62,283 nt of DNA from Longimicrobiales bacterium (GCA_029245345.1 JAQWPM010000018.1:1-62283); one strand, 5' to 3'. Positions 1 to 62,283 are shown, counted from the stretch's first letter. Notes: a model not told the origin generated them from the sequence alone. Numbers and translations are program-made.

Positions 1-2
1 CC

Positions 3-141
3 CCTCCCACATCTGAGCACTGTGCGCGACTCCGCTCGGGCTGCGCTCGGGCCAAATCCGCAGCCCCATGATCCGCAGCCCATGCCTCACGCTGTCCCCG
101 CTCGCCTCTCACCTCATTTGGGCCGTTGAATTTCCTATCCG
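3..141. repeat. Dispersed non-coding repeat, copy A
   Basis: About 139 bases that match positions 3101-3238 with roughly nine differences and one indel. The copy probably continues to the left beyond the window. It contains an inverted repeat GGGCTGCG...CGCAGCCC that is conserved in both copies, and ends with GAATTTCCTATCCG (128-141). That end motif occurs again at 3225-3238 and 4249-4262. No credible protein is encoded. Its nature (mobile fragment, integron-like site or genome repeat) is unresolved. Confidence 0.8.
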
Positions 142-302
142 GCCGGCTACGGAAGCGTGTCTCATGGTGGGAGAGAATGGACCCATAGGGAGCGTCACCA
201 CCAGACCGGTTTGACCGTCTGTAGGTGAGTCGCCACCATCACCACCTCCATGAGGAGCCCTACCGGCCCCCGACCCACTTCCCGCAGTTCTGGAGACACA
301 CC

Positions 303-1751
303 GTGAGGCCGCCCCGACCCACCACCTCCCACTTCCTCACGGCCCTCGTCGTCACCGTCCTGACGTCGGTTCCCCTTGGGGCGCAGGAGACACCACCGGA
401 CGCGGCTCCCCTCTCCCCTCTGTCACCCTTCATCTCGGTGCAGTCCAGCACCGTGGCCCTGATCCATGCGCGGCTCCTCGACGGGACCGGAGGTCCGATA
501 CTCGAGGACCAGACCGTCGTGATCCAGGGTGAGCGCATCGTCTCCGTGGGACCGACCGAAAGCGCCGACGTGCCGGAGGGAGCCCAGGTCCTGGACCTCG
601 CCGGCCACACGCTCATACCCGGGCTCGTTTCGCTCCATGAGCACTTGTACTTCGGCGGGGTGGAGCAGATGACCCCCATGCCCGTCGAGGGGCCCATGTT
701 GTACTTGGCCATGGGCGTCACCAGCGCCATGCCGGCGGGCAGCCAGTTTCCCTATTACGATCTCAACCTCGCCCAAACGATCGAGGCCGGCTTGACGCCG
801 GGGCCGCGGATCTACCGTACCGGGCCGTACCTGAACGGTGGCCCACCTCTGCCTGGAAATCAGCGGATCGTGAACGACCCGGAAGAAGTGCGGCGAGTCA
901 TCCGCTACTGGTTTTCCGAGGGGGCCACGTGGATGAAGTTCGTGGGGGGCACCAGCCGCGAGGTGCTGGCGGCGGGTATCGACGAGGCGCACCGCCTGGG
1001 GATGAAGATCACCGGACACCTGTGCTCCGTCACATTCACCGAAGCCGCGGAGATGGGCCTGGACGCTCTACAGCACGGCTACATCACCAATTCCGACTAC
1101 GTGCCGGGCAAGTTGCCGGACGTGTGTCCGCCCGAAAACATGAGGATCCAGGCCGACTTGGACGTAGAGTCCGCTGACGTCCGGGAGAGTATCGAGCGCA
1201 TCGTAGCGGCAGGTGCGGCGGTCGTCTCCACGCTTGGGGTCTACGAGACCTTCACACCAGCTCGGGCCACGCTGCCTCCCCAGGCGATGGAGATGTTGAA
1301 GCCCCTCACGCGACAGGAAGTGGAGCGGACCCACGCGAATCTGGCGGACGGCGGGCTCATCGTGCCTCCCCGGCTCATCAACAAGATGATGCGATGGGAA
1401 CGGATGTTCGTGGAGGCGGGCGGCCTCCTGGGTGCCGGGTCGGACCCGTGGGGTACCGGATACCTCCCCGGCTTCGGCAACCTGCGCAACTATGAGATGC
1501 TCTTGGAGGCAGGCTTTTCCGCCCCCGAGGTGGTTCAGATCCTCACGCTGAACGGTGCCCGCATCCTCGGGGAAGAGCATCGCTTCGGTTCCGTGGAGCC
1601 CGGTAAGCTCGCGGATCTGGTGGTAATTCGCGGGGATCCCACCTCTGACCCTACCACGATCTATGACGTCGTCACGGTCTTCAAGGGTGGGGTCGGGTAC
1701 GACTCCATGCGCCTGCGCCAAGCCGCGAAAGGGACCATCGGATCCTACTGA
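303..1751 (+). CDS. Secreted amidohydrolase family protein
   Basis: A metal-dependent hydrolase of the amidohydrolase superfamily (imidazolonepropionase/prolidase-like branch), about 482 residues, predicted to be exported. I chose the GTG start at 303 because GGAGA lies just upstream and the product then opens with a signal peptide ending near PLGAQ. An upstream in-frame GTG at 225 would add a His-rich, non-signal leader. Visible features are a short beta-sandwich N-terminus (LLDGTGG), the metal motif HEH at about residues 112-114, later histidines in ITGHLCS and LQHGY, and an aspartate in GAGSDPWG near residue 380. The C-terminal GKLADLVV strand is typical of the family. The substrate cannot be read from sequence; dipeptides or imidazolone-like rings are usual for relatives. 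It stands alone, just downstream of repeat copy A. Confidence 0.85.
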   Translation: MRPPRPTTSHFLTALVVTVLTSVPLGAQETPPDAAPLSPLSPFISVQSSTVALIHARLLDGTGGPILEDQTVVIQGERIVSVGPTESADVPEGAQVLDLAGHTLIPGLVSLHEHLYFGGVEQMTPMPVEGPMLYLAMGVTSAMPAGSQFPYYDLNLAQTIEAGLTPGPRIYRTGPYLNGGPPLPGNQRIVNDPEEVRRVIRYWFSEGATWMKFVGGTSREVLAAGIDEAHRLGMKITGHLCSVTFTEAAEMGLDALQHGYITNSDYVPGKLPDVCPPENMRIQADLDVESADVRESIERIVAAGAAVVSTLGVYETFTPARATLPPQAMEMLKPLTRQEVERTHANLADGGLIVPPRLINKMMRWERMFVEAGGLLGAGSDPWGTGYLPGFGNLRNYEMLLEAGFSAPEVVQILTLNGARILGEEHRFGSVEPGKLADLVVIRGDPTSDPTTIYDVVTVFKGGVGYDSMRLRQAAKGTIGSY

Positions 1752-1762
1752 TGGGGGCCGGC

Positions 1763-1824
1763 CCGCGGCCCTCACAGCGGGCCTGCCAGCCTCGCCCGCT
1801 CCCAGCCGGGTGCCAAGAATCATT
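1763..1824. repeat. Short dispersed repeat, copy 1
   Basis: The stretch ending CTGCCAGCCTCGCCCGCTCC...CAAGAATC closely matches 22501-22562; about 36 of 41 bases agree in the best part. It lies directly at the edge where base composition drops into the AT-rich phosphatidyltransferase segment. Possibly a terminator-like or mobile repeat; function unknown. Confidence 0.55.
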
Positions 1825-1868
1825 GTCGAACATCCTTACCTAGTCCCCAAACAGCGCAACAATCGTAT

Positions 1869-2639
1869 TTAAAACATTTCAATCAGTCTTCTAATACCGA
1901 CAAACACGAGGATCATCACGGAGTACCATAAAAAGAAATACACGATATACTCCTTGTAGCCCACAACCAACATCACACTTATTATGAGGAGCTGAAAACC
2001 AAGACCAAAAGTTGACAAAGCTGTCATCATAATATTTGGAAGTCGCCTTCCTGTAGAAGCGTTCGAATCTAAAGCATAAATTGTTTTATCAAAAACACCA
2101 TAAAGCGCTTTATAGATCCCGAATAGAATAGCTACATTCTTCTGGGCTTCTCCCTTCAGAGCAGTTGGAGTTTCATTTTCGAAAATCCTACTGGTTGTAT
2201 CGCCATTCACATTATTTCTCAAAATTACGTAGTAATAATTATAGAGTGTGCCTTGCAATTGAATTCCTACAAATGCCAACAAACAGTACACAAAATGAAC
2301 TTCCGAGATATACCACAATGCCATAAAAATGAGCATGTTCAATAGTATATCTGCCACAGAGTCGAGATAGCGCCCTGTGTACGAAGGCGTGCCCCTTATT
2401 CTCGCCAGCTCGCCATCGGCAGCATCTAGGATCGATTTAAACAACAAGAAAAAACCCGCCGCCCAATAATATTCCAATAAGATACAAGCAACAGCGATCA
2501 GCCCGGAAATGATAAACCATATTGTGACATCGATAGGCGTGTATGCAGTTTCTTTTAGGGAATTGGCGATAAGCCGCGCAAGGGGCCTTCCGTAATCTGA
2601 AAGATCAATAAACTTATGCTCTTTGGGCAATTTCGACAT
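1869..2639 (-). CDS. CDP-alcohol phosphatidyltransferase family protein
   Basis: An integral membrane enzyme of 256 residues that would move a phospho-alcohol group from a CDP-alcohol onto an acceptor in phospholipid or inositol-lipid synthesis. The family signature is complete: D72-x2-D75-G76-x2-A79-R80-x8-G89-x3-D93-x3-D97, with several hydrophobic segments around it (about 38-70, 95-125, 200-250). The acceptor cannot be predicted. The gene is strikingly AT-rich compared with its neighbours and uses many A/T-ending codons, which points to acquisition from another lineage. It has no operon partner: repeats flank it on both sides and the nearest genes are unrelated. The ATG start is preceded by AT-rich DNA with no strong ribosome binding site. 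Confidence 0.88.
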   Translation of the reverse strand: MSKLPKEHKFIDLSDYGRPLARLIANSLKETAYTPIDVTIWFIISGLIAVACILLEYYWAAGFFLLFKSILDAADGELARIRGTPSYTGRYLDSVADILLNMLIFMALWYISEVHFVYCLLAFVGIQLQGTLYNYYYVILRNNVNGDTTSRIFENETPTALKGEAQKNVAILFGIYKALYGVFDKTIYALDSNASTGRRLPNIMMTALSTFGLGFQLLIISVMLVVGYKEYIVYFFLWYSVMILVFVGIRRLIEMF

Positions 2640-2840
2640 ACTACTTTACAATTCCCATATTTTGTATGGTTCCAACCTCAACCCCACTAGGATAAATTAT
2701 TTTAGCTATTTGGTAAATGTACAATAGCCTCTTATAAAAACCTACGAATCACTCTAATCGTTTAGCAGCTGTCAGTGTTAATCAAATAAAATGCGCCGAA
2801 CGGTTTTCGTTAAAATCGAAGATTTATTCGGCCCGCCTCC

Positions 2841-2911
2841 ATCGCCACCACTACCATGGGGTGCTCGCTCCGAATGCCGGACTCCGGGCCACCGTAATTC
2901 ACTTCGGCAGA
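2841..2911. repeat. Dispersed repeat, module 2, copy 1
   Basis: About 70 bases, including CTACCATGGGGTGCTCG and GAATGCCGGACTCCGGGCC, recur at 19543-19611 with few differences. The two copies lie 16.7 kb apart, both in gene-free DNA beside AT-rich or degraded sequence. Confidence 0.75.
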
Positions 2912-3100
2912 CCCCGAAAGGAGACTTCCTCCTCGGGCCAGACCCCGGCCTTCGAGCCTGCCCAGGCCGAGCGGATCCCAGTGTTCGTATTCGACTCGTC
3001 ACTGCCCGGCGACTTCGACGACTGAGCCCCTCTCCACTCTGTCCGAACATGTTCCGCCACCGGGCGCTCCCTTCCGTGCATTTCGACATCCCCTCGTCGC

Positions 3101-3238
3101 CCTCCCACTTCTGAGCACTGTGCGTGACTCCGCTCGGGCTGCGCTCGGGCCAGAGCCGTAGCCCCATGATCCGCAGCCCATGCCTCACGCTGTCCGCGCT
3201 CGCCTCTCATCTCACTTGGCCGTTGAATTTCCTATCCG
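3101..3238. repeat. Dispersed non-coding repeat, copy B
   Basis: Matches copy A (3-141) over its full length and ends in the same GAATTTCCTATCCG motif. The GC-rich repeat stops exactly where the AT-rich hydrolase segment begins. Confidence 0.8.
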
Positions 3239-3240
3239 TT
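3225..3240. repeat. 16-base direct repeat at left edge of AT-rich segment
   Basis: GAATTTCCTATCCGTT occurs here and again, identical, at 4249-4264. The pair brackets the AT-rich alpha/beta hydrolase segment, as expected for a cassette or element inserted by recombination at this sequence. A 14-base version is at 128-141. Confidence 0.75.
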
Positions 3241-3323
3241 ACCCTACCTGGTATTTCGTTCCACAAAGATGAGGACAGACAGCAAGATAAAGACAGGTTC
3301 CAACGAGTAGCAACTTAAGATAG

Positions 3324-4175
3324 TTATTTTTCATTTAAGAACTGTAAAACTTTTTGGCGAAACTTATTCGCAACTCGAGGCGTTTCATTATCTATTTCAT
3401 GAAGAGCTTCTGAAAACATATGGGTTTTAAAATGAGAAGCATTACTTTGAATGACCTTCAAGGTTTTTCCTGCATCCACATAACTATCATTGGGCCCTGA
3501 TAAAAAGGCATGCCCCTGTATGTGCTTTGGAATTTTCCAGGCTCGCTGAGAAAGCCACGCAGTTTTCAATAAATTTAGGGTAAACAAAGGAACCTCTACG
3601 GGGCTCTGAGGTTCAATGGGGTCGACGTGGGGATCCTCTTGAGCAGTGGGTTTTGCATTCGTCAAAGTTCGGAGCGTGATTTTGTTTGGGGGAAAACTTT
3701 TTAATCCTTCTCCCACAATGCAATTAACCGCAATCCCAGGGGCAATCAGAATGACCTTCCGTACGTCCTTTTTACTAAAACAAGCCCTCCGATAAGCGGC
3801 CAAGCCCCCCGCAGACCATCCAATGATATTCATCTGAGGCTCCTGTTGCCCCGAGACGGTTGCAAATTCTTTCCAAACTAAATCGCCTATTTCATTGATT
3901 CCTTGAATCGTCGTACGATTCATTGAACCTTCTGACCCCCCTTGCCCCATATAATCGAAAGCGATCACTTTATACCCAATTTCCCTTAAGGCTAAAAAGA
4001 GAGGGTCATGATTCAATATCGAATCTCCCAATCCTTGGTAATATAAAATATTGCCCTTAAACTCAACATTGGGACTTGCCTCAATGTATCCTGCCCGGAG
4101 AACAACCGAGTGGTCTTCATTTAACGTATATGGGAAAGCATGCAGGTTCCAATAAGGGGTTGGAATAGAAGGCAT
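3324..4175 (-). CDS. Alpha/beta hydrolase (lysophospholipase-like)
   Basis: A 283-residue serine hydrolase of the alpha/beta fold. The nucleophile elbow GWSAGG places the catalytic serine at residue 121. An acid in GPNDSYVD (about 230-234) and histidine 259 in ALHEIDNE complete the triad. The spacing and the HEIDNE end resemble lysophospholipase and monoacylglycerol-lipase-like proteins. FDYMGQGGSEGS near 73-84 is the usual strand-loop preceding the cap. There is no signal peptide, so it is probably cytoplasmic. The gene is AT-rich and sits alone between two identical 16-base direct repeats, which argues for recent transfer. The substrate is unknown; esters of lipids are the likeliest guess. 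Confidence 0.85.
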   Translation of the reverse strand: MPSIPTPYWNLHAFPYTLNEDHSVVLRAGYIEASPNVEFKGNILYYQGLGDSILNHDPLFLALREIGYKVIAFDYMGQGGSEGSMNRTTIQGINEIGDLVWKEFATVSGQQEPQMNIIGWSAGGLAAYRRACFSKKDVRKVILIAPGIAVNCIVGEGLKSFPPNKITLRTLTNAKPTAQEDPHVDPIEPQSPVEVPLFTLNLLKTAWLSQRAWKIPKHIQGHAFLSGPNDSYVDAGKTLKVIQSNASHFKTHMFSEALHEIDNETPRVANKFRQKVLQFLNEK

Positions 4176-4248
4176 GTTGATCCTAAGTGTTTGAAAAATA
4201 TTATTTAAATGCTGTATCGCATTTAAAAAATGCTTAAAGCTCGCCGTG

Positions 4249-4264
4249 GAATTTCCTATCCGTT
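4249..4264. repeat. 16-base direct repeat at right edge of AT-rich segment
   Basis: Identical to 3225-3240. The AT-rich DNA ends here and normal GC-rich DNA resumes. It lies just beyond a hairpin downstream of the large amidohydrolase gene, so the insertion did not interrupt a gene. Confidence 0.75.
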
Positions 4265-4275
4265 CGCAGCGAGGC

Positions 4276-4302
4276 GCGGGCCGGGTCGATGATCCGGCCC
4301 GC
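4276..4302 (-). terminator. Hairpin downstream of PD40-amidohydrolase gene
   Basis: A perfect 9-base stem GCGGGCCGG/CCGGCCCGC with a 9-base loop lies just past the stop codon of the minus-strand gene. No clear U-run follows, so it may be only a 3'-end stabilising hairpin. Confidence 0.5.
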
Positions 4303-4307
4303 CTACC

Positions 4308-7300
4308 TCAGCGGTTGTTTTCCCAGTAATTGACGGGTCGGTCGTCCGCGAGCCATCCGGTCGGGTCGACCCACCAACGCTCGCCGTACGGCTTGGCTAC
4401 CGGCCAGACCTCATCGAGCGAGTCGGCGTCGTACACCACGCCGCCCTGCATGACGTAGCGCATGTCGGTCGTGTTGCGGATGTCGTCGAGTGGGTTGGAA
4501 TTCAACACGATCAGGTCCGCGAGCTTGCCCACGGTTATCGAGCCGAGATCGTCCTGAGCGCCGAGGAAGTACGCTCCGTGCAGACTCGCGACCTCGAGCG
4601 CACCCATCGGTCCGGTTCCGGCCTCGGTCATCCAGATTTCCCAGTGCGATCCGATGCCGTGCATCTGACCATGTGAACCAATGGCCCCGTAGCCACCCTC
4701 CGCGATGACGTCGGCCAGACCCTGAGCGATGAAGGGGAAGCTGTAGTCGGTGTCGGGCCGGAGCACGCGCCGCCTCGTGTGCGGAATCACCTGACGCCAC
4801 GGCATCCACGTCTGCTGCTTCGGATCCTCCCAGACATCGGATTCCTGGAAGAAGTACTCCTCGTTCCAGGCACCCGCTCCTCCCACGATGAACGTCGGCG
4901 AATAGACTGTCTTGGTCGCTCCGAAGAATTTGGCGGCGTCGCTATGGAGCGGCATGTAGCTCATCGGGTGCTCGAAGCCGGTCTGACCGTCCATGATCAT
5001 GCTCATGTTGTACGGCAGATCCGATCCCTCTGATGTAAGCATGAGGCCGCGCTTTCGAGCCGCATCGGAGATCCACTGCCGCTGATCCCGACGCGGCTGG
5101 AGGTACTGCTTGATCGCCACGGCCCCCCAGTCGGCTAGGCGACCCACGTTCTGATCGGCGACTTCGTAGCTGGTGATCTCGTTCTGCCGCCCGCCGTCTC
5201 CTGCGTAGAGCGGATCGCCGCTGCTGTAGGTCCTGGGACCCACGAGCCCACCGGCCCGAATCAGCTCTCCGGTCGGGAAGACGTTTTGCGACCACATCGA
5301 GTTGTCGAGGTTCGTGGTGACGCCATATGCGAGGTACACGGCCTGCTCGAAGTCATGCTGAGGCTGAAGGCCCCGGTGCTCGCGGTAGTGGTGCGCGTGC
5401 ATGTCTACGAACCCAGGGATAATCGTTGCGCCCGCCAAGTCCATGACCTCGTCGGCACCGCCCGTGTCACAGTTGCCCACGCACTCAATCCGGGACCCAC
5501 GCACGACGACGGTGCCTCGCTCGATCACCTGCCGGTTGTCGAGCGTGACGATGCGCGCGTTCGTCAGCGCGATCGATCCGTCTGGAATACGTCGGTCGAC
5601 CATGAGCGTCACGTCGACGCTGTCCGTCGTTTCATCATCGGGCCGGTAGCTGAAGAAGTGCGGTCCGCTGCCGAAGTCGAGCACGTCGTTTCCGCGCCAG
5701 GTCGGATACAGACCACCCTCAGTGCTGACCTGACGGATCGGGACGGTACCCCCACTCTTGTCCAACTCGAGTGGGTCGCCGCCCATGGAGTTGTAGGGAA
5801 AGGGCGCCACGTACACGTTGTCTCCTTCCTGGAACGCTACCCACGAGCCGTCCGGGGAGACCACCGCCTCGTCCGCAAAGCGCATGGTCGCATGCACCCG
5901 TCGGTCACTCCCGTCCGGTCGGACCGAAACCACTCCGGTGCGGACCCCGTTCTCGCCCTCGACGGCCACCCGATCCGGGAAGAAGATTCTCCCGGCGGGA
6001 CCGAACGACGCGCGAGAGACCTGGCTGCGTGAACTGCCGCCCTCTAAACCCGTCGTCGCGACCACGGTGATTTCACCGCCACCGGCCGGAACGCTCACCA
6101 GATCCCAGAAGGGATTGTGGGCCGCACCACGGCCGCGGAAGGGAGCGCCCGTACCGCGGGCTACGACCAGGTACGAGCCGTCCGGACTCCATACCGGGTT
6201 GAGGTACTCAGCCGCTTCGGTCGTGATCTGCTGAGGACTACCTCCACCCGCGGCCACCCGCCAGACATGACCGCCCTCGACGTCGTCCCAGCTCGTGAAC
6301 GCGATCCATCGGCCGTCGGGCGACCAGGTCGGTGCGTGCTCGAATGGTTCGAAGCTGTCCGGTGTGACTCTGCTCGGAGTCCCCTGGGGCAGCGACTGGG
6401 TATAGACCCGTCCGATCGCCTGGAAGGCTAGGGTGCCTCCGTCGGGCGAAGCAGCGTACCAGCGCAGGAAGCGCGCCTGGAACGGCTCGTCGGTAATCCG
6501 GAACTCCGCTTTCGTCTGCTCCGAGACGGTTCGCTGAATGCGCGCGGAAAACGGAATCGTCGTGACGTCGCCTGTACCCACGTCCACACGCCGGATCTGA
6601 CCGCCCTGAGACAGCACGATGGCGCCACCGTCGGGCGTCCAGTCGTAGCCCGGAACGATGCGCAGCGTCTTCATGCCTTCCGCCATGTCCTGCTCGATCG
6701 GGTCCATGACGACACGCTCGGTCCCGGTCGCCAGGTCGCGGAGCCATAGCGCGGAGCGAGGGCCGAACTGGTGGCCCTTGAAGGAAATCGTGCCGTTGGG
6801 AATGCGGCGCACGAAGGCCACGTAGCGTCCGCTCGGGTCGACTTCCGCCGCGTAGCCGCCGCCGCTCGATGCGCGGCCTTGCTGTTGGGCCTCACCTGAA
6901 GTGATCGAAATCACGAGGCCCGACTCCAGATCCTTCCGACGGACCTGCCACGAACCGGACGTCGCGTCCCGCGTCGACGCCATGAACGGGCTTCGGCTCA
7001 CATGGAAATACAGGTAGCGGCCATCCTGCGAGACCGATGGCCATGCCGCGCCCGATTCGTCGCCCGTCGCGACGAGCTCGATGCCGCTTCCCCCGTCGCG
7101 GTGGTACATCCATATGCCGGACTGGCTCGGGCTTCCAGGAGTCGTCGAGCGACGGGCCTTCCTTACGACGATGTAGTCACCGTCGGGCGTCCAGGTCGGC
7201 TCGAAGAATTTCGTAGCCTGGTCTTCCACCACGGCGCGAGGGTTCGAGCCGTCGGAGTCCATGATCCAGAGGTTGTTCTGCCCGTTCCGATCGGAGATGA

Positions 7301-7619
7301 ACGCGATTGTCTGCCCGTCGGGCGAGTAGCGGGGGTGATAACCGACAGAGACTCCGGCGTCTCGTGTCAAAAGCTCCGCCTGACCACCAGAGATCGGGAT
7401 CCGATAGACGCTACCGAGGAGGTCGAAGGCGATCCACTGGCCGTCTGGGGACACGTCGGTACTCATCCACGTGCCCTCGTCGGTCGTGAAGTCGACCTCG
7501 TACGAGTCGCCACGGGCGATGGTGACGTCCCAAGCCTCCGGGGCTTCTTGAGCTCCAGAGGGCTGGACGAACAATGCGAGAAGAAGTGCGCTGAACTGCG
7601 GTAGGGAATGAGCTTTCAT
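4308..7619 (-). CDS. Secreted PD40 beta-propeller/amidohydrolase fusion
   Basis: A 1103-residue exported protein. A signal peptide (cleavage near PSGAQ) is followed by TolB/PD40-type repeats; SPDGQWIAF, SPDGQTIAF, TPDGDYIVV and SPDGRWIAF are visible through about residue 690. A C-terminal amidohydrolase domain follows, starting with IVTLDNRQVIERG, with metal motif HAHH near residue 740 and ending with GKLADLIVLNSNP. Propeller-amidohydrolase fusions of this size are common in Gemmatimonadota and Acidobacteriota, and their substrates are not established. The propeller may bind peptides or position substrate. It diverges from a truncated homologue starting at 7817, suggesting local duplication and decay. 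Its 3' end abuts the acquired hydrolase segment. Confidence 0.9.
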   Translation of the reverse strand: MKAHSLPQFSALLLALFVQPSGAQEAPEAWDVTIARGDSYEVDFTTDEGTWMSTDVSPDGQWIAFDLLGSVYRIPISGGQAELLTRDAGVSVGYHPRYSPDGQTIAFISDRNGQNNLWIMDSDGSNPRAVVEDQATKFFEPTWTPDGDYIVVRKARRSTTPGSPSQSGIWMYHRDGGSGIELVATGDESGAAWPSVSQDGRYLYFHVSRSPFMASTRDATSGSWQVRRKDLESGLVISITSGEAQQQGRASSGGGYAAEVDPSGRYVAFVRRIPNGTISFKGHQFGPRSALWLRDLATGTERVVMDPIEQDMAEGMKTLRIVPGYDWTPDGGAIVLSQGGQIRRVDVGTGDVTTIPFSARIQRTVSEQTKAEFRITDEPFQARFLRWYAASPDGGTLAFQAIGRVYTQSLPQGTPSRVTPDSFEPFEHAPTWSPDGRWIAFTSWDDVEGGHVWRVAAGGGSPQQITTEAAEYLNPVWSPDGSYLVVARGTGAPFRGRGAAHNPFWDLVSVPAGGGEITVVATTGLEGGSSRSQVSRASFGPAGRIFFPDRVAVEGENGVRTGVVSVRPDGSDRRVHATMRFADEAVVSPDGSWVAFQEGDNVYVAPFPYNSMGGDPLELDKSGGTVPIRQVSTEGGLYPTWRGNDVLDFGSGPHFFSYRPDDETTDSVDVTLMVDRRIPDGSIALTNARIVTLDNRQVIERGTVVVRGSRIECVGNCDTGGADEVMDLAGATIIPGFVDMHAHHYREHRGLQPQHDFEQAVYLAYGVTTNLDNSMWSQNVFPTGELIRAGGLVGPRTYSSGDPLYAGDGGRQNEITSYEVADQNVGRLADWGAVAIKQYLQPRRDQRQWISDAARKRGLMLTSEGSDLPYNMSMIMDGQTGFEHPMSYMPLHSDAAKFFGATKTVYSPTFIVGGAGAWNEEYFFQESDVWEDPKQQTWMPWRQVIPHTRRRVLRPDTDYSFPFIAQGLADVIAEGGYGAIGSHGQMHGIGSHWEIWMTEAGTGPMGALEVASLHGAYFLGAQDDLGSITVGKLADLIVLNSNPLDDIRNTTDMRYVMQGGVVYDADSLDEVWPVAKPYGERWWVDPTGWLADDRPVNYWENNR

Positions 7620-7816
7620 GCTGTCGGTCCGGTCGATGTAGAAAACGGGCGGAAAAGCTACTCGCGATCGGACGACGGGCCAGAGCCTGCTCCCTACTTC
7701 GTTCCAGCGCCTCCCGTCTGGTTCCCTCCGTTGCCGGCCCGCGGATGCCCTCGCCCGCGCCTTAGAAGCCGCCTACTCTGTAGCGGTGCGGATCCCAGTC
7801 CACTCCGAGAGAACCC

Positions 7817-8281
7817 ATGAGCCAAACGCACACGCCGACACTGACCCTCCTGACCACCATGCTGCTCGCGGCGGTCTCGTCTCCCCTCGCCTCGCAGCAA
7901 ACAGCTGATTCGGGAGACCGAAGCAAACGGCCACTTCCGCTCGAAGGGTGGGAGGAGAGCCGATCGCTCAACGTCGATCTCGATGAAGGCTCCTGGATGT
8001 CGCTCGACGTGAGTCCGGACGGGCGCACCATCGTATTCGATTTCCTCGGGGACCTTTTCACCATGCCGATCGCAGGTGGTGACGCGGCCCAGCTTCCTTC
8101 GGGGATGGCGTTCGACGCGCAGCCGCGATTCTCACCGGACGGGGCGCGTGTGGCCTTCACATCCGACCGAGGCGGCGGCCAGAACATCTGGATCATCGCC
8201 CTCGACCGATCTGATACGACCCAGATTCCGAGGGGACCCGAACGCGAGGCCCTCCCGGCGTGGCGGGCACGGAACGGATGA
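7817..8281 (+). pseudogene. Truncated PD40 protein, remnant of an amidohydrolase fusion
   Basis: 154 residues that align with the N-terminus of the large fusion at 4308-7619: a signal peptide ending near LASQQ, then DEGSWMSLDVSPDG, FDFLGDLF and FTSDRGGGQNIWI. The protein stops after about two propeller blades and lacks the rest of the propeller and the whole amidohydrolase domain. The next gene begins within or directly after it. I read this as the 5' remnant of a duplicated gene. It still has an ATG and a signal peptide, so a short secreted product cannot be excluded. Confidence 0.75.
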
Positions 8282-8325
8282 GCATCCGCGACACACACTT
8301 CATTTCCCATGTGCAGGAGAACACC

Positions 8326-10683
8326 ATGAGCATACTCCGTTGGGCGGCCTCGGTCGCCCTCACCTTGGCGATTCTCGGGTCGATCCCCGAGCCCGCGGCC
8401 GCCCAGGAAGTCGACTATAACAGAGCCGAGCGCTTCCTTTCTTGGCACACGACACCGATGGTGTCGAACGACCAAGTGAACCCAAACTGGCTGGAAGACG
8501 GGCGGCGCTTCTGGTACCGAAACAGCTTGGGTGAAGGGCACGAGTTCATCTTCGTTGATCCGGGTGCGGGTGCCCGACGCCAGCTCTTCGACCACCACCG
8601 CCTCGCCTCCGCGATGTCCATGGCGGACGACACGTCTTACGTCGGCACGAAGCTGCCCTTTGACAATTTCGAGTTCGGCGAGGAACTCCGCACGATCGAG
8701 TTCGCCGCTCGGAAGCAGCAGTTCACGTGCAACATCGTCCAGTACTCCTGCATGGTCGGAGATACCGTCGCGAGCGACACCCCCTACGTCGAGTCGCCCG
8801 ACGGATTGTGGGAGGCATTCGTGGTCGACTACGACCTCTACGTTCGCCCGACGGGTGGCGGAGACTCGATCCGCGTCACGACGGATGGAGAGGAGTACAA
8901 CTCCTACGGACTCGGGGCGCCACGCCCCAGTCAGCTGCGGAATCCCGGCCCACGACGCCCTTCGGTCAGTTGGTCGCCCGACTCGCGGCGCGTGGCCGTA
9001 TCGAGAGACGATGAGCGGGAAGTAGAGCACCATCACTACCTCTCCATGACCCCGCAGCGTCCAGAACACTTCTCCTACCCCTACGCACTTCCGGGCGACT
9101 CGATCATCCCGTACCCGGGCATTCATATCGTGTCACTGGATGTCGCTGCCACCACAGATGGTGACGGTGGGTCTCCCCTTCCGCAGGTAGCGAGCAACGT
9201 CGCCGTAGGCTTTGCGGAGCGGCCCCTTCAGTCGTCGTACGCGGGCTCCGTGCCGGACTCCGCCTGGAGTGATGACGGTGCGACGCTCTACGTGACGTCT
9301 ACCGATCGCGGATATAAGAACATGTGGCTCACGGCCGTGAACGTGAACACCGGAGCGGAGCGCATTCTGGCTCACGAGACGGGCAAGACCTACGTCGAGA
9401 TGGGCCACGGCACTCGACTCGATCCGGCGTCTTGGTACGTGTTCCAGAACGATGACGTCCTCTGGTGGTCGCAGCGTGACGGGTGGGCCCATCTGTACAT
9501 GCTCGGCGCCGACGGCGCAGTGAAGACCCAGCTCACCTCGGGTGCATGGATGGTCGAGCGAGTCCTCCGCGTCGATGAGGCCTCGGGTCAGATCTACTTC
9601 ATTGCGCGGGGTCGCGAGGCGGACCGGTTCATCTATGAGGCGTACATGTATCGGATCAATCGGGATGGGTCAGGTCTGACGCTGGTGACCCCACAAGAAG
9701 GCCACCACGAGATCACCTGGTCACCGGACGGATCCGTCTTTGTAGATCGCTGGTCTCAGATCGACGTACCGGCGCAGATCGCACTGAAGTCCGGAGCCGA
9801 TGGGCGGACGATCATGCCGCTCGAAGCAGCCAATGTGGACCGCCTGACGGCAGAGCTCGACTTCCAGCCGGCGGAGGTCTTCACCGTGAAAGCTCGTGAC
9901 GGCATCACGGACCTCTACGGGCTGATCTACTTCCCGCCGAACCTCGATCCGGAAGCGGAATACCCGATCATCTCGCATATCTATCCGGGCCCACAGGTCG
10001 GCTCGGTCGGGCGGGCGTGGAACTACCGCGGCGGTGGAGACGACTTCGCGCTCGCACAGCTCGGCTTCATCGTGATCCAGCTCGATCACATGGGGACGCC
10101 GTGGAGGTCGAAGGCCTTCCACGACAACTACTACGGTGACTTCAACGACAACGGACTGCCGGATCACATTACGGCCATCCAGCAGCTCGCGGCGCGGTAT
10201 CCGGTCATCGATATCGACCGCGTGGGGATGTACGGACACTCGGGCGGGGGCTTCGCGACCGCCGACGCCATGTTCCGCTTCCCGGACTTCTTCAAGGTCG
10301 GCGTGTCGGGTGCTGGCAACCACGACAACGCCACCTACAACATCTACTGGGCGGAGAAGTACCAGGGTGAGCTGACGCGCGACGAGGACACGGGCGTCGA
10401 CAACTTCCAGGAAGAGGCGAACAAGTCGCATGTCGCGAACCTCCAGGGGAAGTTGCTGCTGATGCACGGCGACATGGACGACAACGTCCACCCTGCCATG
10501 ACCATCCAGGTCGTGGACGAGTTGATCAAGGCCAACAAGGACTTCGATCTGCTCATCGCGCCGAATCGGGCCCACGGGCTCAACGAACCGTACTTCGTGC
10601 GGAAGCGCTGGGACTACTTCGTGACGCACCTCCTCGGCGCCGAGCCGCCAAGTGAGTACGTGATACAGCGTCCGCAGAACTGA
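8326..10683 (+). CDS. Secreted S9 family peptidase (dipeptidyl-peptidase IV type)
   Basis: A serine exopeptidase of the prolyl oligopeptidase clan, about 785 residues. I prefer the ATG at 8326: CAGGAGA precedes it and a signal peptide ending near PAAAQ follows at once. The ATG at 8260 would overlap the truncated gene and bury the signal. The N-terminal two thirds is a DPP IV-type propeller (SWSPDSRRVAVSRDD). The C-terminal alpha/beta hydrolase has GHSGGG with the nucleophile at about residue 639, aspartate in HGDMDDNVHP and histidine in NRAHGLNE. It would release dipeptides from peptides in the periplasm or outside the cell. A hairpin terminator follows. Confidence 0.93.
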   Translation: MSILRWAASVALTLAILGSIPEPAAAQEVDYNRAERFLSWHTTPMVSNDQVNPNWLEDGRRFWYRNSLGEGHEFIFVDPGAGARRQLFDHHRLASAMSMADDTSYVGTKLPFDNFEFGEELRTIEFAARKQQFTCNIVQYSCMVGDTVASDTPYVESPDGLWEAFVVDYDLYVRPTGGGDSIRVTTDGEEYNSYGLGAPRPSQLRNPGPRRPSVSWSPDSRRVAVSRDDEREVEHHHYLSMTPQRPEHFSYPYALPGDSIIPYPGIHIVSLDVAATTDGDGGSPLPQVASNVAVGFAERPLQSSYAGSVPDSAWSDDGATLYVTSTDRGYKNMWLTAVNVNTGAERILAHETGKTYVEMGHGTRLDPASWYVFQNDDVLWWSQRDGWAHLYMLGADGAVKTQLTSGAWMVERVLRVDEASGQIYFIARGREADRFIYEAYMYRINRDGSGLTLVTPQEGHHEITWSPDGSVFVDRWSQIDVPAQIALKSGADGRTIMPLEAANVDRLTAELDFQPAEVFTVKARDGITDLYGLIYFPPNLDPEAEYPIISHIYPGPQVGSVGRAWNYRGGGDDFALAQLGFIVIQLDHMGTPWRSKAFHDNYYGDFNDNGLPDHITAIQQLAARYPVIDIDRVGMYGHSGGGFATADAMFRFPDFFKVGVSGAGNHDNATYNIYWAEKYQGELTRDEDTGVDNFQEEANKSHVANLQGKLLLMHGDMDDNVHPAMTIQVVDELIKANKDFDLLIAPNRAHGLNEPYFVRKRWDYFVTHLLGAEPPSEYVIQRPQN

Positions 10684-10696
10684 CCGAATGAAGGAC

Positions 10697-10724
10697 GGGT
10701 AGGGGCCCGGCAGGGCCCCTACCC
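10697..10724 (+). terminator. Hairpin terminator after S9 peptidase
   Basis: A perfect 12-base stem GGGTAGGGGCCC/GGGCCCCTACCC with loop GGCA, 13 bases past the stop codon. It is followed by a short T-rich stretch (ATCTTT). Confidence 0.75.
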
Positions 10725-10795
10725 GGATCTTTCCCGCCCGGCTGTATCCCGGTTTGTAGTGCCTAGCGGATATTCCAACCGTTGACCGACCCGCC

Positions 10796-10888
10796 GTTGA
10801 GGAGACGATCCAGTTCCTGGAACTCGACCCGGCTTTTGATGACCTACGAGAGCATCCGGGCTATCAGGAGCTCGTCGCGGGACGCTGA
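10796..10888 (+). pseudogene. C-terminal scrap of a TPR-type protein
   Basis: An unstarted frame reading FLELDPAFDDLREHPGYQEL before a TGA stop. The pattern (LDP.F..LR..P....L) is the usual C-terminus of tetratricopeptide-containing serine/threonine kinases or adenylate-cyclase-like regulators in these phyla. Nothing of the remaining protein is present between here and the terminator upstream, so this is a decay remnant between two peptidase genes. Confidence 0.4.
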
Positions 10889-10894
10889 TTCGCG

Positions 10895-12970
10895 TCAGCG
10901 ATCCCTATCGCTCACCGGCACCGTCCCCATCGGCTTCAGATACGTCTCCCACCACCCGAGCTCGTTGATCATCCGGTGCACGTTGTTCCAGTGACCGCGG
11001 ATGCCATGCGCCATGCCCTCGTAGATGATGAGCTTCGTGGGCACCCGCTGCTTCTTGAGCGACGTGTAGAGCTGGATCGACCCCTCCAACGGAACGCGGT
11101 AGTCGTCCTCTCCGTGCACGAACAACGTGGCGGCCTTTACTCCACCAGAGTTGAGGTAGGCGGACTGCCGGATCATGACCTCTCTGGCTTCCGGATCCCA
11201 GGGCGGTCCGAGGAACTCCATCTCCTTCGTGCGAGCGACATCCGATAGCGCGTAGTTGCTCGTCCAGTTCGAGGCGCCTGCGCCGGGCACGGCAGCCTTG
11301 AAGCGGTCCGGATATCGGGTGATCAGCCAGTTGGTCAGGATGCCGCCGTACGAGTGGCCGGTCGAGCCCACGCGATCTCGGTCGATCGGGTATTGCTCGA
11401 TGAGGTGGTCGACGCCAGCCAGCACGTCTTCGCCGTCGTTGGTGCCCCAGGCTCCCCACGTTCCCCATTTGAAGTCGTCCCCGTAGCCTGTCGAGCTGCG
11501 GAAGTTGGGTAGGAATACGAAGTACCCGTTTGCGGCGAACAGCATGTTCTTGAAGTTGAAGCCGTATCCCGAGGCGCTGTGCGGCCCTCCGTGGTTGACG
11601 ACGATCAGTGGGTACGTGCCGGCCTCAGGGTCGTAGCCGTAGGGGTACAGCAGGAATCCCTCGACCGGTGTGCCGTCGTAACTCGTGTAGAGGATGCGCT
11701 CCGAAGGGCGACTGGCTAACTCGACCTCGGATAGGAAGTCCTCGTGCACGTCGGTCAGTCGGCGCTCGTTCTGTCCGTCGATGTCTGCTACATAGATGTC
11801 AGAAGGGCGCTCGAACTCGCCGACGGCGTACGTCATGCGTTGGAACGACTGATCGATATCTAGCCCTTGGATTCGGCGTTCACCCGTCGTGACCTGCTCG
11901 ACTCCGCCTCCGTCTGGGGAGACTCGGAAGAGGTGCCTCCCGCCGCCGATACCGGTGACGAGGTAGATGTAGCGACTGTCCGGCGACCACATCGGCGCAC
12001 CCGCATCCAGATCCCAGTCGGCCGTGAGGTTGACGGGGTCTCCGCCGTCGGCCGGTCGGATGTAGAGGTCGCGGGGTCCGCCGTGCCTCAGCTTACGGTC
12101 GATGATCATGTTGGTGCCGAAGCCACGCGTATACGAAATCCACCGACCGTCGGGTGAGAAACCTGCTCCCGAGTAGGTGTAGCCGTCATCGGTGAGGCGG
12201 GTGAGCTGCCCTTCCACCGTGACCATGAAGAGGTCTGACCGGCCGTAGGCCAGTTCGTCGAGCACGGCTTCGTCGGCGCTGAAGAGCAGTGAACTCCCGT
12301 CCGGCCGCCACTGCACGCCACTCGGTCGCAGTCCCAGGCTTGTCAGCTGTCGAGCTTCACCCGAGCCCGCGGCGGGCGTGAGGAAGATTTCCGTCAAAGG
12401 CTGAACGTCAGGGTCAGGCAGTGGGAAGCTTTGGCGGTCGCGGCGGAAAGGGTACCAGTCGAAAGCCTCTCCTTTGAAGCGCTCTTCGTGTCGCTGCTCG
12501 AAGGCCGTCAGTTCTGGCTGTGCAACCGCCGGCATCGGCGTGTCTCGCGTAATCGCGAGCCAGCGTCCGTCTGGGCTGGTGGGACCATCCGGGTCGACGC
12601 TGTTGTCGCGGACGGCGGGTTCGCTCAGGCGCGATGGATCGACCAGCCACGTAAGGTCCTGATGGCTGACTCGCAGGAGACCATCTGCGGCCCAGCGAGG
12701 GTCGGACACGTCTTGGCCGTTGCGCTGAACTCGCACGGGCTCGGCCGATCCGTCGGCTCGAGCGATCCACGACTCAGTCGCTGTCCCGTTGGTCTCCTCG
12801 ATGCGAAGCGAGACGGTATAGGCGACCCAATCACCCTCGGGGGAGATCAGCGGAGAGCCGACGCTCTTCACACTGTAGTAGTCTTCCAACGTCAGCTGCC
12901 GCCCTGTTTGAGCGGACGCGGGGACTGAGGCGAGAAGTACCACACCGAGAGAAAGGATGATTCGGCGCAT
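10895..12970 (-). CDS. Secreted S9 family peptidase
   Basis: A 691-residue exported serine peptidase. The signal peptide MRRIILSLGVVLLASV ends near ASAQ. The N-terminal propeller carries SPEGDWVAYT, SPDGRWLAI, SPDGRWISYT and SPDSRYIYLV. The catalytic domain has GHSYGG (nucleophile near residue 540), aspartate in HGEDDYRVP and histidine in MAHGIRGH, in family order. The closest functional classes are acylaminoacyl-peptidase and dipeptidyl-peptidase-like enzymes; the sequence cannot separate them. Transcribed alone on the minus strand, its promoter must lie in 12971-13223, shared divergently with the antitoxin gene. Confidence 0.92.
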   Translation of the reverse strand: MRRIILSLGVVLLASVPASAQTGRQLTLEDYYSVKSVGSPLISPEGDWVAYTVSLRIEETNGTATESWIARADGSAEPVRVQRNGQDVSDPRWAADGLLRVSHQDLTWLVDPSRLSEPAVRDNSVDPDGPTSPDGRWLAITRDTPMPAVAQPELTAFEQRHEERFKGEAFDWYPFRRDRQSFPLPDPDVQPLTEIFLTPAAGSGEARQLTSLGLRPSGVQWRPDGSSLLFSADEAVLDELAYGRSDLFMVTVEGQLTRLTDDGYTYSGAGFSPDGRWISYTRGFGTNMIIDRKLRHGGPRDLYIRPADGGDPVNLTADWDLDAGAPMWSPDSRYIYLVTGIGGGRHLFRVSPDGGGVEQVTTGERRIQGLDIDQSFQRMTYAVGEFERPSDIYVADIDGQNERRLTDVHEDFLSEVELASRPSERILYTSYDGTPVEGFLLYPYGYDPEAGTYPLIVVNHGGPHSASGYGFNFKNMLFAANGYFVFLPNFRSSTGYGDDFKWGTWGAWGTNDGEDVLAGVDHLIEQYPIDRDRVGSTGHSYGGILTNWLITRYPDRFKAAVPGAGASNWTSNYALSDVARTKEMEFLGPPWDPEAREVMIRQSAYLNSGGVKAATLFVHGEDDYRVPLEGSIQLYTSLKKQRVPTKLIIYEGMAHGIRGHWNNVHRMINELGWWETYLKPMGTVPVSDRDR

Positions 12971-13223
12971 GGCCGCCTCCAGCTTCTTGGATTGTTTGGA
13001 TTCCTACCGCGGACCCAATCGGACTAGGGTGCGGGCCCAGAATAGCCTCTTGCTCGGTGCGGCGCTCCTAGGGGAGGAATCAGCCCTAAGCCATGGTCCG
13101 GATGAGGGCCGATTGTGACATGTGCGGGACCCGGTGAAGTCGCGACCCCAATGAGAGAGCGACGAGGCGATCAGAAGCTCGTTGTGGGCGTGTTCACGTT
13201 GGTAGGATACCGGTGGCAGGAAA

Positions 13224-13460
13224 GTGAAGACATCGATCACACGATCTAAGGATGTGCTCAAACAACTGGATGGCGTGCCGGGCGCTGAGTTTCGTTCAGC
13301 GCTCATCGAACGAATCCTGCGAGCGTTTCTCCATCGGCGGGCTCTCGATGCGGTGCAGGCCAGGGATCGGGCGCTTCTGGATAGAGAGGAGGATGGGTTC
13401 AACGTCGAGGCTCGGGACGTCTTGGAATACCAGGCCCCTTTGCTGGACATTGATGTCTGA
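13224..13460 (+). CDS. Antitoxin of a MazEF/PemIK-type pair (probable)
   Basis: A 78-residue, charge-rich protein of no defined fold by eye, starting at a GTG preceded by GCAGGA. The reading as an antitoxin rests mainly on position: it ends 21 bases before a MazF/PemK-like toxin start, the usual order and spacing. The N-terminal half (KDVLKQLDGVPGAEFRSAL) could be a DNA-binding part and the acidic C-terminal half would cover the toxin. The toxin partner is truncated, so this gene may be an orphan in decay. Confidence 0.5.
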   Translation: MKTSITRSKDVLKQLDGVPGAEFRSALIERILRAFLHRRALDAVQARDRALLDREEDGFNVEARDVLEYQAPLLDIDV

Positions 13461-13481
13461 CGCCGCCGTCCAGGTCACCCG

Positions 13482-13706
13482 GTGAGAAGGGGAGAGCTGT
13501 ACCGTGTACGAAGGCCTGGAGGTGACGTCAGGCGGTCCCGAGTGTTCGTTGTCGTTAGTCGCCAAGCGCTCATCGACTCCTGTTTCGCGACCGTGGTGTG
13601 CGCTCCTGTGTACACGCAAGGAGAGAGCTGTCTAGCGTTGCGAGGCGCGTCCACGCGGCCAATGTTGCAAAGTACACGTACTCGAGTCGGAGGAAGGATC
13701 CCGTGA
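13482..13706 (+). pseudogene. Truncated MazF/PemK-like toxin
   Basis: The first 48 or so residues ([36 protein letters not shown]) match the beginning of the MazF/PemK endoribonuclease fold, including the first beta strands. After VYTQGE the sequence becomes unrelated, and there is no room for the remaining 55-60 residues before the next gene starts at 13703. The toxin has lost its C-terminal half and is presumably inactive. GTG start. Confidence 0.65.
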
Positions 13707-15721
13707 GAAGCAACGGACGGACCATCGTATCAGCGCTCGCACTCTTCGCTGTGGCTGCGAGCTCGGCTCTCGCACAGGATGGGGCCAAGAAGCGCATGAC
13801 GATGGAAGAGTCTCTCCTCCTACCGGCGTGGAGCGGGTACCGGCTGTCCCCCGACAACAGCAAGGTGGTCTTCACCAAGCGGGAGATGGACACGGAGGAA
13901 TGGGAGAGCGTCACGCACGTATGGGTCCACGACCTCGAGGCCAATGAGTCGATCCAACTGACGAACTCCGCGCGTGGCGAGAGTAATCCGCGGTGGTTGC
14001 CGGATGGTCGCGTCCTTTTCAGCTCCCGCCGTGGCGAGGGTGATGACGCGGAGAATCAGTACTGGGCGATTTCACTGCGTGGTGGTGAAGCGGTGGCGTT
14101 CTTCGATGATGACGAAGCTCCGAACAGCGGCTCGTTCACCCGGGACTTCTCGATGATCGCGTACGCCGAGGAATCTGAGCGTGTCGACAAAGAAGAATGG
14201 GAAGAGCGGACAGAGAAGAAGGACGACGCGTATTACGCTGAGGTGAAGCTCACCTGGCGGCATCTCTGGGTGTACGATTCGGAGACGGGTGAGAAGACGC
14301 AGATCACAGAGGGAGAGTTCGACCACCAGGGACCGCAGTGGTCGCCTGACGGAGAGTGGATCGCGTTTACGTCGAACCGGACGCAGACGCAGATGGGTGA
14401 TCCTGATCGTAGCGACAACTCCGACGTCCTGATCATCGCAGCCGACGGTGGCGAGCCTCGCAATCTCAGCGCGAGCAACGCTGGGTCGGATGGTGGGCCG
14501 GTGTGGTCGCCGGACGGGACCCGGATCGCCTACACCGGCTCGCTCGTCGAGAACGGCGGCGCCGCCCAGAACGATGTCTTTGTCGTGGCTGTGTCCGGCG
14601 GTGAGCCTCGAAACCTCACGCTAGACGTCAACCTCTCGGCATCCGGTGTGCGTTGGTCCGAGGATGGCAGCGAGATCCTGTTCACGGTGGCGAACGGACT
14701 CTCGTCGCATCTGTATAAGATGTCCGCCACAGGCGGCGAGCCCGAGATGATCCTGCCCGACGACGACTTCATCTACGGCGGCACAACGCTCTCCGACGAC
14801 GGCACCAAGCTGATCTTCACCGGGAGCTCGCCCTACACCACGGGTGAGGTCTTCATCGCAGATGCCGACGGGTCGAACATCGAGCACGTGCTCAGCCCGA
14901 CCGGTGAGATGGAAGACTTCGACATCGCGCGGTCGGAGCTGTTGACCTGGGAGGGCGCGGACGGCTGGGAGATCGAGGGTGTGCTCACCTACCCGCTCGA
15001 CTACGTCGAAGGACAGAGCTACCCCATGATCCTCCAGGTTCATGGTGGTCCTCACGGCCGTTACTCGAAAGCCTTCAATTCAGGCTCGCAGATTTGGGCC
15101 GCGCGCGGTTACGCGGTGCTACGCGGCAATCCGCGGGGCAGTTCCGGCCGTAGCTACGAGTTCTCCAACGCCAACTATATGGACTGGGGCGGCAAGGATT
15201 TCGAGGACCTGATGGAGGGCGTCGACCATGTCGTGGACATGGGGATCGCTGATCCGGATCAGCTCGCGATCATGGGCGGCAGCTACGGTGGTTTCATGAC
15301 CTTCTGGAGTATCACGCAGACCGATCGCTTCAAGGCGGCGATCGGTCATGCCGCGATCTCCGATTGGTATGCATTCTACGGACAGACCGACATCCCCTTC
15401 CTACTCGAGTTCGGGTTCGGCGGGCTGCCCTGGGAGACGAAAGAGACCTTCGAGGAGTTTTCGCCGATCGAGTATGCGGTAAACGTGACGACGCCTCTGC
15501 TCATCACGCACGGCGAGGAAGATGCGCGCGTGCCGATCACTCAGGGTGAGGAGTACTTCCGTGCGCTCAAGAAGATGGGCAACGACGTGGAATTCCTACG
15601 CTTCCCGCGCGAAGGCCACGGGATTCGCGAGCCCCGTCACCGCATCTACTTGGATCAGGAACAGGCCAAGTGGTTCGACCGATGGATCAAGGCGAGGACG
15701 GTGACGGACTCGGACAGGTAG
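13703..15721 (+). CDS. Secreted S9 family peptidase
   Basis: About 672 residues. The GTG at 13703 is favoured by the strong GGAGGAAGG just upstream and by the signal peptide that follows ([13 protein letters not shown]). The open frame upstream of it is only read-through of the toxin region. The propeller contains [20 protein letters not shown] and [10 protein letters not shown]. The hydrolase has GGSYGG with serine near residue 527, HGEEDARVP and REGHGI. This is the typical bacterial dipeptidyl/tripeptidyl S9C-like layout, probably acting on peptides outside the inner membrane. The truncated toxin overlaps its start by four bases. Confidence 0.92.
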
Positions 15722-15967
15722 GAGGACCGGCGCAGACCCCAAGCAGAGATACCCTCTGCCCAGCTGGACCCGTGCCCGGCCCCGAGCACATGCATCAGCC
15801 GACCGTCACGTGGTGCCCATCGGGACGAAAATGTGTTGCGGTTACTTACCCTCCATTGCTCACCGTGGACGGACGCCTTGCGCGCTTGTCCGCCCTGGGC
15901 GCATGGTCTTTTCCCCTAGACACAAAACCAACCAAGGCGCCCGCCATCCAACTCAGCACTGGACCGA

Positions 15968-18115
15968 ATGGAGCGCGCCAGCACGTCCGTCTCTTCACGA
16001 TGGATGCTGCCCATGGCTGACGCGCACCGAGGTCCGGCGAACCCGCAATCGCTCGAGAAGCAACTCGGCCTGTGGGATGTATACGCTTTGGCTACGGGTG
16101 CCACGCTCAGCTCCGGCTTCTTCTTGTTGCCGGGCATCGCAGCCGCAGGTGCCGGTCCCGCGATGCCGCTCTCGTACCTGTTGGCGGCGCTCATTCTTTT
16201 GCCCGGACTTCTGAGCAAAGTCGAACTTGCGACGGCCATGCCGAAGGCAGGAGGGATCTATTACTTCCTGGATCGGAGTATGGGGCCTCTGGTGGGCACG
16301 ATCGGCGGCTTCGGGACGTGGATCGCGCTCATCCTGAAGTCCGCCTTCGCCTTGGTGGGTGTCGGTGCCTATTTGCACCTCTTTTTTCCAGGCCTGGAGC
16401 TCGGCCCCATCGCCGCAGCGTTCGCCATCTTCTTCGGCGTGGTGAACTACTTCGGAGCGAAAAAGAGCGGATCGTTTCAGGTTCTGCTGCTGATCGGGTT
16501 GTTGATCTTGCTGCTCTGGTTCTGCGGATTCGGGCTCATGCAGATGGAGTTCGCGCAATTCGAGGGTTTCTATGATTCCGGCAGTACGGGGGTGATCGGT
16601 ACCGCCGGCTTAGTGATCGTCAGCTACATGGGGCTCACCAAAGTCTCCAGTGTCGCAGAGGAGGTTAAGGATCCAGAAAGGAACCTCCCGCTCGGCATGT
16701 TCCTGGCGTTTGCGACCATCGTTGTGGTCTACACCGTGGGCACGTCCGTCATGATCGGCGTGGTCGGGATCGATGTCTTGGCCGCAAACGGGGGCGATCT
16801 GACACCGGTCGCCACCGTTGCTGAAGCCCTAGTCGGGCCGTGGGGAAGGTTGGTCATGACGGTGGCGGCCGTGCTCGCCTTTTCATCGGTAGCGAATGCA
16901 GGGGTCCTGTCGGCGTCGCGCTATCCGCTTGCCATGGGTCGCGATCGACTCCTTCCCGATGTTTTTGGGAAGATCGGAGCGCGTGGAACACCAACGCTGG
17001 GCATTGTCGTCACGGTGCTCTTGATCTTGCTGTGCGTCACTCTATTCGATCCGACTAAGATCGCGAAGCTGGCGAGTGCGTTTAAGCTCGTCATGTTCGC
17101 GCTTGCCTGCCTGGCCGTCATCGTCATGCGTGAGAGCGGCATCGAATCGTACGATCCCGGATTTCGATCTCCGCTGTATCCTGGCATCCAGATCGTCGGG
17201 ATACTCGGATCCTTCTGGCTGATTGTGAACATGGGTATTCTGCCGACCCTGTTTACTGGAGGGCTGATCACCTTCGGAGCGATGTGGTTCACCTACTACG
17301 CTCGAGACCGAGTGTCGCGCGAAGGTGCCATTTTCCATGTCTTCGAGCGCTTGGGACGCCAACGATATGACGGCCTAGATCGCGAGTTGCGGGAGATCAT
17401 CAAGGAACGTGGGCCGCGTGAAGCAGATCCATTCGAAGAGCTGCTGACAGAGGCCGATGTGCTCGATGTCAAAGGCCCGGTACTCTTCGAGAAACTTGCG
17501 GGATTAGCCGCGCAGCGCATGGCCAAGACACTGCCGTTGGCGTCTGATGAATTGTGCTCAGGGTTCTTGGAAGGGACGCGTCGGGGAGGGACACCCGTGT
17601 CACACGGTGCCGCGCTTCCCCATATGCGCTCAGACCTTCTGCGTTCTCCGAGCGTTCTGCTGGCCCGTGTACCAGGCGGGGTCGACTTCGAGGGGCAAGC
17701 TGAGATCGCTCCGGATGAAGTCGTGCGAGCGGTCTTCTTCCTCGCCAGTCCGGAAGAGGATCCCGGGCTGCATCTCCGGATTCTGGCTCAGATTGCCCGG
17801 CGCGTTGATCAAGATGCGTTTATGGATGAGTGGCTAGCGGCCTCGAGTGACGAGGAACTCAAAGAAGCACTCTTCCGGAACGAGCGCATGCTCGTCATTA
17901 CCCTCAAGTCCGATCGGGGCGGGGCTGATTTGATTGGACGGAAGCTTCGCGAGGTGTCGCTCCCGGAAGGCACGCTGATTGCCATGTTGCGCCGGGACGA
18001 CCAGTTGTTATTCCCGAGCGGTGATACCTCGTTGGCAGAAGGCGATCGCCTCACGGTCCTTGGGCGCCCAGAGGGCGTGGCAGCACTACGGGAGCGGTAC
18101 GGGCTACCGACGTAG
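15968..18115 (+). CDS. APC family permease with EIIA-like and TrkA-C domains
   Basis: A 715-residue inner-membrane amino-acid transporter with cytoplasmic regulatory modules. Residues about 30-460 form some twelve hydrophobic helices with APC-superfamily features (LATGATLSSGFFLLPG near the first helix, AEEVKDPERNLP mid-protein). Residues about 490-635 resemble a fructose-type PTS EIIA domain, including VSHGAALPH, where the phospho-histidine would lie. The last 70 residues (REVSLPEGTLIAMLRR...GDRLTVLG) are a TrkA-C/RCK-C ligand-binding domain. The architecture suggests transport gated by a phosphoryl or ligand signal. An ATG at 16013 would remove a poor leader and is an equally possible start. 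No partner genes adjoin. Confidence 0.88.
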   Translation: MERASTSVSSRWMLPMADAHRGPANPQSLEKQLGLWDVYALATGATLSSGFFLLPGIAAAGAGPAMPLSYLLAALILLPGLLSKVELATAMPKAGGIYYFLDRSMGPLVGTIGGFGTWIALILKSAFALVGVGAYLHLFFPGLELGPIAAAFAIFFGVVNYFGAKKSGSFQVLLLIGLLILLLWFCGFGLMQMEFAQFEGFYDSGSTGVIGTAGLVIVSYMGLTKVSSVAEEVKDPERNLPLGMFLAFATIVVVYTVGTSVMIGVVGIDVLAANGGDLTPVATVAEALVGPWGRLVMTVAAVLAFSSVANAGVLSASRYPLAMGRDRLLPDVFGKIGARGTPTLGIVVTVLLILLCVTLFDPTKIAKLASAFKLVMFALACLAVIVMRESGIESYDPGFRSPLYPGIQIVGILGSFWLIVNMGILPTLFTGGLITFGAMWFTYYARDRVSREGAIFHVFERLGRQRYDGLDRELREIIKERGPREADPFEELLTEADVLDVKGPVLFEKLAGLAAQRMAKTLPLASDELCSGFLEGTRRGGTPVSHGAALPHMRSDLLRSPSVLLARVPGGVDFEGQAEIAPDEVVRAVFFLASPEEDPGLHLRILAQIARRVDQDAFMDEWLAASSDEELKEALFRNERMLVITLKSDRGGADLIGRKLREVSLPEGTLIAMLRRDDQLLFPSGDTSLAEGDRLTVLGRPEGVAALRERYGLPT

Positions 18116-18309
18116 AGTTGAGCGGCCAGATGCGGTTCAGCGTCCAGGCGCTGGCGGCGGAGACGAGCCGGGCGGTCTAGTCGATCGCCGGCCCCGCCTG
18201 GGGGAACCGCCGCCGGCTGATTGGGGTCCATTCCTCAACGATCCGCAGTCCCACGGGGTCATCGAAGTACCCACAAGTTTCATTCCGTTTACACCTGCCT
18301 GGATTGCCC

Positions 18310-19272
18310 ATGATCACTCGACGCGATTGGCTTCGACTCAGCGCTACTGCTACCGCAGCCCTCGGCCTGAAGCCCAACCTGCTCATGGCACTGCAGGACG
18401 GCGCGGTGAACACGCGACCCATTCCCTCGAGTGGCGAGCAACTTCCCGTCATCGGACTCGGTGGGCGGTGGATCAACAGTAATTCGTCAGTTGAGGAGCT
18501 CGCCGACCATCGGGCCGTCATGCACGAGCTCGCGAAGGATGCCGAGGGTGTGGGACGACTCTTCGACAGCGCGGCCGGATACGGCGGGGGTGGCTCCGAG
18601 GAATACGGGGGCCAGTGGGGCGACGAAGACGGATTCGGCGACGACATCTTCTGGGCCACGAAGGTGAATGTGGTCGGGAGAGGGAGTTCGGAGGCCGACC
18701 CCGCAGCCGTGCGTGAGCAGATCGAGCGGTCGTTCGAGCGCATGCGCCGCGACGTGATCGACCTCAATCAAGTGCACAACATGGGTGATCCGGCGACGCA
18801 ACTCGGGATCCTGAAGGAATACAAGGACGAAGGCCGGATCCGCTACATCGGCATCACCACGACGAGCGCAAGGCAGTACGGCGAGTTGGAGCAGGTGATG
18901 CGGGACTATCCGATCGACTTCATTGGCATCGACTACGCGATCGATAACCGCGGTGTGGAGGAGCGGATCCTTCCCTTGGCCCAGGATCAAGGGATCGGGG
19001 TGCTGGTCTATCTGCCCTTCGGGCGGAGCCGCATGTGGTCACGGATTGGCGATCGGGAGCTCCCGGAGTGGGCGGCTGAGTTCGATGCGCATACCTGGGC
19101 GCAGTTCATGCTCAAATATGCCGTGGCCCACCCGGCTATTTCCGTCGCCTGTCCGGGCACGGGCGACCCCGAGCACATGATCGACAACCTGGGTGGGGGA
19201 CGGGGACGGATGCCTACCCCGGATCACGTACGTCGCATGGTCGAGTGGGAGTCGACTCTGCCGAGCGCCTAG
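18310..19272 (+). CDS. Tat-exported aldo/keto reductase
   Basis: About 320 residues. The N-terminus carries a twin-arginine motif (TRRDWLRLS) before a hydrophobic stretch, so a folded, cofactor-loaded enzyme would be exported to the periplasm. The reductase body shows the aldo/keto reductase tetrad in order: aspartate and tyrosine in LFDSAAGYG, lysine in ATKVNV and histidine in NQVHNMG. It would reduce aldehydes or ketones with NAD(P)H, although a nicotinamide pool outside the cytoplasm is unusual. Tat-exported members of this family are widely annotated in these phyla. ATG at 18310 is preferred over an upstream TTG at 18304 because it starts the Tat signal cleanly. Confidence 0.88.
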   Translation: MITRRDWLRLSATATAALGLKPNLLMALQDGAVNTRPIPSSGEQLPVIGLGGRWINSNSSVEELADHRAVMHELAKDAEGVGRLFDSAAGYGGGGSEEYGGQWGDEDGFGDDIFWATKVNVVGRGSSEADPAAVREQIERSFERMRRDVIDLNQVHNMGDPATQLGILKEYKDEGRIRYIGITTTSARQYGELEQVMRDYPIDFIGIDYAIDNRGVEERILPLAQDQGIGVLVYLPFGRSRMWSRIGDRELPEWAAEFDAHTWAQFMLKYAVAHPAISVACPGTGDPEHMIDNLGGGRGRMPTPDHVRRMVEWESTLPSA

Positions 19273-19542
19273 CCTCAGCGGGTGGCTACAGGGGCGGGGG
19301 CGTGGACGTTGGGTTCCATGCCCCCGCCTTGCATTTGGCCGGCTCAGCGCCCGATGAGGCGCTCGCTGATCTCGCGCAGCTCGGCCCGCGCCCCCGCATC
19401 GTAGGGCTGGGCGTACCGGGTTCGGCTCGGGCGCCCGTCGACGAAGAATTGCTACCCCTCGTCTGCAACGGCTTTAAAGACTAAAGAGTGCGTCGAGACG
19501 GTGATCATCGCCGCCAAAATGGGTCGCAATATCATCGCCTCG

Positions 19543-19611
19543 ATCGCACCGCTACCATGGGGTGCTCGCCCCGAATGCCGGACTCCGGGCCGGGGTAATC
19601 CACTTCGGCAG
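19543..19611. repeat. Dispersed repeat, module 2, copy 2
   Basis: Matches 2841-2911 (CTACCATGGGGTGCTCG, GAATGCCGGACTCCGGGCC, CACTTCGGCAG) with few differences, in the same orientation, again in gene-free DNA. Confidence 0.75.
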
Positions 19612-19853
19612 TCTCCAAGCCGAGATACCCACTGCCCAGCTGCTGAGCCCAGGACCAGAGTCTTCCACCGATGCTGAGCCCACTCGCCCTCCAGCTCCGC
19701 TCGTGTCCGCTGGGCCACCCTGCTCGCTCGGATCTTGAGGTGCTGCCGCTTCTCTGTCCCGCGTGTGGTGGCCAGATGAGCATTCTCGCGTTCCTCTGAA
19801 CGACTTCGGAGCACTCTTAAACGCTGCTTATGCCTCACACAATCATCAGTAAT

Positions 19854-22139
<2,286 letters not shown>

Positions 22140-22207
22140 CCTCAGGGGCCTACGGCTCAGCCGCATGCGGCCAGGCTTCGCTCCAACCAGTCATGTGAGC
22201 AGCAACC

Positions 22208-22240
22208 GGGGTGGCGTTCCGAGTCCTGAAAACGCCACCC
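22208..22240 (+). terminator. katG terminator
   Basis: Stem GGGTGGCGTT/AACGCCACCC with a 12-base loop followed by TTTGCT; outer bases AGCAA/TTGCT extend the pairing. Confidence 0.75.
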
Positions 22241-22245
22241 TTTGC

Positions 22246-22554
22246 TGTGCCTGCAACTGTTTGCCTAGCCGCGTGAAGCCTTCAGGTCCAACCGCCTCGC
22301 CCGGGCGTTGGCGTAGACTGGCTTGAGTAGCGCGTCCGCCATTCGGTCCTGTCCAATTCGTCCTGTCCATTCAGGATATGCTTTCACCCAGCCGGCACAG
22401 GCCCTTGCCGACTCGCATATGACCGCGAGAACGGCATCGTTTCTCGCGCAGCGTGAAGAAACGAATGAGCTTCACCGTGACCACTCCAACGGGTTGAGGC
22501 GCGGGCCTCAGTGTATGAGCGAGGCTGCCAGCCTCACCCGCTCCCCGCGGGGTG
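22246..22554. other. Intergenic region between katG terminator and symporter
   Basis: No convincing gene. A 25-residue minus-strand frame (22266-22343; MADALLKPVYANAR...LKASRG) could be a C-terminal scrap. The last 60 bases are copy 2 of the short dispersed repeat that also occurs at 1763-1824. Confidence 0.4.
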
Positions 22555-22562
22555 TCAAGAAT
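22501..22562. repeat. Short dispersed repeat, copy 2
   Basis: Matches 1763-1824. It contains the perfect inverted repeat GAGGCTG-C-CAGCCTC, which lies just past (and partly overlaps) the stop codon of the minus-strand symporter gene and might serve in 3'-end formation. Confidence 0.55.
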
Positions 22563-23973
22563 CGAAGTAGGGCGCGATTGCAGACGGAGGTGGTGGGGGT
22601 GTGGCCAAGCTGACCCCGACAAAGAGCGTCGCGGAGGCCAGGAACCCCGCGAGCACCGGCTCGACTGATGCGGGTCCAAACCATTCCCAGGCGAACGTCG
22701 CTACCACTCCGCCGATCATCGCGGCTGCGGCCCCCTCCTTGGTAGCTCGGCGCCAAACGATTCCACCGACGACCGGCATCACGAAGGCGGCCGCCATCAG
22801 CGCTGTGAAAAGCAGGACGATAAACTGGACCAACTCCCCCTCCCCGACGCCGCTCAAGAGCAAGACCACGGGGACCGAGCCGACCAGGAGGATCCCGACC
22901 CGATCGATCCACATCCGACGCTCGGGGGTCACGTCGGGATTCAACAGGTTCTGGTAGATGTCCACCGAAAGCGCAGAGCCGGCGACAATGAGCAAAGAGT
23001 CCACGGTCGACATCATCGCTGCGGTAATCGCGGCCAACATCACCGCGCCCAGCGTGGTCGGCAGCACCGCAGTCGCGATCATCGGCATCGCGAGGTCGCC
23101 CGTTGGCAGTTCAGGAAAAAGTACAATCGACGCAAGCGCCAAGATGAAGACCAAGAGGTTGAGTCCGAGGATCGTCACGATGGCAAAAAGAATACCGCGC
23201 CGGATCGTGCTCATGTCTTTCATCGCGTAGAGCCGAATCAGCTTCTCCGGCGTGGCGATCCCGCCTAGGAAGAACGAGAGCCCCATGGTGAGGAGAAGTG
23301 TCCCGGGCATCGTCTCCCACGTGAACACCAGCGGGTGCGCTGATTCAACCAGGTGCAGCAGACCGCTGATACCGTCTACCTGGCGAAGAACGAGAGGCAC
23401 TGCAAAGACCGCCCCGAGCGCCATCACGACCAACTGGAACGCATCCGTGTAGACGACTGCGATCATTCCGCCGATGACGGTATAGACCAGAAGGATGACG
23501 GTGAACGCGACCATCCCTGTGGTGGTCGAGACACCGAAGACCGTGTTCGCGATCAGCCCTCCGGCCACGATCTGCGCCTGGATGTACACGACGGTCGCAA
23601 TGAGGATGATCAGCGCGGCCAAGCCCCGAATGCCCTTTCCGTAGTAACGAGTCTCGATGAACGCGGGCAGCGTCAGCTCTTTCTGCTTTGTGAAGCGCGG
23701 CGCGAGCACCGCGACCATGAACCAGTATGAAAGAGGGATGGCGAGCAGCACCCAGCCAAACGACCAACCCGCGGTGTACATGACGCCGATCGTTCCTACG
23801 AACGTCCCAGCAGATGTGTGCGTTGCTGCCATGGTGGCGCCGCCTGTGAACCACCCGAGTTCACCGCCCGCGATCCAATAGTCCTTTTCGTTCCGCGTGG
23901 CCCGCAGGGCATACCAGCCGATCGCAAAGACGACGGCGAAATATCCGACGAAGACCCACATCTGAGTCGTCAT
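22555..23973 (-). CDS. Sodium:solute symporter (SSF family)
   Basis: About 472 residues with some thirteen hydrophobic helices, a Na+-driven uptake carrier of the SSF family. Signature stretches include WIAGGELGWFTGGATMAATHTSAGT in the first helices (sodium-site region) and AITAAMMSTVDSLLIVAGS later. The ATG at 23973 overlaps the stop of the upstream 37-codon gene as ATGA, so translation is coupled; a longer frame start upstream is a shadow of that gene. The substrate is unknown. Its place after a dipeptidase suggests amino acids or dipeptides. Confidence 0.93.
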   Translation of the reverse strand: MTTQMWVFVGYFAVVFAIGWYALRATRNEKDYWIAGGELGWFTGGATMAATHTSAGTFVGTIGVMYTAGWSFGWVLLAIPLSYWFMVAVLAPRFTKQKELTLPAFIETRYYGKGIRGLAALIILIATVVYIQAQIVAGGLIANTVFGVSTTTGMVAFTVILLVYTVIGGMIAVVYTDAFQLVVMALGAVFAVPLVLRQVDGISGLLHLVESAHPLVFTWETMPGTLLLTMGLSFFLGGIATPEKLIRLYAMKDMSTIRRGILFAIVTILGLNLLVFILALASIVLFPELPTGDLAMPMIATAVLPTTLGAVMLAAITAAMMSTVDSLLIVAGSALSVDIYQNLLNPDVTPERRMWIDRVGILLVGSVPVVLLLSGVGEGELVQFIVLLFTALMAAAFVMPVVGGIVWRRATKEGAAAAMIGGVVATFAWEWFGPASVEPVLAGFLASATLFVGVSLATPPPPPSAIAPYFDS

Positions 23974-24083
23974 TTGTGTTCCACCCACCACAACCACACC
24001 GCATAGCCCACGACGACGACCGCACACACGAGGAAGAGGCCCCAAAAGACGAACCCGGGCTGCCCGACGATGTGCTCATTCAT
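23970..24083 (-). CDS. Small membrane protein coupled to the symporter
   Basis: A 37-residue protein: a short polar start (MNEHIVGQPG), one transmembrane helix (FVFWGLFLVCAVVVVGYAVW) and a WWVEHK tail. Both ends overlap neighbours by ATGA (24080-24083 and 23970-23973), so it is almost certainly translated. Small single-helix partners of SSF carriers are known, and its position directly before the carrier suggests an accessory subunit. Automated callers may miss it or extend it upstream. Confidence 0.7.
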   Translation of the reverse strand: MNEHIVGQPGFVFWGLFLVCAVVVVGYAVWLWWVEHK

Positions 24084-24769
24084 GAGAGCTTGGCCCTCAA
24101 ATGACGCCACCCGAAGCCGGCGAATACAAGAAGGATCAAGCCGGCCGCGAGGTCGATCGCGAGAGGCACCCCCGGGCGCCATCGGCCGTCCGCATCAGCG
24201 CGCAGGCTGACGACCGAGGGAAGAACTGCCAACTCGACTGAGTGAACGCCACCCTGGTCAGCGCGCAATCCGGTCGGAAAGCTCTCAGACACAGCCCACA
24301 CTTCGGGCAAGGCGACCTCCGCGCGAAATACGTCAGGCCCTCCCTCGGACGGTGGAAGCGCAACGACAAGGACGGGTATATGAACGCTCACTCGCTCACC
24401 ATTCCGCTCGACCGCGTTCGCAACCCAGTACCGCGCCGTGAACGCAAACGTCGGGCCCGGGCCGACGTTCAGCGTAAAGTCAGTCGCCCGCATCGACCCA
24501 ACTTCTGGTTCCAGGCGGATGGGTGTACCGGTCTCCCGCTCCCCCAACCAGAAGACCTCCGCAGAAGCGTCGCCGAATTCCAATAACTCGAAACGGAGCG
24601 GCGCGATGCCCTCCGTGTCCAACACGTACTCAATGCGGACCTCCGCGCCTCCGTCATCCGGACTGAGGTCGGCAAACAGGTGCGCGGAGCGGACGGTCGA
24701 TTGGGCCGAAACCGGCGCCGCGGCAATCAGGACCGCTGATGCGGCCCACCACGCGGTGCGGATCCTCAG
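24080..24769 (-). CDS. Secreted membrane-anchored protein of unknown function
   Basis: About 229 residues. An N-terminal signal segment (WWAASAVLIAAAPVSAQ) leads to a beta-rich extracytoplasmic domain and a C-terminal helix (LAAGLILLVFAGFGW) followed by basic residues, an N-out/C-in anchor. I do not recognise the domain. The start is uncertain: a CTG at 24769 would overlap the dipeptidase stop and begin the signal peptide directly, whereas the next upstream ATG (24856) lies deep inside the dipeptidase gene. Its stop overlaps the next start as ATGA. Co-translation with dipeptidase and symporter suggests a role in capturing or handing over the substrate. Confidence 0.65.
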   Translation of the reverse strand: MRIRTAWWAASAVLIAAAPVSAQSTVRSAHLFADLSPDDGGAEVRIEYVLDTEGIAPLRFELLEFGDASAEVFWLGERETGTPIRLEPEVGSMRATDFTLNVGPGPTFAFTARYWVANAVERNGERVSVHIPVLVVALPPSEGGPDVFRAEVALPEVWAVSESFPTGLRADQGGVHSVELAVLPSVVSLRADADGRWRPGVPLAIDLAAGLILLVFAGFGWRHLRAKLS

Positions 24770-25980
24770 CTCCAGGCCTGTTCCATGACCCGCATCGCGT
24801 TCCCGCCCATCGCTTTCGCGATGTCCTCGTCCGAATACTCGTTCTTCACGAGCCATCGGATGATGTTGCGAGAACCTTCCGTTGGGTTTTCGAGACCCTC
24901 GACGTACTCGACCTCCTCGTATTCCTGCCCCGGCTTCGTGGTACCCTTCGAGTCTTTGAGTGATAACGAAGCCATATAAGTGTGGTGCAAGCCCACGTGG
25001 TCTCCATACACCGTATCCGGGCCAAAGCCGACGTGGTCGATGCCCACCAACGCCTTTACATATTCGAAGTGCTCCATGAACGCGTCGAGATTGTGCGTTC
25101 GGTTGTTCTCAGTGAGCGTGGTGTGCGGCGCGCATTCGATACCGATCACCCCTCCCTTCGCAGCTACAGCTTCCAACACGTCGTCAGGCGCGAGCCTCTT
25201 CGATTCCCAAAGCGCACGCGCGCCGATGTGAGAGAGCACAATCGGCTTTTCGCTCCACTCCACCGTGTCGAGCGTCGTCTGATCCCCGCAGTGCGAGCAG
25301 TCGATAAGCAGCCCGACCTTGTTCATCCGTTGGACAGCTCGCTGGCCGAACTTGGTGAGGCCCCCGTCTCGGTCCTCCTTCAGTCCGTTCCCCAGCGCGT
25401 TCGACTCGGAATAGGTGATGCCGAGCGAACGCAGGCCGAAGCCGTGCAGCAGATCAATCCGGTCCAGATCGTGTTCGATCATCGCTGCCCCTTCCATGGT
25501 CGCGACCCACGCGACCTTACCCTCGTCGTGCGCACGCTGGACATCACCAATGCGCTGGCAATGAAGGACGAAGTCCTGATGGGCCAGATCACAGAGCCGC
25601 ATGCCCAGATCGTGGAGGACATCGTCCCACTGCCACCCCGACGAAGAATGGATGTGGCAAATCCCGTCCATGAGGTTGTCGAACACACAGTCCCAGTGGG
25701 ACGCTGCGAGCCCCTTGAACGCCGTGTGCATACGGCCGTGACGGGCGTACTCTGGGGTCTCTTGGATCTTGTCCGGGAAGACCCCGACGTGCTCGTGCAT
25801 CGACACCAAGAGGCTGGCGTCGATGAGGCTTCGCACACGGGTTTCGTCCTCTTCGCTCAGCGGAAGCGTGTACGGCGGCACGCGCGTGAGCTCGTCCGCT
25901 AGGTCGAAGGACTTGTAGTCCTTCCCAGCTTCCAGATAGGAGAAAGACGAATATCCCTCGTACTTCTTCGTGAGGCTCAT
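24766..25980 (-). CDS. Membrane dipeptidase-like peptidase (M19 family)
   Basis: A 404-residue zinc dipeptidase of the renal dipeptidase family, which cleaves dipeptides, often including D-residues at the C-terminal side. Seen: MHEHVG near residue 61 in the position of the usual HxD metal motif, ATMEGA with the bridging glutamate, DCSHCGD and VLSHIGARAL with metal histidines, and GIDHVGFGPD near the end. No signal peptide is visible, so it is probably cytoplasmic. It leads a minus-strand unit ending in a symporter, so imported dipeptides are the likely substrate. Confidence 0.85.
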   Translation of the reverse strand: MSLTKKYEGYSSFSYLEAGKDYKSFDLADELTRVPPYTLPLSEEDETRVRSLIDASLLVSMHEHVGVFPDKIQETPEYARHGRMHTAFKGLAASHWDCVFDNLMDGICHIHSSSGWQWDDVLHDLGMRLCDLAHQDFVLHCQRIGDVQRAHDEGKVAWVATMEGAAMIEHDLDRIDLLHGFGLRSLGITYSESNALGNGLKEDRDGGLTKFGQRAVQRMNKVGLLIDCSHCGDQTTLDTVEWSEKPIVLSHIGARALWESKRLAPDDVLEAVAAKGGVIGIECAPHTTLTENNRTHNLDAFMEHFEYVKALVGIDHVGFGPDTVYGDHVGLHHTYMASLSLKDSKGTTKPGQEYEEVEYVEGLENPTEGSRNIIRWLVKNEYSDEDIAKAMGGNAMRVMEQAWS

Positions 25981-25987
25981 GCACTTC

Positions 25988-26335
25988 CTAGAGTGATGGT
26001 GGAACTAGGCTTGGACTGTCGGTAGGCACAACGTGGGGACGTTGCACTCGGCGGGCCATATTCCCCCGGAGAGCCCTCCAGCGTTCGCAATCCCCTTCCA
26101 TCACCGCCAAGAGGTCCACGACCTCGAAAGACTTGAGGAGGCAGGGGAGGCCGGTCTCACGGATGAACGCCTGCCTGCCTGGATCTAGAGCATCGCCGGT
26201 GACGAAGACCACATGAGCCCTGATGTCCTCGACATCGCGCATCCTATTGAAGAGCTCACGCCCATTTATACCTGGCACACGAGTGTCAATCAGTGATTGG
26301 TGCGAGTCAGGTGACGTGTCTTGTGAGCTGCTCAT
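25988..26335 (-). pseudogene. Truncated response-regulator receiver domain
   Basis: 115 residues. LIDTRVPGINGRELFNRMRD, then VVFVTGDAL, RQAFIRETGLPCLLKSF and EVVDLLAVM are the second half of a receiver domain of the kind found at the C-terminus of hybrid histidine kinases. The phospho-acceptor aspartate (in LID) is present, as are TGD (threonine switch) and K in LKSF. The first strand with the acidic metal-binding pair is missing and replaced by an unrelated serine-rich leader. It ends 7 bases before the dipeptidase start. Probably a remnant without kinase partner. Confidence 0.7.
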
Positions 26336-26491
26336 ATTGCCTCCGCGCGTACACTATTCGCACAGCATTGGTATGCGACAGTCCGCAGATGGGGCAGCTG
26401 GCCGCGCGTGACCACGCCACCCATTGCCATCCACGACGAAACCAAGCCTCTTGGTTGAGCGTACATTCCACCTCAGCACGAGTCCGATTCC

Positions 26492-29080
26492 ATGCCCGAA
26501 GCGCGAAGCCGCCGCCCCCGGTTCTTACTCTCGTTCTTTGTAATAGCCGCATCGATGTTCGTGACCGAAGCCCCCGAGTTGACCGCCCAGGAAATGGAAA
26601 TGGTCGGGGGCTCAGGTTCTGCCAACTTTGACCTCGCCGCGCGATTCGCGCCCTACAAGTTCACCGACATGGTGCACAGCACGACGGTGGCACCGAATTG
26701 GATCGAAGGCGGCGAGCGGTTCTGGTATCAGTGGGACAACTCGGACGGGACGTTCTACTACCTGGTTGATCCGGTTCGTGGCACGAAGGCACAGCTCTTC
26801 GACAACGACCGCATGGCCGCAGAACTGACCCGGATTACACTAGACCCGTGGGACGGTCAGCACCTCCCCATCCGATCGATTCGCTTCATAAGCAACGATG
26901 TCTTCCAGTTCGAGGTCGAGTCGTCTCAGGACGAAGAGGCCGATGACGAGGCCGACGAAGAGGAGACCGACGGAGAGGAGCAGGACGACGAGCGATCTGG
27001 GCGACAGAGCGCGGACAAGCTCGTGCACCACTTCGAGTTCACGGTCTCCACGCAGACGCTCCGCGAGCTCGACGACTACGAGGAGCCGGACAGTCACCCG
27101 GGTTGGGCCAGCGTCTCGCCGGACGGAGAGACCGTCGTCTTCGCCAAGCAGTACAACCTCTGGATGATGAGCGGCGCCGACTACGCGCTCATCCTCGACG
27201 CTCGCCGGGGCGAAAGCGGTGACGAGGCAGAAGAGGCCGAAGAGGACGTCGACGTGACTGAGGTTCAGCTCACGACCGACGGGGAGAAGTACTACGACTA
27301 CGGTGGCGGGTCGGGCCGTGGCGAGACAAACGTCTCCGAAGTCGAGAACATGGACGACCGGAAGCGTGCGGGGATCTCCTGGTCCAAGGACTCGCAGAAG
27401 TTTGCCATCGTTCGTAGGGATGCACGCGAGGTCGGCCTGCTGTGGGTCGTGCACTCGGTCGGCAACGATCGCCCCGAACTCGAGACCTACACGTACGACA
27501 TGCCGGGCGATTCAGCCGTGACCCAAAGCGAGTTGCTCATCTACGACCTCGCAGACCGCTCCATGGTCCAGGTCGATGACGATCCGTGGCAGGATCAGAT
27601 GATGTCGGTCCTCAGCGACCAGCAGTTCGTCTATCCAGACTCGGATGCACCGCGGCAGTCACAGTGGCTCTCCGACAGCTCGGACGAGATTTTGTTCACC
27701 CGAATCTCTCGGGACAGGAAGCGCACAGACGTCATGGTCGCGAATACGGCCACGGGTGCGGTGACGGCGGTCATCGAAGACCGCCTCAACACCTACATGG
27801 AAACGCGCACACCCATCCAGCTCGCCAATGGAGACCTGTTGTGGTGGTCCGAGCGCGACGGCTGGGCGCATGTCTATCGGTACCGGGCGGACGGCACGCT
27901 GGTCGGCCAACTGACGCAGGGCCCCTGGCATGTGCAGGGCCTGATCGGCGTCGATGAGGTCCGCGGTCACCTTTTTGTGAGCGGAAACGGCCGCGAGAAC
28001 GGTGAGGACCCGTACTACCAGCACTTGTATCGGGTGAACCTCGACGGATCAGGCGTGACACTCCTCAACCCCGGCGAGTACGACAACCGCTTCAGCATGG
28101 GCGAGTCGCGTCGTTTCTTCGTGAACAGTTACTCACGGGTGAACACGACACCGGCGTCGGCCCTTTACAGCGCGGCAGGCCAGAAGGTTCTCGATCTCGA
28201 AGAGGCCGACTTCAGCGCCCTCACCCAAGCGGGGTACCAGTTCCCAGAGCCGTTCCAGGCCGAGGCCGCCGACGGCGTCACCGACATCTACGGGGTCATG
28301 TACAAGCCGTACGACTTCGATCCGAACAAGCAGTATCCCATCGTCGCATATGTATATCCGGGACCTCAGACCGAGTCCGTATCCAAATTCTGGTCGACGA
28401 ACACGGCTGAGCAGGGTCTCGCCCAGTTCGGCGTAATCGTGGTCACGCTCGGGAACCGAGGCGGCCATCCAGGCCGCTCCAAGTGGTACCACAACTACGG
28501 ATACGGCAACCTTCGGGATTACGGGCTGGACGACAAGAAAGCGGTCCTAGAGCAACTGGGAGATCGCCACGACTTCGTCGATCTGAACCGCGTCGGCATC
28601 TATGGCCACTCGGGCGGTGGATTCATGTCCACAGCGGCCATGCTCGTCTATCCAGACTTCTTCAAGGTCGCGGTCTCGTCGTCGGGGAATCACAACAACG
28701 ACGTGTACAACCGGAATTGGTCCGAGACGCACCACGGTGTGCAGGAAGTCATCGACGACGACGGAGAGGTGACCTTCGAGTTCGATATCGATAAGAACTC
28801 TGATCTCGCGGCAAATCTGAAAGGGCACCTCCTACTCACAACAGGCGACGTCGACAACAACGTGCACCACGCGGGTACACATCGGATGGCGGAGGCGTTG
28901 ATCCGTGCCAACAAGCGCTTCGATTTCTTCGTCTTCCCGGGGATGCGCCACGGCTACGGGAACATGGGTAACTACTGGTTCTGGCTGCGGGCGGAATACT
29001 TCGTGAAACACCTGCTTGGTGACGACCAGTGGAGTGCGGACATCATTCCGTTGCAGAACGACAGCCCGCTGTCGCGTTAG
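26492..29080 (+). CDS. Secreted S9 family peptidase (DPP IV type), long form
   Basis: An 862-residue exported serine peptidase, related in layout to the one at 8326. The signal segment FLLSFFVIAASMFV ends near LTAQE. The N-terminal propeller domain is interrupted near residue 150 by a highly acidic linker rich in D/E (DEEADDEADEEE), and again near 235, which may be a flexible or calcium-binding insert. The catalytic domain has GHSGGG with serine near residue 707, TTGDVDNNVHH and MRHGYG. It would release N-terminal dipeptides. Single gene on the plus strand. Confidence 0.92.
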   Translation: MPEARSRRPRFLLSFFVIAASMFVTEAPELTAQEMEMVGGSGSANFDLAARFAPYKFTDMVHSTTVAPNWIEGGERFWYQWDNSDGTFYYLVDPVRGTKAQLFDNDRMAAELTRITLDPWDGQHLPIRSIRFISNDVFQFEVESSQDEEADDEADEEETDGEEQDDERSGRQSADKLVHHFEFTVSTQTLRELDDYEEPDSHPGWASVSPDGETVVFAKQYNLWMMSGADYALILDARRGESGDEAEEAEEDVDVTEVQLTTDGEKYYDYGGGSGRGETNVSEVENMDDRKRAGISWSKDSQKFAIVRRDAREVGLLWVVHSVGNDRPELETYTYDMPGDSAVTQSELLIYDLADRSMVQVDDDPWQDQMMSVLSDQQFVYPDSDAPRQSQWLSDSSDEILFTRISRDRKRTDVMVANTATGAVTAVIEDRLNTYMETRTPIQLANGDLLWWSERDGWAHVYRYRADGTLVGQLTQGPWHVQGLIGVDEVRGHLFVSGNGRENGEDPYYQHLYRVNLDGSGVTLLNPGEYDNRFSMGESRRFFVNSYSRVNTTPASALYSAAGQKVLDLEEADFSALTQAGYQFPEPFQAEAADGVTDIYGVMYKPYDFDPNKQYPIVAYVYPGPQTESVSKFWSTNTAEQGLAQFGVIVVTLGNRGGHPGRSKWYHNYGYGNLRDYGLDDKKAVLEQLGDRHDFVDLNRVGIYGHSGGGFMSTAAMLVYPDFFKVAVSSSGNHNNDVYNRNWSETHHGVQEVIDDDGEVTFEFDIDKNSDLAANLKGHLLLTTGDVDNNVHHAGTHRMAEALIRANKRFDFFVFPGMRHGYGNMGNYWFWLRAEYFVKHLLGDDQWSADIIPLQNDSPLSR

Positions 29081-29098
29081 CTGGATGAAGAGAAAAGC

Positions 29099-29134
29099 CC
29101 CTGCCGGTGAGACTCCAGTACCTCACCGGTAGGG
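29099..29134. terminator. Hairpin between S9 peptidase and polyketide cluster
   Basis: Stem CCCTGCCGGTGAG/CTCACCGGTAGGG with a 10-base loop, one G-U pair. On the plus strand no U-run follows. On the minus strand CTTTTCTCTT follows, so it is a better terminator for leftward transcription, although no leftward gene needs one here. Confidence 0.45.
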
Positions 29135-29141
29135 ACGCTCC

Positions 29142-29852
29142 GTGATCCTACCTGATCTGAGCCAGCGCCGTCTGCAGTCTGAACTGATGGATGACTCGGA
29201 TCTCGATCCACGTCGGCATCACGGTGCGCTACGCGCGCTCGAGACCATCAACGCGCTTTCTTGGTCGGCTGGGCGCATCTGGAAGGAGGTGCTCCGTTTG
29301 AGTCGGACGAGGGACCAGCCCATCCGCGTGCTGGACCTCGCCTGTGGCGGCGGGGACATCGTTCACGCCCTACAGCGGCGGGCAGCATCGGCTGGCTTGT
29401 CCGTGGAGATCCACGGATGCGACCGGAGCCGGGTGGCTCTCGACTTCGCTCGTGCACGAAAAACGCAGCGTGGCCCGGCCATCGAGTTCTTCGAACTCGA
29501 CCTTCTCGACTCACCTCTCCCGGACGACTACGACTTGTTGTGTTGCTCACTCTTTTTTCATCATCTGCGTCGAGAAGACCTAGTCGACCTACTCACTCGC
29601 ATGAGCCGCGCGGCACCTGCGGTGTTCGCCCAGGACCTACTCCGCACCTCGGTGGGACATCTGCTCGCACGTGTCGCGCTCCACGTGTTCACGACTTCCG
29701 ACGTCGCTCGAGTCGACGGACTGAGATCAGTCGAGGGCGCCTTCACGCTGACTGAAATCGCGGAGATCGCCGAGACCGCGGGACTCAGGGGGGTCGATAT
29801 CCAGAGGTGTTGGCCACAACGCTTCTCGATGTCGTGGCGGCGCGCTGGATGA
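29142..29852 (+). CDS. Class I SAM-dependent methyltransferase
   Basis: 236 residues. Motif I of the Rossmann methyltransferase fold is VLDLACGGGD, followed by an acidic ribose-binding position in HGCDRS and the later DYDLLCCSLFFHHL that normally precedes the catalytic loop. It would transfer a methyl group, most likely to the product of the type III polyketide synthase two genes downstream. Its stop overlaps the oxidoreductase start by ATGA, so the three genes form one translationally coupled unit. The GTG start at 29142 has GGGA upstream; an ATG at 29187 is a possible alternative. Confidence 0.88.
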   Translation: MILPDLSQRRLQSELMDDSDLDPRRHHGALRALETINALSWSAGRIWKEVLRLSRTRDQPIRVLDLACGGGDIVHALQRRAASAGLSVEIHGCDRSRVALDFARARKTQRGPAIEFFELDLLDSPLPDDYDLLCCSLFFHHLRREDLVDLLTRMSRAAPAVFAQDLLRTSVGHLLARVALHVFTTSDVARVDGLRSVEGAFTLTEIAEIAETAGLRGVDIQRCWPQRFSMSWRRAG

Positions 29853-31021
29853 CACTTGAGCAAACACAGTGGGATGCCATCGTCGTGGGAGCAGGGCCGA
29901 GCGGCGCGCTTTGTGCCTTCGAGCTGGCGACGATGGGGGCAGAGGTCCTCCTGCTCGACCGTCAGGTCTTTCCGCGCTGGAAGGTCTGCGGCTGCTGTGT
30001 GAGTTCCGGAGCACAGACAGTCCTGGAGGAAGCGGGTTTGGGGGACGTTCTCATGCGCGCCGGTGCCACGAAGCTCACCTCCCTCCGGCTCGGAGGTTGG
30101 TCCCAGGTCGCCCACGTCTCTCTCCAGCAGTCACTAGTGGTCTCGAGGTCTGTTCTAGACCAAGCGCTGGTCGATGCAGCTGTGGATGCTGGTGCGGTCT
30201 TCCGCGCGGGTGTGCGCGCTCGACTTGGCCGGGCGGGCTCCAGTCACCGTTCTGTGGCGATCAAGTCCGGGGGTGCGGAAGTCATGCTGTCGGCCCGTGT
30301 AGTTGTGGACGCGACCGGCGTCGGTTCTGCCTTCCAGGCGGGACTGGGCGATGCCGGACCCAAGAGCATCGTGGCGCCAGACTCGCGCATCGGATATGGG
30401 GCCGTCTATCGACTCGGCTCAGGGCTCTCTCCGCTCCTTGACGCCGCGTACCCGAGAGGCATCGTCCATATGGCGATCGGGCCCCGTGGGTACGTCGGTC
30501 TGGTGAGGCTCGAAGACGGCTCGCTCGACGTCGCGGCCGCCTTGGCGCCCGCGATCGGCAAGGCTGTTCATCCGACGGAATTGGTCCGGAATATCCTGAA
30601 GGAAGCTGGCTTCGTCGCGCTTCCGGATACGCCGGACGCCGGTTGGAAAGGAACGCCACAACTGACGCGCAAGGGCACCAAAGGAGGAGAACGCTTCTTA
30701 GCGGTGGGAGACGCGGCGGGGTATGTGGAGCCATTCAGCGGTCAAGGCATCGCGTGGGCGCTCGCGGGAGCACGAGTGCTCAGCCCCATCGCCGCAGAGG
30801 GAATCAGAAGCTGGGACGACCAGTTGGTGTCCCGATGGGAGAAGGAGTACGACCACACGGTCGGCGCCTCGACTCGCTTCTGCCGAGGGGTCTCCTGGGC
30901 GCTCCGCCGACCTCTTCTGTCCAAGACTGGAGTGAGACTCCTTCGGCGCTTTCCGACCGCTGCCGGCCCATTCGTGCGGCGCGCGGCCGCATCCCCACTT
31001 CGTCTCCGCACCTCCGCATGA
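29849..31021 (+). CDS. FAD-dependent oxidoreductase (geranylgeranyl-reductase-like)
   Basis: About 390 residues. An N-terminal dinucleotide-binding motif VVGAGPSGALCA with the acidic end of strand two in LLLDRQ, a KVCGCCVS loop, and the second FAD motif FLAVGDAAGYVEPFSGQGI near residue 290 identify a group of FAD oxidoreductases that includes geranylgeranyl reductases and aromatic monooxygenases. I chose ATG 29849 because it overlaps the methyltransferase stop and starts five residues before the first beta strand region. In type III polyketide operons such enzymes hydroxylate or reduce the polyketide or its lipid tail. Its own stop overlaps the next start by ATGA. Confidence 0.88.
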   Translation: MTLEQTQWDAIVVGAGPSGALCAFELATMGAEVLLLDRQVFPRWKVCGCCVSSGAQTVLEEAGLGDVLMRAGATKLTSLRLGGWSQVAHVSLQQSLVVSRSVLDQALVDAAVDAGAVFRAGVRARLGRAGSSHRSVAIKSGGAEVMLSARVVVDATGVGSAFQAGLGDAGPKSIVAPDSRIGYGAVYRLGSGLSPLLDAAYPRGIVHMAIGPRGYVGLVRLEDGSLDVAAALAPAIGKAVHPTELVRNILKEAGFVALPDTPDAGWKGTPQLTRKGTKGGERFLAVGDAAGYVEPFSGQGIAWALAGARVLSPIAAEGIRSWDDQLVSRWEKEYDHTVGASTRFCRGVSWALRRPLLSKTGVRLLRRFPTAAGPFVRRAAASPLRLRTSA

Positions 31022-32103
31022 GTCTCCGCATAGAGGGCATTGGCCTGGCCGTTCCGGAGCAGTCGATTACCCAAGCGAACGCTGCGGAAATGATGGTCGG
31101 ACTACTGCATCCCGGTGGAGGCAGAGAAACAACGGTGCGGGCGCTTTATAAGCGTTCGGGCATCCAGACTAGGCACTCGGTCTTGCTCGCCTCCGGGGAG
31201 CCTCGCCAGTCGTTTTACCGACCCGCCGAGACTTCATCGGACGAAGGCCCGTCCACGGCTCGCCGGATGGAGGTCTTTGAAGCCGCGGCCCCGAGCCTGC
31301 TGCACCGGGCCGCAGAAGATGCACTGGACCAATCCGACCTTCGACCCGGCGACGTCACTCACCTGATCACCGTGTCATGCACCGGCGTCTACTCACCGGG
31401 GCTAGACGCCTCTCTGATCGAGACGTTGGGCCTCTCCCGCTCCATCGAGCGGACGCACGTAGGCTTCATGGGCTGCCACGGATTCCTGAACGGACTCCGC
31501 GTGGCACGGTCTTTCGCCGAATCAGACCCAAGCGCGCGGGTCTTAGTGGGTGCTGTGGAGTTGTGCTCGTTGCACATGTCGTACCGATGGGATCCGGACG
31601 CCATCGTGACCAACGCGTTGTTCGCGGACGGCGCCGCGGCTCTGGTTGGCTCAGGCGCACCGCGTCACGCCGACGACGAACCATGGCGGGTGGCGGCCCA
31701 GGGGACCTTGCTCCTCCCGAATTCCTCGGACGCCATGACCTGGAAGGTGGGCGACCACGGCTTCCGGATGACGCTGTCTGCCGGGGTCCCCAGTCTGATC
31801 GAGTCGCACGTCGGCAAATGGCTGACGGAGTGGTTGGCCGGGCACGACCTCGGAATGGAGGACATCCGATCCTGGGCCGTACACCCGGGGGGGCCGCGCG
31901 TGCTCACCGCGTTCGGTGCGTCCGTGGGCCTCGACCGGGCCGAGTTGGACGTGTCTCGCGACATCCTCTCCGAGTACGGCAACATGTCCTCAGCGACGCT
32001 CCTCTTCATCCTAGAGCGCCTCCGCGCGACGGAAGCTGAAACGCCATGTGTGGCGGTCGCTTTCGGGCCGGGGCTCGTGGCGGAGGTCGCCCTCATTCTC
32101 TAG
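31018..32103 (+). CDS. Type III polyketide synthase (chalcone/stilbene-synthase family)
   Basis: 361 residues. It condenses malonyl-CoA onto an acyl-CoA starter. The complete catalytic triad is visible: Cys153 in GFMGCHGFLNGL, His289 in WAVHPGGPRVL and Asn322 in YGNMSS. The ending AFGPGLVAEV matches the GFGPG loop of the family. I start at ATG 31018, which overlaps the upstream stop as ATGA; the longer open frame begins inside the oxidoreductase gene. The methyltransferase and flavoprotein partners resemble bacterial alkylresorcinol/alkylpyrone operons such as srsABC. A long-chain fatty acyl starter and a phenolic or pyrone lipid product are inferred. Confidence 0.93.
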   Translation: MSLRIEGIGLAVPEQSITQANAAEMMVGLLHPGGGRETTVRALYKRSGIQTRHSVLLASGEPRQSFYRPAETSSDEGPSTARRMEVFEAAAPSLLHRAAEDALDQSDLRPGDVTHLITVSCTGVYSPGLDASLIETLGLSRSIERTHVGFMGCHGFLNGLRVARSFAESDPSARVLVGAVELCSLHMSYRWDPDAIVTNALFADGAAALVGSGAPRHADDEPWRVAAQGTLLLPNSSDAMTWKVGDHGFRMTLSAGVPSLIESHVGKWLTEWLAGHDLGMEDIRSWAVHPGGPRVLTAFGASVGLDRAELDVSRDILSEYGNMSSATLLFILERLRATEAETPCVAVAFGPGLVAEVALIL

Positions 32104-32144
32104 CCGAGTCCTCGGCCTGGTTTCTCATCCCATCCAGGGAAGGC

Positions 32145-33575
32145 CTACCGGACCGTCAAAAAGATCGGGTTCGAGTAGAACCAGAGGTCATCCCACGGAT
32201 CTTCGGTCGGCGGATCGTTCTCCGGCTCGAGCTCGTCACCGTTCGTGCCACGGACACGGACATACATGTCCTGATCGACGTTCGGAATCGTCACGTTCAC
32301 GACGATGTAGTCGCCGTCACGGCTCCACTCGGAGCTCGTGAACCGCTGAAGGATCGCCGTCGTCGGATTCGTGTCGACCGTGGGGTCGTCCAGGTGGCCG
32401 TATACCTCGCCGATGATGACGTCCACGCGACGGACCTCAGGCGAATCGCCATGCGAGTTCTCACCGGCAGGATCGAGAACACGGACCGAAATCTGGACGT
32501 CTGACCCTGAGGACACCTCGAGTTCACCTCCGATTTCGGCTTCAGTTCCACCTGCTTCGGCCGTAACCCACAACTCCGAAACCAGATCACCGAGCGTCAC
32601 GAAGACGCGGCCGCCGCGAATCCCGTCCAGAATGTCGTCGTGCGCTTTGTCCGCGTAGACATAGGTCTTCGAGTACTCGCCTGGCCAGAAGTCCGCCCCA
32701 CCCTCACGCCAATTCACGTGAGAGTCCGAATTCGCCGTAATCCACCAGTGGCGCCCTTCCCCCAGCATCGAGTCCCAGAAACCGCCGAGGCGCGCGGTCA
32801 TCTGATCGAATCCGCCCATGGTGGGCTGCCGCCCGTACGCTCCACGCGGTCCGGGTGTGACCGAATCACCCGTTGCCCTGAACACGACCGCCTGGTGGCC
32901 CGGGGCGCCCTCCATGCCAATCGCGACATTCGGGGCGGTGTTGTTCCACCTACGGAACTCCGCCGGAGCGTCCAGCCCGTATACCCCGATGCTGTCCGCC
33001 GACCGCGACGGATGGTGGGCGATCACAACAGGAGGTTCGTCCATATCCCGCATATGCTCGAGCGCCTCGATCATCTTGGGCTCGGTATTTCGGGTCGGAT
33101 CTCTCGGCCAGGCATCCCTCGTCGCAAAACTGCTCTCGAGTTCCTCGAGCTTCTCAGCTTCGTCGTGCGTGTGCGGCATGATCATGCTGCTGTGATCCGC
33201 GCCGGGCGTGTCGAACTCCATCGCGTAGAATTGCACAACCTCGGGTACGGCTTTGCGGGAAAGAAGTAGCTCCGGGTACGCCTGTTCGCGGTTCACCTTC
33301 GAGTGGTTGGGGCCACCATGATCAGTGCCGACCATCCAGCTCAGGCCGTAGTACCGGGCCATCGTGGCGTTCATCGCGATCGGGTAAATCGCGTCTCCAC
33401 CCTTGATGGCCGTGGGCGGGTCCGTCTCCGTGTCCCAGCCCACACTCCATCGGCTATGGATATGGTGGTCACCGGAAATCCAGGCGCGTGAGGACTGGGC
33501 TTCAGCATTGCCCACTGCGACCAGACTGAGAGCGACGACTGCGCTGGCACTGGCGACAAGGTTCGGACGGATCAT
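32145..33575 (-). CDS. Secreted PHP-domain metal hydrolase
   Basis: 476 residues. A signal peptide (ASASAVVALSLVAVGNAEAQ) is followed by a PHP-type metallo-phosphoesterase-like domain: DHHIHSRWS near residue 36, GTDHGG, later histidines in MPHTHDE and AHHPSR, and NSDSHV near residue 283. The last 150 residues are a beta-rich domain with EVYGHLDDP and VRGTNGDELEPEND, perhaps a carbohydrate- or surface-binding module. The substrate is unknown; PHP enzymes cleave phosphoesters, but exported ones are poorly characterised. It converges with the polyketide operon and diverges from the Asp-box gene at 33641. Confidence 0.82.
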   Translation of the reverse strand: MIRPNLVASASAVVALSLVAVGNAEAQSSRAWISGDHHIHSRWSVGWDTETDPPTAIKGGDAIYPIAMNATMARYYGLSWMVGTDHGGPNHSKVNREQAYPELLLSRKAVPEVVQFYAMEFDTPGADHSSMIMPHTHDEAEKLEELESSFATRDAWPRDPTRNTEPKMIEALEHMRDMDEPPVVIAHHPSRSADSIGVYGLDAPAEFRRWNNTAPNVAIGMEGAPGHQAVVFRATGDSVTPGPRGAYGRQPTMGGFDQMTARLGGFWDSMLGEGRHWWITANSDSHVNWREGGADFWPGEYSKTYVYADKAHDDILDGIRGGRVFVTLGDLVSELWVTAEAGGTEAEIGGELEVSSGSDVQISVRVLDPAGENSHGDSPEVRRVDVIIGEVYGHLDDPTVDTNPTTAILQRFTSSEWSRDGDYIVVNVTIPNVDQDMYVRVRGTNGDELEPENDPPTEDPWDDLWFYSNPIFLTVR

Positions 33576-33640
33576 GGCACCGGATGTGAAGAGAAATTCC
33601 CCATTGTTCGACCATAATAGGCGAAAGAGGTTCCATCGCC

Positions 33641-36600
33641 ATGGCGCCGCACCGCCTCTCGCGTCACTCTGTCCGGGTTCAAATCACGCCCGCATCAAGG
33701 AGTGCGCACTTGTCGTTCCACCGCCTGATTGCCCCATCATCGTGGGCCCTGACACTGGGACTTTTCGCCGCTGCTGTGGCGCCCGCTGTGGCACCCGCCC
33801 TGGCATCGGCCCAGCACGTCGACCCGTCGCAACTTTCCGGGCTCTCATACCGCCACATCGGCCCCGACGGCAACCGTGTGATCTCCGTCCTGGGAGAACC
33901 GGGAAACCCGCTCGTCATGTACTCGGGCGGCGCTTCCGGCGGGCTCTTCAAGACCGAGGACGGCGGGGTTCGCTGGTTCCCCATCTTCGATGACCAAGAA
34001 GTGTCGTCGGTGTCGGCCCTCGCAATGGCTCCCTCTGACCACAACCAGATCTGGGCCGGAACGGGAGAGACGTTTCTGATCCGCCCTGCTCACGCGATGG
34101 GAGACGGGATCTATAAGTCGACCGATGCGGGAGCGTCGTGGGCGAACGTCGGACTCGAAGAGACAGGCAGGATCGGGCGCATTCGGGTGCACCCAACGAA
34201 CCCGGACATCGTTTACGCATGTGCGCTGGGTCATACATATGGGCCTCAAGCGACTCGTGGCGTCTACCGCACCGAAGACGGCGGTGACAACTGGGAACTG
34301 GTGCTCCATGTGAGCGAGGAGTCTGGGTGCGTCGACCTCGCGCTCGACTCCAACAATCCCCGATTCCTGTACGCCTCAATCTGGGACGTACACATCAACA
34401 CGTGGGGCCTGAACTCCGGTGGCCCCGACTCCGGCGTGTGGCGCACTGAAGACGGTGGCGACACTTGGGAGAAGGTCTCCTCGGTGGGCCGTGGGCTTCC
34501 AGACAGTAACGAACAGACTCTCGGCAAAATCGCGGTCGAAGTCGCGCCGAGTGATCCGGGGCGGGTCTACGTGTTGACGGAAGAAGACGCACCCCGCCTA
34601 TACCGGTCGAACAACTACGGCCGCACGTGGCAGCACGTCTCCACGAACCACACCATGAATGAGCGCGCGCCGTACTACACGCGCATCGGAGTAGACCCGG
34701 AGAACGCGGACAAGATCTACTTCATCAGCGTCCGTTTCTCGATGTCCGTCGATGGTGGGCGGACGCTCGTCCAGGGCGGACCGAACGGTGGCGGAGACAC
34801 ACACGACATCTGGATCGATCCCACAAATCCCGACTACATCATTGTCGGGGACGACGTCGGGAACACCAACGTTTCGCACAACGGGCAGTCCTTTCGCCGG
34901 CACCGCCTGCCCTTCGCCCAGATGTACCACGTCGCCGTCGACGACGAAGTGCCCTACAACGTCTATGGCAACCGACAGGACGGGTACTCGTACCGCGGCC
35001 CTTCGAATTCTAGGACCGGTTCGATCCCCCTCGGACTCTGGCAGGACGTCGGCGGCTGCGAGTCGGGCTTCGCCCAGCCCCTGCCTGACGACTCGAACAT
35101 CATCTGGTCCGGCTGCTACGATGGTGGACTCGAGATCTACGACCATCGCAACAAACAGGTCCGGAACGTCCGGGTGTGGCCCGAGGCGGGCTACGGATGG
35201 GCGCCAGCGGACCTAGCGGTTCGCTGGCACTGGAACTTCCCCATCCACATCTCACCACACGACTCTGACGTCGTTTACGTCGGCTCGCAGTTCGTGCACC
35301 GCACCGAAAACGGCGGCCACTCGTGGGACGCAATCAGTCCGGATCTCACGCTGAACCTAAAAGACCATCAGCAGTCGTCCGGCGGCGTAGCCATCGACAA
35401 TCTCATGACCTACGACGGTTCTCTGGTCTTCGCGATCGCAGAATCTCCGCTCGAGCAGGGAACGATCTGGGTCGGCACGAATGACGGACAAGTGCAACTC
35501 ACGCGTGACGCCGGAGCGACCTGGACCAACCTGACAGAGAACATCGGAGGTGTCCCTGCGTGGGGCACGATCGCCAATGTGGAGCCGTCCCGTTTCGACG
35601 CGGGCACAGCGTACATCTCGGTCGACCTGCACCAAATGGGTGACTTCGATCCTTGGATCTACAAGACCGACGACTACGGAGAGAACTGGGAGAAGATCAG
35701 CGATGGCATCCCGTCGTCTCCCCACTCGTTCGTGCATGTAGTGCGCGAGGACCCGAAACGGCCTGGAATGCTCTTCGCCGGCACCGACAACTCGGTGTGG
35801 ATGACATTGGATGACGGAGACAATTGGACGAAGCTGCGCCTCAATATGCCACCCGCTCCGGTCTACTGGCTGGTGGTCCAAGAGCGCTTCGACGATCTGG
35901 TGATCGGAACCTACGGACGGGGCTTCTACATCCTGGACGACATCGGATCGCTACGGGCACTGGACGCGGAGACCATGGCGTCCAATGAACTCTTCGACAT
36001 CCGGCCCGCGTACCGCTGGCAAGAAGTCCAAGGCATCAAGACCGAGGCCAGCATGAGCACCGGCCAGGATCCACGGTACGGAGCAGACATCAACTATTTC
36101 GTCGCAGGCAGCGGGGGACAGGCCCGCATCACCATAAGTGACGCAGACGGCTATGTGGTTCGAGAAATCAACGGACCGGCGCGCGCCGGGATCAATCGGG
36201 TGTACTGGGACCTGCGCCACCCAGCACCGCGCCTGCCCCGTTTCTACACGAAGCCGCCAGGGAAAGACTTCGTCCCGCTCGAACAAGGCGGTGACCGCGT
36301 CGTGTACGTGTGGGATATCGACCTGATCCGTGGCCAACGCGGGCCTCTGGCCGTACCGGGGACGTACACAGCGACGCTCACACTCGGCGATGAACAGTTC
36401 ACTAAAGAGTTCGAGGTCCTGAAAGATCCCTACTCCACCGGAACGCTGGCAGATATCCGTACCCAGGTCGCGGTAAGCCTTCAAATGCGTGATCAGATTT
36501 CCGACATCACATCCGTGATCGAACGCATGGAGCACACCCGGGTGCAGCTACAGGCCGCGGCGGGAGCGCTCGCGCGAGACGAGAGCGCCGCTACAGTCCA

Positions 36601-36916
36601 TGCTGAGGTGGAACGACTGGAGGCCATCGCGACCGACCTCGAGGGGCGGCTGGTGGATGTGAATCTCACCGGAGCGCGCGAGGACTCATTCCGCAATCCG
36701 ATGCGTCTATATGGCCGTCTCAGCGCCCTAGCATCGGATATCGATTGGAAGGGTGCGGACTTCGTTCCGACAGTGCAGCAGGGCGAAGTGCATCAGGTGC
36801 TCACCGAGCGACTGGAAGAGGCCAAACAGGCGATCCAGGCCTTCTTCGACGGTGAGCTGAACCGTCTGAACGACCAGCTCGGGGCCCTGGGTCGACCGGC
36901 CATTATCTCGGAGTGA
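33641..36916 (+). CDS. Secreted VPS10/sortilin-like Asp-box repeat protein
   Basis: 1091 residues. A signal segment (WALTLGLFAAAVAPAVAPALASAQ) follows a basic leader. The body is a many-bladed propeller with Asp-box repeats: KTEDGGVRW, KSTDAGASW, RTEDGGDNW, RTEDGGDTW, RSNNYGRTW, RTENGGHSW, TRDAGATW, KTDDYGENW and TLDDGDNW through residue about 730. A fibronectin-like part (ISDADGYVVREING) and a C-terminal helical region (about 940-1090) follow. Similar large proteins are abundant in Gemmatimonadota and are often called glycosyl hydrolases, but no sialidase catalytic residues are evident. A binding or scaffolding role is at least as likely. Confidence 0.87.
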   Translation: MAPHRLSRHSVRVQITPASRSAHLSFHRLIAPSSWALTLGLFAAAVAPAVAPALASAQHVDPSQLSGLSYRHIGPDGNRVISVLGEPGNPLVMYSGGASGGLFKTEDGGVRWFPIFDDQEVSSVSALAMAPSDHNQIWAGTGETFLIRPAHAMGDGIYKSTDAGASWANVGLEETGRIGRIRVHPTNPDIVYACALGHTYGPQATRGVYRTEDGGDNWELVLHVSEESGCVDLALDSNNPRFLYASIWDVHINTWGLNSGGPDSGVWRTEDGGDTWEKVSSVGRGLPDSNEQTLGKIAVEVAPSDPGRVYVLTEEDAPRLYRSNNYGRTWQHVSTNHTMNERAPYYTRIGVDPENADKIYFISVRFSMSVDGGRTLVQGGPNGGGDTHDIWIDPTNPDYIIVGDDVGNTNVSHNGQSFRRHRLPFAQMYHVAVDDEVPYNVYGNRQDGYSYRGPSNSRTGSIPLGLWQDVGGCESGFAQPLPDDSNIIWSGCYDGGLEIYDHRNKQVRNVRVWPEAGYGWAPADLAVRWHWNFPIHISPHDSDVVYVGSQFVHRTENGGHSWDAISPDLTLNLKDHQQSSGGVAIDNLMTYDGSLVFAIAESPLEQGTIWVGTNDGQVQLTRDAGATWTNLTENIGGVPAWGTIANVEPSRFDAGTAYISVDLHQMGDFDPWIYKTDDYGENWEKISDGIPSSPHSFVHVVREDPKRPGMLFAGTDNSVWMTLDDGDNWTKLRLNMPPAPVYWLVVQERFDDLVIGTYGRGFYILDDIGSLRALDAETMASNELFDIRPAYRWQEVQGIKTEASMSTGQDPRYGADINYFVAGSGGQARITISDADGYVVREINGPARAGINRVYWDLRHPAPRLPRFYTKPPGKDFVPLEQGGDRVVYVWDIDLIRGQRGPLAVPGTYTATLTLGDEQFTKEFEVLKDPYSTGTLADIRTQVAVSLQMRDQISDITSVIERMEHTRVQLQAAAGALARDESAATVHAEVERLEAIATDLEGRLVDVNLTGAREDSFRNPMRLYGRLSALASDIDWKGADFVPTVQQGEVHQVLTERLEEAKQAIQAFFDGELNRLNDQLGALGRPAIISE

Positions 36917-36955
36917 CGCGGTTCCCTGCCTAGCCTAGCGTCTTTGGTGACTGGG

Positions 36956-36983
36956 GCCGCCCCCCTTAACAGAGGGGGGCGGC
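36956..36983. terminator. Hairpin between convergent genes
   Basis: Stem GCCGCCCCCCT/AGGGGGGCGGC, 11 pairs with a 6-base loop, midway between the stops of two convergent genes; likely acts in both directions. No U-run on either side. Confidence 0.6.
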
Positions 36984-36988
36984 AGCCA

Positions 36989-37612
36989 TCAGTTCGTCCC
37001 GTAGTCCTTCCAGTCTTCGAGCATTCCGAAATCGACCTCGGCGAGGGCGTCCCACACGAAGTCGTCGTCGATGCGTCCGTCCGCTCCGGCGATGACAGCG
37101 AAACGACCTGCTACGAGAACCGCGACAAGCAGGTCGTCGTCTTTCTCGTTCCTGACCTGGATCGCCGGATAACCGGCTACCTCGATCTCCTCGATTTCAC
37201 CATCCATGTCGTCTCGACCGAAAAGAGGCGCAGCCCACCTGAGCGCGAGCGCTGCCCCGCTACGCAGTGCTCCGAGGTCCGCCACGCCGACAAAGGCGCT
37301 GTCGCCCTGAACTGCGTAGTGCGCATGGGCAATGGACAGGCCCGCTCCTTCGCGGTCCGACGACTCGTCTCCCTCCGTCGAACTCAACCGGGTGCCATCC
37401 ACTTCGGTGGGAATCGCGTTGACGAGATCCTCCCACGCTACGGCTTCCACTCCGGCGTCTCGCTCAAGCGCCTCACCCATCTCAACCACACGGTCACCTA
37501 GGGTCTTCAGGCCTTGAGCGACCTGGCGGATGCTGGTGTTGCCATCTTCGTCGACGAAATCGCCACAACCTGTCAGGCCGATCGCGAGACTCAGGACCAG
37601 GATCTTCTTCAT
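36989..37612 (-). CDS. Lipoprotein of unknown function
   Basis: 207 residues with a short signal and a lipobox (LTGC at 14-17), so it is lipid-anchored. The mature protein is acidic with amphipathic helices (about 28-55) and a mixed alpha/beta C-terminal part (VAGYPAIQVRNEKDDDLLVAVLVAGRFAVIA). I do not recognise the family. It is transcribed alone toward the hairpin it shares with the Asp-box gene, and diverges from the formate dehydrogenase operon. Confidence 0.75.
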   Translation of the reverse strand: MKKILVLSLAIGLTGCGDFVDEDGNTSIRQVAQGLKTLGDRVVEMGEALERDAGVEAVAWEDLVNAIPTEVDGTRLSSTEGDESSDREGAGLSIAHAHYAVQGDSAFVGVADLGALRSGAALALRWAAPLFGRDDMDGEIEEIEVAGYPAIQVRNEKDDDLLVAVLVAGRFAVIAGADGRIDDDFVWDALAEVDFGMLEDWKDYGTN

Positions 37613-37816
37613 GATGAGTTCCAGCTTTCTGTGAAAAGACGCATGGAGTGGGAATCACTGTTGTCTCCTACGGCCCTGGGGGTGTCCGAGGTTCGCTTCC
37701 GCGCGTGTCGGCCCCTCCGACCGCCACTGCACCCGGCCCCGCAAGGGATGGCGTAGCACCCTCTCCAGGCGCACTTTGCCGGTCTCGTCACACGCCGTCG
37801 CGAAGGAGTCGACTAG

Positions 37817-39493
37817 TTGAAGACAAATGAGCAGCTGATCACCGAGTTCAAGGACCGGGAAGCCCCGCTCCTCCCGCTGCTGCACGCGTTCCATGACCGC
37901 GATGGGTATCTGAGCGAAGAAGCACTGCGCGACGTGTCCGACGGCCTCCGCATCCCGATCGCGGATCTCTTCGGGACGGTGACGTTCTATCATCATTTCT
38001 CACGTGATCCGGGCGGACACACGGCACCTCGCGTGTGCACGGGTCCGGTGTGCTGCATGCACGGCGCTGAGGAACTGCTCGAAAGCATCGACGGGGCGAC
38101 GTCCATGCCGTGCAGCGGCCGGTGTGACGAGCCGATCCCGGTACTGCTTGGCAACCAGACACTCGTCGGCCTCTCCGCTGACGCGCTCGAGGCCCGCGAG
38201 ACGCCCGCGCCCCCAGCAGCGCCGGAAGGAACCGAGGAGTGTGTCTTTGCACATATCCGGAACGCTGATCGGAAGACGCTGGACGGCTATAGAGCGTCCG
38301 GCGGCTACGCCGCGCTCGAGAAAGCGCTCACCTCGATGACCCCCGACGAGATCATCACGGTCATCGACGAGAGCGGGTTGGCCGGGCGCGGTGGCGCAGG
38401 CTTCCCGACGGGGCGAAAACTTCGAGCCGTCGCCGACGCCGAGGGCGGGCCGAAGACTGTGGTGTGCAATGCGGACGAAGGCGAGCCCGGCTGCTTCAAG
38501 GACCGCGCACTCATGGATCATGATCCGCACGGTGTGCTCGAAGGCATGGCTTTGTCCTGTGCCGCCACAGGCGCTGAACGCGCGTTCCTCTACCTCCGCT
38601 ACGAGTATCCGGAAACGGACGCACTCATGGCCAAGGCGATAGTAGATGCCGAACTCGCTGGAGTACTCGGCGACAACTGTTTCGGCACCGGACGAACAAT
38701 CAAGATCCATCTCATCCGCGGTGCGGGTGCCTATATCTGCGGTGAGGAAACGTCCTTGCTCAACTCGCTGGAGGGTGCGCACCCGTTCCCGCGGAACCGC
38801 CCACCCTACCCCGTCACGCACGGCTACGAGGGCACGCCCACGGCCGTGAATAACGTCGAGACACTCGCGTCGCTCCCGCCGATCATCGCCAATGGCGCTG
38901 AGTGGTATGCCGGTCTCGGCTCGGGCGACCACAAGGGAACCAAGGTCATCTCGCTCTCGGGCGACGTGAACCGCCCGGGCAATTACGAAGTCCCGCTAGG
39001 GCTTCCGCTTTCCACACTCATTGACGTGTGGGCCGGCGGCGTCCGAGAAGGACACTCGATCCAAGCGGTGACCATGGCGGGGCTATCCGGAGGATTTCTG
39101 GCCGGCGACGACCTCGACGTCACGCTCGACGAGCCATCCATCCGCTCCAAGGGTTCTTTTCTCGGGGCGGGAGGTATCATGATCTTCGACGAGACGCGCG
39201 ACATGATCGAAGTGGCGCATCAGGCCATGGAGTTCTTCGCCCACGAATCATGCGGGAAGTGTTTCCCGTGCCGTATCGGGACGCAGCGACTCACCGAGCG
39301 GCTGGCGGGCGACGCCGGACCCGAAGATCTCACAGATTGGTTGGATGAAGTGGCGGACTTGAACCTCACTATGAAAGAAACGTCCGCGTGCGGACTCGGT
39401 CAGGCGGCACCGCTGATCACAGAAAGTCTCGTGCGCTACTTCCCGGAAGCGATCCAAGAACACGTCGCAGCAGGAGTTTCGACGAATGAGTAA
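37817..39493 (+). CDS. Formate dehydrogenase diaphorase subunit (NuoE-NuoF fusion)
   Basis: 558 residues that pass electrons from the catalytic subunit to NAD+. The N-terminal 130 residues are NuoE-like with a 2Fe-2S site of the C-x4-C (VCTGPVC) and C-x3-C (PCSGRC) type. From about 150 the NuoF-like part has GRGGAGFPTGRK (FMN/NAD site), NADEGEPG and CGKCFPCRIGTQR with a later cysteine in SACGLG for a 4Fe-4S cluster. This NuoE-F fusion occurs in NAD-dependent formate dehydrogenases and bidirectional hydrogenases; the neighbour decides for formate. TTG start with GAAGGAG eight bases upstream. It overlaps the catalytic gene by 8 bases. Confidence 0.92.
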   Translation: MKTNEQLITEFKDREAPLLPLLHAFHDRDGYLSEEALRDVSDGLRIPIADLFGTVTFYHHFSRDPGGHTAPRVCTGPVCCMHGAEELLESIDGATSMPCSGRCDEPIPVLLGNQTLVGLSADALEARETPAPPAAPEGTEECVFAHIRNADRKTLDGYRASGGYAALEKALTSMTPDEIITVIDESGLAGRGGAGFPTGRKLRAVADAEGGPKTVVCNADEGEPGCFKDRALMDHDPHGVLEGMALSCAATGAERAFLYLRYEYPETDALMAKAIVDAELAGVLGDNCFGTGRTIKIHLIRGAGAYICGEETSLLNSLEGAHPFPRNRPPYPVTHGYEGTPTAVNNVETLASLPPIIANGAEWYAGLGSGDHKGTKVISLSGDVNRPGNYEVPLGLPLSTLIDVWAGGVREGHSIQAVTMAGLSGGFLAGDDLDVTLDEPSIRSKGSFLGAGGIMIFDETRDMIEVAHQAMEFFAHESCGKCFPCRIGTQRLTERLAGDAGPEDLTDWLDEVADLNLTMKETSACGLGQAAPLITESLVRYFPEAIQEHVAAGVSTNE

Positions 39494-42212
39494 CGGACTG
39501 ACGCTGTTCCTAGACGGAGAGGAAGTCGAATTCACGAAGGGTGAGTCGATTTTCCAAGTTTCCGAACGGCATGAGAAGGAGATCCCGACGCTCTGTTATG
39601 ACGACCGCCTGGATGCGTTTGGCGCATGCCGGCTGTGCGTCGTGGAGCTCGAAGGCGCACGGAACCCCGTCGCCTCTTGCACGACCCAGGCAGAACCCGG
39701 CATGCGGGTCACAACACGAAGCGGGAAACTGGAGATGCACCGGCGCGTGCTCCTCGAGATGGTCGTGTCAGAAAACCGGGAAGTCGACGTCAACGAACTG
39801 GCGGGATACGCATCTCAGGAAATGACGACGCTGGTCGATCGTTACGACGCACGCACCGGCCGCTTCGAGGGTGATAAGTCCGGAACGTCGAGAGATGACG
39901 ATCCGAACCCGTTCATCATGCGCGACTACGAGCAGTGCATCTCCTGCTACCGCTGCGTACGCGTATGCGCCGAACAAGAAGGCGACTACGCGATCTCGAT
40001 CATGAATCGCGGCTTCGACACGCAGATCACGACAGAGTTCGGCGGACTCCTCAAAGACTCCGCGTGCACCTTCTGCGGCCAGTGCATACAGACGTGCCCT
40101 ACCGGCGCTCTCGGCGACCTAAAGGCACTTCGCGCCAAGGACGTCGAGCTTCCGGTAGAAAAGACGCGGTCCATTTGTCCATACTGCGGCGTGGGCTGTG
40201 CAGTCGACATCATGACGAAGGGCGACAAGATCGTCGGCATCCAGCCGGCCATGGACGGCCCCGCGAACGAGGGCGCGCTTTGTGTGAAGGGCCAGTTCGC
40301 CTTCGACTTCGTACATCACCCCGATCGTCTCAAAACGCCTTTCGTGCGGAATGACCACGGGCAGCTCGTCCCCGCCACGTGGGATGAGGCGCTCGACAAG
40401 GCTGCTGCGGGCCTGCTGGCTGCGGTCAACGAACACGGGCGTCACAGCCTCTACGCCGTCGCCTCTGGGCGAGCGCCGAATGAGGCCGGCTTCATGATGC
40501 AGAAGCTGGTGAGGGCTGGGCTGGGCACCTCGTACATAGACAATTGCAGCCGTGCCTGACACGCCCCTACAGTCGCCGGTCTGGCGGCAACCATCGGTAG
40601 GGGCGCCATGTCGAACCCACTCAAGGACATGGAAAAGCCCGATGTGATTTTCTGCATCGGGACCAACATGACCGAGTGCCACCCGGTCGCAGCGACGCGC
40701 CTCAAGAAGGCGATCGCGAACGGGGCGAAGATGATCGTGGCTGATCCTCGTAAGATCGGACTCGTGAATTACGCGGAAATGCACCTAGAGCTTCGTGTCG
40801 GATCCGACGCGGCCTTGCTGCTCGGTATGGCGCACGTCATCCACAGAGAGGGCCTGGTCGACGAAGGCTTCGTCGCAGGTCGCACGGCGGAGGCTGAGGC
40901 GTTCCTCGAGCACATCAAGGAATTCACGCCCGAGTGGTCGTCGCAGATCTGCGGCGTCCCGCCGGAGCAGATCGAAGAGGCGGGCCTTCTCTACGGGCGG
41001 GCCGAACGCGGAGCCATCTACTACACGCTCGGCATCACGGAACACATCTGCGGCGTGGACAACGTTCAGAGCCTGTGTAACCTGGCGCTCATGACCGGCA
41101 ACATCGGTCGTGAGGGGACGGGGATTAACCCCATGCGAGGCCAGAACAACATCCAGGGGGCCGGCGATGTCGGGGCGATCCCGAACAACTATCCGGGTTT
41201 CCAGTCGGTCACCGATCCGGCGATGCAAGCGAAGTTCGCCAAAGCATGGGGTCGGGAGGTCGATCTCGAGAAAGGCATCACCAAGGTGCGAGCACTCGAG
41301 CTGGCCGGTGACACCATCAAGGCGATGATCATCGACGGCGAAAACACCGTCGTGACCGACCCGGACCGGACACACTGCGAACATGCGCTCGATGCGCTCG
41401 ACTTCCTTGTTGTGTGTGATCTCTTCATGACCGAGACCGCAGAGTTCGCGGACGTCGTCTTTCCCGCGACCGGCTTCGGCGAGACCGACGGCACGCAGAC
41501 GAACACCGAGCGCCGTGTGCAACGCCTGCGGAAGGCAGTTCCACCGCCGGGCGAAGCGAAGCCCGACTGGTGGGTCATCTCGCAGCTCGCGCAGCGCATG
41601 GGCTTCGAAGGCTTCGACTATACCGATGCCAGCCAAGTCTTCAACGAACTGTGTGAACTCACCAGCACGTACCATGGGTTGAACTGGGATCGCATCGAAT
41701 TCGGCGAGTACCAGTGGCCCGTCCCGGAGGAAGGTCATCCAGGAACGCCTCGACTGCACGAGGAGGAGTTCATAAATGGGCGTGGGATCTTCAAGCTGAT
41801 CCGCTACCGCGACCCCGCAGAGACGATCGACGATGACTATCCGGTGTGGCTCACGACCGGGCGCAGGCTTGAGGCGTACCACTCGCGGACTCAGACCGGG
41901 CGCTCCTCCGGGATCGACTACCTGTTGTCAGAAGAGACCCTCGAGGTCAATCCGGACGACGTGGCTGCGTGGGGCGTAGCGGACGGGAGCTTCGTCAAGA
42001 TGTCGAGCAGACGTGGCTCGGTACGAGTCAAGGTCCAGGCGACGAAACGATCGCCCAGGGGCACTGTGTTCAGCTCGTTCTCGTTCAACGACGTGCCCGT
42101 GAATATTCTTACCGGGTCAGGCTATGACCCGATAACAGAAACCGCCGAGCTCAAGGTCTGCCCCGTTCGCATCGAACCGGAGAGCGACCAAGGAAGCGCG
42201 GCTGCAGACTAA
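39486..42212 (+). CDS. fdhF: Selenocysteine formate dehydrogenase, catalytic subunit
   Basis: 908 residues if the TGA at 40557-40559 is read as selenocysteine (residue 358). It oxidises formate to CO2 at a molybdenum or tungsten bis-pterin site. In order: 2Fe-2S ferredoxin domain (Cys37, 48, 51, 65), two 4Fe-4S ferredoxin motifs (CISCYRCVRVC, CTFCGQCIQTCP), a 4Fe-4S motif before the pterin domain (CPYCGVGC...CVKG) and the molybdopterin domains to the end. Before the TGA the protein reads DNCSRA and after it HAPTVAGLAAT, the exact place of the E. coli FdhF selenocysteine (ARV-U-HGPSVAGL). Frame is kept for 1.6 kb after the TGA with full family similarity, and a SECIS hairpin follows. Automated callers would split this gene into 39486-40559 and 40608-42212. 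Confidence 0.95.
40557..40605 (+). promoter_or_regulatory. Bacterial SECIS element with selenocysteine UGA
   Basis: UGA (40557-40559) is followed by a 9-pair lower stem CGCCCCTAC/GTAGGGGCG (40562-40570 with 40597-40605) and an upper stem GTCGCC/GGCGGC (40572-40577 with 40583-40588) capped by the loop GGTCT (40578-40582). Eighteen bases separate UGA from the GGUCU loop, the same as in E. coli fdhF. The U at 40573 sits in the register of the SelB-contacting bulged U, although here it can wobble-pair with G40587. Confidence 0.92.
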
Positions 42213-42219
42213 CTCCGCC

Positions 42220-44073
42220 TTGGCGAAGCACGTGAGCACACGCGCCGCCGTCATGATCGCGGCAGCGCTGGCGATGGTCGTGCACCTAGGTGCGCTCAGC
42301 AACAACTTCACCCGGGACGGTCAGTTCCTCACCAGGGACGATCCCGGCATCCACAAGCTGTCCAACTTGCCGCAGCGCCTCCTGGAACCCTCCTGGCACG
42401 GCAGCACTCAGCGTGAAGTCGGGGCATGGCGCCCCGTCGCCACCGCGACCTATGCCATGATCTGGGGCGTGGCAGGCGACAGCCCCGCGACGTTCCACGG
42501 GGTCAGTATCGTCATGCACGGAGCGGTAACTGCACTCGTGGTATTGCTGCTCGCCCAACTCGCGTCACCCACCATCGCATTCGTGGGCGGTCTAGTCTTC
42601 GCGATTCACCCCGTCCATTCCGAGGTCATTGCGAACGTGTCGGGCATGTCCGAGTTGTGGGCCGCGATGTTTGCCCTTGGCGCTTGCCTCTTGCACCTGC
42701 GTGGGAAGACCAGCTACGGGCTCGGGAGGGCGGTCGCAGTCACGTTGCTTTTCTGCCTGGCGGTCCTCTCCAAGGAGGGAGCCGCGATCCTTCCGGCTCT
42801 GCTCTTTCTCCTCGACGCAGCCCGCCAGGAGTTGACGCCCAAGGACATTCCACAATATCTGTGGTCACGGGGCCCTCTGTACGGCCTGATGGCGGCGGCC
42901 TTCGGCTTGATATTCGTGGCTCGTATGGGAGTCCTGGGTACGCTCGCCAGCACGCCCCCGCCATTCGGGATGGACCTTCTCGCGGAGATCCCGAGATTTT
43001 GGACCGTGACTCAGGCGTGGACTCACTACGTCCGACTCATGGTATTCCCCCTCGACCTTTCTATCGACTACGGCCCGGGGATCATCCCCGTCGTATTCGG
43101 GTGGACGTTTCTGGGGCTGTCCGGCGTGGGCCTCGCCATCCTCGCGTTCTCGGGCGCCGGGATCACATGGCGGCGGGGGGCGGCACTCCGTGAGGGCTCG
43201 ACGTCCATCCGGCTGGTGGGGCTCGGAGTCCTGTGGGCAGCGGTAGCCGTGCTCCCGGTCGCGAACCTCCTCTATCTGAGTCCGGTCATCGTTACCGAGC
43301 GCAGCCTCTACCTACCTTCGGTGGGCGCCGCACTCATCGCGGCCTGGGGGCTGACTCGACTTGAGGCGTTACGCCCACGGGTGGGCGTCACGTGCGGGTT
43401 GGTGGTAGTCCTTGCGGGTGGCATTCGCAGCGCGACACGTATGCCGGACTGGCGGGACAACGAAACGTTGTCGACGAGTCTTCTGGAGCATTTCCCTGAA
43501 TCTGGATTGGGCTGGCAGCAGCTCGGCGAGCACTACCTGAGTCGGGACGAGGTCACCCGAGGGCTGCGCGCCTATCAGGTCTCAGTGGGACTCGTGGGGC
43601 TCCGGTGGGACCACGCGCTGTCCCTCGGTCAGCACCTCTACCGGTTGGGGCGGCTGGAACCAGCGCTCTACTTTCTGCGGCGCTCCTGGGAAGAGCGGCC
43701 CGACCAATACCAAGCCCCGACGCTCGTATCCGACGCGGCACGGCGGCTCGGCAGACTCGTTGAGGCCACCGCCGCAGCACGCGCGGCAACGCTTCTCGCG
43801 CCGGAGAACGCGTCCACGCACCATCTGCTCGCACAAGCGCTCAGTGCCGACGGGAGACCGCGACAAGCCGTCGCGGCCCGCCGCCGAGCGCTCGCCGCAG
43901 GCTATGCGGCGCCTGGGAGGCAATGGCTCCACGTCGCCGCGGACTTCATCACGATGGGCAACACCGTGGCGGCCTTGGCGGCGATCGATTCCGCGTCGGT
44001 CGTTGCGAACGGCGACGCAATCCTGACTGCCGATGTGGATTCGTTACGGACCACGCTGTCCGTAGGCCGTTGA
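42220..44073 (+). CDS. TMTC-like membrane protein with TPR repeats
   Basis: 617 residues. The N-terminal 400 hold about ten hydrophobic helices with hallmarks of TMTC/GT-C type transferases: FAIHPVHSEVIANVSGMSELW in an early loop, VLSKEGAAILPALL after it, and RSLYLPSVGAAL near helix nine. The C-terminal 180 residues are tetratricopeptide repeats (LGWQQLGEHYLSRDE, LAQALSADGRPRQAVAARRRAL). Eukaryotic TMTCs are O-mannosyltransferases; bacterial relatives are uncharacterised, so protein glycosylation is only a guess. It starts 7 bases after the formate dehydrogenase stop (TTG, or GTG at 42232) and so may be co-transcribed with it, without an obvious functional link. Confidence 0.82.
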   Translation: MAKHVSTRAAVMIAAALAMVVHLGALSNNFTRDGQFLTRDDPGIHKLSNLPQRLLEPSWHGSTQREVGAWRPVATATYAMIWGVAGDSPATFHGVSIVMHGAVTALVVLLLAQLASPTIAFVGGLVFAIHPVHSEVIANVSGMSELWAAMFALGACLLHLRGKTSYGLGRAVAVTLLFCLAVLSKEGAAILPALLFLLDAARQELTPKDIPQYLWSRGPLYGLMAAAFGLIFVARMGVLGTLASTPPPFGMDLLAEIPRFWTVTQAWTHYVRLMVFPLDLSIDYGPGIIPVVFGWTFLGLSGVGLAILAFSGAGITWRRGAALREGSTSIRLVGLGVLWAAVAVLPVANLLYLSPVIVTERSLYLPSVGAALIAAWGLTRLEALRPRVGVTCGLVVVLAGGIRSATRMPDWRDNETLSTSLLEHFPESGLGWQQLGEHYLSRDEVTRGLRAYQVSVGLVGLRWDHALSLGQHLYRLGRLEPALYFLRRSWEERPDQYQAPTLVSDAARRLGRLVEATAAARAATLLAPENASTHHLLAQALSADGRPRQAVAARRRALAAGYAAPGRQWLHVAADFITMGNTVAALAAIDSASVVANGDAILTADVDSLRTTLSVGR

Positions 44074-44153
44074 CTCAGGCTCCTTGTCTCGCCCCAGCGG
44101 GGACACGACAGTTGAGTACGACTCGTTGTAGATCCGGCCCGGAGTGCCTTCTC

Positions 44154-45632
44154 GTGAATATCCCTGCCAGCGTCGCACTAGCCCTTCTCGTCACCATCGT
44201 CCCGCAGAGCAGTCAAGCTCAAATGAGCGCCCCAGAGCAGAGGGCTGCCATTGAAGGCGCACAAACCGACCCGGGGAACAATCCGCTCGCCGCGATGACG
44301 ATCCAAGAGCTCATGGATCACTTCAACGTCCCGGGTGTCAGCATCGCGGTCATAAGAGACTTCAAGATCCACTGGGCTAAAGGGTACGGTGTTGCCGACG
44401 TCGAGACCGGGGCGCCGGTCGACACAGAGACGATGTTTCAGGCCGCTTCCATCAGTAAGCCGGTGGCGGCCATGGGTTCGCTCAAGGCGGTGCAGGACGG
44501 GCTCTTCGGACTCGACGACGACATCAACAACATCCTCACGTCGTGGCATTTGGACGGCGGTGAGATGACGACGAGCCAAGCTGTGACCCCCCGCAGCCTA
44601 ATGAGCCACACATCAGGCCTCGGAGACGCCTTCGGCTTCCCCGGTTACGACCCAGCGGACCCGATCCCAACCCCAGTCCAAATCTTCGACGGCCACGAGG
44701 ACTCCAACGTCGGCAAACTCTTTATGGAGCGAGCGCCGTATCAGGCATACGAGTACTCAGGGGGTGGCGTCACCCTTCAGCAGCAGGCGCTCGAGGACGC
44801 GCGCGGTCGCCCATTCGCGGAGGTGTTGCAAGACGACGTGCTGACGCCCCTAGGAATGACCCGCAGTTCGTATCAACAGCCGATCTCGCCCGAGCACGAC
44901 CGAAATGCGGCGCGCGCCCACGACGGCGAAGGCCAGTCGAGAGGATCCAAGTGGCACGTGTATCCGGAAATGGCCGCAGCTGGCCTGTGGACCACCGCAT
45001 CCGACCTCGCCCGCTTCGCCATCGAAGTACAGAAGTCAGTGAGAGGAGAATCGAACCGAGTCCTCACCCGCCAGACGGCGCGTGAAATGGTGACACCCGT
45101 GGGTGTCGGTGACTTCGCGGTCGGCTTCGGTCTCGAAAAGGAAGGCGAGGGTTGGTATTTCCAGCACGGCGGCTCCAACTGGGGCTTCAGGGGCAACCTT
45201 ATGGCCCACACAGTGAAGGGGTACGGCTTCGCGATCATGACCAATGCCGACCAAGGCGGCGGCGTCATGAACGAGATCAGCCAGCGCATTCAGACCCTCT
45301 ACCGATGGGACACAAAGGCCCCGCCCGTGCCGCGTGGTTACGCACCACCGGTAGAGAGGACGGAGGTCGCCGTGTCTGAAGAGAGCCTCAGCGTTTACGC
45401 AGGTGTGTACATGATGGAAGACACTGAGTTGACCATCACCCTGACGGATGGAGCGCTGTTCGTTCAGCCCGATGGCCAGGACGCCTTGCCGATGTCCCCC
45501 GAGTCGGAGACAGACTTCTTCATTCGCGGCGTGAATGCACAAATGACCTTCACGAAGGACGAATTAGGATCCGTAACCGGGCTCGTCCTTCATCAGGGCG
45601 GACGCGATGTCCGAGCCGAGAAGATCCGCTAA
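44154..45632 (+). CDS. Secreted serine hydrolase (class C beta-lactamase family)
   Basis: About 492 residues. A GTG start gives a signal peptide at once (ASVALALLVTIVPQSSQAQ); the longer frame from 43923 runs through the previous gene. The catalytic serine and lysine are in SISK (Ser99, Lys102). Tyr201 in YEYSGGG is the YxN-position tyrosine and HGGSN is the KTG-position motif of the esterase/D-aminopeptidase branch. A C-terminal lipocalin-like strand domain (YAGVYMMEDTELTI onward) is typical of the family. It may hydrolyse D-amino-acid peptides or esters rather than antibiotics. Its stop overlaps the stop of the convergent peptidase gene by four bases. Confidence 0.88.
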   Translation: MNIPASVALALLVTIVPQSSQAQMSAPEQRAAIEGAQTDPGNNPLAAMTIQELMDHFNVPGVSIAVIRDFKIHWAKGYGVADVETGAPVDTETMFQAASISKPVAAMGSLKAVQDGLFGLDDDINNILTSWHLDGGEMTTSQAVTPRSLMSHTSGLGDAFGFPGYDPADPIPTPVQIFDGHEDSNVGKLFMERAPYQAYEYSGGGVTLQQQALEDARGRPFAEVLQDDVLTPLGMTRSSYQQPISPEHDRNAARAHDGEGQSRGSKWHVYPEMAAAGLWTTASDLARFAIEVQKSVRGESNRVLTRQTAREMVTPVGVGDFAVGFGLEKEGEGWYFQHGGSNWGFRGNLMAHTVKGYGFAIMTNADQGGGVMNEISQRIQTLYRWDTKAPPVPRGYAPPVERTEVAVSEESLSVYAGVYMMEDTELTITLTDGALFVQPDGQDALPMSPESETDFFIRGVNAQMTFTKDELGSVTGLVLHQGGRDVRAEKIR

Positions 45633-47656
45633 CGGTCGTCGGAAATCACCCTCGTCGGCCTCAGGTGCTTCACGAACCACTCTTTGATGGCCGGCTGAAC
45701 CGCCATCAAGAGCTTCGGTTCACGAGGACCATGCGGCGTCCGCGGCAACACAATCATCTCGGTTGGGACACCCTTCCGGTCGAGCGCGCGGTAGAACTCC
45801 TGACCTTGTGTGAACGGCACCCTTAGATCGTTCTCACCATGAATGACCTGCATGGGCGTGTCGATCTTGTCGATCTGATAGATCGCCGAGTGCTTCTCAT
45901 ACGTCTCGAAGTCGTCCCAGAACTCGCCCCCCATGTGACCGGCCAAATAATCCTGGACGTCCGTGGTCGTCACCATGCTGACAAGATTCGGTAACCCCGC
46001 ACCCATGCTGGCCGCTTTGAAGCGATCGGTGCGAGTGACCGCGAACGAAGTCATGTACCCACCGTAGCTCCACCCCATCAACAACAGACTGTCCGGGTGG
46101 GCCACACCCATTTCAACCGTCAGGTCGACACCGGCGAGTAGGTCATCGAGGTCGCCGTATCCCCAGTCTTGGAAGTTGGCGAACCGGAATTCCTTGCCGT
46201 AGCCGGTACTGCCTCGTGGGTTGGGGCGGAGGACCGCGTATCCGTCCTGGGCCCAACTCTGCAGCATATAGATCCCAGGACTACCGGTGAACGATTCCAC
46301 AAACGCTCCTGCTGGGCCACCGTGGACATTCAGAATCATGGGCACCTGTGTGCCCTCTTCGTAGCCCACGGGATACGTGAGAAGCCCATCGATGTCCAAT
46401 CCGTCCGACGTCGTCCACGTCAGCTTTTCGGTGCGTCCCATCTCCGGCCTCGGGACACCCGCGTGCACGTCGGAGACGCGTACGCCGTCCGTCCCGTCGA
46501 GGTCGCCCACATAGACATCGGCCGGCATCTCAGGGGTTTGGAACGTGTAGGCCATCGTCTCTAAGTCGTCCGAGAACGAGAAAGCGCCGTAGACCCCCCG
46601 CTCCTTTGTCACCACACTCGCCTCAGAGCCGTCCGCGGGAAGCCTCTGCAGGTGCTGCTCGGTACCGACTGTTTCGCTGACAAGCAACGCGCGGCTGTCC
46701 GGCGTCCACTGAACGAGTCCCGCACTCCGGTCATGTGTATGAGCCAAAGCTTTCTGCTTCATGCCGTCTGGGGAGACCAAGAAGACGTCTCCTAGGCCGA
46801 TCGGCTCTGCCTGGTCCCCCGAGCTCACGTAAGCGATCCAAGCGCCATCAGGTGACCACAGCGGTTGTCCCTCAGAACCCTGGCCGGTCACGAGTTGGGT
46901 GACCGCACCTTGGGGTACCGATACACGGGCGATATCCCCGGCAATCATCCCCGTGTTGATCCTGGGATCGGCCTGGTGCCCGAAGGCGATGCTCGAGCCG
47001 TCCGGGGCCCAATCGAAACCGGATACATGAAAGGGCCCTTCCGTTAGGCGCTCCACTTCAGCGGGCTCGCCCGTACCGTCCCCAACCTCCACAACATAGA
47101 GGTGGTTGAACTTGAAGTTCTGGTCGACCCGGATGATATAGGAGAGTTCTTCCTTGGCGGTCTTCTCCTCCTCCGTATCCGGATCGCGCTGCGTGAACGC
47201 AAAGCTGCGTCCGTCCGGAGACCAACTGAAAGCACTGACCCCAGGATCTGCATCGGTCACCTGCCAGGCCTCACCACCTTCGATCGGCATCACCCAGATC
47301 TGATTCTCACCTGACCGCTCCGACGTGAACGCGAGGTGATTCCCATCAGGCGAGAAACTCGGAGACCCGACAGACTTGTCCCCTCGGGTGAATTGGCGCG
47401 CGCCGCTCCCGTCCGCATCGGCAATCCAGATATGCGAGAGGTACTCCGACTTCTCGCCTTCCATGATGGGTTCCCGGACCATGAACGCTACGTGCTGGCC
47501 GTCCGGGGCGATCTCGATGCCCTGGACCGCCTTGTACTGCATCTGAAGCGCGGGCGTCCACCCATCTTGAGCCTGCGTCTCCCCAGGCATTGCCATCGAC
47601 AAACCGACGACTGCAACGAACAAACCGCTGGCCAACGAACCGTAGCTCACGCGCAT
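45629..47656 (-). CDS. Secreted S9 family peptidase
   Basis: 675 residues. A signal peptide ends near GETQAQ. The propeller blades include APDGQHVAFMV, SPDGNHLAFTS, SPDGRSFAFT and SPDGAWIAYVS. The catalytic domain has GWSYGG with serine near residue 530, aspartate in HGENDLRVP and histidine in PRTPHGPREP. The arrangement matches acylaminoacyl-peptidase/dipeptidyl-peptidase relatives. Convergent with the beta-lactamase-family gene (stops overlap), and preceded on the same strand, 72 bases upstream, by the DapA-family operon, so it could be read through from it. Confidence 0.92.
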   Translation of the reverse strand: MRVSYGSLASGLFVAVVGLSMAMPGETQAQDGWTPALQMQYKAVQGIEIAPDGQHVAFMVREPIMEGEKSEYLSHIWIADADGSGARQFTRGDKSVGSPSFSPDGNHLAFTSERSGENQIWVMPIEGGEAWQVTDADPGVSAFSWSPDGRSFAFTQRDPDTEEEKTAKEELSYIIRVDQNFKFNHLYVVEVGDGTGEPAEVERLTEGPFHVSGFDWAPDGSSIAFGHQADPRINTGMIAGDIARVSVPQGAVTQLVTGQGSEGQPLWSPDGAWIAYVSSGDQAEPIGLGDVFLVSPDGMKQKALAHTHDRSAGLVQWTPDSRALLVSETVGTEQHLQRLPADGSEASVVTKERGVYGAFSFSDDLETMAYTFQTPEMPADVYVGDLDGTDGVRVSDVHAGVPRPEMGRTEKLTWTTSDGLDIDGLLTYPVGYEEGTQVPMILNVHGGPAGAFVESFTGSPGIYMLQSWAQDGYAVLRPNPRGSTGYGKEFRFANFQDWGYGDLDDLLAGVDLTVEMGVAHPDSLLLMGWSYGGYMTSFAVTRTDRFKAASMGAGLPNLVSMVTTTDVQDYLAGHMGGEFWDDFETYEKHSAIYQIDKIDTPMQVIHGENDLRVPFTQGQEFYRALDRKGVPTEMIVLPRTPHGPREPKLLMAVQPAIKEWFVKHLRPTRVISDDR

Positions 47657-47727
47657 GGAGGTGATCCCTGATACTTGCTGATGAGTGGTGATAGGTCTCG
47701 AAGCGCTCGGAGCCGGCCGATCGCTGA

Positions 47728-48639
47728 CTACAGAATACGCTGCGGGCCGTTTAGGGCTAGGGAGAAGCCGACCCGCTCGACGATCGCGGTCAGCTCCTGC
47801 TCTGTATACGCACCGATTTGCAGGCCCGGAGAACGAATGAAGGATGAGTCGATAATCCCTCGCTTTCGATACGTGAACTTGCGGTACGCGAGCCCAATCT
47901 TCGGCTGGAATTCATATCGAATGAGGGGCACGTAGCGGAAGAAGATCTCTGCCGCTCGTTCACGGTCTCCCGACCTGAACGCCTCATACACGGCGACGAG
48001 GACCTCCGGGAACGCAAAACCCGTCATGATGCCGCGCGATCCGCGCTGCAACTCCTCGAGAAAGTACATGCCCCCGAGTCCCCCGAAGATCCCGATCGTT
48101 GCAGGTGCGAATTCTTGTACGCGGGTCATCTTCTCGAGCGAGGGATAGTCCTCGAGCTTGATGTAGTCGACCCCGTCGATCTCGTTCGCCATGCGAGCGA
48201 TCAGCGTCGGGGAGAGCAGAGTCTTGAACGACTCCGGGAAGTCGTGGATCGACACCGGGATGTCGAGGGCCTCCGCGACCGATGCATAGTAGTCGAAGAT
48301 CGCCTCGTCGTTCTGGACCCCGAGGGGCGCCACAAAGACACCCGCAGCACCGAGCTCCTGGGCCTCGAGGCCCTGCTCGATCGCTCCCGCGGCACCAAAC
48401 GCGAGGACCCCGACCCACGTCGGAAACGCCCCTGCCGCCTGGCCTACTGCCGTCGACACGACGAGCCGACGCTCTTCATTCGAAAGCCGATGCGCCTCGC
48501 CCATGAAGCCGAGCACGCTCACGCCGTGTACGCCGACGGCGAGCTCGAAGTCGATCAAACGCCGTATGCTGCCTTCGTCGACCTGTCCTGCGTCGTCGAA
48601 GGGAGTGGGGAGGATGGGGAAAACGCCCTGAAGATCCAT
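47728..48639 (-). CDS. DapA family aldolase/lyase
   Basis: 303 residues, a TIM-barrel class I aldolase of the dihydrodipicolinate synthase/N-acetylneuraminate lyase group. The Schiff-base lysine is in YIKLEDYPS near residue 160, and GGLGGMYFLEELQRG follows as expected. The pyruvate-binding GTTGE-type motif is altered to LGFMGEAHRLS, so it is unlikely to be housekeeping DapA. Its place behind a cyclic amidohydrolase and an AroM-like gene points to a catabolic role on keto-acids from amino acid or hydroxy-amino-acid breakdown. 29 bases separate it from the upstream gene. Confidence 0.85.
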   Translation of the reverse strand: MDLQGVFPILPTPFDDAGQVDEGSIRRLIDFELAVGVHGVSVLGFMGEAHRLSNEERRLVVSTAVGQAAGAFPTWVGVLAFGAAGAIEQGLEAQELGAAGVFVAPLGVQNDEAIFDYYASVAEALDIPVSIHDFPESFKTLLSPTLIARMANEIDGVDYIKLEDYPSLEKMTRVQEFAPATIGIFGGLGGMYFLEELQRGSRGIMTGFAFPEVLVAVYEAFRSGDRERAAEIFFRYVPLIRYEFQPKIGLAYRKFTYRKRGIIDSSFIRSPGLQIGAYTEQELTAIVERVGFSLALNGPQRIL

Positions 48640-48668
48640 GAGTCTCAGTCTATGTGAGGTGGTCTGTT

Positions 48669-50027
48669 CTAGATGGGGGTTATGAATTTGCCCACACCGG
48701 CCTCGCCGACGACGTCACCATCTCGGAATACACACGAGCCCCGGAGCCACGTCGACACGACCCGGCCTCTGACTTCCTGTCCGTGATAGGGCGACCAGCC
48801 AACGGCGTAGTGAGTCGCGTCGTCCTGGACGGTCCACTCGGCGTTCGGGTCGAAGACGACGAAGTCGGCGTCGCTTCCCTCTGCCAACCGACCCTTTTGC
48901 ACGAGGCCGAACACATCTGCGGGTCCCGAGCACACCAGTTCGACGAACCGAGCGAGGTCAATGCGTCCCGTGGCCACACCCGCACTGTACAGAAGCGGCC
49001 CGAGTGTCTCCGCCCCAGGCATGCCAGCGAAAGCGTCGAAGATGTTCGGCGTCTCTTTTCGATGGAGCGGATACGGAGAGTGGTCCGAGGTCACGATGTC
49101 GATGGCCCCTGACTCCAGCCTCGCCCACAAGGCGTCGACCTCGTCCTGCGATCGAAGCGGCGGATTACACTTGGCCCTTCCTCCCTGGGCACTCAGCGCG
49201 TCCATGGTCAGTAGCAGATACTGCAGACACGTCTCTCCTGTCGCTGAGACACCCTGACTCCGGTTCCAGTCGATGAGGTCGAACGTGCGCGCGAGCGTGC
49301 CGTGGACCATGTGGAGACGAGCCCCCGTCCAATGCGCCAACTCGAGAAGTCTGCCCGCAGCCTCCGCCTCCGCCACGGGTGGGCGGCTGAGGGCATGATC
49401 GATCGGTGCGGTATCTCCGCGAGCACGAAAGGCCTCTTCTTGAGAGAAGATGATCTCCTGATTCTCTTGGTGCGCCGCGACCGGCAATCCGGTCCCTGCG
49501 ACCTCCTGGAAGGCCTCGTACAGCCTCCCGTCCGGAATCCGAGGGAAGCGCAACGGATCGGCTTCAATGGTCGACACCTTAAAACCAGCCGCGCCCACAG
49601 ACGCCATTTCGCCTAAGACGGATAGGTCACCAGTAGGTCCGAACGTCGCGTAGAGGGCTACATCGACGACGGCCTCTCGACCCACGTCTTCAATCTTGGC
49701 GACAAGCGTCTCCTTCGAATTCACCGGTCGGGCCGGTTTGTCGAAGGGCATATCGATGATCGTTGTCGTCCCCCCCGCAGCTGCAGCACGTGTGGTCGCT
49801 GTGATGCCCTCGTCGACGCACGAGCGGGTATGCACGTGGGCGTCGACAAAGCCGGGGAGGATGAGCATACCACGAGCTGTCAGGACCTCGACGGCCTCGG
49901 GCCGGGACGCCGACAACGCGACGATTCGCCCTCCTTGGACCGAGAGCCAGCCATCTCTGAGAACAGAGCCGTCGGGGCGAACAATGTCCCCGTTCACGGC
50001 GAGGTCGAGCGGCGCGTCCTGTGTCAT
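48669..50027 (-). CDS. Dihydroorotase/allantoinase/hydantoinase family amidohydrolase
   Basis: About 452 residues, a cytoplasmic cyclic amidohydrolase. Metal motif HVHTR (residues about 60-64 in GFVDAHVHTRS), later histidines in VAAHQENQE and HMVHGTLART, and the aspartate in VTSDHSPYP are all present. The end has FVVFDPNAEWTV, typical for hydantoinase/allantoinase relatives. The usual carbamylated lysine position appears as GFKVST, which fits. It would open a cyclic amide ring of an undefined substrate. I start at ATG 50027 (MTQDAPLDLAVNG), just after the AroM-like stop; the longer frame begins inside the AroM-like gene. Confidence 0.88.
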   Translation of the reverse strand: MTQDAPLDLAVNGDIVRPDGSVLRDGWLSVQGGRIVALSASRPEAVEVLTARGMLILPGFVDAHVHTRSCVDEGITATTRAAAAGGTTTIIDMPFDKPARPVNSKETLVAKIEDVGREAVVDVALYATFGPTGDLSVLGEMASVGAAGFKVSTIEADPLRFPRIPDGRLYEAFQEVAGTGLPVAAHQENQEIIFSQEEAFRARGDTAPIDHALSRPPVAEAEAAGRLLELAHWTGARLHMVHGTLARTFDLIDWNRSQGVSATGETCLQYLLLTMDALSAQGGRAKCNPPLRSQDEVDALWARLESGAIDIVTSDHSPYPLHRKETPNIFDAFAGMPGAETLGPLLYSAGVATGRIDLARFVELVCSGPADVFGLVQKGRLAEGSDADFVVFDPNAEWTVQDDATHYAVGWSPYHGQEVRGRVVSTWLRGSCVFRDGDVVGEAGVGKFITPI

Positions 50028-50043
50028 GATGTCTCGGAAGAGG

Positions 50044-50754
50044 TTACGTGTCGGCCAACACCGCATCGAGCGCGTTGATAGCCATCTCCCCTAGGTCAAA
50101 AACAGGGAGTTCGAGCAGGGTCCTCGTGAGGTCCAACAAGGCGGGAGAGAGGCCAACGTAGTCGAACACCAGCGCGTCGGCATCCGCGTGAAGCGCACTC
50201 GCACTCAATCCATCGCGGAGTGCACGACCGACCGGGCCTGAGCCTCCGGCACGCATGCCGTCATCCGGCACAAAGCCTGCCAGAGTCGCCACATGGGCCT
50301 GGGCTTCGAAGCCCGCGGAGGCCCACTTGGCTACGGACGGCCCTGCTTGTTCGATGAATGGGACGACGGCCACCAACTTCTCGACACCCTCCTCGCGAAG
50401 AACAGACGCGCTGAGCTCGAATGGCCGTATGAGCGGCTGCTCCCCGACCAACCCAGGGAACGGTCCGGCACAAAGCACCAGGTGCGCCGTGACCTCACTG
50501 TCCAACGCCGAGATAGCGTTTTGGATTTTCGGTTCGAGCACCTCAGCGTCCACTTCCACACGAGTGCCGTCCTGGAGCGTGGTTTCGAGCGGGAAGCCGC
50601 CACTGCGCGGCGGAGGCACGGCGCTCACGGCTGTACCATCGAGGGCTCCCACCACCACGAAGTCGACATCGGGGAAACGCTTTGAAACACCATCCGTGAG
50701 ATCCGGACGGGGCGTTTGACCGATGATGTAGGTCCCAACGACCGGACGGCGCAT
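50044..50754 (-). CDS. AroM family protein
   Basis: About 236 residues. It begins MRRPVVGTYIIGQTPR, the IGQTPR signature of the AroM family, and later has LVLCAGPFPGL and VFDYVGLSP. The family resembles Asp/Glu racemase-like folds, but its reaction is not established. It is the first gene of a three-gene minus-strand unit with a cyclic amidohydrolase and a DapA-family lyase. A racemase or hydrolase for a hydantoin-type substrate would fit that context, which is inference. Start ATG at 50754; an ATG at 50775 is also in frame. Confidence 0.8.
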   Translation of the reverse strand: MRRPVVGTYIIGQTPRPDLTDGVSKRFPDVDFVVVGALDGTAVSAVPPPRSGGFPLETTLQDGTRVEVDAEVLEPKIQNAISALDSEVTAHLVLCAGPFPGLVGEQPLIRPFELSASVLREEGVEKLVAVVPFIEQAGPSVAKWASAGFEAQAHVATLAGFVPDDGMRAGGSGPVGRALRDGLSASALHADADALVFDYVGLSPALLDLTRTLLELPVFDLGEMAINALDAVLADT

Positions 50755-50883
50755 AGTCCACTCGGTTTGAGGCACTGACAGGAGACCCCAGTCTCCCAGT
50801 CCGTTGGCAGATCACGCAAGCACCCCGCGTGTTTGGATCGCGCTCACCTGCTACGTTGGCAACCCTCAACGACCCCTTGGAGC

Positions 50884-51282
50884 ATGGGTATGATCGACAT
50901 GGCCAGCCGCACGAAACAACGCCGCACGCTCGGTTTGGCCCTGACAATCAGCCTAGCCGCCTGCAGCGGCCCTGAGGCCGAGTCCGCCGATCTCGTTCTT
51001 ATCGGTGGCTCGTTGTACTCGTTCGCCTGGAGGACGATGCTCGAGCTCGGAGTCCCGCTCACCTTCAACTCGGACAACCCGGGTTCGAGTCATGGCCCTT
51101 TTTATGGCTTGCATTCTGCGGTCACCCGGAGCGACCCCTCCGCCGAACCCCGGGGCGGCTGGTACCCGGAGCAGGCGGTAACGCCCGAAGAGGCCATCCG
51201 CGCTTACACGAGCGGAGCCGCTTACGCTGCGATCGTGGGCGGCGTGATCGCCTACGAAGCTCCCAATACCGTGAACCGGTAG
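50884..51282 (+). pseudogene. YtcJ-like amidohydrolase with large in-frame deletions
   Basis: About 132 residues that join three separated parts of a roughly 550-residue amidohydrolase: a lipoprotein signal (LAAC) with the first strand ADLVLIGGSLY, then directly TMLELGVPLTFNSDNPGSS through VTPEEAIRAYTSGAAYAA from near the C-terminus, and finally VGGVIAYEAP, the last strand. The metal-binding HxH, lysine and central histidine regions are missing, so it cannot be active. The frame is nevertheless intact, which is unusual for decay. It lies immediately before the AGCS symporter and may share its transcript (10-base gap). Confidence 0.8.
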
Positions 51283-51292
51283 AGACCCGCCC

Positions 51293-52735
51293 ATGGATAT
51301 CTTCCTCGACTCGCTGGCTACGATCGACACGTTGTTGTGGGGCCCGTGGACCATGGTCCTCATTGGCGGAGTCGGCGTGTACTTCACGATCCGCTCGGGC
51401 TTCTTCCAATTCACCGGGTTGTCGTACATCGTGCGCCGGACGGTCTGCAGCATCCGCCGCAGACCGAGTATAGGTGGCGGATCATCGGCTCTGATGAGTC
51501 CCTTCCAGGCCGCTGCCACCTCATTGGCCGGCACGGTCGGCATGGGCAACATGGCGGGCGTCGCTACCGCTCTCTCGGTCGGTGGCCCGGGTGCCATCTT
51601 CTGGATGTGGGTCATGGCGATCTTCGGCATGATGTCGAAGACGGTGGAGATCACGCTCGGCGTCTACTATCGCGAACGGGGCGAGGACGGCCAGATGCGC
51701 GGCGGACCCCAACACACCATTCGACGCGGACTCGGATGGAATCCGCTCGCCGTGCTGTTCAGTCTTGGCATGCTCGTGAATGCGGTTGTTGCCGCCTCGA
51801 TGCTGCAGGCACATACAGTCGGTAGAGCTTTCCTCGCTAGCTACGATCTGAATCCATACCTCGTCACAGGGGTTATGGCCGTCATCACAGCCATGGTTGC
51901 GCTAGGAGGATTGCGCCGGGTCGGCCGCTTCTCCGGTCGCATGGTGCCCCTCATGACACTCCTGTACCTCGCAGGCGCGATCGTCGTGATCCTACTCAAC
52001 GCCGAGCAGATCCCCGCGGTGTTCGCGTCGATCTTCGGGAGCGCCTTCACCGCCTCCGCTGGGGCCGGTGGTGTCGCCGGCGTGGCGGTCGCAGAGGCCA
52101 TCAAGCAAGGCATGGCCCGTGGGATGCTCTCGAACGAGGCAGGGCTCGGCACCGCGCCCATGGTGCACGCCACCGCTGAGACTGAGCATCCGTTCCAGCA
52201 AGGCGTCTGGGGAGCATTCGAGGTCTTCTTCGACACGATCGTGATCTGCTCGCTCACCGCATTCGCGATCCTGTCGACCGGAGCCATGGCCACCGGCGCA
52301 TCGGGAATCGAACTGGTCCTAGCCGCATTCGCAGAGGTGCTCCCGCTACCAGTGGCGTCGCTGATCGTTTCGGTGTCGATCGCCACGTTCTGTCTTTCGA
52401 CCCAAATCAGCTTCTTCGTCTACTTCGAGACCTGCCTGGTGAGCCTCGTCGGTGAGCGTCCGTTCAAGACGTTGCGCTGGTTCTACTTCCTGCCTGGTGT
52501 GCTCGTCGCGGGCGTCGCCGATGTGGACCGACTTTGGGTATTCGCGAACATCGCAGTAGCGGTCGTGTCGATTCCCAACCTGATCGCGATGCTCTGCCTC
52601 GGCGGGGTCTTCATGACGCTAATGCGCGACGAGACATCCGGAGAGCGTCGGTACGCGACCGCACTCGCAGATGACACGCCCGTCACGTTACGCGGAATCG
52701 GCGCGGTGGCCGAGCAGAGAACAGAGGCCGACTAA
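51293..52735 (+). CDS. Sodium:alanine symporter family protein (AGCS)
   Basis: 480 residues with about eleven helices. The family signature is clear near residues 70-100 (SLAGTVGMGNMAGVATALSVGGPGA), as are GGPQHTIRRGLGWN and the later EAIKQGMARGMLSNEAGLG. It would import alanine, glycine or a related small amino acid with Na+. It follows the deleted amidohydrolase by 10 bases, so the original operon probably coupled substrate hydrolysis with uptake. Confidence 0.94.
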   Translation: MDIFLDSLATIDTLLWGPWTMVLIGGVGVYFTIRSGFFQFTGLSYIVRRTVCSIRRRPSIGGGSSALMSPFQAAATSLAGTVGMGNMAGVATALSVGGPGAIFWMWVMAIFGMMSKTVEITLGVYYRERGEDGQMRGGPQHTIRRGLGWNPLAVLFSLGMLVNAVVAASMLQAHTVGRAFLASYDLNPYLVTGVMAVITAMVALGGLRRVGRFSGRMVPLMTLLYLAGAIVVILLNAEQIPAVFASIFGSAFTASAGAGGVAGVAVAEAIKQGMARGMLSNEAGLGTAPMVHATAETEHPFQQGVWGAFEVFFDTIVICSLTAFAILSTGAMATGASGIELVLAAFAEVLPLPVASLIVSVSIATFCLSTQISFFVYFETCLVSLVGERPFKTLRWFYFLPGVLVAGVADVDRLWVFANIAVAVVSIPNLIAMLCLGGVFMTLMRDETSGERRYATALADDTPVTLRGIGAVAEQRTEAD

Positions 52736-52809
52736 TTCTCGAGCAGGCATTCCCGGACCAGCGCCGCGGTCGCGGCTAGGATCCCGACCCACCGTGTCGT
52801 CTTCGTCAT
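52732..52809 (-). CDS. Possible 25-residue membrane peptide
   Basis: An ATG eight bases after GGAGA opens MTKTTRWVGILAATAALVRE, ending LLEN before TAG: a basic start followed by a short hydrophobic run. It overlaps the 3' end of the symporter gene by four bases on the other strand. The ribosome binding site is good but the frame is short and may be chance. Confidence 0.25.
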   Translation of the reverse strand: MTKTTRWVGILAATAALVRECLLEN

Positions 52810-53221
52810 GTCGCAATCTCCAATGACCTGCCGTCGTCCGCGTCCTCTACACACCGCAGCATCCGCCCGGTGGCTCCAGCCTTACGGAACCAAGCGTACC
52901 TCGGACCGTGCTTTATTCTCTTGGGCACTCTCGAGCGCGACGTAGGCAAGCGTCTTGGTCTCCGCATACCAGTGCGCTCGTTCCCGGAACGCTGATAGCA
53001 CACGATCGCTCCAAGAGCACCCAGGCAAGAACGTCTGCGTACGCACGATGAAGAATGGGCGCTGAGGGACTCGAAGCCCCGCCCCCCTGCGTGTGAGGAA
53101 CGGCTCACAGTGCTTGGCTTTCGCGGACTTGGCGACCTCTAGGGAATCGCTTCGTTGATTGGTGGTACCTGGCCCACGGGGTTCACCGGATGGCGAGGGC
53201 GTCCAGAGCGGTTATGGTCAC
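52810..53221. other. Gene-poor stretch around the tRNA fragment
   Basis: No intact gene. On the minus strand between about 52885 and 53055 a frame reads RERAHWYAETKTLAYVALES before a stop, which may be protein debris. The longest open frame is partly a translation of the tRNA 3' half and is not a gene. Confidence 0.4.
53056..53096 (-). repeat. Degenerate 3' half of tRNA-Val (candidate attachment site)
   Basis: 41 bases that match 62157-62197, the 3' part of the intact tRNA-Val gene from anticodon-stem to discriminator, with three mismatches and the same orientation. The first 20 bases are identical. The 5' half of a tRNA does not follow. A leftover 3' tRNA end downstream of an intact tRNA is the usual mark of integration at that tRNA. 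Confidence 0.8.
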
Positions 53222-54889
53222 TCACCGCCTCAACAGCCGCCCGGGACGTGTGTCTGTGAGCACGCCATCGTCGATAACGGGAACCCCGTTCACGAAGACG
53301 TAGTCGATACCCTCCGCGTACCGCATGGCGTCACCGAAATCCGCGACGTCCCGGATCGCTTCCGGATCGAAGAGCAGGAGATCCGCGACCAGGCCGGGTG
53401 CGATCAGGCCGCGATCGTGCAGGCCCAGTCGCTGCGCAGCCAAGGAGGTCATACGGCGTACGGCATCTTCCAAGCTGAGCACCCCGTCCTCGCGAACGTA
53501 TTTCGCGATGACTCTGGGAAAGGCACCAAACGCGCGAGGATGCGCGCTCGCGGACGTCGCTGGGTTCACGGGAGAGGCGTCAGTATCGATCATCACGAAG
53601 TCGGCCGCGAGCGCCTGCCACTTCTGTTCTTCGTTCATGCTGCGCGGATTCACGCTTACCCCTCTGGCCTGAACCAGGTCGAAGAAGGTGTTCCAGACGT
53701 CGGTTCCGAGGACCTGAGCGGCCCCGGCCACCGAGCGGTTGATGACACGTTCGTCGACCGCGTTGGACCCGGACACGATCAGGACGTTGTCCCAATCCAT
53801 GCCCACGTGGCGGTACCAGTTCTCCCAGTCTGCTGTCGTCTCCACTTCGCGGCGGAGTTCCGCACGCACTTGGGGATCCCCGAGTGTCTCCAGGAAGGCC
53901 TCTGTGCCCTCGGCGTAGTGCCGGGGATGCAGGAACGAACCCAATCCGATGCCGTTGCGGACGTACGGATAGATATCGGCGGTGACATCCATGCCGGCGG
54001 TTCGGACCGAATCGATGAGCGCGAGCGCTTCGGCCATGAGTGGCCAATTCTCCTCGCCCGCCGCCTTCAGGTGGTAGATGTGCACCGGCACTCCGGCACC
54101 CTCACCGATCTCGATCGCTTCGCGGATCGCTTCAAGCACAGCATGGCTCTCGTTGCGCATGTGCGTGAAGTAGGTACCGCCGTACTCCCCCGCGACCTTG
54201 GTGAGCTCGATCAACTCCTCGGTGCTCGCGTAGATCGCGGGCGGATAGATCAACGAAGTGGAGACCCCGATCGCGCCATCCTCCATGCCCTGACGCACCA
54301 GAGCCTTCATCTCTTCGAGCTGCTCGGTCGATGGCTGGACGTCGTCCTCTCCCAAGACCACGCGCCGGACCTGCGTGAGTCCCACGTCATGCACGACATT
54401 CAGCGCGATCCCGTATCGCTCCATGACCGCGAAATACTCCGCGTAGGTGCGCCACGTCAGGGTGTCGCCGTCCACAACCGGTCCCGTACCTGACGTCTCG
54501 GGACTACGCGGCGCGGGTGATCCCCCTTCCCCCGACAAGTACGTCGTGATGCCCTGCCTGAGTTTGCTCTCTGCGCTCGGCGGATCGGTGATGAGTACCA
54601 GGCTCGACTGACCCATCATGTCGATGAAGCCTGGGCTGACAACCCGGCCTGCCGCGTCGATCGTGCGGGTGGCCTGCCTTCCCCCCAAGTGACCGACCGC
54701 CGCGATGCGGTCTCCGCGAATCGCCACGTCCCCACGGAACCAAGGGTTTCCCGCACCATCGACGATCCGGGCGTCTGTGATCAGGATATCGAAAGGTGAG
54801 TCGTCCCCGCCGTCCCCTGCTTCGCGCGCGCACGAAACCAGAACGAGGGTGGCGACCAAGACGGCTACGGCGGCATGTCGACGCATCAC
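53222..54889 (-). CDS. D-aminoacylase-like amidohydrolase lipoprotein
   Basis: 555 residues. A signal with lipobox (LVSC) anchors it to a membrane. The body matches N-acyl-D-amino-acid deacylases: GVSTSLIYPPA, THMRNESH, HLKAAG, ADIYPY and the end-region SAHPRAFGAFPRV. Notably the first metal motif, normally HxHD after GFID, is replaced by GFIDMMGQSS, so two of the usual histidine ligands are absent while the later histidines and an aspartate (DTDAS) remain. It may use one metal or a different chemistry. It diverges from a frameshifted relative at 54973 and lies in the putative island. Confidence 0.87.
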   Translation of the reverse strand: MMRRHAAVAVLVATLVLVSCAREAGDGGDDSPFDILITDARIVDGAGNPWFRGDVAIRGDRIAAVGHLGGRQATRTIDAAGRVVSPGFIDMMGQSSLVLITDPPSAESKLRQGITTYLSGEGGSPAPRSPETSGTGPVVDGDTLTWRTYAEYFAVMERYGIALNVVHDVGLTQVRRVVLGEDDVQPSTEQLEEMKALVRQGMEDGAIGVSTSLIYPPAIYASTEELIELTKVAGEYGGTYFTHMRNESHAVLEAIREAIEIGEGAGVPVHIYHLKAAGEENWPLMAEALALIDSVRTAGMDVTADIYPYVRNGIGLGSFLHPRHYAEGTEAFLETLGDPQVRAELRREVETTADWENWYRHVGMDWDNVLIVSGSNAVDERVINRSVAGAAQVLGTDVWNTFFDLVQARGVSVNPRSMNEEQKWQALAADFVMIDTDASPVNPATSASAHPRAFGAFPRVIAKYVREDGVLSLEDAVRRMTSLAAQRLGLHDRGLIAPGLVADLLLFDPEAIRDVADFGDAMRYAEGIDYVFVNGVPVIDDGVLTDTRPGRLLRR

Positions 54890-54972
54890 TCGACTCCTAA
54901 TTCAGCTTCGGGGGAGGAGAATCGTACTTCACACATTGACTCTCCACCACGCTCTGCGTCGTGCCGCGCGGG

Positions 54973-56323
54973 ATGGCTCAAGAGGTGTACGACATCGCCA
55001 TCCTAGGGGGCCGTGTCATCGATCCCGAAACTGGGCTGGATGCGGTGAGGAACATCGGTATCCGCGGAGACCTCATCGCCGCGGTGACCGTGGAGAGCCT
55101 CGAAGCCGTAACCGTCATCGACGCTCGAGGTCTCGTGGTCGCGCCGGGGTTTATCGACATCCTCGCGGCCCCTCCACGGCAAGACGAAGGGGCCGTCTTC
55201 AAGATCTTCGACGGCGTCACCACAGTGGTTTCCATGCACGGCGGTCCGGTGGACGCCGAGGAGTGGTACGAGCAGCGGGCCCAGTCCGGCTCGTATCACC
55301 ACTACGGCACCACAGTCGGACATGGGGCGTTGCGCAGTGCCGCAGGAGTCACCGACCCATACGCGCCGGGCTACACCCGTGCAACTGGGTTCGATGATCG
55401 TGATGGCGCGGCAAGCTCTTAGATATGGCGCCGTGGGAATCGGGTTCGGCGTCGCGTACGTGCCGGGCGCCTCACGCTTGGAGGTGTTGCGTCTCTTCGA
55501 ACTCGCCGCGGCCGAGGGCGTCCCCTGCCACCTGCACCTCCGCCACTTCGGCCCGGTACCGGCATCCAATAGCAGCCTCGATGCCGTAGAGGAGGTCATC
55601 GGAGCGGCGGCGATCACCGGGGCGGCGGCGCAGATCGCACACATCGGCAGTATGGTCGCCGACCCCACGGACATGGCGGCGGCTCTCTGGATGATCGAAG
55701 GTGCGCTCGCTCGTGGCATCGATGTAATGGCCGACATCTACCCCTACACCGCCGCCGCCACTGGACTCGGCACCACGACCTTCGACGACGGATGGCAGCA
55801 ACGGTTCGGCGGCATCGACTACAGCGACCTGGAACTGGTGTCCAACGGGGAGCGCCTCACCGCCGAAGGCGGCGTCCCTGTCGTCATCCACTACATCCCC
55901 GAACGGACGATTCAGGCCGCTCTCTCTCATCCTCTGGCGATGGTCGCGAGCGACGGAGTGATCCAGGGCGGCCGCGGGCATCCCAGAGCAGCCGGCACAT
56001 TCGCACGAATCCTGGGCAGGTACGTGCGGACGTTGGGCGTGATCGAGCTTCCCGACGCCATCGAGAAAATGACCCTCATGCCCGCGCAAAGGCTCGAAGC
56101 GTCCGTGAGGGGCATGAAACGAAAGGGTCGACTGCAACGCGGGGCAGACACCGACCTCGTGGTGTTCGATCCGGACGTCGTCGGCGACCAAGCGACGTTC
56201 GCGGAACCCGCTCAGCGGTCGGTCGGAATGCGCTGGGTCCTGGTGGGCGGACACCTCGTCATCTCGGACGGAATGGTGCAGGAGGCAGGAAGACCGGGGC
56301 AACCGATACGGCGCGGTCGCTGA
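54973..56323 (+). pseudogene. D-aminoacylase-like gene, frameshifted
   Basis: Two overlapping frames make one protein. 54973-55422 encodes the N-terminal part (MAQEVYDIAILGGRVIDPET, GFIDILAAPP, FKIFDGVTTVV). The second frame, from about 55390 to 56323, continues with ARQALRYGAVGIGFG, HLHLRHFG, MADIYPY, VASDGV, HPRAAGTFARI and FDPDVVGDQ. The switch (frame 1 to frame 2) falls near 55385-55405, where the family expects continuous sequence. As in its neighbour, the usual HxHD motif after GFID is absent. Either a true frameshift mutation or a sequencing error; without a shift neither half is functional. Confidence 0.82.
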
Positions 56324-56573
56324 CGGAGCACCCGTCGGTCTGATGGTGTGGCGTTGTTGCATGGCTCGGTCATGTGGACAGAGCCCCCCTTCCCCCGAGC
56401 GGCCGGTCAGGCCATTCGATAGCTGTCGGGCATGCCAAGCTGGGCCAGCGGCAAGTGAGCCCGTGGCGGGTGCCTCCCATTGTCAGTGCTCCGCCCGGGT
56501 CGTGACGGAGGTTCCTGCAGCTTTTCTTAGGTACCCGTTGGCAGCCCCCCCTCGACGACAGCGAATACGAAAA
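56324..56573. other. Intergenic stretch between D-aminoacylase pseudogene and SusD
   Basis: No gene recognised. Open frames on both strands here partly read through the palindromic terminator at its right end and look spurious. Confidence 0.5.
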
Positions 56574-56603
56574 GGCCCGCAGGAAGCAAGCTTCCTGCGG
56601 GCC
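56574..56603. terminator. Bidirectional terminator after susD
   Basis: Perfect 13-pair stem GGCCCGCAGGAAG/CTTCCTGCGGGCC with loop CAAG. TTTTCTC follows on the plus strand, and AAAA precedes it, giving a U-run for the minus-strand SusC/SusD transcript too. Confidence 0.92.
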
Positions 56604-56665
56604 TTTTCTCATTACCAAGCGGGCAGTCGGCCTGGAGGCCGGCCGCCGCGCCCCACCTCAGTGCA

Positions 56666-58063
56666 TCAGTATCCTGCGTTCTGCGTCATGTTCGGATTCG
56701 CATCCGTTTCGTACTGCGGAATCGGCAGAATGCAGAACTGACACGGGTAACCCATGAAAGCCACGTCGCCAGTGACGTCGACCCTGTTGATGTCCATCTT
56801 ATAGCGCATCAGATCGTGGATCCGATGGCCCTCATATCCCAGCTCAATCCGCCGCTCGAGAGCAATGGCATCGAGGAGGGCCTGGCCGGTAGCCACCACT
56901 GCCGGCGCACTGGAAAGACCTCTCTGGCGGATCATGTTCAGGTCAGCCTGCGCCCCGGCAGTGTTGCCGGAACGTGCGTGCGCCTCTGCCCGGTTCAGGT
57001 AGACCTCGGACAGCCTGATGACAGGAATGTTGTCCGTCGAGGTCGAGCTGGGCCACTTCATGACGCGATAGCTCGCATAGATCCCTGCGAGCCCAGGGTC
57101 AATCTGGAACATCTGCATCCGCACGTCGGCGGGATCAATCAGGTCCAACAGATCTTTGGCCGGGAGGTAGTCCCCGTATCCAGTGGCTCTGTACATGCTG
57201 CCGAGGGCGTTGTTCCCGTCCGTGTCGGTGTTCTGGATCTCGAAGATGGCCTCCGACGACCCACCGGCCTTGAACTGATCCACATACGCCTGGCCTTCCA
57301 CCAGCGCATACCTGCCGCTGGAGATGACCGAATTGGACATGGTCACGACGTTGGCCCAATCCTCCATGTACAGGTAGATCCTAGACAGGACCGCCTGGGC
57401 CGCGCTTGCGGTCATCATGAAGGATCCACCCCGGGTCTGGCTCATCATCGAAATCCCGCGAGTGAGATCCGATATAGCCTGGGTGTAGACCTCGCCCACG
57501 GTGTTCCGTGCTGGGAGCAAGGTTACATCCGGCTCCAGGACGATGGGAACGCCGGGGTGTGCCCCACCCGAGGTGAAGGTGTAGTGCTGCCCATACATCC
57601 TCACCAGGTCGAAATAGATCAACCCGCGAAGCGCGTAGACCTCACCCATGATCTGTTGGTAGTCGGCCTGCACGCTTGTCGGCCCATCGAACTCGGCCTG
57701 GATGATCATGTTGAGCATGTTGATGCCTTCGTAGCCCTCCGCCCACAGCTCTTGCTCGAAGCCGTGACCGGTCACAATCTGGCCTTCGAAGTCGGCGAAT
57801 TCCTGATAACGGTTCGCCGAACCGTTCTGCTTCACGTCCTCACCCATGATGTCTGCCATCAGGTAGAGGCTGCGGCCATAGTAGTCCGCGATGGAGATTT
57901 GGTCGTATACGCCGATGATAGCGGCCTCGTAGTCCCCGATCTGCTTGAAATACGCGTCGTTCGACACGGCAGAGTGGGGCTCCAGGACAAGATCGTCACA
58001 TGCGGACGCGACTATGATCAACGGCAACAGCACCGCAATCTTCGCATTCTTTAAGAGTCTCAT
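56666..58063 (-). CDS. SusD/RagB family outer-membrane lipoprotein
   Basis: 465 residues. The lipobox ASAC (about residue 19-22) is followed by the SusD-like helical repeat fold: YFKQIGDYEAAIIGVYDQI, ALRGLIYFDLVRMYG (typical TPR-like helix), VPIVLEPD, and at the end IPVIRLSEVYLNRAEAHAR with ERRIELGYEGHRIHDLMR, the characteristic C-terminal signature. It binds the substrate on the cell surface for the SusC channel encoded 57 bases upstream on the same strand. Peptide or glycan cargo cannot be told by sequence; neighbouring D-aminoacylase genes make peptides or modified amino acids plausible. Confidence 0.95.
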   Translation of the reverse strand: MRLLKNAKIAVLLPLIIVASACDDLVLEPHSAVSNDAYFKQIGDYEAAIIGVYDQISIADYYGRSLYLMADIMGEDVKQNGSANRYQEFADFEGQIVTGHGFEQELWAEGYEGINMLNMIIQAEFDGPTSVQADYQQIMGEVYALRGLIYFDLVRMYGQHYTFTSGGAHPGVPIVLEPDVTLLPARNTVGEVYTQAISDLTRGISMMSQTRGGSFMMTASAAQAVLSRIYLYMEDWANVVTMSNSVISSGRYALVEGQAYVDQFKAGGSSEAIFEIQNTDTDGNNALGSMYRATGYGDYLPAKDLLDLIDPADVRMQMFQIDPGLAGIYASYRVMKWPSSTSTDNIPVIRLSEVYLNRAEAHARSGNTAGAQADLNMIRQRGLSSAPAVVATGQALLDAIALERRIELGYEGHRIHDLMRYKMDINRVDVTGDVAFMGYPCQFCILPIPQYETDANPNMTQNAGY

Positions 58064-58119
58064 GATCGTACCTTATGGATATGGATAAAGTAGTGTTTAC
58101 CTTGGCTCGATTTCATTGC

Positions 58120-61100
58120 CTAGAATTCCACGGTAAACCCGAGACTCAACGTCTTGGAGTTCGGGGTACCCGTGTTGTAGACACCACTTACGGTCTGCTC
58201 AGGGTCAAAGTGGAGGTTTGGTGCCGCCACCCACGTGAGCGGGTTCGTCACGCTGAGGTTCGCCGTCAGTGCAGAGAACCGCATCCGGTTGGCCACGTCC
58301 GTCGGGAACCGATAGGAGACCGTGACATCCTTGAGTCGGATGTAGTCGCCCTTGTCCAAATACCGGTCAGCATTCGAAGGCTGTGAGCTGTTCACGCCAC
58401 CCCACGAAGGCCGTGGGAAGAGCGCGTCGTCACCAGGCTGCTTCCAGCTGTTCTCCCACGCCCACCGAGAGGTGGAGCGCGGCAGGTACCGCCCGTCACC
58501 GTGATAGAAGCGCTCGGCGTTCTCATAGAGGTAGTGGCCGAACATATAAGTGGCTAGAGAGCTGACGGAGATCGACTTGTAGCGCGCTTGGAAGCCGAAG
58601 GCGCCGAGATATTTCGGCGTGGCCGTCTTGTTGTCGTAGAACCGCTCCGCATCATTCAGCTTGTTGCTGGTCGTGGTCTTGCTCGCATCCGTGAACCACA
58701 GCGGATCGCCGTTGGCCGGATCGACGCCGGCCCACCCGTATAGATAGTACTCCTGGTAGTCCCGGCCCTCTTCCCTTCTCTTGGTACCGGCCAGGATGGG
58801 CTCCGTGAGCTTCGTGATCATGTTGTTCTGTGAGGTGATGTTGAAATCCACCCCGAAGTCGAAGTCCTCGGACCGCACGAGCTGCGCGTGGAGCGAGAAC
58901 TCGATTCCTGAGTTCTCCATGTCACCGAAGTTCTGGAGCGTGCTCCGGAAGCCAGTGGTGAGCGACGTCGGCACGTTCAGCAGAAGATCCGTGGAGGTCT
59001 TCTTGTAGTACTCGACGGTACCCGTCAGTCGGCTGTCCAAGACAGCGAAGTCCAGGCCGAGGTTGAAGGAAGCCTGGGATTCCCAGGTCAGCGCGGTGTT
59101 GGAGACACTGGTCGGGGAAGAACCGGGCAGACCGTTGTACGCCCTGTTGAAGCCGTAAAGGCCGCGCCAGGAGTAGTTGCCGATCTCGGCGTTGCCGACC
59201 TCACCGTAGCTAGTGCGCAGTTTTAGGTAGTCGAACAGGCCCATGTCTTGAAACATCGACATGTTGGTCAGCGTAATACCGCCGCCCAGCGCCCAGAAGT
59301 TACCCCAGCGCGTGTCAGGGCCGAACCTAGACGAACCGTCCGTCCGGAAGGAAGCGGAGACAAAGTACGTCCGGTCGTAGTCGTAGTTCACCCGTGCGAA
59401 GTACGACTCGAAGGTGTACTCGTCCTTGGTGGTGGTTCCTTCGGTGATCGCAGCGCTCGCGCCGCGCTTGAGGTTCGGATGTGCGAACCCTTGTCCCCAA
59501 ACATTGGTGCGCTGTCTGTCATTCTTGCTGGCCTCGTACCCGACGACCGTGTTTACACTGTGAACATCACTGAAAGTGTTGGTGTAGTTCAGTGTCTGGG
59601 TGCCCTGCCAGTTCAGGTTCGCTACGCGGGAATCGTCGAAGTTACCACCTACGTTCCGACCGTCTCCGAAGAACATGTTCTGGAAGACGTAGTCGTGAAT
59701 ACTGTACAGGTCGACGGCCCACGAGGAAGCCAGCGTTATCTGGTCGTTGAGCCGATACGTTCCGCTGAGGTTGTTGATGACCCGTGTGGTCTCACGTGTT
59801 TTGGGGTTCTCGTACAGGCCGCCCACAGGGTGGTTCGCACCCATGATGTTCCTGTGCCTGTTGTACCAATACCCGTCCTCGTCCTTCATGGGGAGCATGG
59901 GCGGCATAAAGACGGCCATGTACATGGGGGCCTCCCACGAGCTGCCGTCGTTGATGCCGTTCTGGTCCGTCTTGGCCACGTTGATGTTGTTGGCCAGGGT
60001 GAACTTGTCCGTGAGACGGGCAGTCAGGTTGATCCGGGACGACCAGCGATTGAAGAACTGCTGGTCGACGTTGCCTTGCTGGTCGAAGTTGCTGGCGGAC
60101 ACGTAGTACGTGAGCCGCTCGCTCCCGCCCGTGGCACTCAGATCGGTCTGCCTCGTCACGCCGTTCCGGCTCATGAGCTCACGCCAGTTGTTGTCTTCCT
60201 GGAGCGGCCACTGGTTAGCCAGCTGCACCTCGGCATCGGCCTGGGACATCCCACGGTTCATCCGAGACGTGACGTAGTAGTCGCGGTATTCCGCCGCGTT
60301 CAGACCCTGCAACAGGTTGTTGAAGGCAAAGTCCGACACGCCACCCTGCACCCGCATTTCGAACTTCGGATCGCTGGACCAAATGGCATTTCCTGCGACG
60401 CCACCCTTCGTCGTGATGAGCACCACGCCGTTGGCTCCTCGGGAGCCATAAATGGCGGTGGACGCGGCATCCTTCAGAACGACGAGGCTTTCGATGTCGT
60501 TCGGGTTGATGGACGCGAGCGTGTTCACCGTCCGTCCGCCGTTGCTCACCTCGGTGCTTGCGTTGGAGTCGTTGAAGAGCGGCACGCCATCGATCACGTA
60601 CAGCGGTTCGGCTCCGGCTGAGATGGAACCCTGTCCACGCACGCGGATGTCGAAGCCCGCACCTGGAGCGCCGTCAAGCGACGTGACCTGCACGCCAGGG
60701 CTGCCCTGGATGATGTCTTGGAAAGTCGTCGTCGTCGGGAGCTCGAGATCGACCGCGGAGATGGAGACGATCGAACCGGTCAGTTCCTCCTTACTCGAAG
60801 TCCCGTACCCCGTCACGACGATCTCATCGAGGCTCAACGGGTCCAGTTCCAGTTGGACTTCGACGTTGGCAGTCCCTCCTGCCGAGACCACTACCGTGAC
60901 TGACGACATGGAGTAACCGATGGAGCTGACCTCCACTTCGTACGTTGCCGGCGGTACCCGAAGGATGATAAACCGACCATCCTGGTTCGTTAGGGAACCG
61001 AGTCCGGTGCCCGCAATGAGGACGTTCACGTTGGCCAAGGGTTGGCCCAAATCCGCGGAAGTAACCTGGCCGACGAGGGTACCGAAGTCGTCTTGGGCTG

Positions 61101-61167
61101 TAGCGTCTTCTACCATGACGCCAAGACCGAGAAGCACAACGGCAGCGAGTCCAATCAGACTCTGCAA
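58120..61167 (-). CDS. SusC/RagA family TonB-linked outer-membrane transporter
   Basis: 1015 residues. A signal peptide (AAVVLLGLGVMVEDATAQ) is followed by a carboxypeptidase-regulatory-like domain (about 30-110, GQVTSADLGQPLANVNV), then the TonB box/plug (IVVTGYGTSSKEELTGS, SPGVQVTSLDG, IRVRGQGSI, YVIDGVPLF, YGSRGANGVVLITTK) to about 245, and a large beta barrel ending in a terminal aromatic strand (SLGFTVEF). It imports oligomers across the outer membrane with TonB energy in partnership with the SusD lipoprotein. It is the first gene of the pair; the promoter lies in 61168-61478. Confidence 0.96.
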   Translation of the reverse strand: MQSLIGLAAVVLLGLGVMVEDATAQDDFGTLVGQVTSADLGQPLANVNVLIAGTGLGSLTNQDGRFIILRVPPATYEVEVSSIGYSMSSVTVVVSAGGTANVEVQLELDPLSLDEIVVTGYGTSSKEELTGSIVSISAVDLELPTTTTFQDIIQGSPGVQVTSLDGAPGAGFDIRVRGQGSISAGAEPLYVIDGVPLFNDSNASTEVSNGGRTVNTLASINPNDIESLVVLKDAASTAIYGSRGANGVVLITTKGGVAGNAIWSSDPKFEMRVQGGVSDFAFNNLLQGLNAAEYRDYYVTSRMNRGMSQADAEVQLANQWPLQEDNNWRELMSRNGVTRQTDLSATGGSERLTYYVSASNFDQQGNVDQQFFNRWSSRINLTARLTDKFTLANNINVAKTDQNGINDGSSWEAPMYMAVFMPPMLPMKDEDGYWYNRHRNIMGANHPVGGLYENPKTRETTRVINNLSGTYRLNDQITLASSWAVDLYSIHDYVFQNMFFGDGRNVGGNFDDSRVANLNWQGTQTLNYTNTFSDVHSVNTVVGYEASKNDRQRTNVWGQGFAHPNLKRGASAAITEGTTTKDEYTFESYFARVNYDYDRTYFVSASFRTDGSSRFGPDTRWGNFWALGGGITLTNMSMFQDMGLFDYLKLRTSYGEVGNAEIGNYSWRGLYGFNRAYNGLPGSSPTSVSNTALTWESQASFNLGLDFAVLDSRLTGTVEYYKKTSTDLLLNVPTSLTTGFRSTLQNFGDMENSGIEFSLHAQLVRSEDFDFGVDFNITSQNNMITKLTEPILAGTKRREEGRDYQEYYLYGWAGVDPANGDPLWFTDASKTTTSNKLNDAERFYDNKTATPKYLGAFGFQARYKSISVSSLATYMFGHYLYENAERFYHGDGRYLPRSTSRWAWENSWKQPGDDALFPRPSWGGVNSSQPSNADRYLDKGDYIRLKDVTVSYRFPTDVANRMRFSALTANLSVTNPLTWVAAPNLHFDPEQTVSGVYNTGTPNSKTLSLGFTVEF

Positions 61168-61478
61168 ACCCCACCTAAGTGAATGAAAAATAATATCTCT
61201 CCCCTCATTACGAGGAATAAAAGGGAATCATCTCCGAACAACCTTGTCCGAACTGGAGAACAGATATTACTCCACTCGTACTTCGGCAAGCCCCCTGAAA
61301 AATGGTCGACAGCCTGGGAGCGGGGGCGACCGAAAGGGTCGGTTGGTGCGGCCGCCCCTTGGCGGCCAGAAGCTAACGAGGTAAGACTAGAGCTAAGGGA
61401 TCGGTTCCCACGGATTATACTTGATGGTGAGGACCAGGCACCGGCTGTTCGGGGCCATGACATTAGGGAGTTACTCCA
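61168..61478. other. Divergent control region of susC and the plug lipoprotein
   Basis: 311 bases without a gene. It must hold promoters for the leftward SusC/SusD pair and the rightward plug-domain gene. A TATACT-like -10 occurs near 61417-61422 on the plus strand; no clear operator is seen. Confidence 0.5.
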
Positions 61479-61982
61479 ATGAACGCGTTCTGCAGATACC
61501 GTCTTGTCCCTGCTCACTGCTGGCTGTTCGGTGTGCTGCTGCTCTTGTTCCTGCCGGCCTGCGCGACCACGTCATCGGCGGGGGCCAGGCCGTCGGAAAG
61601 AGAGATGGTCGACATCGGCTATGGAACGGTCGACCCTGACCACCAGACCGGGTCCGTAGTCACTCTTGACGGTCCAGGCACCGGCGAAAACGCCTTCCGG
61701 AGCTTGGGCGACATGTTGAGCAAAATCCCGGGTGTCCAGGTCCAGCAGCTGCCCGGTGGGCGAATCAGCGTGCGGATTCGCGGCACCAATTCGTTCTTGG
61801 GCGGCAAAGAGCCGCTCTGGGTAGTCGACGGAGTGACAATCCAGACTGGCGCCGGGCTCGCCGGCATCAATCCGAGTGCCATCCAGTCGGTTACGGTTCT
61901 GAAGGACCCAGGAGAAACAGCCGTTTTCGGAAGCCGCGGTGCCAACGGCGTGATCCTAGTCAGGATGCGAAGCGGCAGGTAA
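61479..61982 (+). CDS. Free-standing TonB plug-domain lipoprotein
   Basis: 167 residues. The N-terminus has a hydrophobic signal and a lipobox (LPAC), then a complete SusC-type plug: GYGTVDPDHQTGSVV, MLSKIPGVQVQQL, ISVRIRGTNSF, LWVVDGVTI, INPSAIQSVTVLKDPG and VFGSRGANGVILVRM. It stops exactly where the beta barrel would start. It therefore cannot be a transporter; it could bind TonB, gate or inhibit a SusC channel, or sense occupancy. It is divergent from susC. Similar short plug proteins exist in these phyla, but I know of no assigned function. Confidence 0.88.
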   Translation: MNAFCRYRLVPAHCWLFGVLLLLFLPACATTSSAGARPSEREMVDIGYGTVDPDHQTGSVVTLDGPGTGENAFRSLGDMLSKIPGVQVQQLPGGRISVRIRGTNSFLGGKEPLWVVDGVTIQTGAGLAGINPSAIQSVTVLKDPGETAVFGSRGANGVILVRMRSGR

Positions 61983-62010
61983 CACCTGTGAGTGGCGAAA
62001 ACTGACGTTG

Positions 62011-62051
62011 TGCCCCCCTGATCCGCGCTGGGCTCGGTTCAGGGGGGCACG
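62011..62051. terminator. Hairpin after plug lipoprotein gene
   Basis: Stem GTGCCCCCCTGA/TCAGGGGGGCAC, 12 pairs with a 17-base loop, 29 bases past the stop codon. No U-run follows. Confidence 0.6.
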
Positions 62052-62103
62052 TCAGAGCCTCAGGTGAGGCCCAACAGCGGGAGTCGCTTGTTCTGCGCTA
62101 ACT

Positions 62104-62139
62104 AAAAAACCCCGCCCAAGGTCGGAACCTCAAGCGGGG
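62104..62139 (-). terminator. tRNA-Val terminator
   Basis: Read on the minus strand: CCCCGC...GCGGGG with additional inner pairs (AGGT/ACCT), followed by six T (62109 to 62104). It lies 17 bases past the 3' end of the tRNA gene. Confidence 0.88.
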
Positions 62140-62156
62140 CCTCATCAAAGCCCAAG

Positions 62157-62231
62157 TGGGCGCTGAGGGACTCGAACCCCCGACCCCCTGCGTGTAAAGC
62201 AGGTGCTCTAACCAAGCTGAGCTAAGCGCCC
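62157..62231 (-). tRNA. tRNA-Val (anticodon UAC)
   Basis: Read on the minus strand: acceptor stem GGGCGCT/AGCGCCC, D-arm TAGCTCAG with TTGGTTAGAGC, anticodon arm CCTGC-TTTACAC-GCAGG (anticodon TAC, reading GUA/GUG), T-arm GGGGGTTCGAGTCCCTC and discriminator A. CCA is not encoded. Its 3' part is duplicated at 53056-53096. Confidence 0.97.
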
Positions 62232-62283
62232 TAACAGTTTCCAGATCCCGCAGGAAGCCGAGTCACCAATAAGTCACCTCAGC

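Follow-up and report, generated by a model that had tools for sequence, protein, structure and literature searches.

Genomic islands of the kind catalogued by Islander combine a regenerated tRNA gene (tDNA), a displaced fragment of the tDNA end lying on the correct side and in the correct orientation, a spacing of 2-200 kb between the two, and an integrase gene inside that interval (PMC4383910). Tycheposons are likewise tRNA-associated cargo elements, with a complete tRNA gene at their border and a tyrosine recombinase (PMC10872708). Here we describe a locus of a Longimicrobiales bacterium that has features of both. The window analysed is contig C18 of its genome, 62,283 nucleotides long, in which an intact tRNA-Val(TAC) gene and a decayed copy of its 3′ half bracket a segment with SusC, SusD and D-aminoacylase genes (Table 1). 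In the best explanation, to which we assign a probability of about 0.78, the segment at 53.1-62.15 kb represents a tRNA-borne genomic island in a degenerate state, inserted by an integrase and situated within a probably stacked accessory region. An integrase mechanism is very probably behind the fragment, and we infer that the block entered in one event by way of the G031/G088 integrase family.

Table 1. Features of the locus (positions in the window; strand where given)
Feature	Position	Strand	Evidence
Conserved block on the 3′ side of the locus: SSF symporter, M19 dipeptidase, DPPIV, FDH/NADH-dehydrogenase-like trio	22555..42212		collinear in G001
Accessory cassette outside the fragment: DHDPS-family aldolase, hydantoinase-like amidohydrolase, AroM-like protein, AGCS amino-acid symporter	47728..52735		same four genes in other taxa
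tRNA-Val 3′ fragment, displaced (positions 37-75), marking the left edge of the bracketed segment	53056..53094	-	37/39 identical
D-aminoacylase, intact (amidohydrolase superfamily)	53222..54889	-	phmmer to solved D-aminoacylases 1m7j/1rjp, E ~1e-74; PF07969
Second D-aminoacylase, frameshifted, two overlapping frames	54961..56323	+	NF006560 positions 21-144 in one frame, 166-513 in the other
SusD-family substrate-binding lipoprotein	56666..58063	-	PF07980, PF14322; accompanies SusC in relatives
SusC/RagA TonB-dependent transporter	58120..61167	-	TIGR04056 701 bits, cut-off 368
Stand-alone SusC plug-domain protein, probable lipoprotein	61479..61982	+	PF07715, TIGR04056 partial
Putative element-end remnant: rho-independent terminator and one arm-type repeat (AGCGGGAGTC, 62076-62085)	62073..62144	-	local alignment to G088, G096; repeat architecture
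Intact tRNA-Val(TAC), integration target and right boundary	62156..62231	-	ARAGORN; 5′ flank continues on contig C15, conserved in relatives

The tRNA-Val(TAC) gene is the only tRNA gene that ARAGORN detects in the window. The contig ends 52 bp upstream of it, but the first 141 bp of contig C15 overlap the last 141 bp of C18 exactly, on the tRNA, and C15 continues on its 5′ side. The fragment lies 9.1 kb away, on the 3′ side of the intact gene and on the same strand, and corresponds by BLAST to tRNA positions 75-37, that is, from the anticodon loop to the tRNA 3′ end. Such a copy had been described in an earlier note on this DNA, with three mismatches; there are two in the 39-bp core. Chance is excluded as the origin of the match, because ungapped extension to 46 nt gives 40/46 identities and the runner-up among all sites on both strands of the window gives 26/46. 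The fragment sits in an intergenic gap between the end of the AGCS gene (52735) and the D-aminoacylase gene that starts at 53222. No tRNA-Val remnant was found at 29.1 or 42.2 kb, the other plausible left ends, so that only the right-hand segment is bracketed.

The arrangement matches that of Islander islands in several respects (PMC4383910): the fragment holds the tRNA 3′ end, in the same orientation and downstream of the tDNA, the crossover subsite is centred on the anticodon, the spacing falls within 2-200 kb, and the fragment lies outside conserved coding domains and other tRNAs. Islander, however, requires an integrase gene within the interval (PMC4383910), and the segment has an element-end remnant instead. 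Since all Islander features tested are present except the integrase, we class the segment as a degenerate relative of these islands and not as a full member. Tycheposons resemble it in their tRNA border and nutrient-related cargo (PMC10872708), but besides the intact target the window has a 39-bp fragment, with no extra full tRNA and no recombinase. The SusC and SusD pair is also common to loci of the polysaccharide-utilisation type, which differ in having glycoside hydrolases in place of D-aminoacylases; no sensor or regulator was seen here. Prophages and phage satellites carry structural or packaging genes, and searches of the cargo genes against Pfam and NCBIfam recovered no phage families. 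A phage origin was rejected, since neither the exact att core nor a related integrase turned up in any viral contig.

From the fragment to the tRNA, the gene order is the intact D-aminoacylase (-), the frameshifted D-aminoacylase (+), SusD and SusC (-), and the plug-domain protein (+); the frameshifted gene and the plug-domain gene are additions to the SusC, SusD and D-aminoacylase cargo recognised previously. The intact D-aminoacylase is related in sequence to D-aminoacylases of solved structure, and together with the family assignment of SusC/SusD this suggests a catabolic function for the cargo. Judged from these families, the substrates would probably be N-acylated D-amino acids or peptides.

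In the mechanism that we favour, a tyrosine integrase would have recombined an element with the 3′ half of tRNA-Val(TAC), from the anticodon loop to the 3′ end. The element would have carried its own copy of this half, which would now complete the intact gene at 62.2 kb, while the original half would have been displaced to 53.06 kb and would be decaying there without selection. The integrase gene, normally situated 50-100 bp 3′ of the tRNA, would have been deleted later, leaving the terminator and one arm-type repeat. The SusC/SusD porin pair and the D-aminoacylase would be the retained cargo, serving nutrient uptake; the DNA past the fragment would be another accessory segment, which would make the locus a region of stacked insertions.

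As noted earlier, the window contains no integrase, nor any integrase remnant of at least 25 aa; at E<=1e-20 the whole host genome has no member of the G031/G088 family. Relatives do retain such genes. Among 121 genomes of the family, tRNA-Val 3′ fragments occur in six others (G105, G106, G115, G079, G031 and G024), all of them extending to the 3′ end region. Most start in the anticodon stem-loop, and their limits are mostly tRNA positions 28-37 on one side and 73-76 on the other. G031 has three tRNA-Val 3′ ends, one of which is truncated where a contig begins, and on its contig C34 a PF00589 integrase lies ~60 bp from such a fragment. On G106:C41, which occupies the chromosomal neighbourhood of the window, the arm-binding N-terminal domain (PF13356) of another integrase begins ~190 bp from the fragment. 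An integrase of the G031/G088 family is found 50-100 bp 3′ of an intact tRNA-Val in seven genomes (G088, G008, G105, G027, G002, G006 and G007; for the last three, the placement was taken from coordinates). C-terminal integrase scraps beside tRNA-Val, of 109 aa in G057 and 33 aa in G031:C77, form a series of integrase decay. In G028, a family integrase is located on the 5′ side of tRNA-Val instead.

The two flanks of the tRNA gene differ in their conservation across genomes. Many relatives share the 5′ side, which carries a sigma-54 regulator, a peptidase-MA protein and other genes (71-83% identity in G001, a member of the same genus), while the sequence 3′ of the tRNA varies between almost all genomes compared. 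Contig ends fall within 500 bp on the 3′ side of tRNA-Val in 6/28 cases vs 2/45 (p=0.03), a hand-compiled count that is only suggestive. This tRNA-Val is a recurrent integration site in the family of 121 genomes.

A close parallel to the window is contig C77 of G031, a genome of another genus; its first bases fall within tRNA-Val, and another 3′ copy of the gene lies at 8.8 kb. The sequence from 8799 onward runs collinear with that of G034 starting at tRNA position 34 (82-87% over 2.5 kb), and in G034 this sequence stands immediately behind the intact tRNA-Val, uninterrupted; G028 agrees in part. The 8.7-kb insert encodes an amidohydrolase, SusC, a weak SusD match and a DUF772-type transposase match. 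G034 and G031 are an empty/filled pair at the orthologous tRNA-Val, so that insertion of SusC/SusD cargo into this tRNA gene, together with integrase loss, is documented in the family. The G031 element shares with the window the target tRNA, a similar size, SusC/SusD and amidohydrolase cargo and, with its integrase reduced to a scrap, the loss of that gene. It differs in its transposase match, in its known empty site and in its cargo, which is not orthologous (SusC 26% identical).

An empty site for the exact block of the window, with tRNA-Val against the AGCS region as the earlier note had envisaged it, was sought and not found among the relatives compared, and the DNA that would adjoin it (42.2-53.05 kb) is itself accessory. 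In G001 the contig ends 1 bp past the tRNA-Val 3′ end, and the terminal part of its contig C21, after the FDH trio, contains no tRNA-Val sequence.

How far the accessory DNA extends can be judged from the left-hand side. In G060, G071, G098 and G106, parts of the conserved block occur in linkage with tRNA-Val or its fragment. On the 3′ side of tRNA-Val, the M19 dipeptidase gene lies at 1 kb in G060 and the DPPIV gene at 70 bp in G071, both oriented relative to the tRNA as they are in the window; the distances in the window are 36 and 33 kb. The order from dipeptidase/DPPIV to the FDH-like trio is kept in G001 and partly in G095, G096, G097 and G106; in G106, the next landmark after the trio is the tRNA-Val 3′ fragment with its integrase. 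As this order is kept up to 42.2 kb and all compared genomes differ beyond it, the roughly 20 kb at 42.2-62.15 kb are the accessory region of this genome, in which 53.06 kb is an internal scar. The four-gene amino-acid/hydantoin cassette between the trio and the fragment also occurs in Acidobacteria SP213, Longimicrobiales MOX_bin14 and UBA4456, and tRNA-Val is absent from its vicinity in all three. Relatives of neighbouring genes point to an affiliation of the host with Gemmatimonadota. The DNA beyond the fragment being accessory as well, the variable region is therefore about 20 kb long and probably stacked, rather than one island in a pristine chromosome.

The block is missing from the one genus-mate genome: G001 matches the cargo DNA only in short stretches and has no SusC orthologue. 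SusC is found at E<=1e-150 in eight other genomes of the 121, in seven of them at 66-75% identity; SusD goes with it there and D-aminoacylase does not, and none of the six stretches read contains tRNA-Val. Its divergence from the G062 homologue (75% identity) resembles that of the flanking core regulator (71%), so sequence comparison gives no sign of a recent transfer of SusC. An old insertion, as first proposed, agrees with the decayed fragment, the genome-wide absence of the integrase family and the frameshifted gene. In composition, which the earlier note had proposed to check, 40 out of 41 equally long host segments have a less deviant tetranucleotide profile than 53.1-62.15 kb (a signal for which the SusC gene alone may account), 42.2-53.05 kb is not deviant, and a GC anomaly was rejected (61.2% versus 61.5%).

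These observations also bear on a history in which the scar at 53.06 kb is real but the present content of 53.1-62.15 kb is not the original cargo, having been assembled later by deletion, homologous recombination or gene-by-gene replacement. Such a history is possible, if on the unlikely side. It would fit the foreign nature of 42.2-53.05 kb relative to G001 and G106, the variation in content past the FDH trio in every comparable genome, the deleted integrase and frameshifted D-aminoacylase, and the occurrence of SusC/SusD homologues elsewhere in other genomes without D-aminoacylase. The block is nevertheless compact (9 kb), has its limits exactly at the two tRNA ends and is compositionally deviant as a unit, and G031 has a comparable 8.7-kb SusC/SusD unit that is demonstrably inserted.

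The island reading draws further on the ~80 bp next to the intact tRNA, which resemble the sequence between tRNA-Val and the integrase gene in G088, one arm-type repeat included. Local alignment of 62144 down to 62073 with this G088 interval scores 64, compared with a maximum of 24-29 in 300 shuffles; the same stretch scores 58, as a partial match, with the tRNA-Val flank of G096. At its end, the G088 interval has the stop codon of the integrase gene and two repeats spaced by 14 bp. Paired repeats with a 13-14-bp period stand behind the stop codon in 20/20 integrases examined from the G031/G088 family, and repeats with >=9/10 matching bases in 12/20, vs 42/4000 shuffles. The window retains one repeat of the pair seen in G088. 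By itself this repeat is expected 0.64 times per window by chance and is hence not significant; one short motif was not taken as sufficient evidence, and what carries weight is where the repeat falls in the alignment. Beside the displaced fragment, at 53.05 kb, no comparable match is seen, and a remnant at the intact tRNA without a counterpart there is the arrangement expected if the element supplied the 3′ half of the intact gene. Dispersed repeats near C15:571-840 were also considered as integron attC sites and rejected, as they lack canonical core sites.

An alternative is that the shared terminator is native sequence of long standing behind tRNA-Val. If the whole 80 bp were native, the tRNA would never have been rebuilt by this element, and the fragment would stem from an older, unrelated insertion. 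The terminator is indeed common to G088 and G096, which belong to two other genera, and terminators are often found behind tRNA genes; we regard this as improbable all the same, because the G088 stretch takes in the end of the integrase gene and its paired repeats, and the 3′ flanks are unrelated in other members of the genus of G096. An illegitimate duplication of the tRNA-Val 3′ half, to which the absence of an integrase in or near the segment might point, is very hard to credit given the integrase signature of the fragment (its anticodon-to-3′-end extent, strand and 3′ position), the same kind of fragment at tRNA-Val in several relatives, twice with an adjoining integrase, and the element-end resemblance at 62073-62144.

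The integrase insertion at tRNA-Val proposed in the earlier note thus finds good, though indirect, support in the fragments of relatives, their adjoining integrases, the G034/G031 pair and the ~80-bp element end; the 9 kb may have entered as one unit, and the DNA on the left is itself accessory.

As a degenerate tRNA-borne genomic island, the element is of an ordinary kind, and what makes it interesting is chiefly that it points to an active hotspot. Through it, one tRNA-Val gene is recognised as a place of repeated insertion in a family that has been little studied, and this site is tied to the acquisition of SusC/SusD-type feeding genes, on two occasions and with cargo that differs. Candidate integrases, attachment sites and arm repeats open to direct testing come with it. 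More speculatively, and with considerable doubt, a single amplified family of tRNA-targeting integrases, marked by the paired 13-14-bp-period repeats behind the stop codon, might carry nutrient-uptake cassettes into tRNA-Val, with integrase-less islands keeping their ends and being movable in trans by the integrases of relatives. If this were true, tRNA-Val would be a shared docking port for feeding genes.

The element appears to have exchanged the 3′ half of the tRNA-Val gene in the relative G105, because its displaced fragment carries the T-stem GGGGG/CCCTC seen in other genomes of genus g36, while its intact gene differs, with GCAGG/CCTGC. In G035, another member of the family, the intact gene is preceded, 1.1 kb upstream, by a tRNA-Val 5′ half, and in G028 (stretch L093) an integrase adjoins the 5′ end of tRNA-Val; together, these arrangements suggest a variant in which the 5′ half becomes detached.

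Coordinates of tRNA-Val parts, genes and repeats
Feature	Sequence	Positions	Content
Displaced tRNA-Val fragment	G105, L104	9962-10005	
Intact tRNA-Val	G105, L115	2295-2370	
tRNA-Val 5′ half	G035, L098	16079-16114	
Accessory cassette	window	47728-52735	DHDPS-like aldolase, hydantoinase-like amidohydrolase, AroM-like and AGCS genes
Second D-aminoacylase	window	54961-56323 (+)	
Terminator-like repeat	window	62021-62065	
Dispersed repeat, ~100 bp	contig C15, L004	571-840	

Within the window, the accessory cassette is common to more than one phylum, and the closest models to its amidohydrolase are those of hydantoin-5-propionate amidohydrolase, with a score below the cut-off. The second D-aminoacylase gene is interrupted near 55.4 kb by a frameshift, which may be an assembly error. 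The terminator-like repeat near the intact tRNA-Val has close copies elsewhere in this genome, on contigs C17, C22 and C3. The dispersed repeat also occurs on contigs C27, C5, C10 and C30, with a spacing of 0.4-6 kb on several small contigs, and apparently represents short-ORF leaders together with their start codons; canonical attC sites were sought in the repeats near positions 571-840 of C15, and none were found.

A single tyrosine integrase family is heavily amplified in genomes G002-G035 of genera g2 and g3 (for example L324-L342). A first look at these genomes gave up to 77 integrase candidates per genome, and the richest hold at least 15 copies of the family (E<=1e-20). Of the 20 copies retrieved, four lie no more than 1.5 kb from a tRNA, which is tRNA-Val in one case and tRNA-Pro(TGG) in three. 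Behind the integrase stop codon, on its 3′ side, paired direct repeats with a 13-14-bp period (such as AGCGGGARTC) are found family-wide (L323-L342); their sequence varies with the integrase subgroup, and they resemble attP arm sites.
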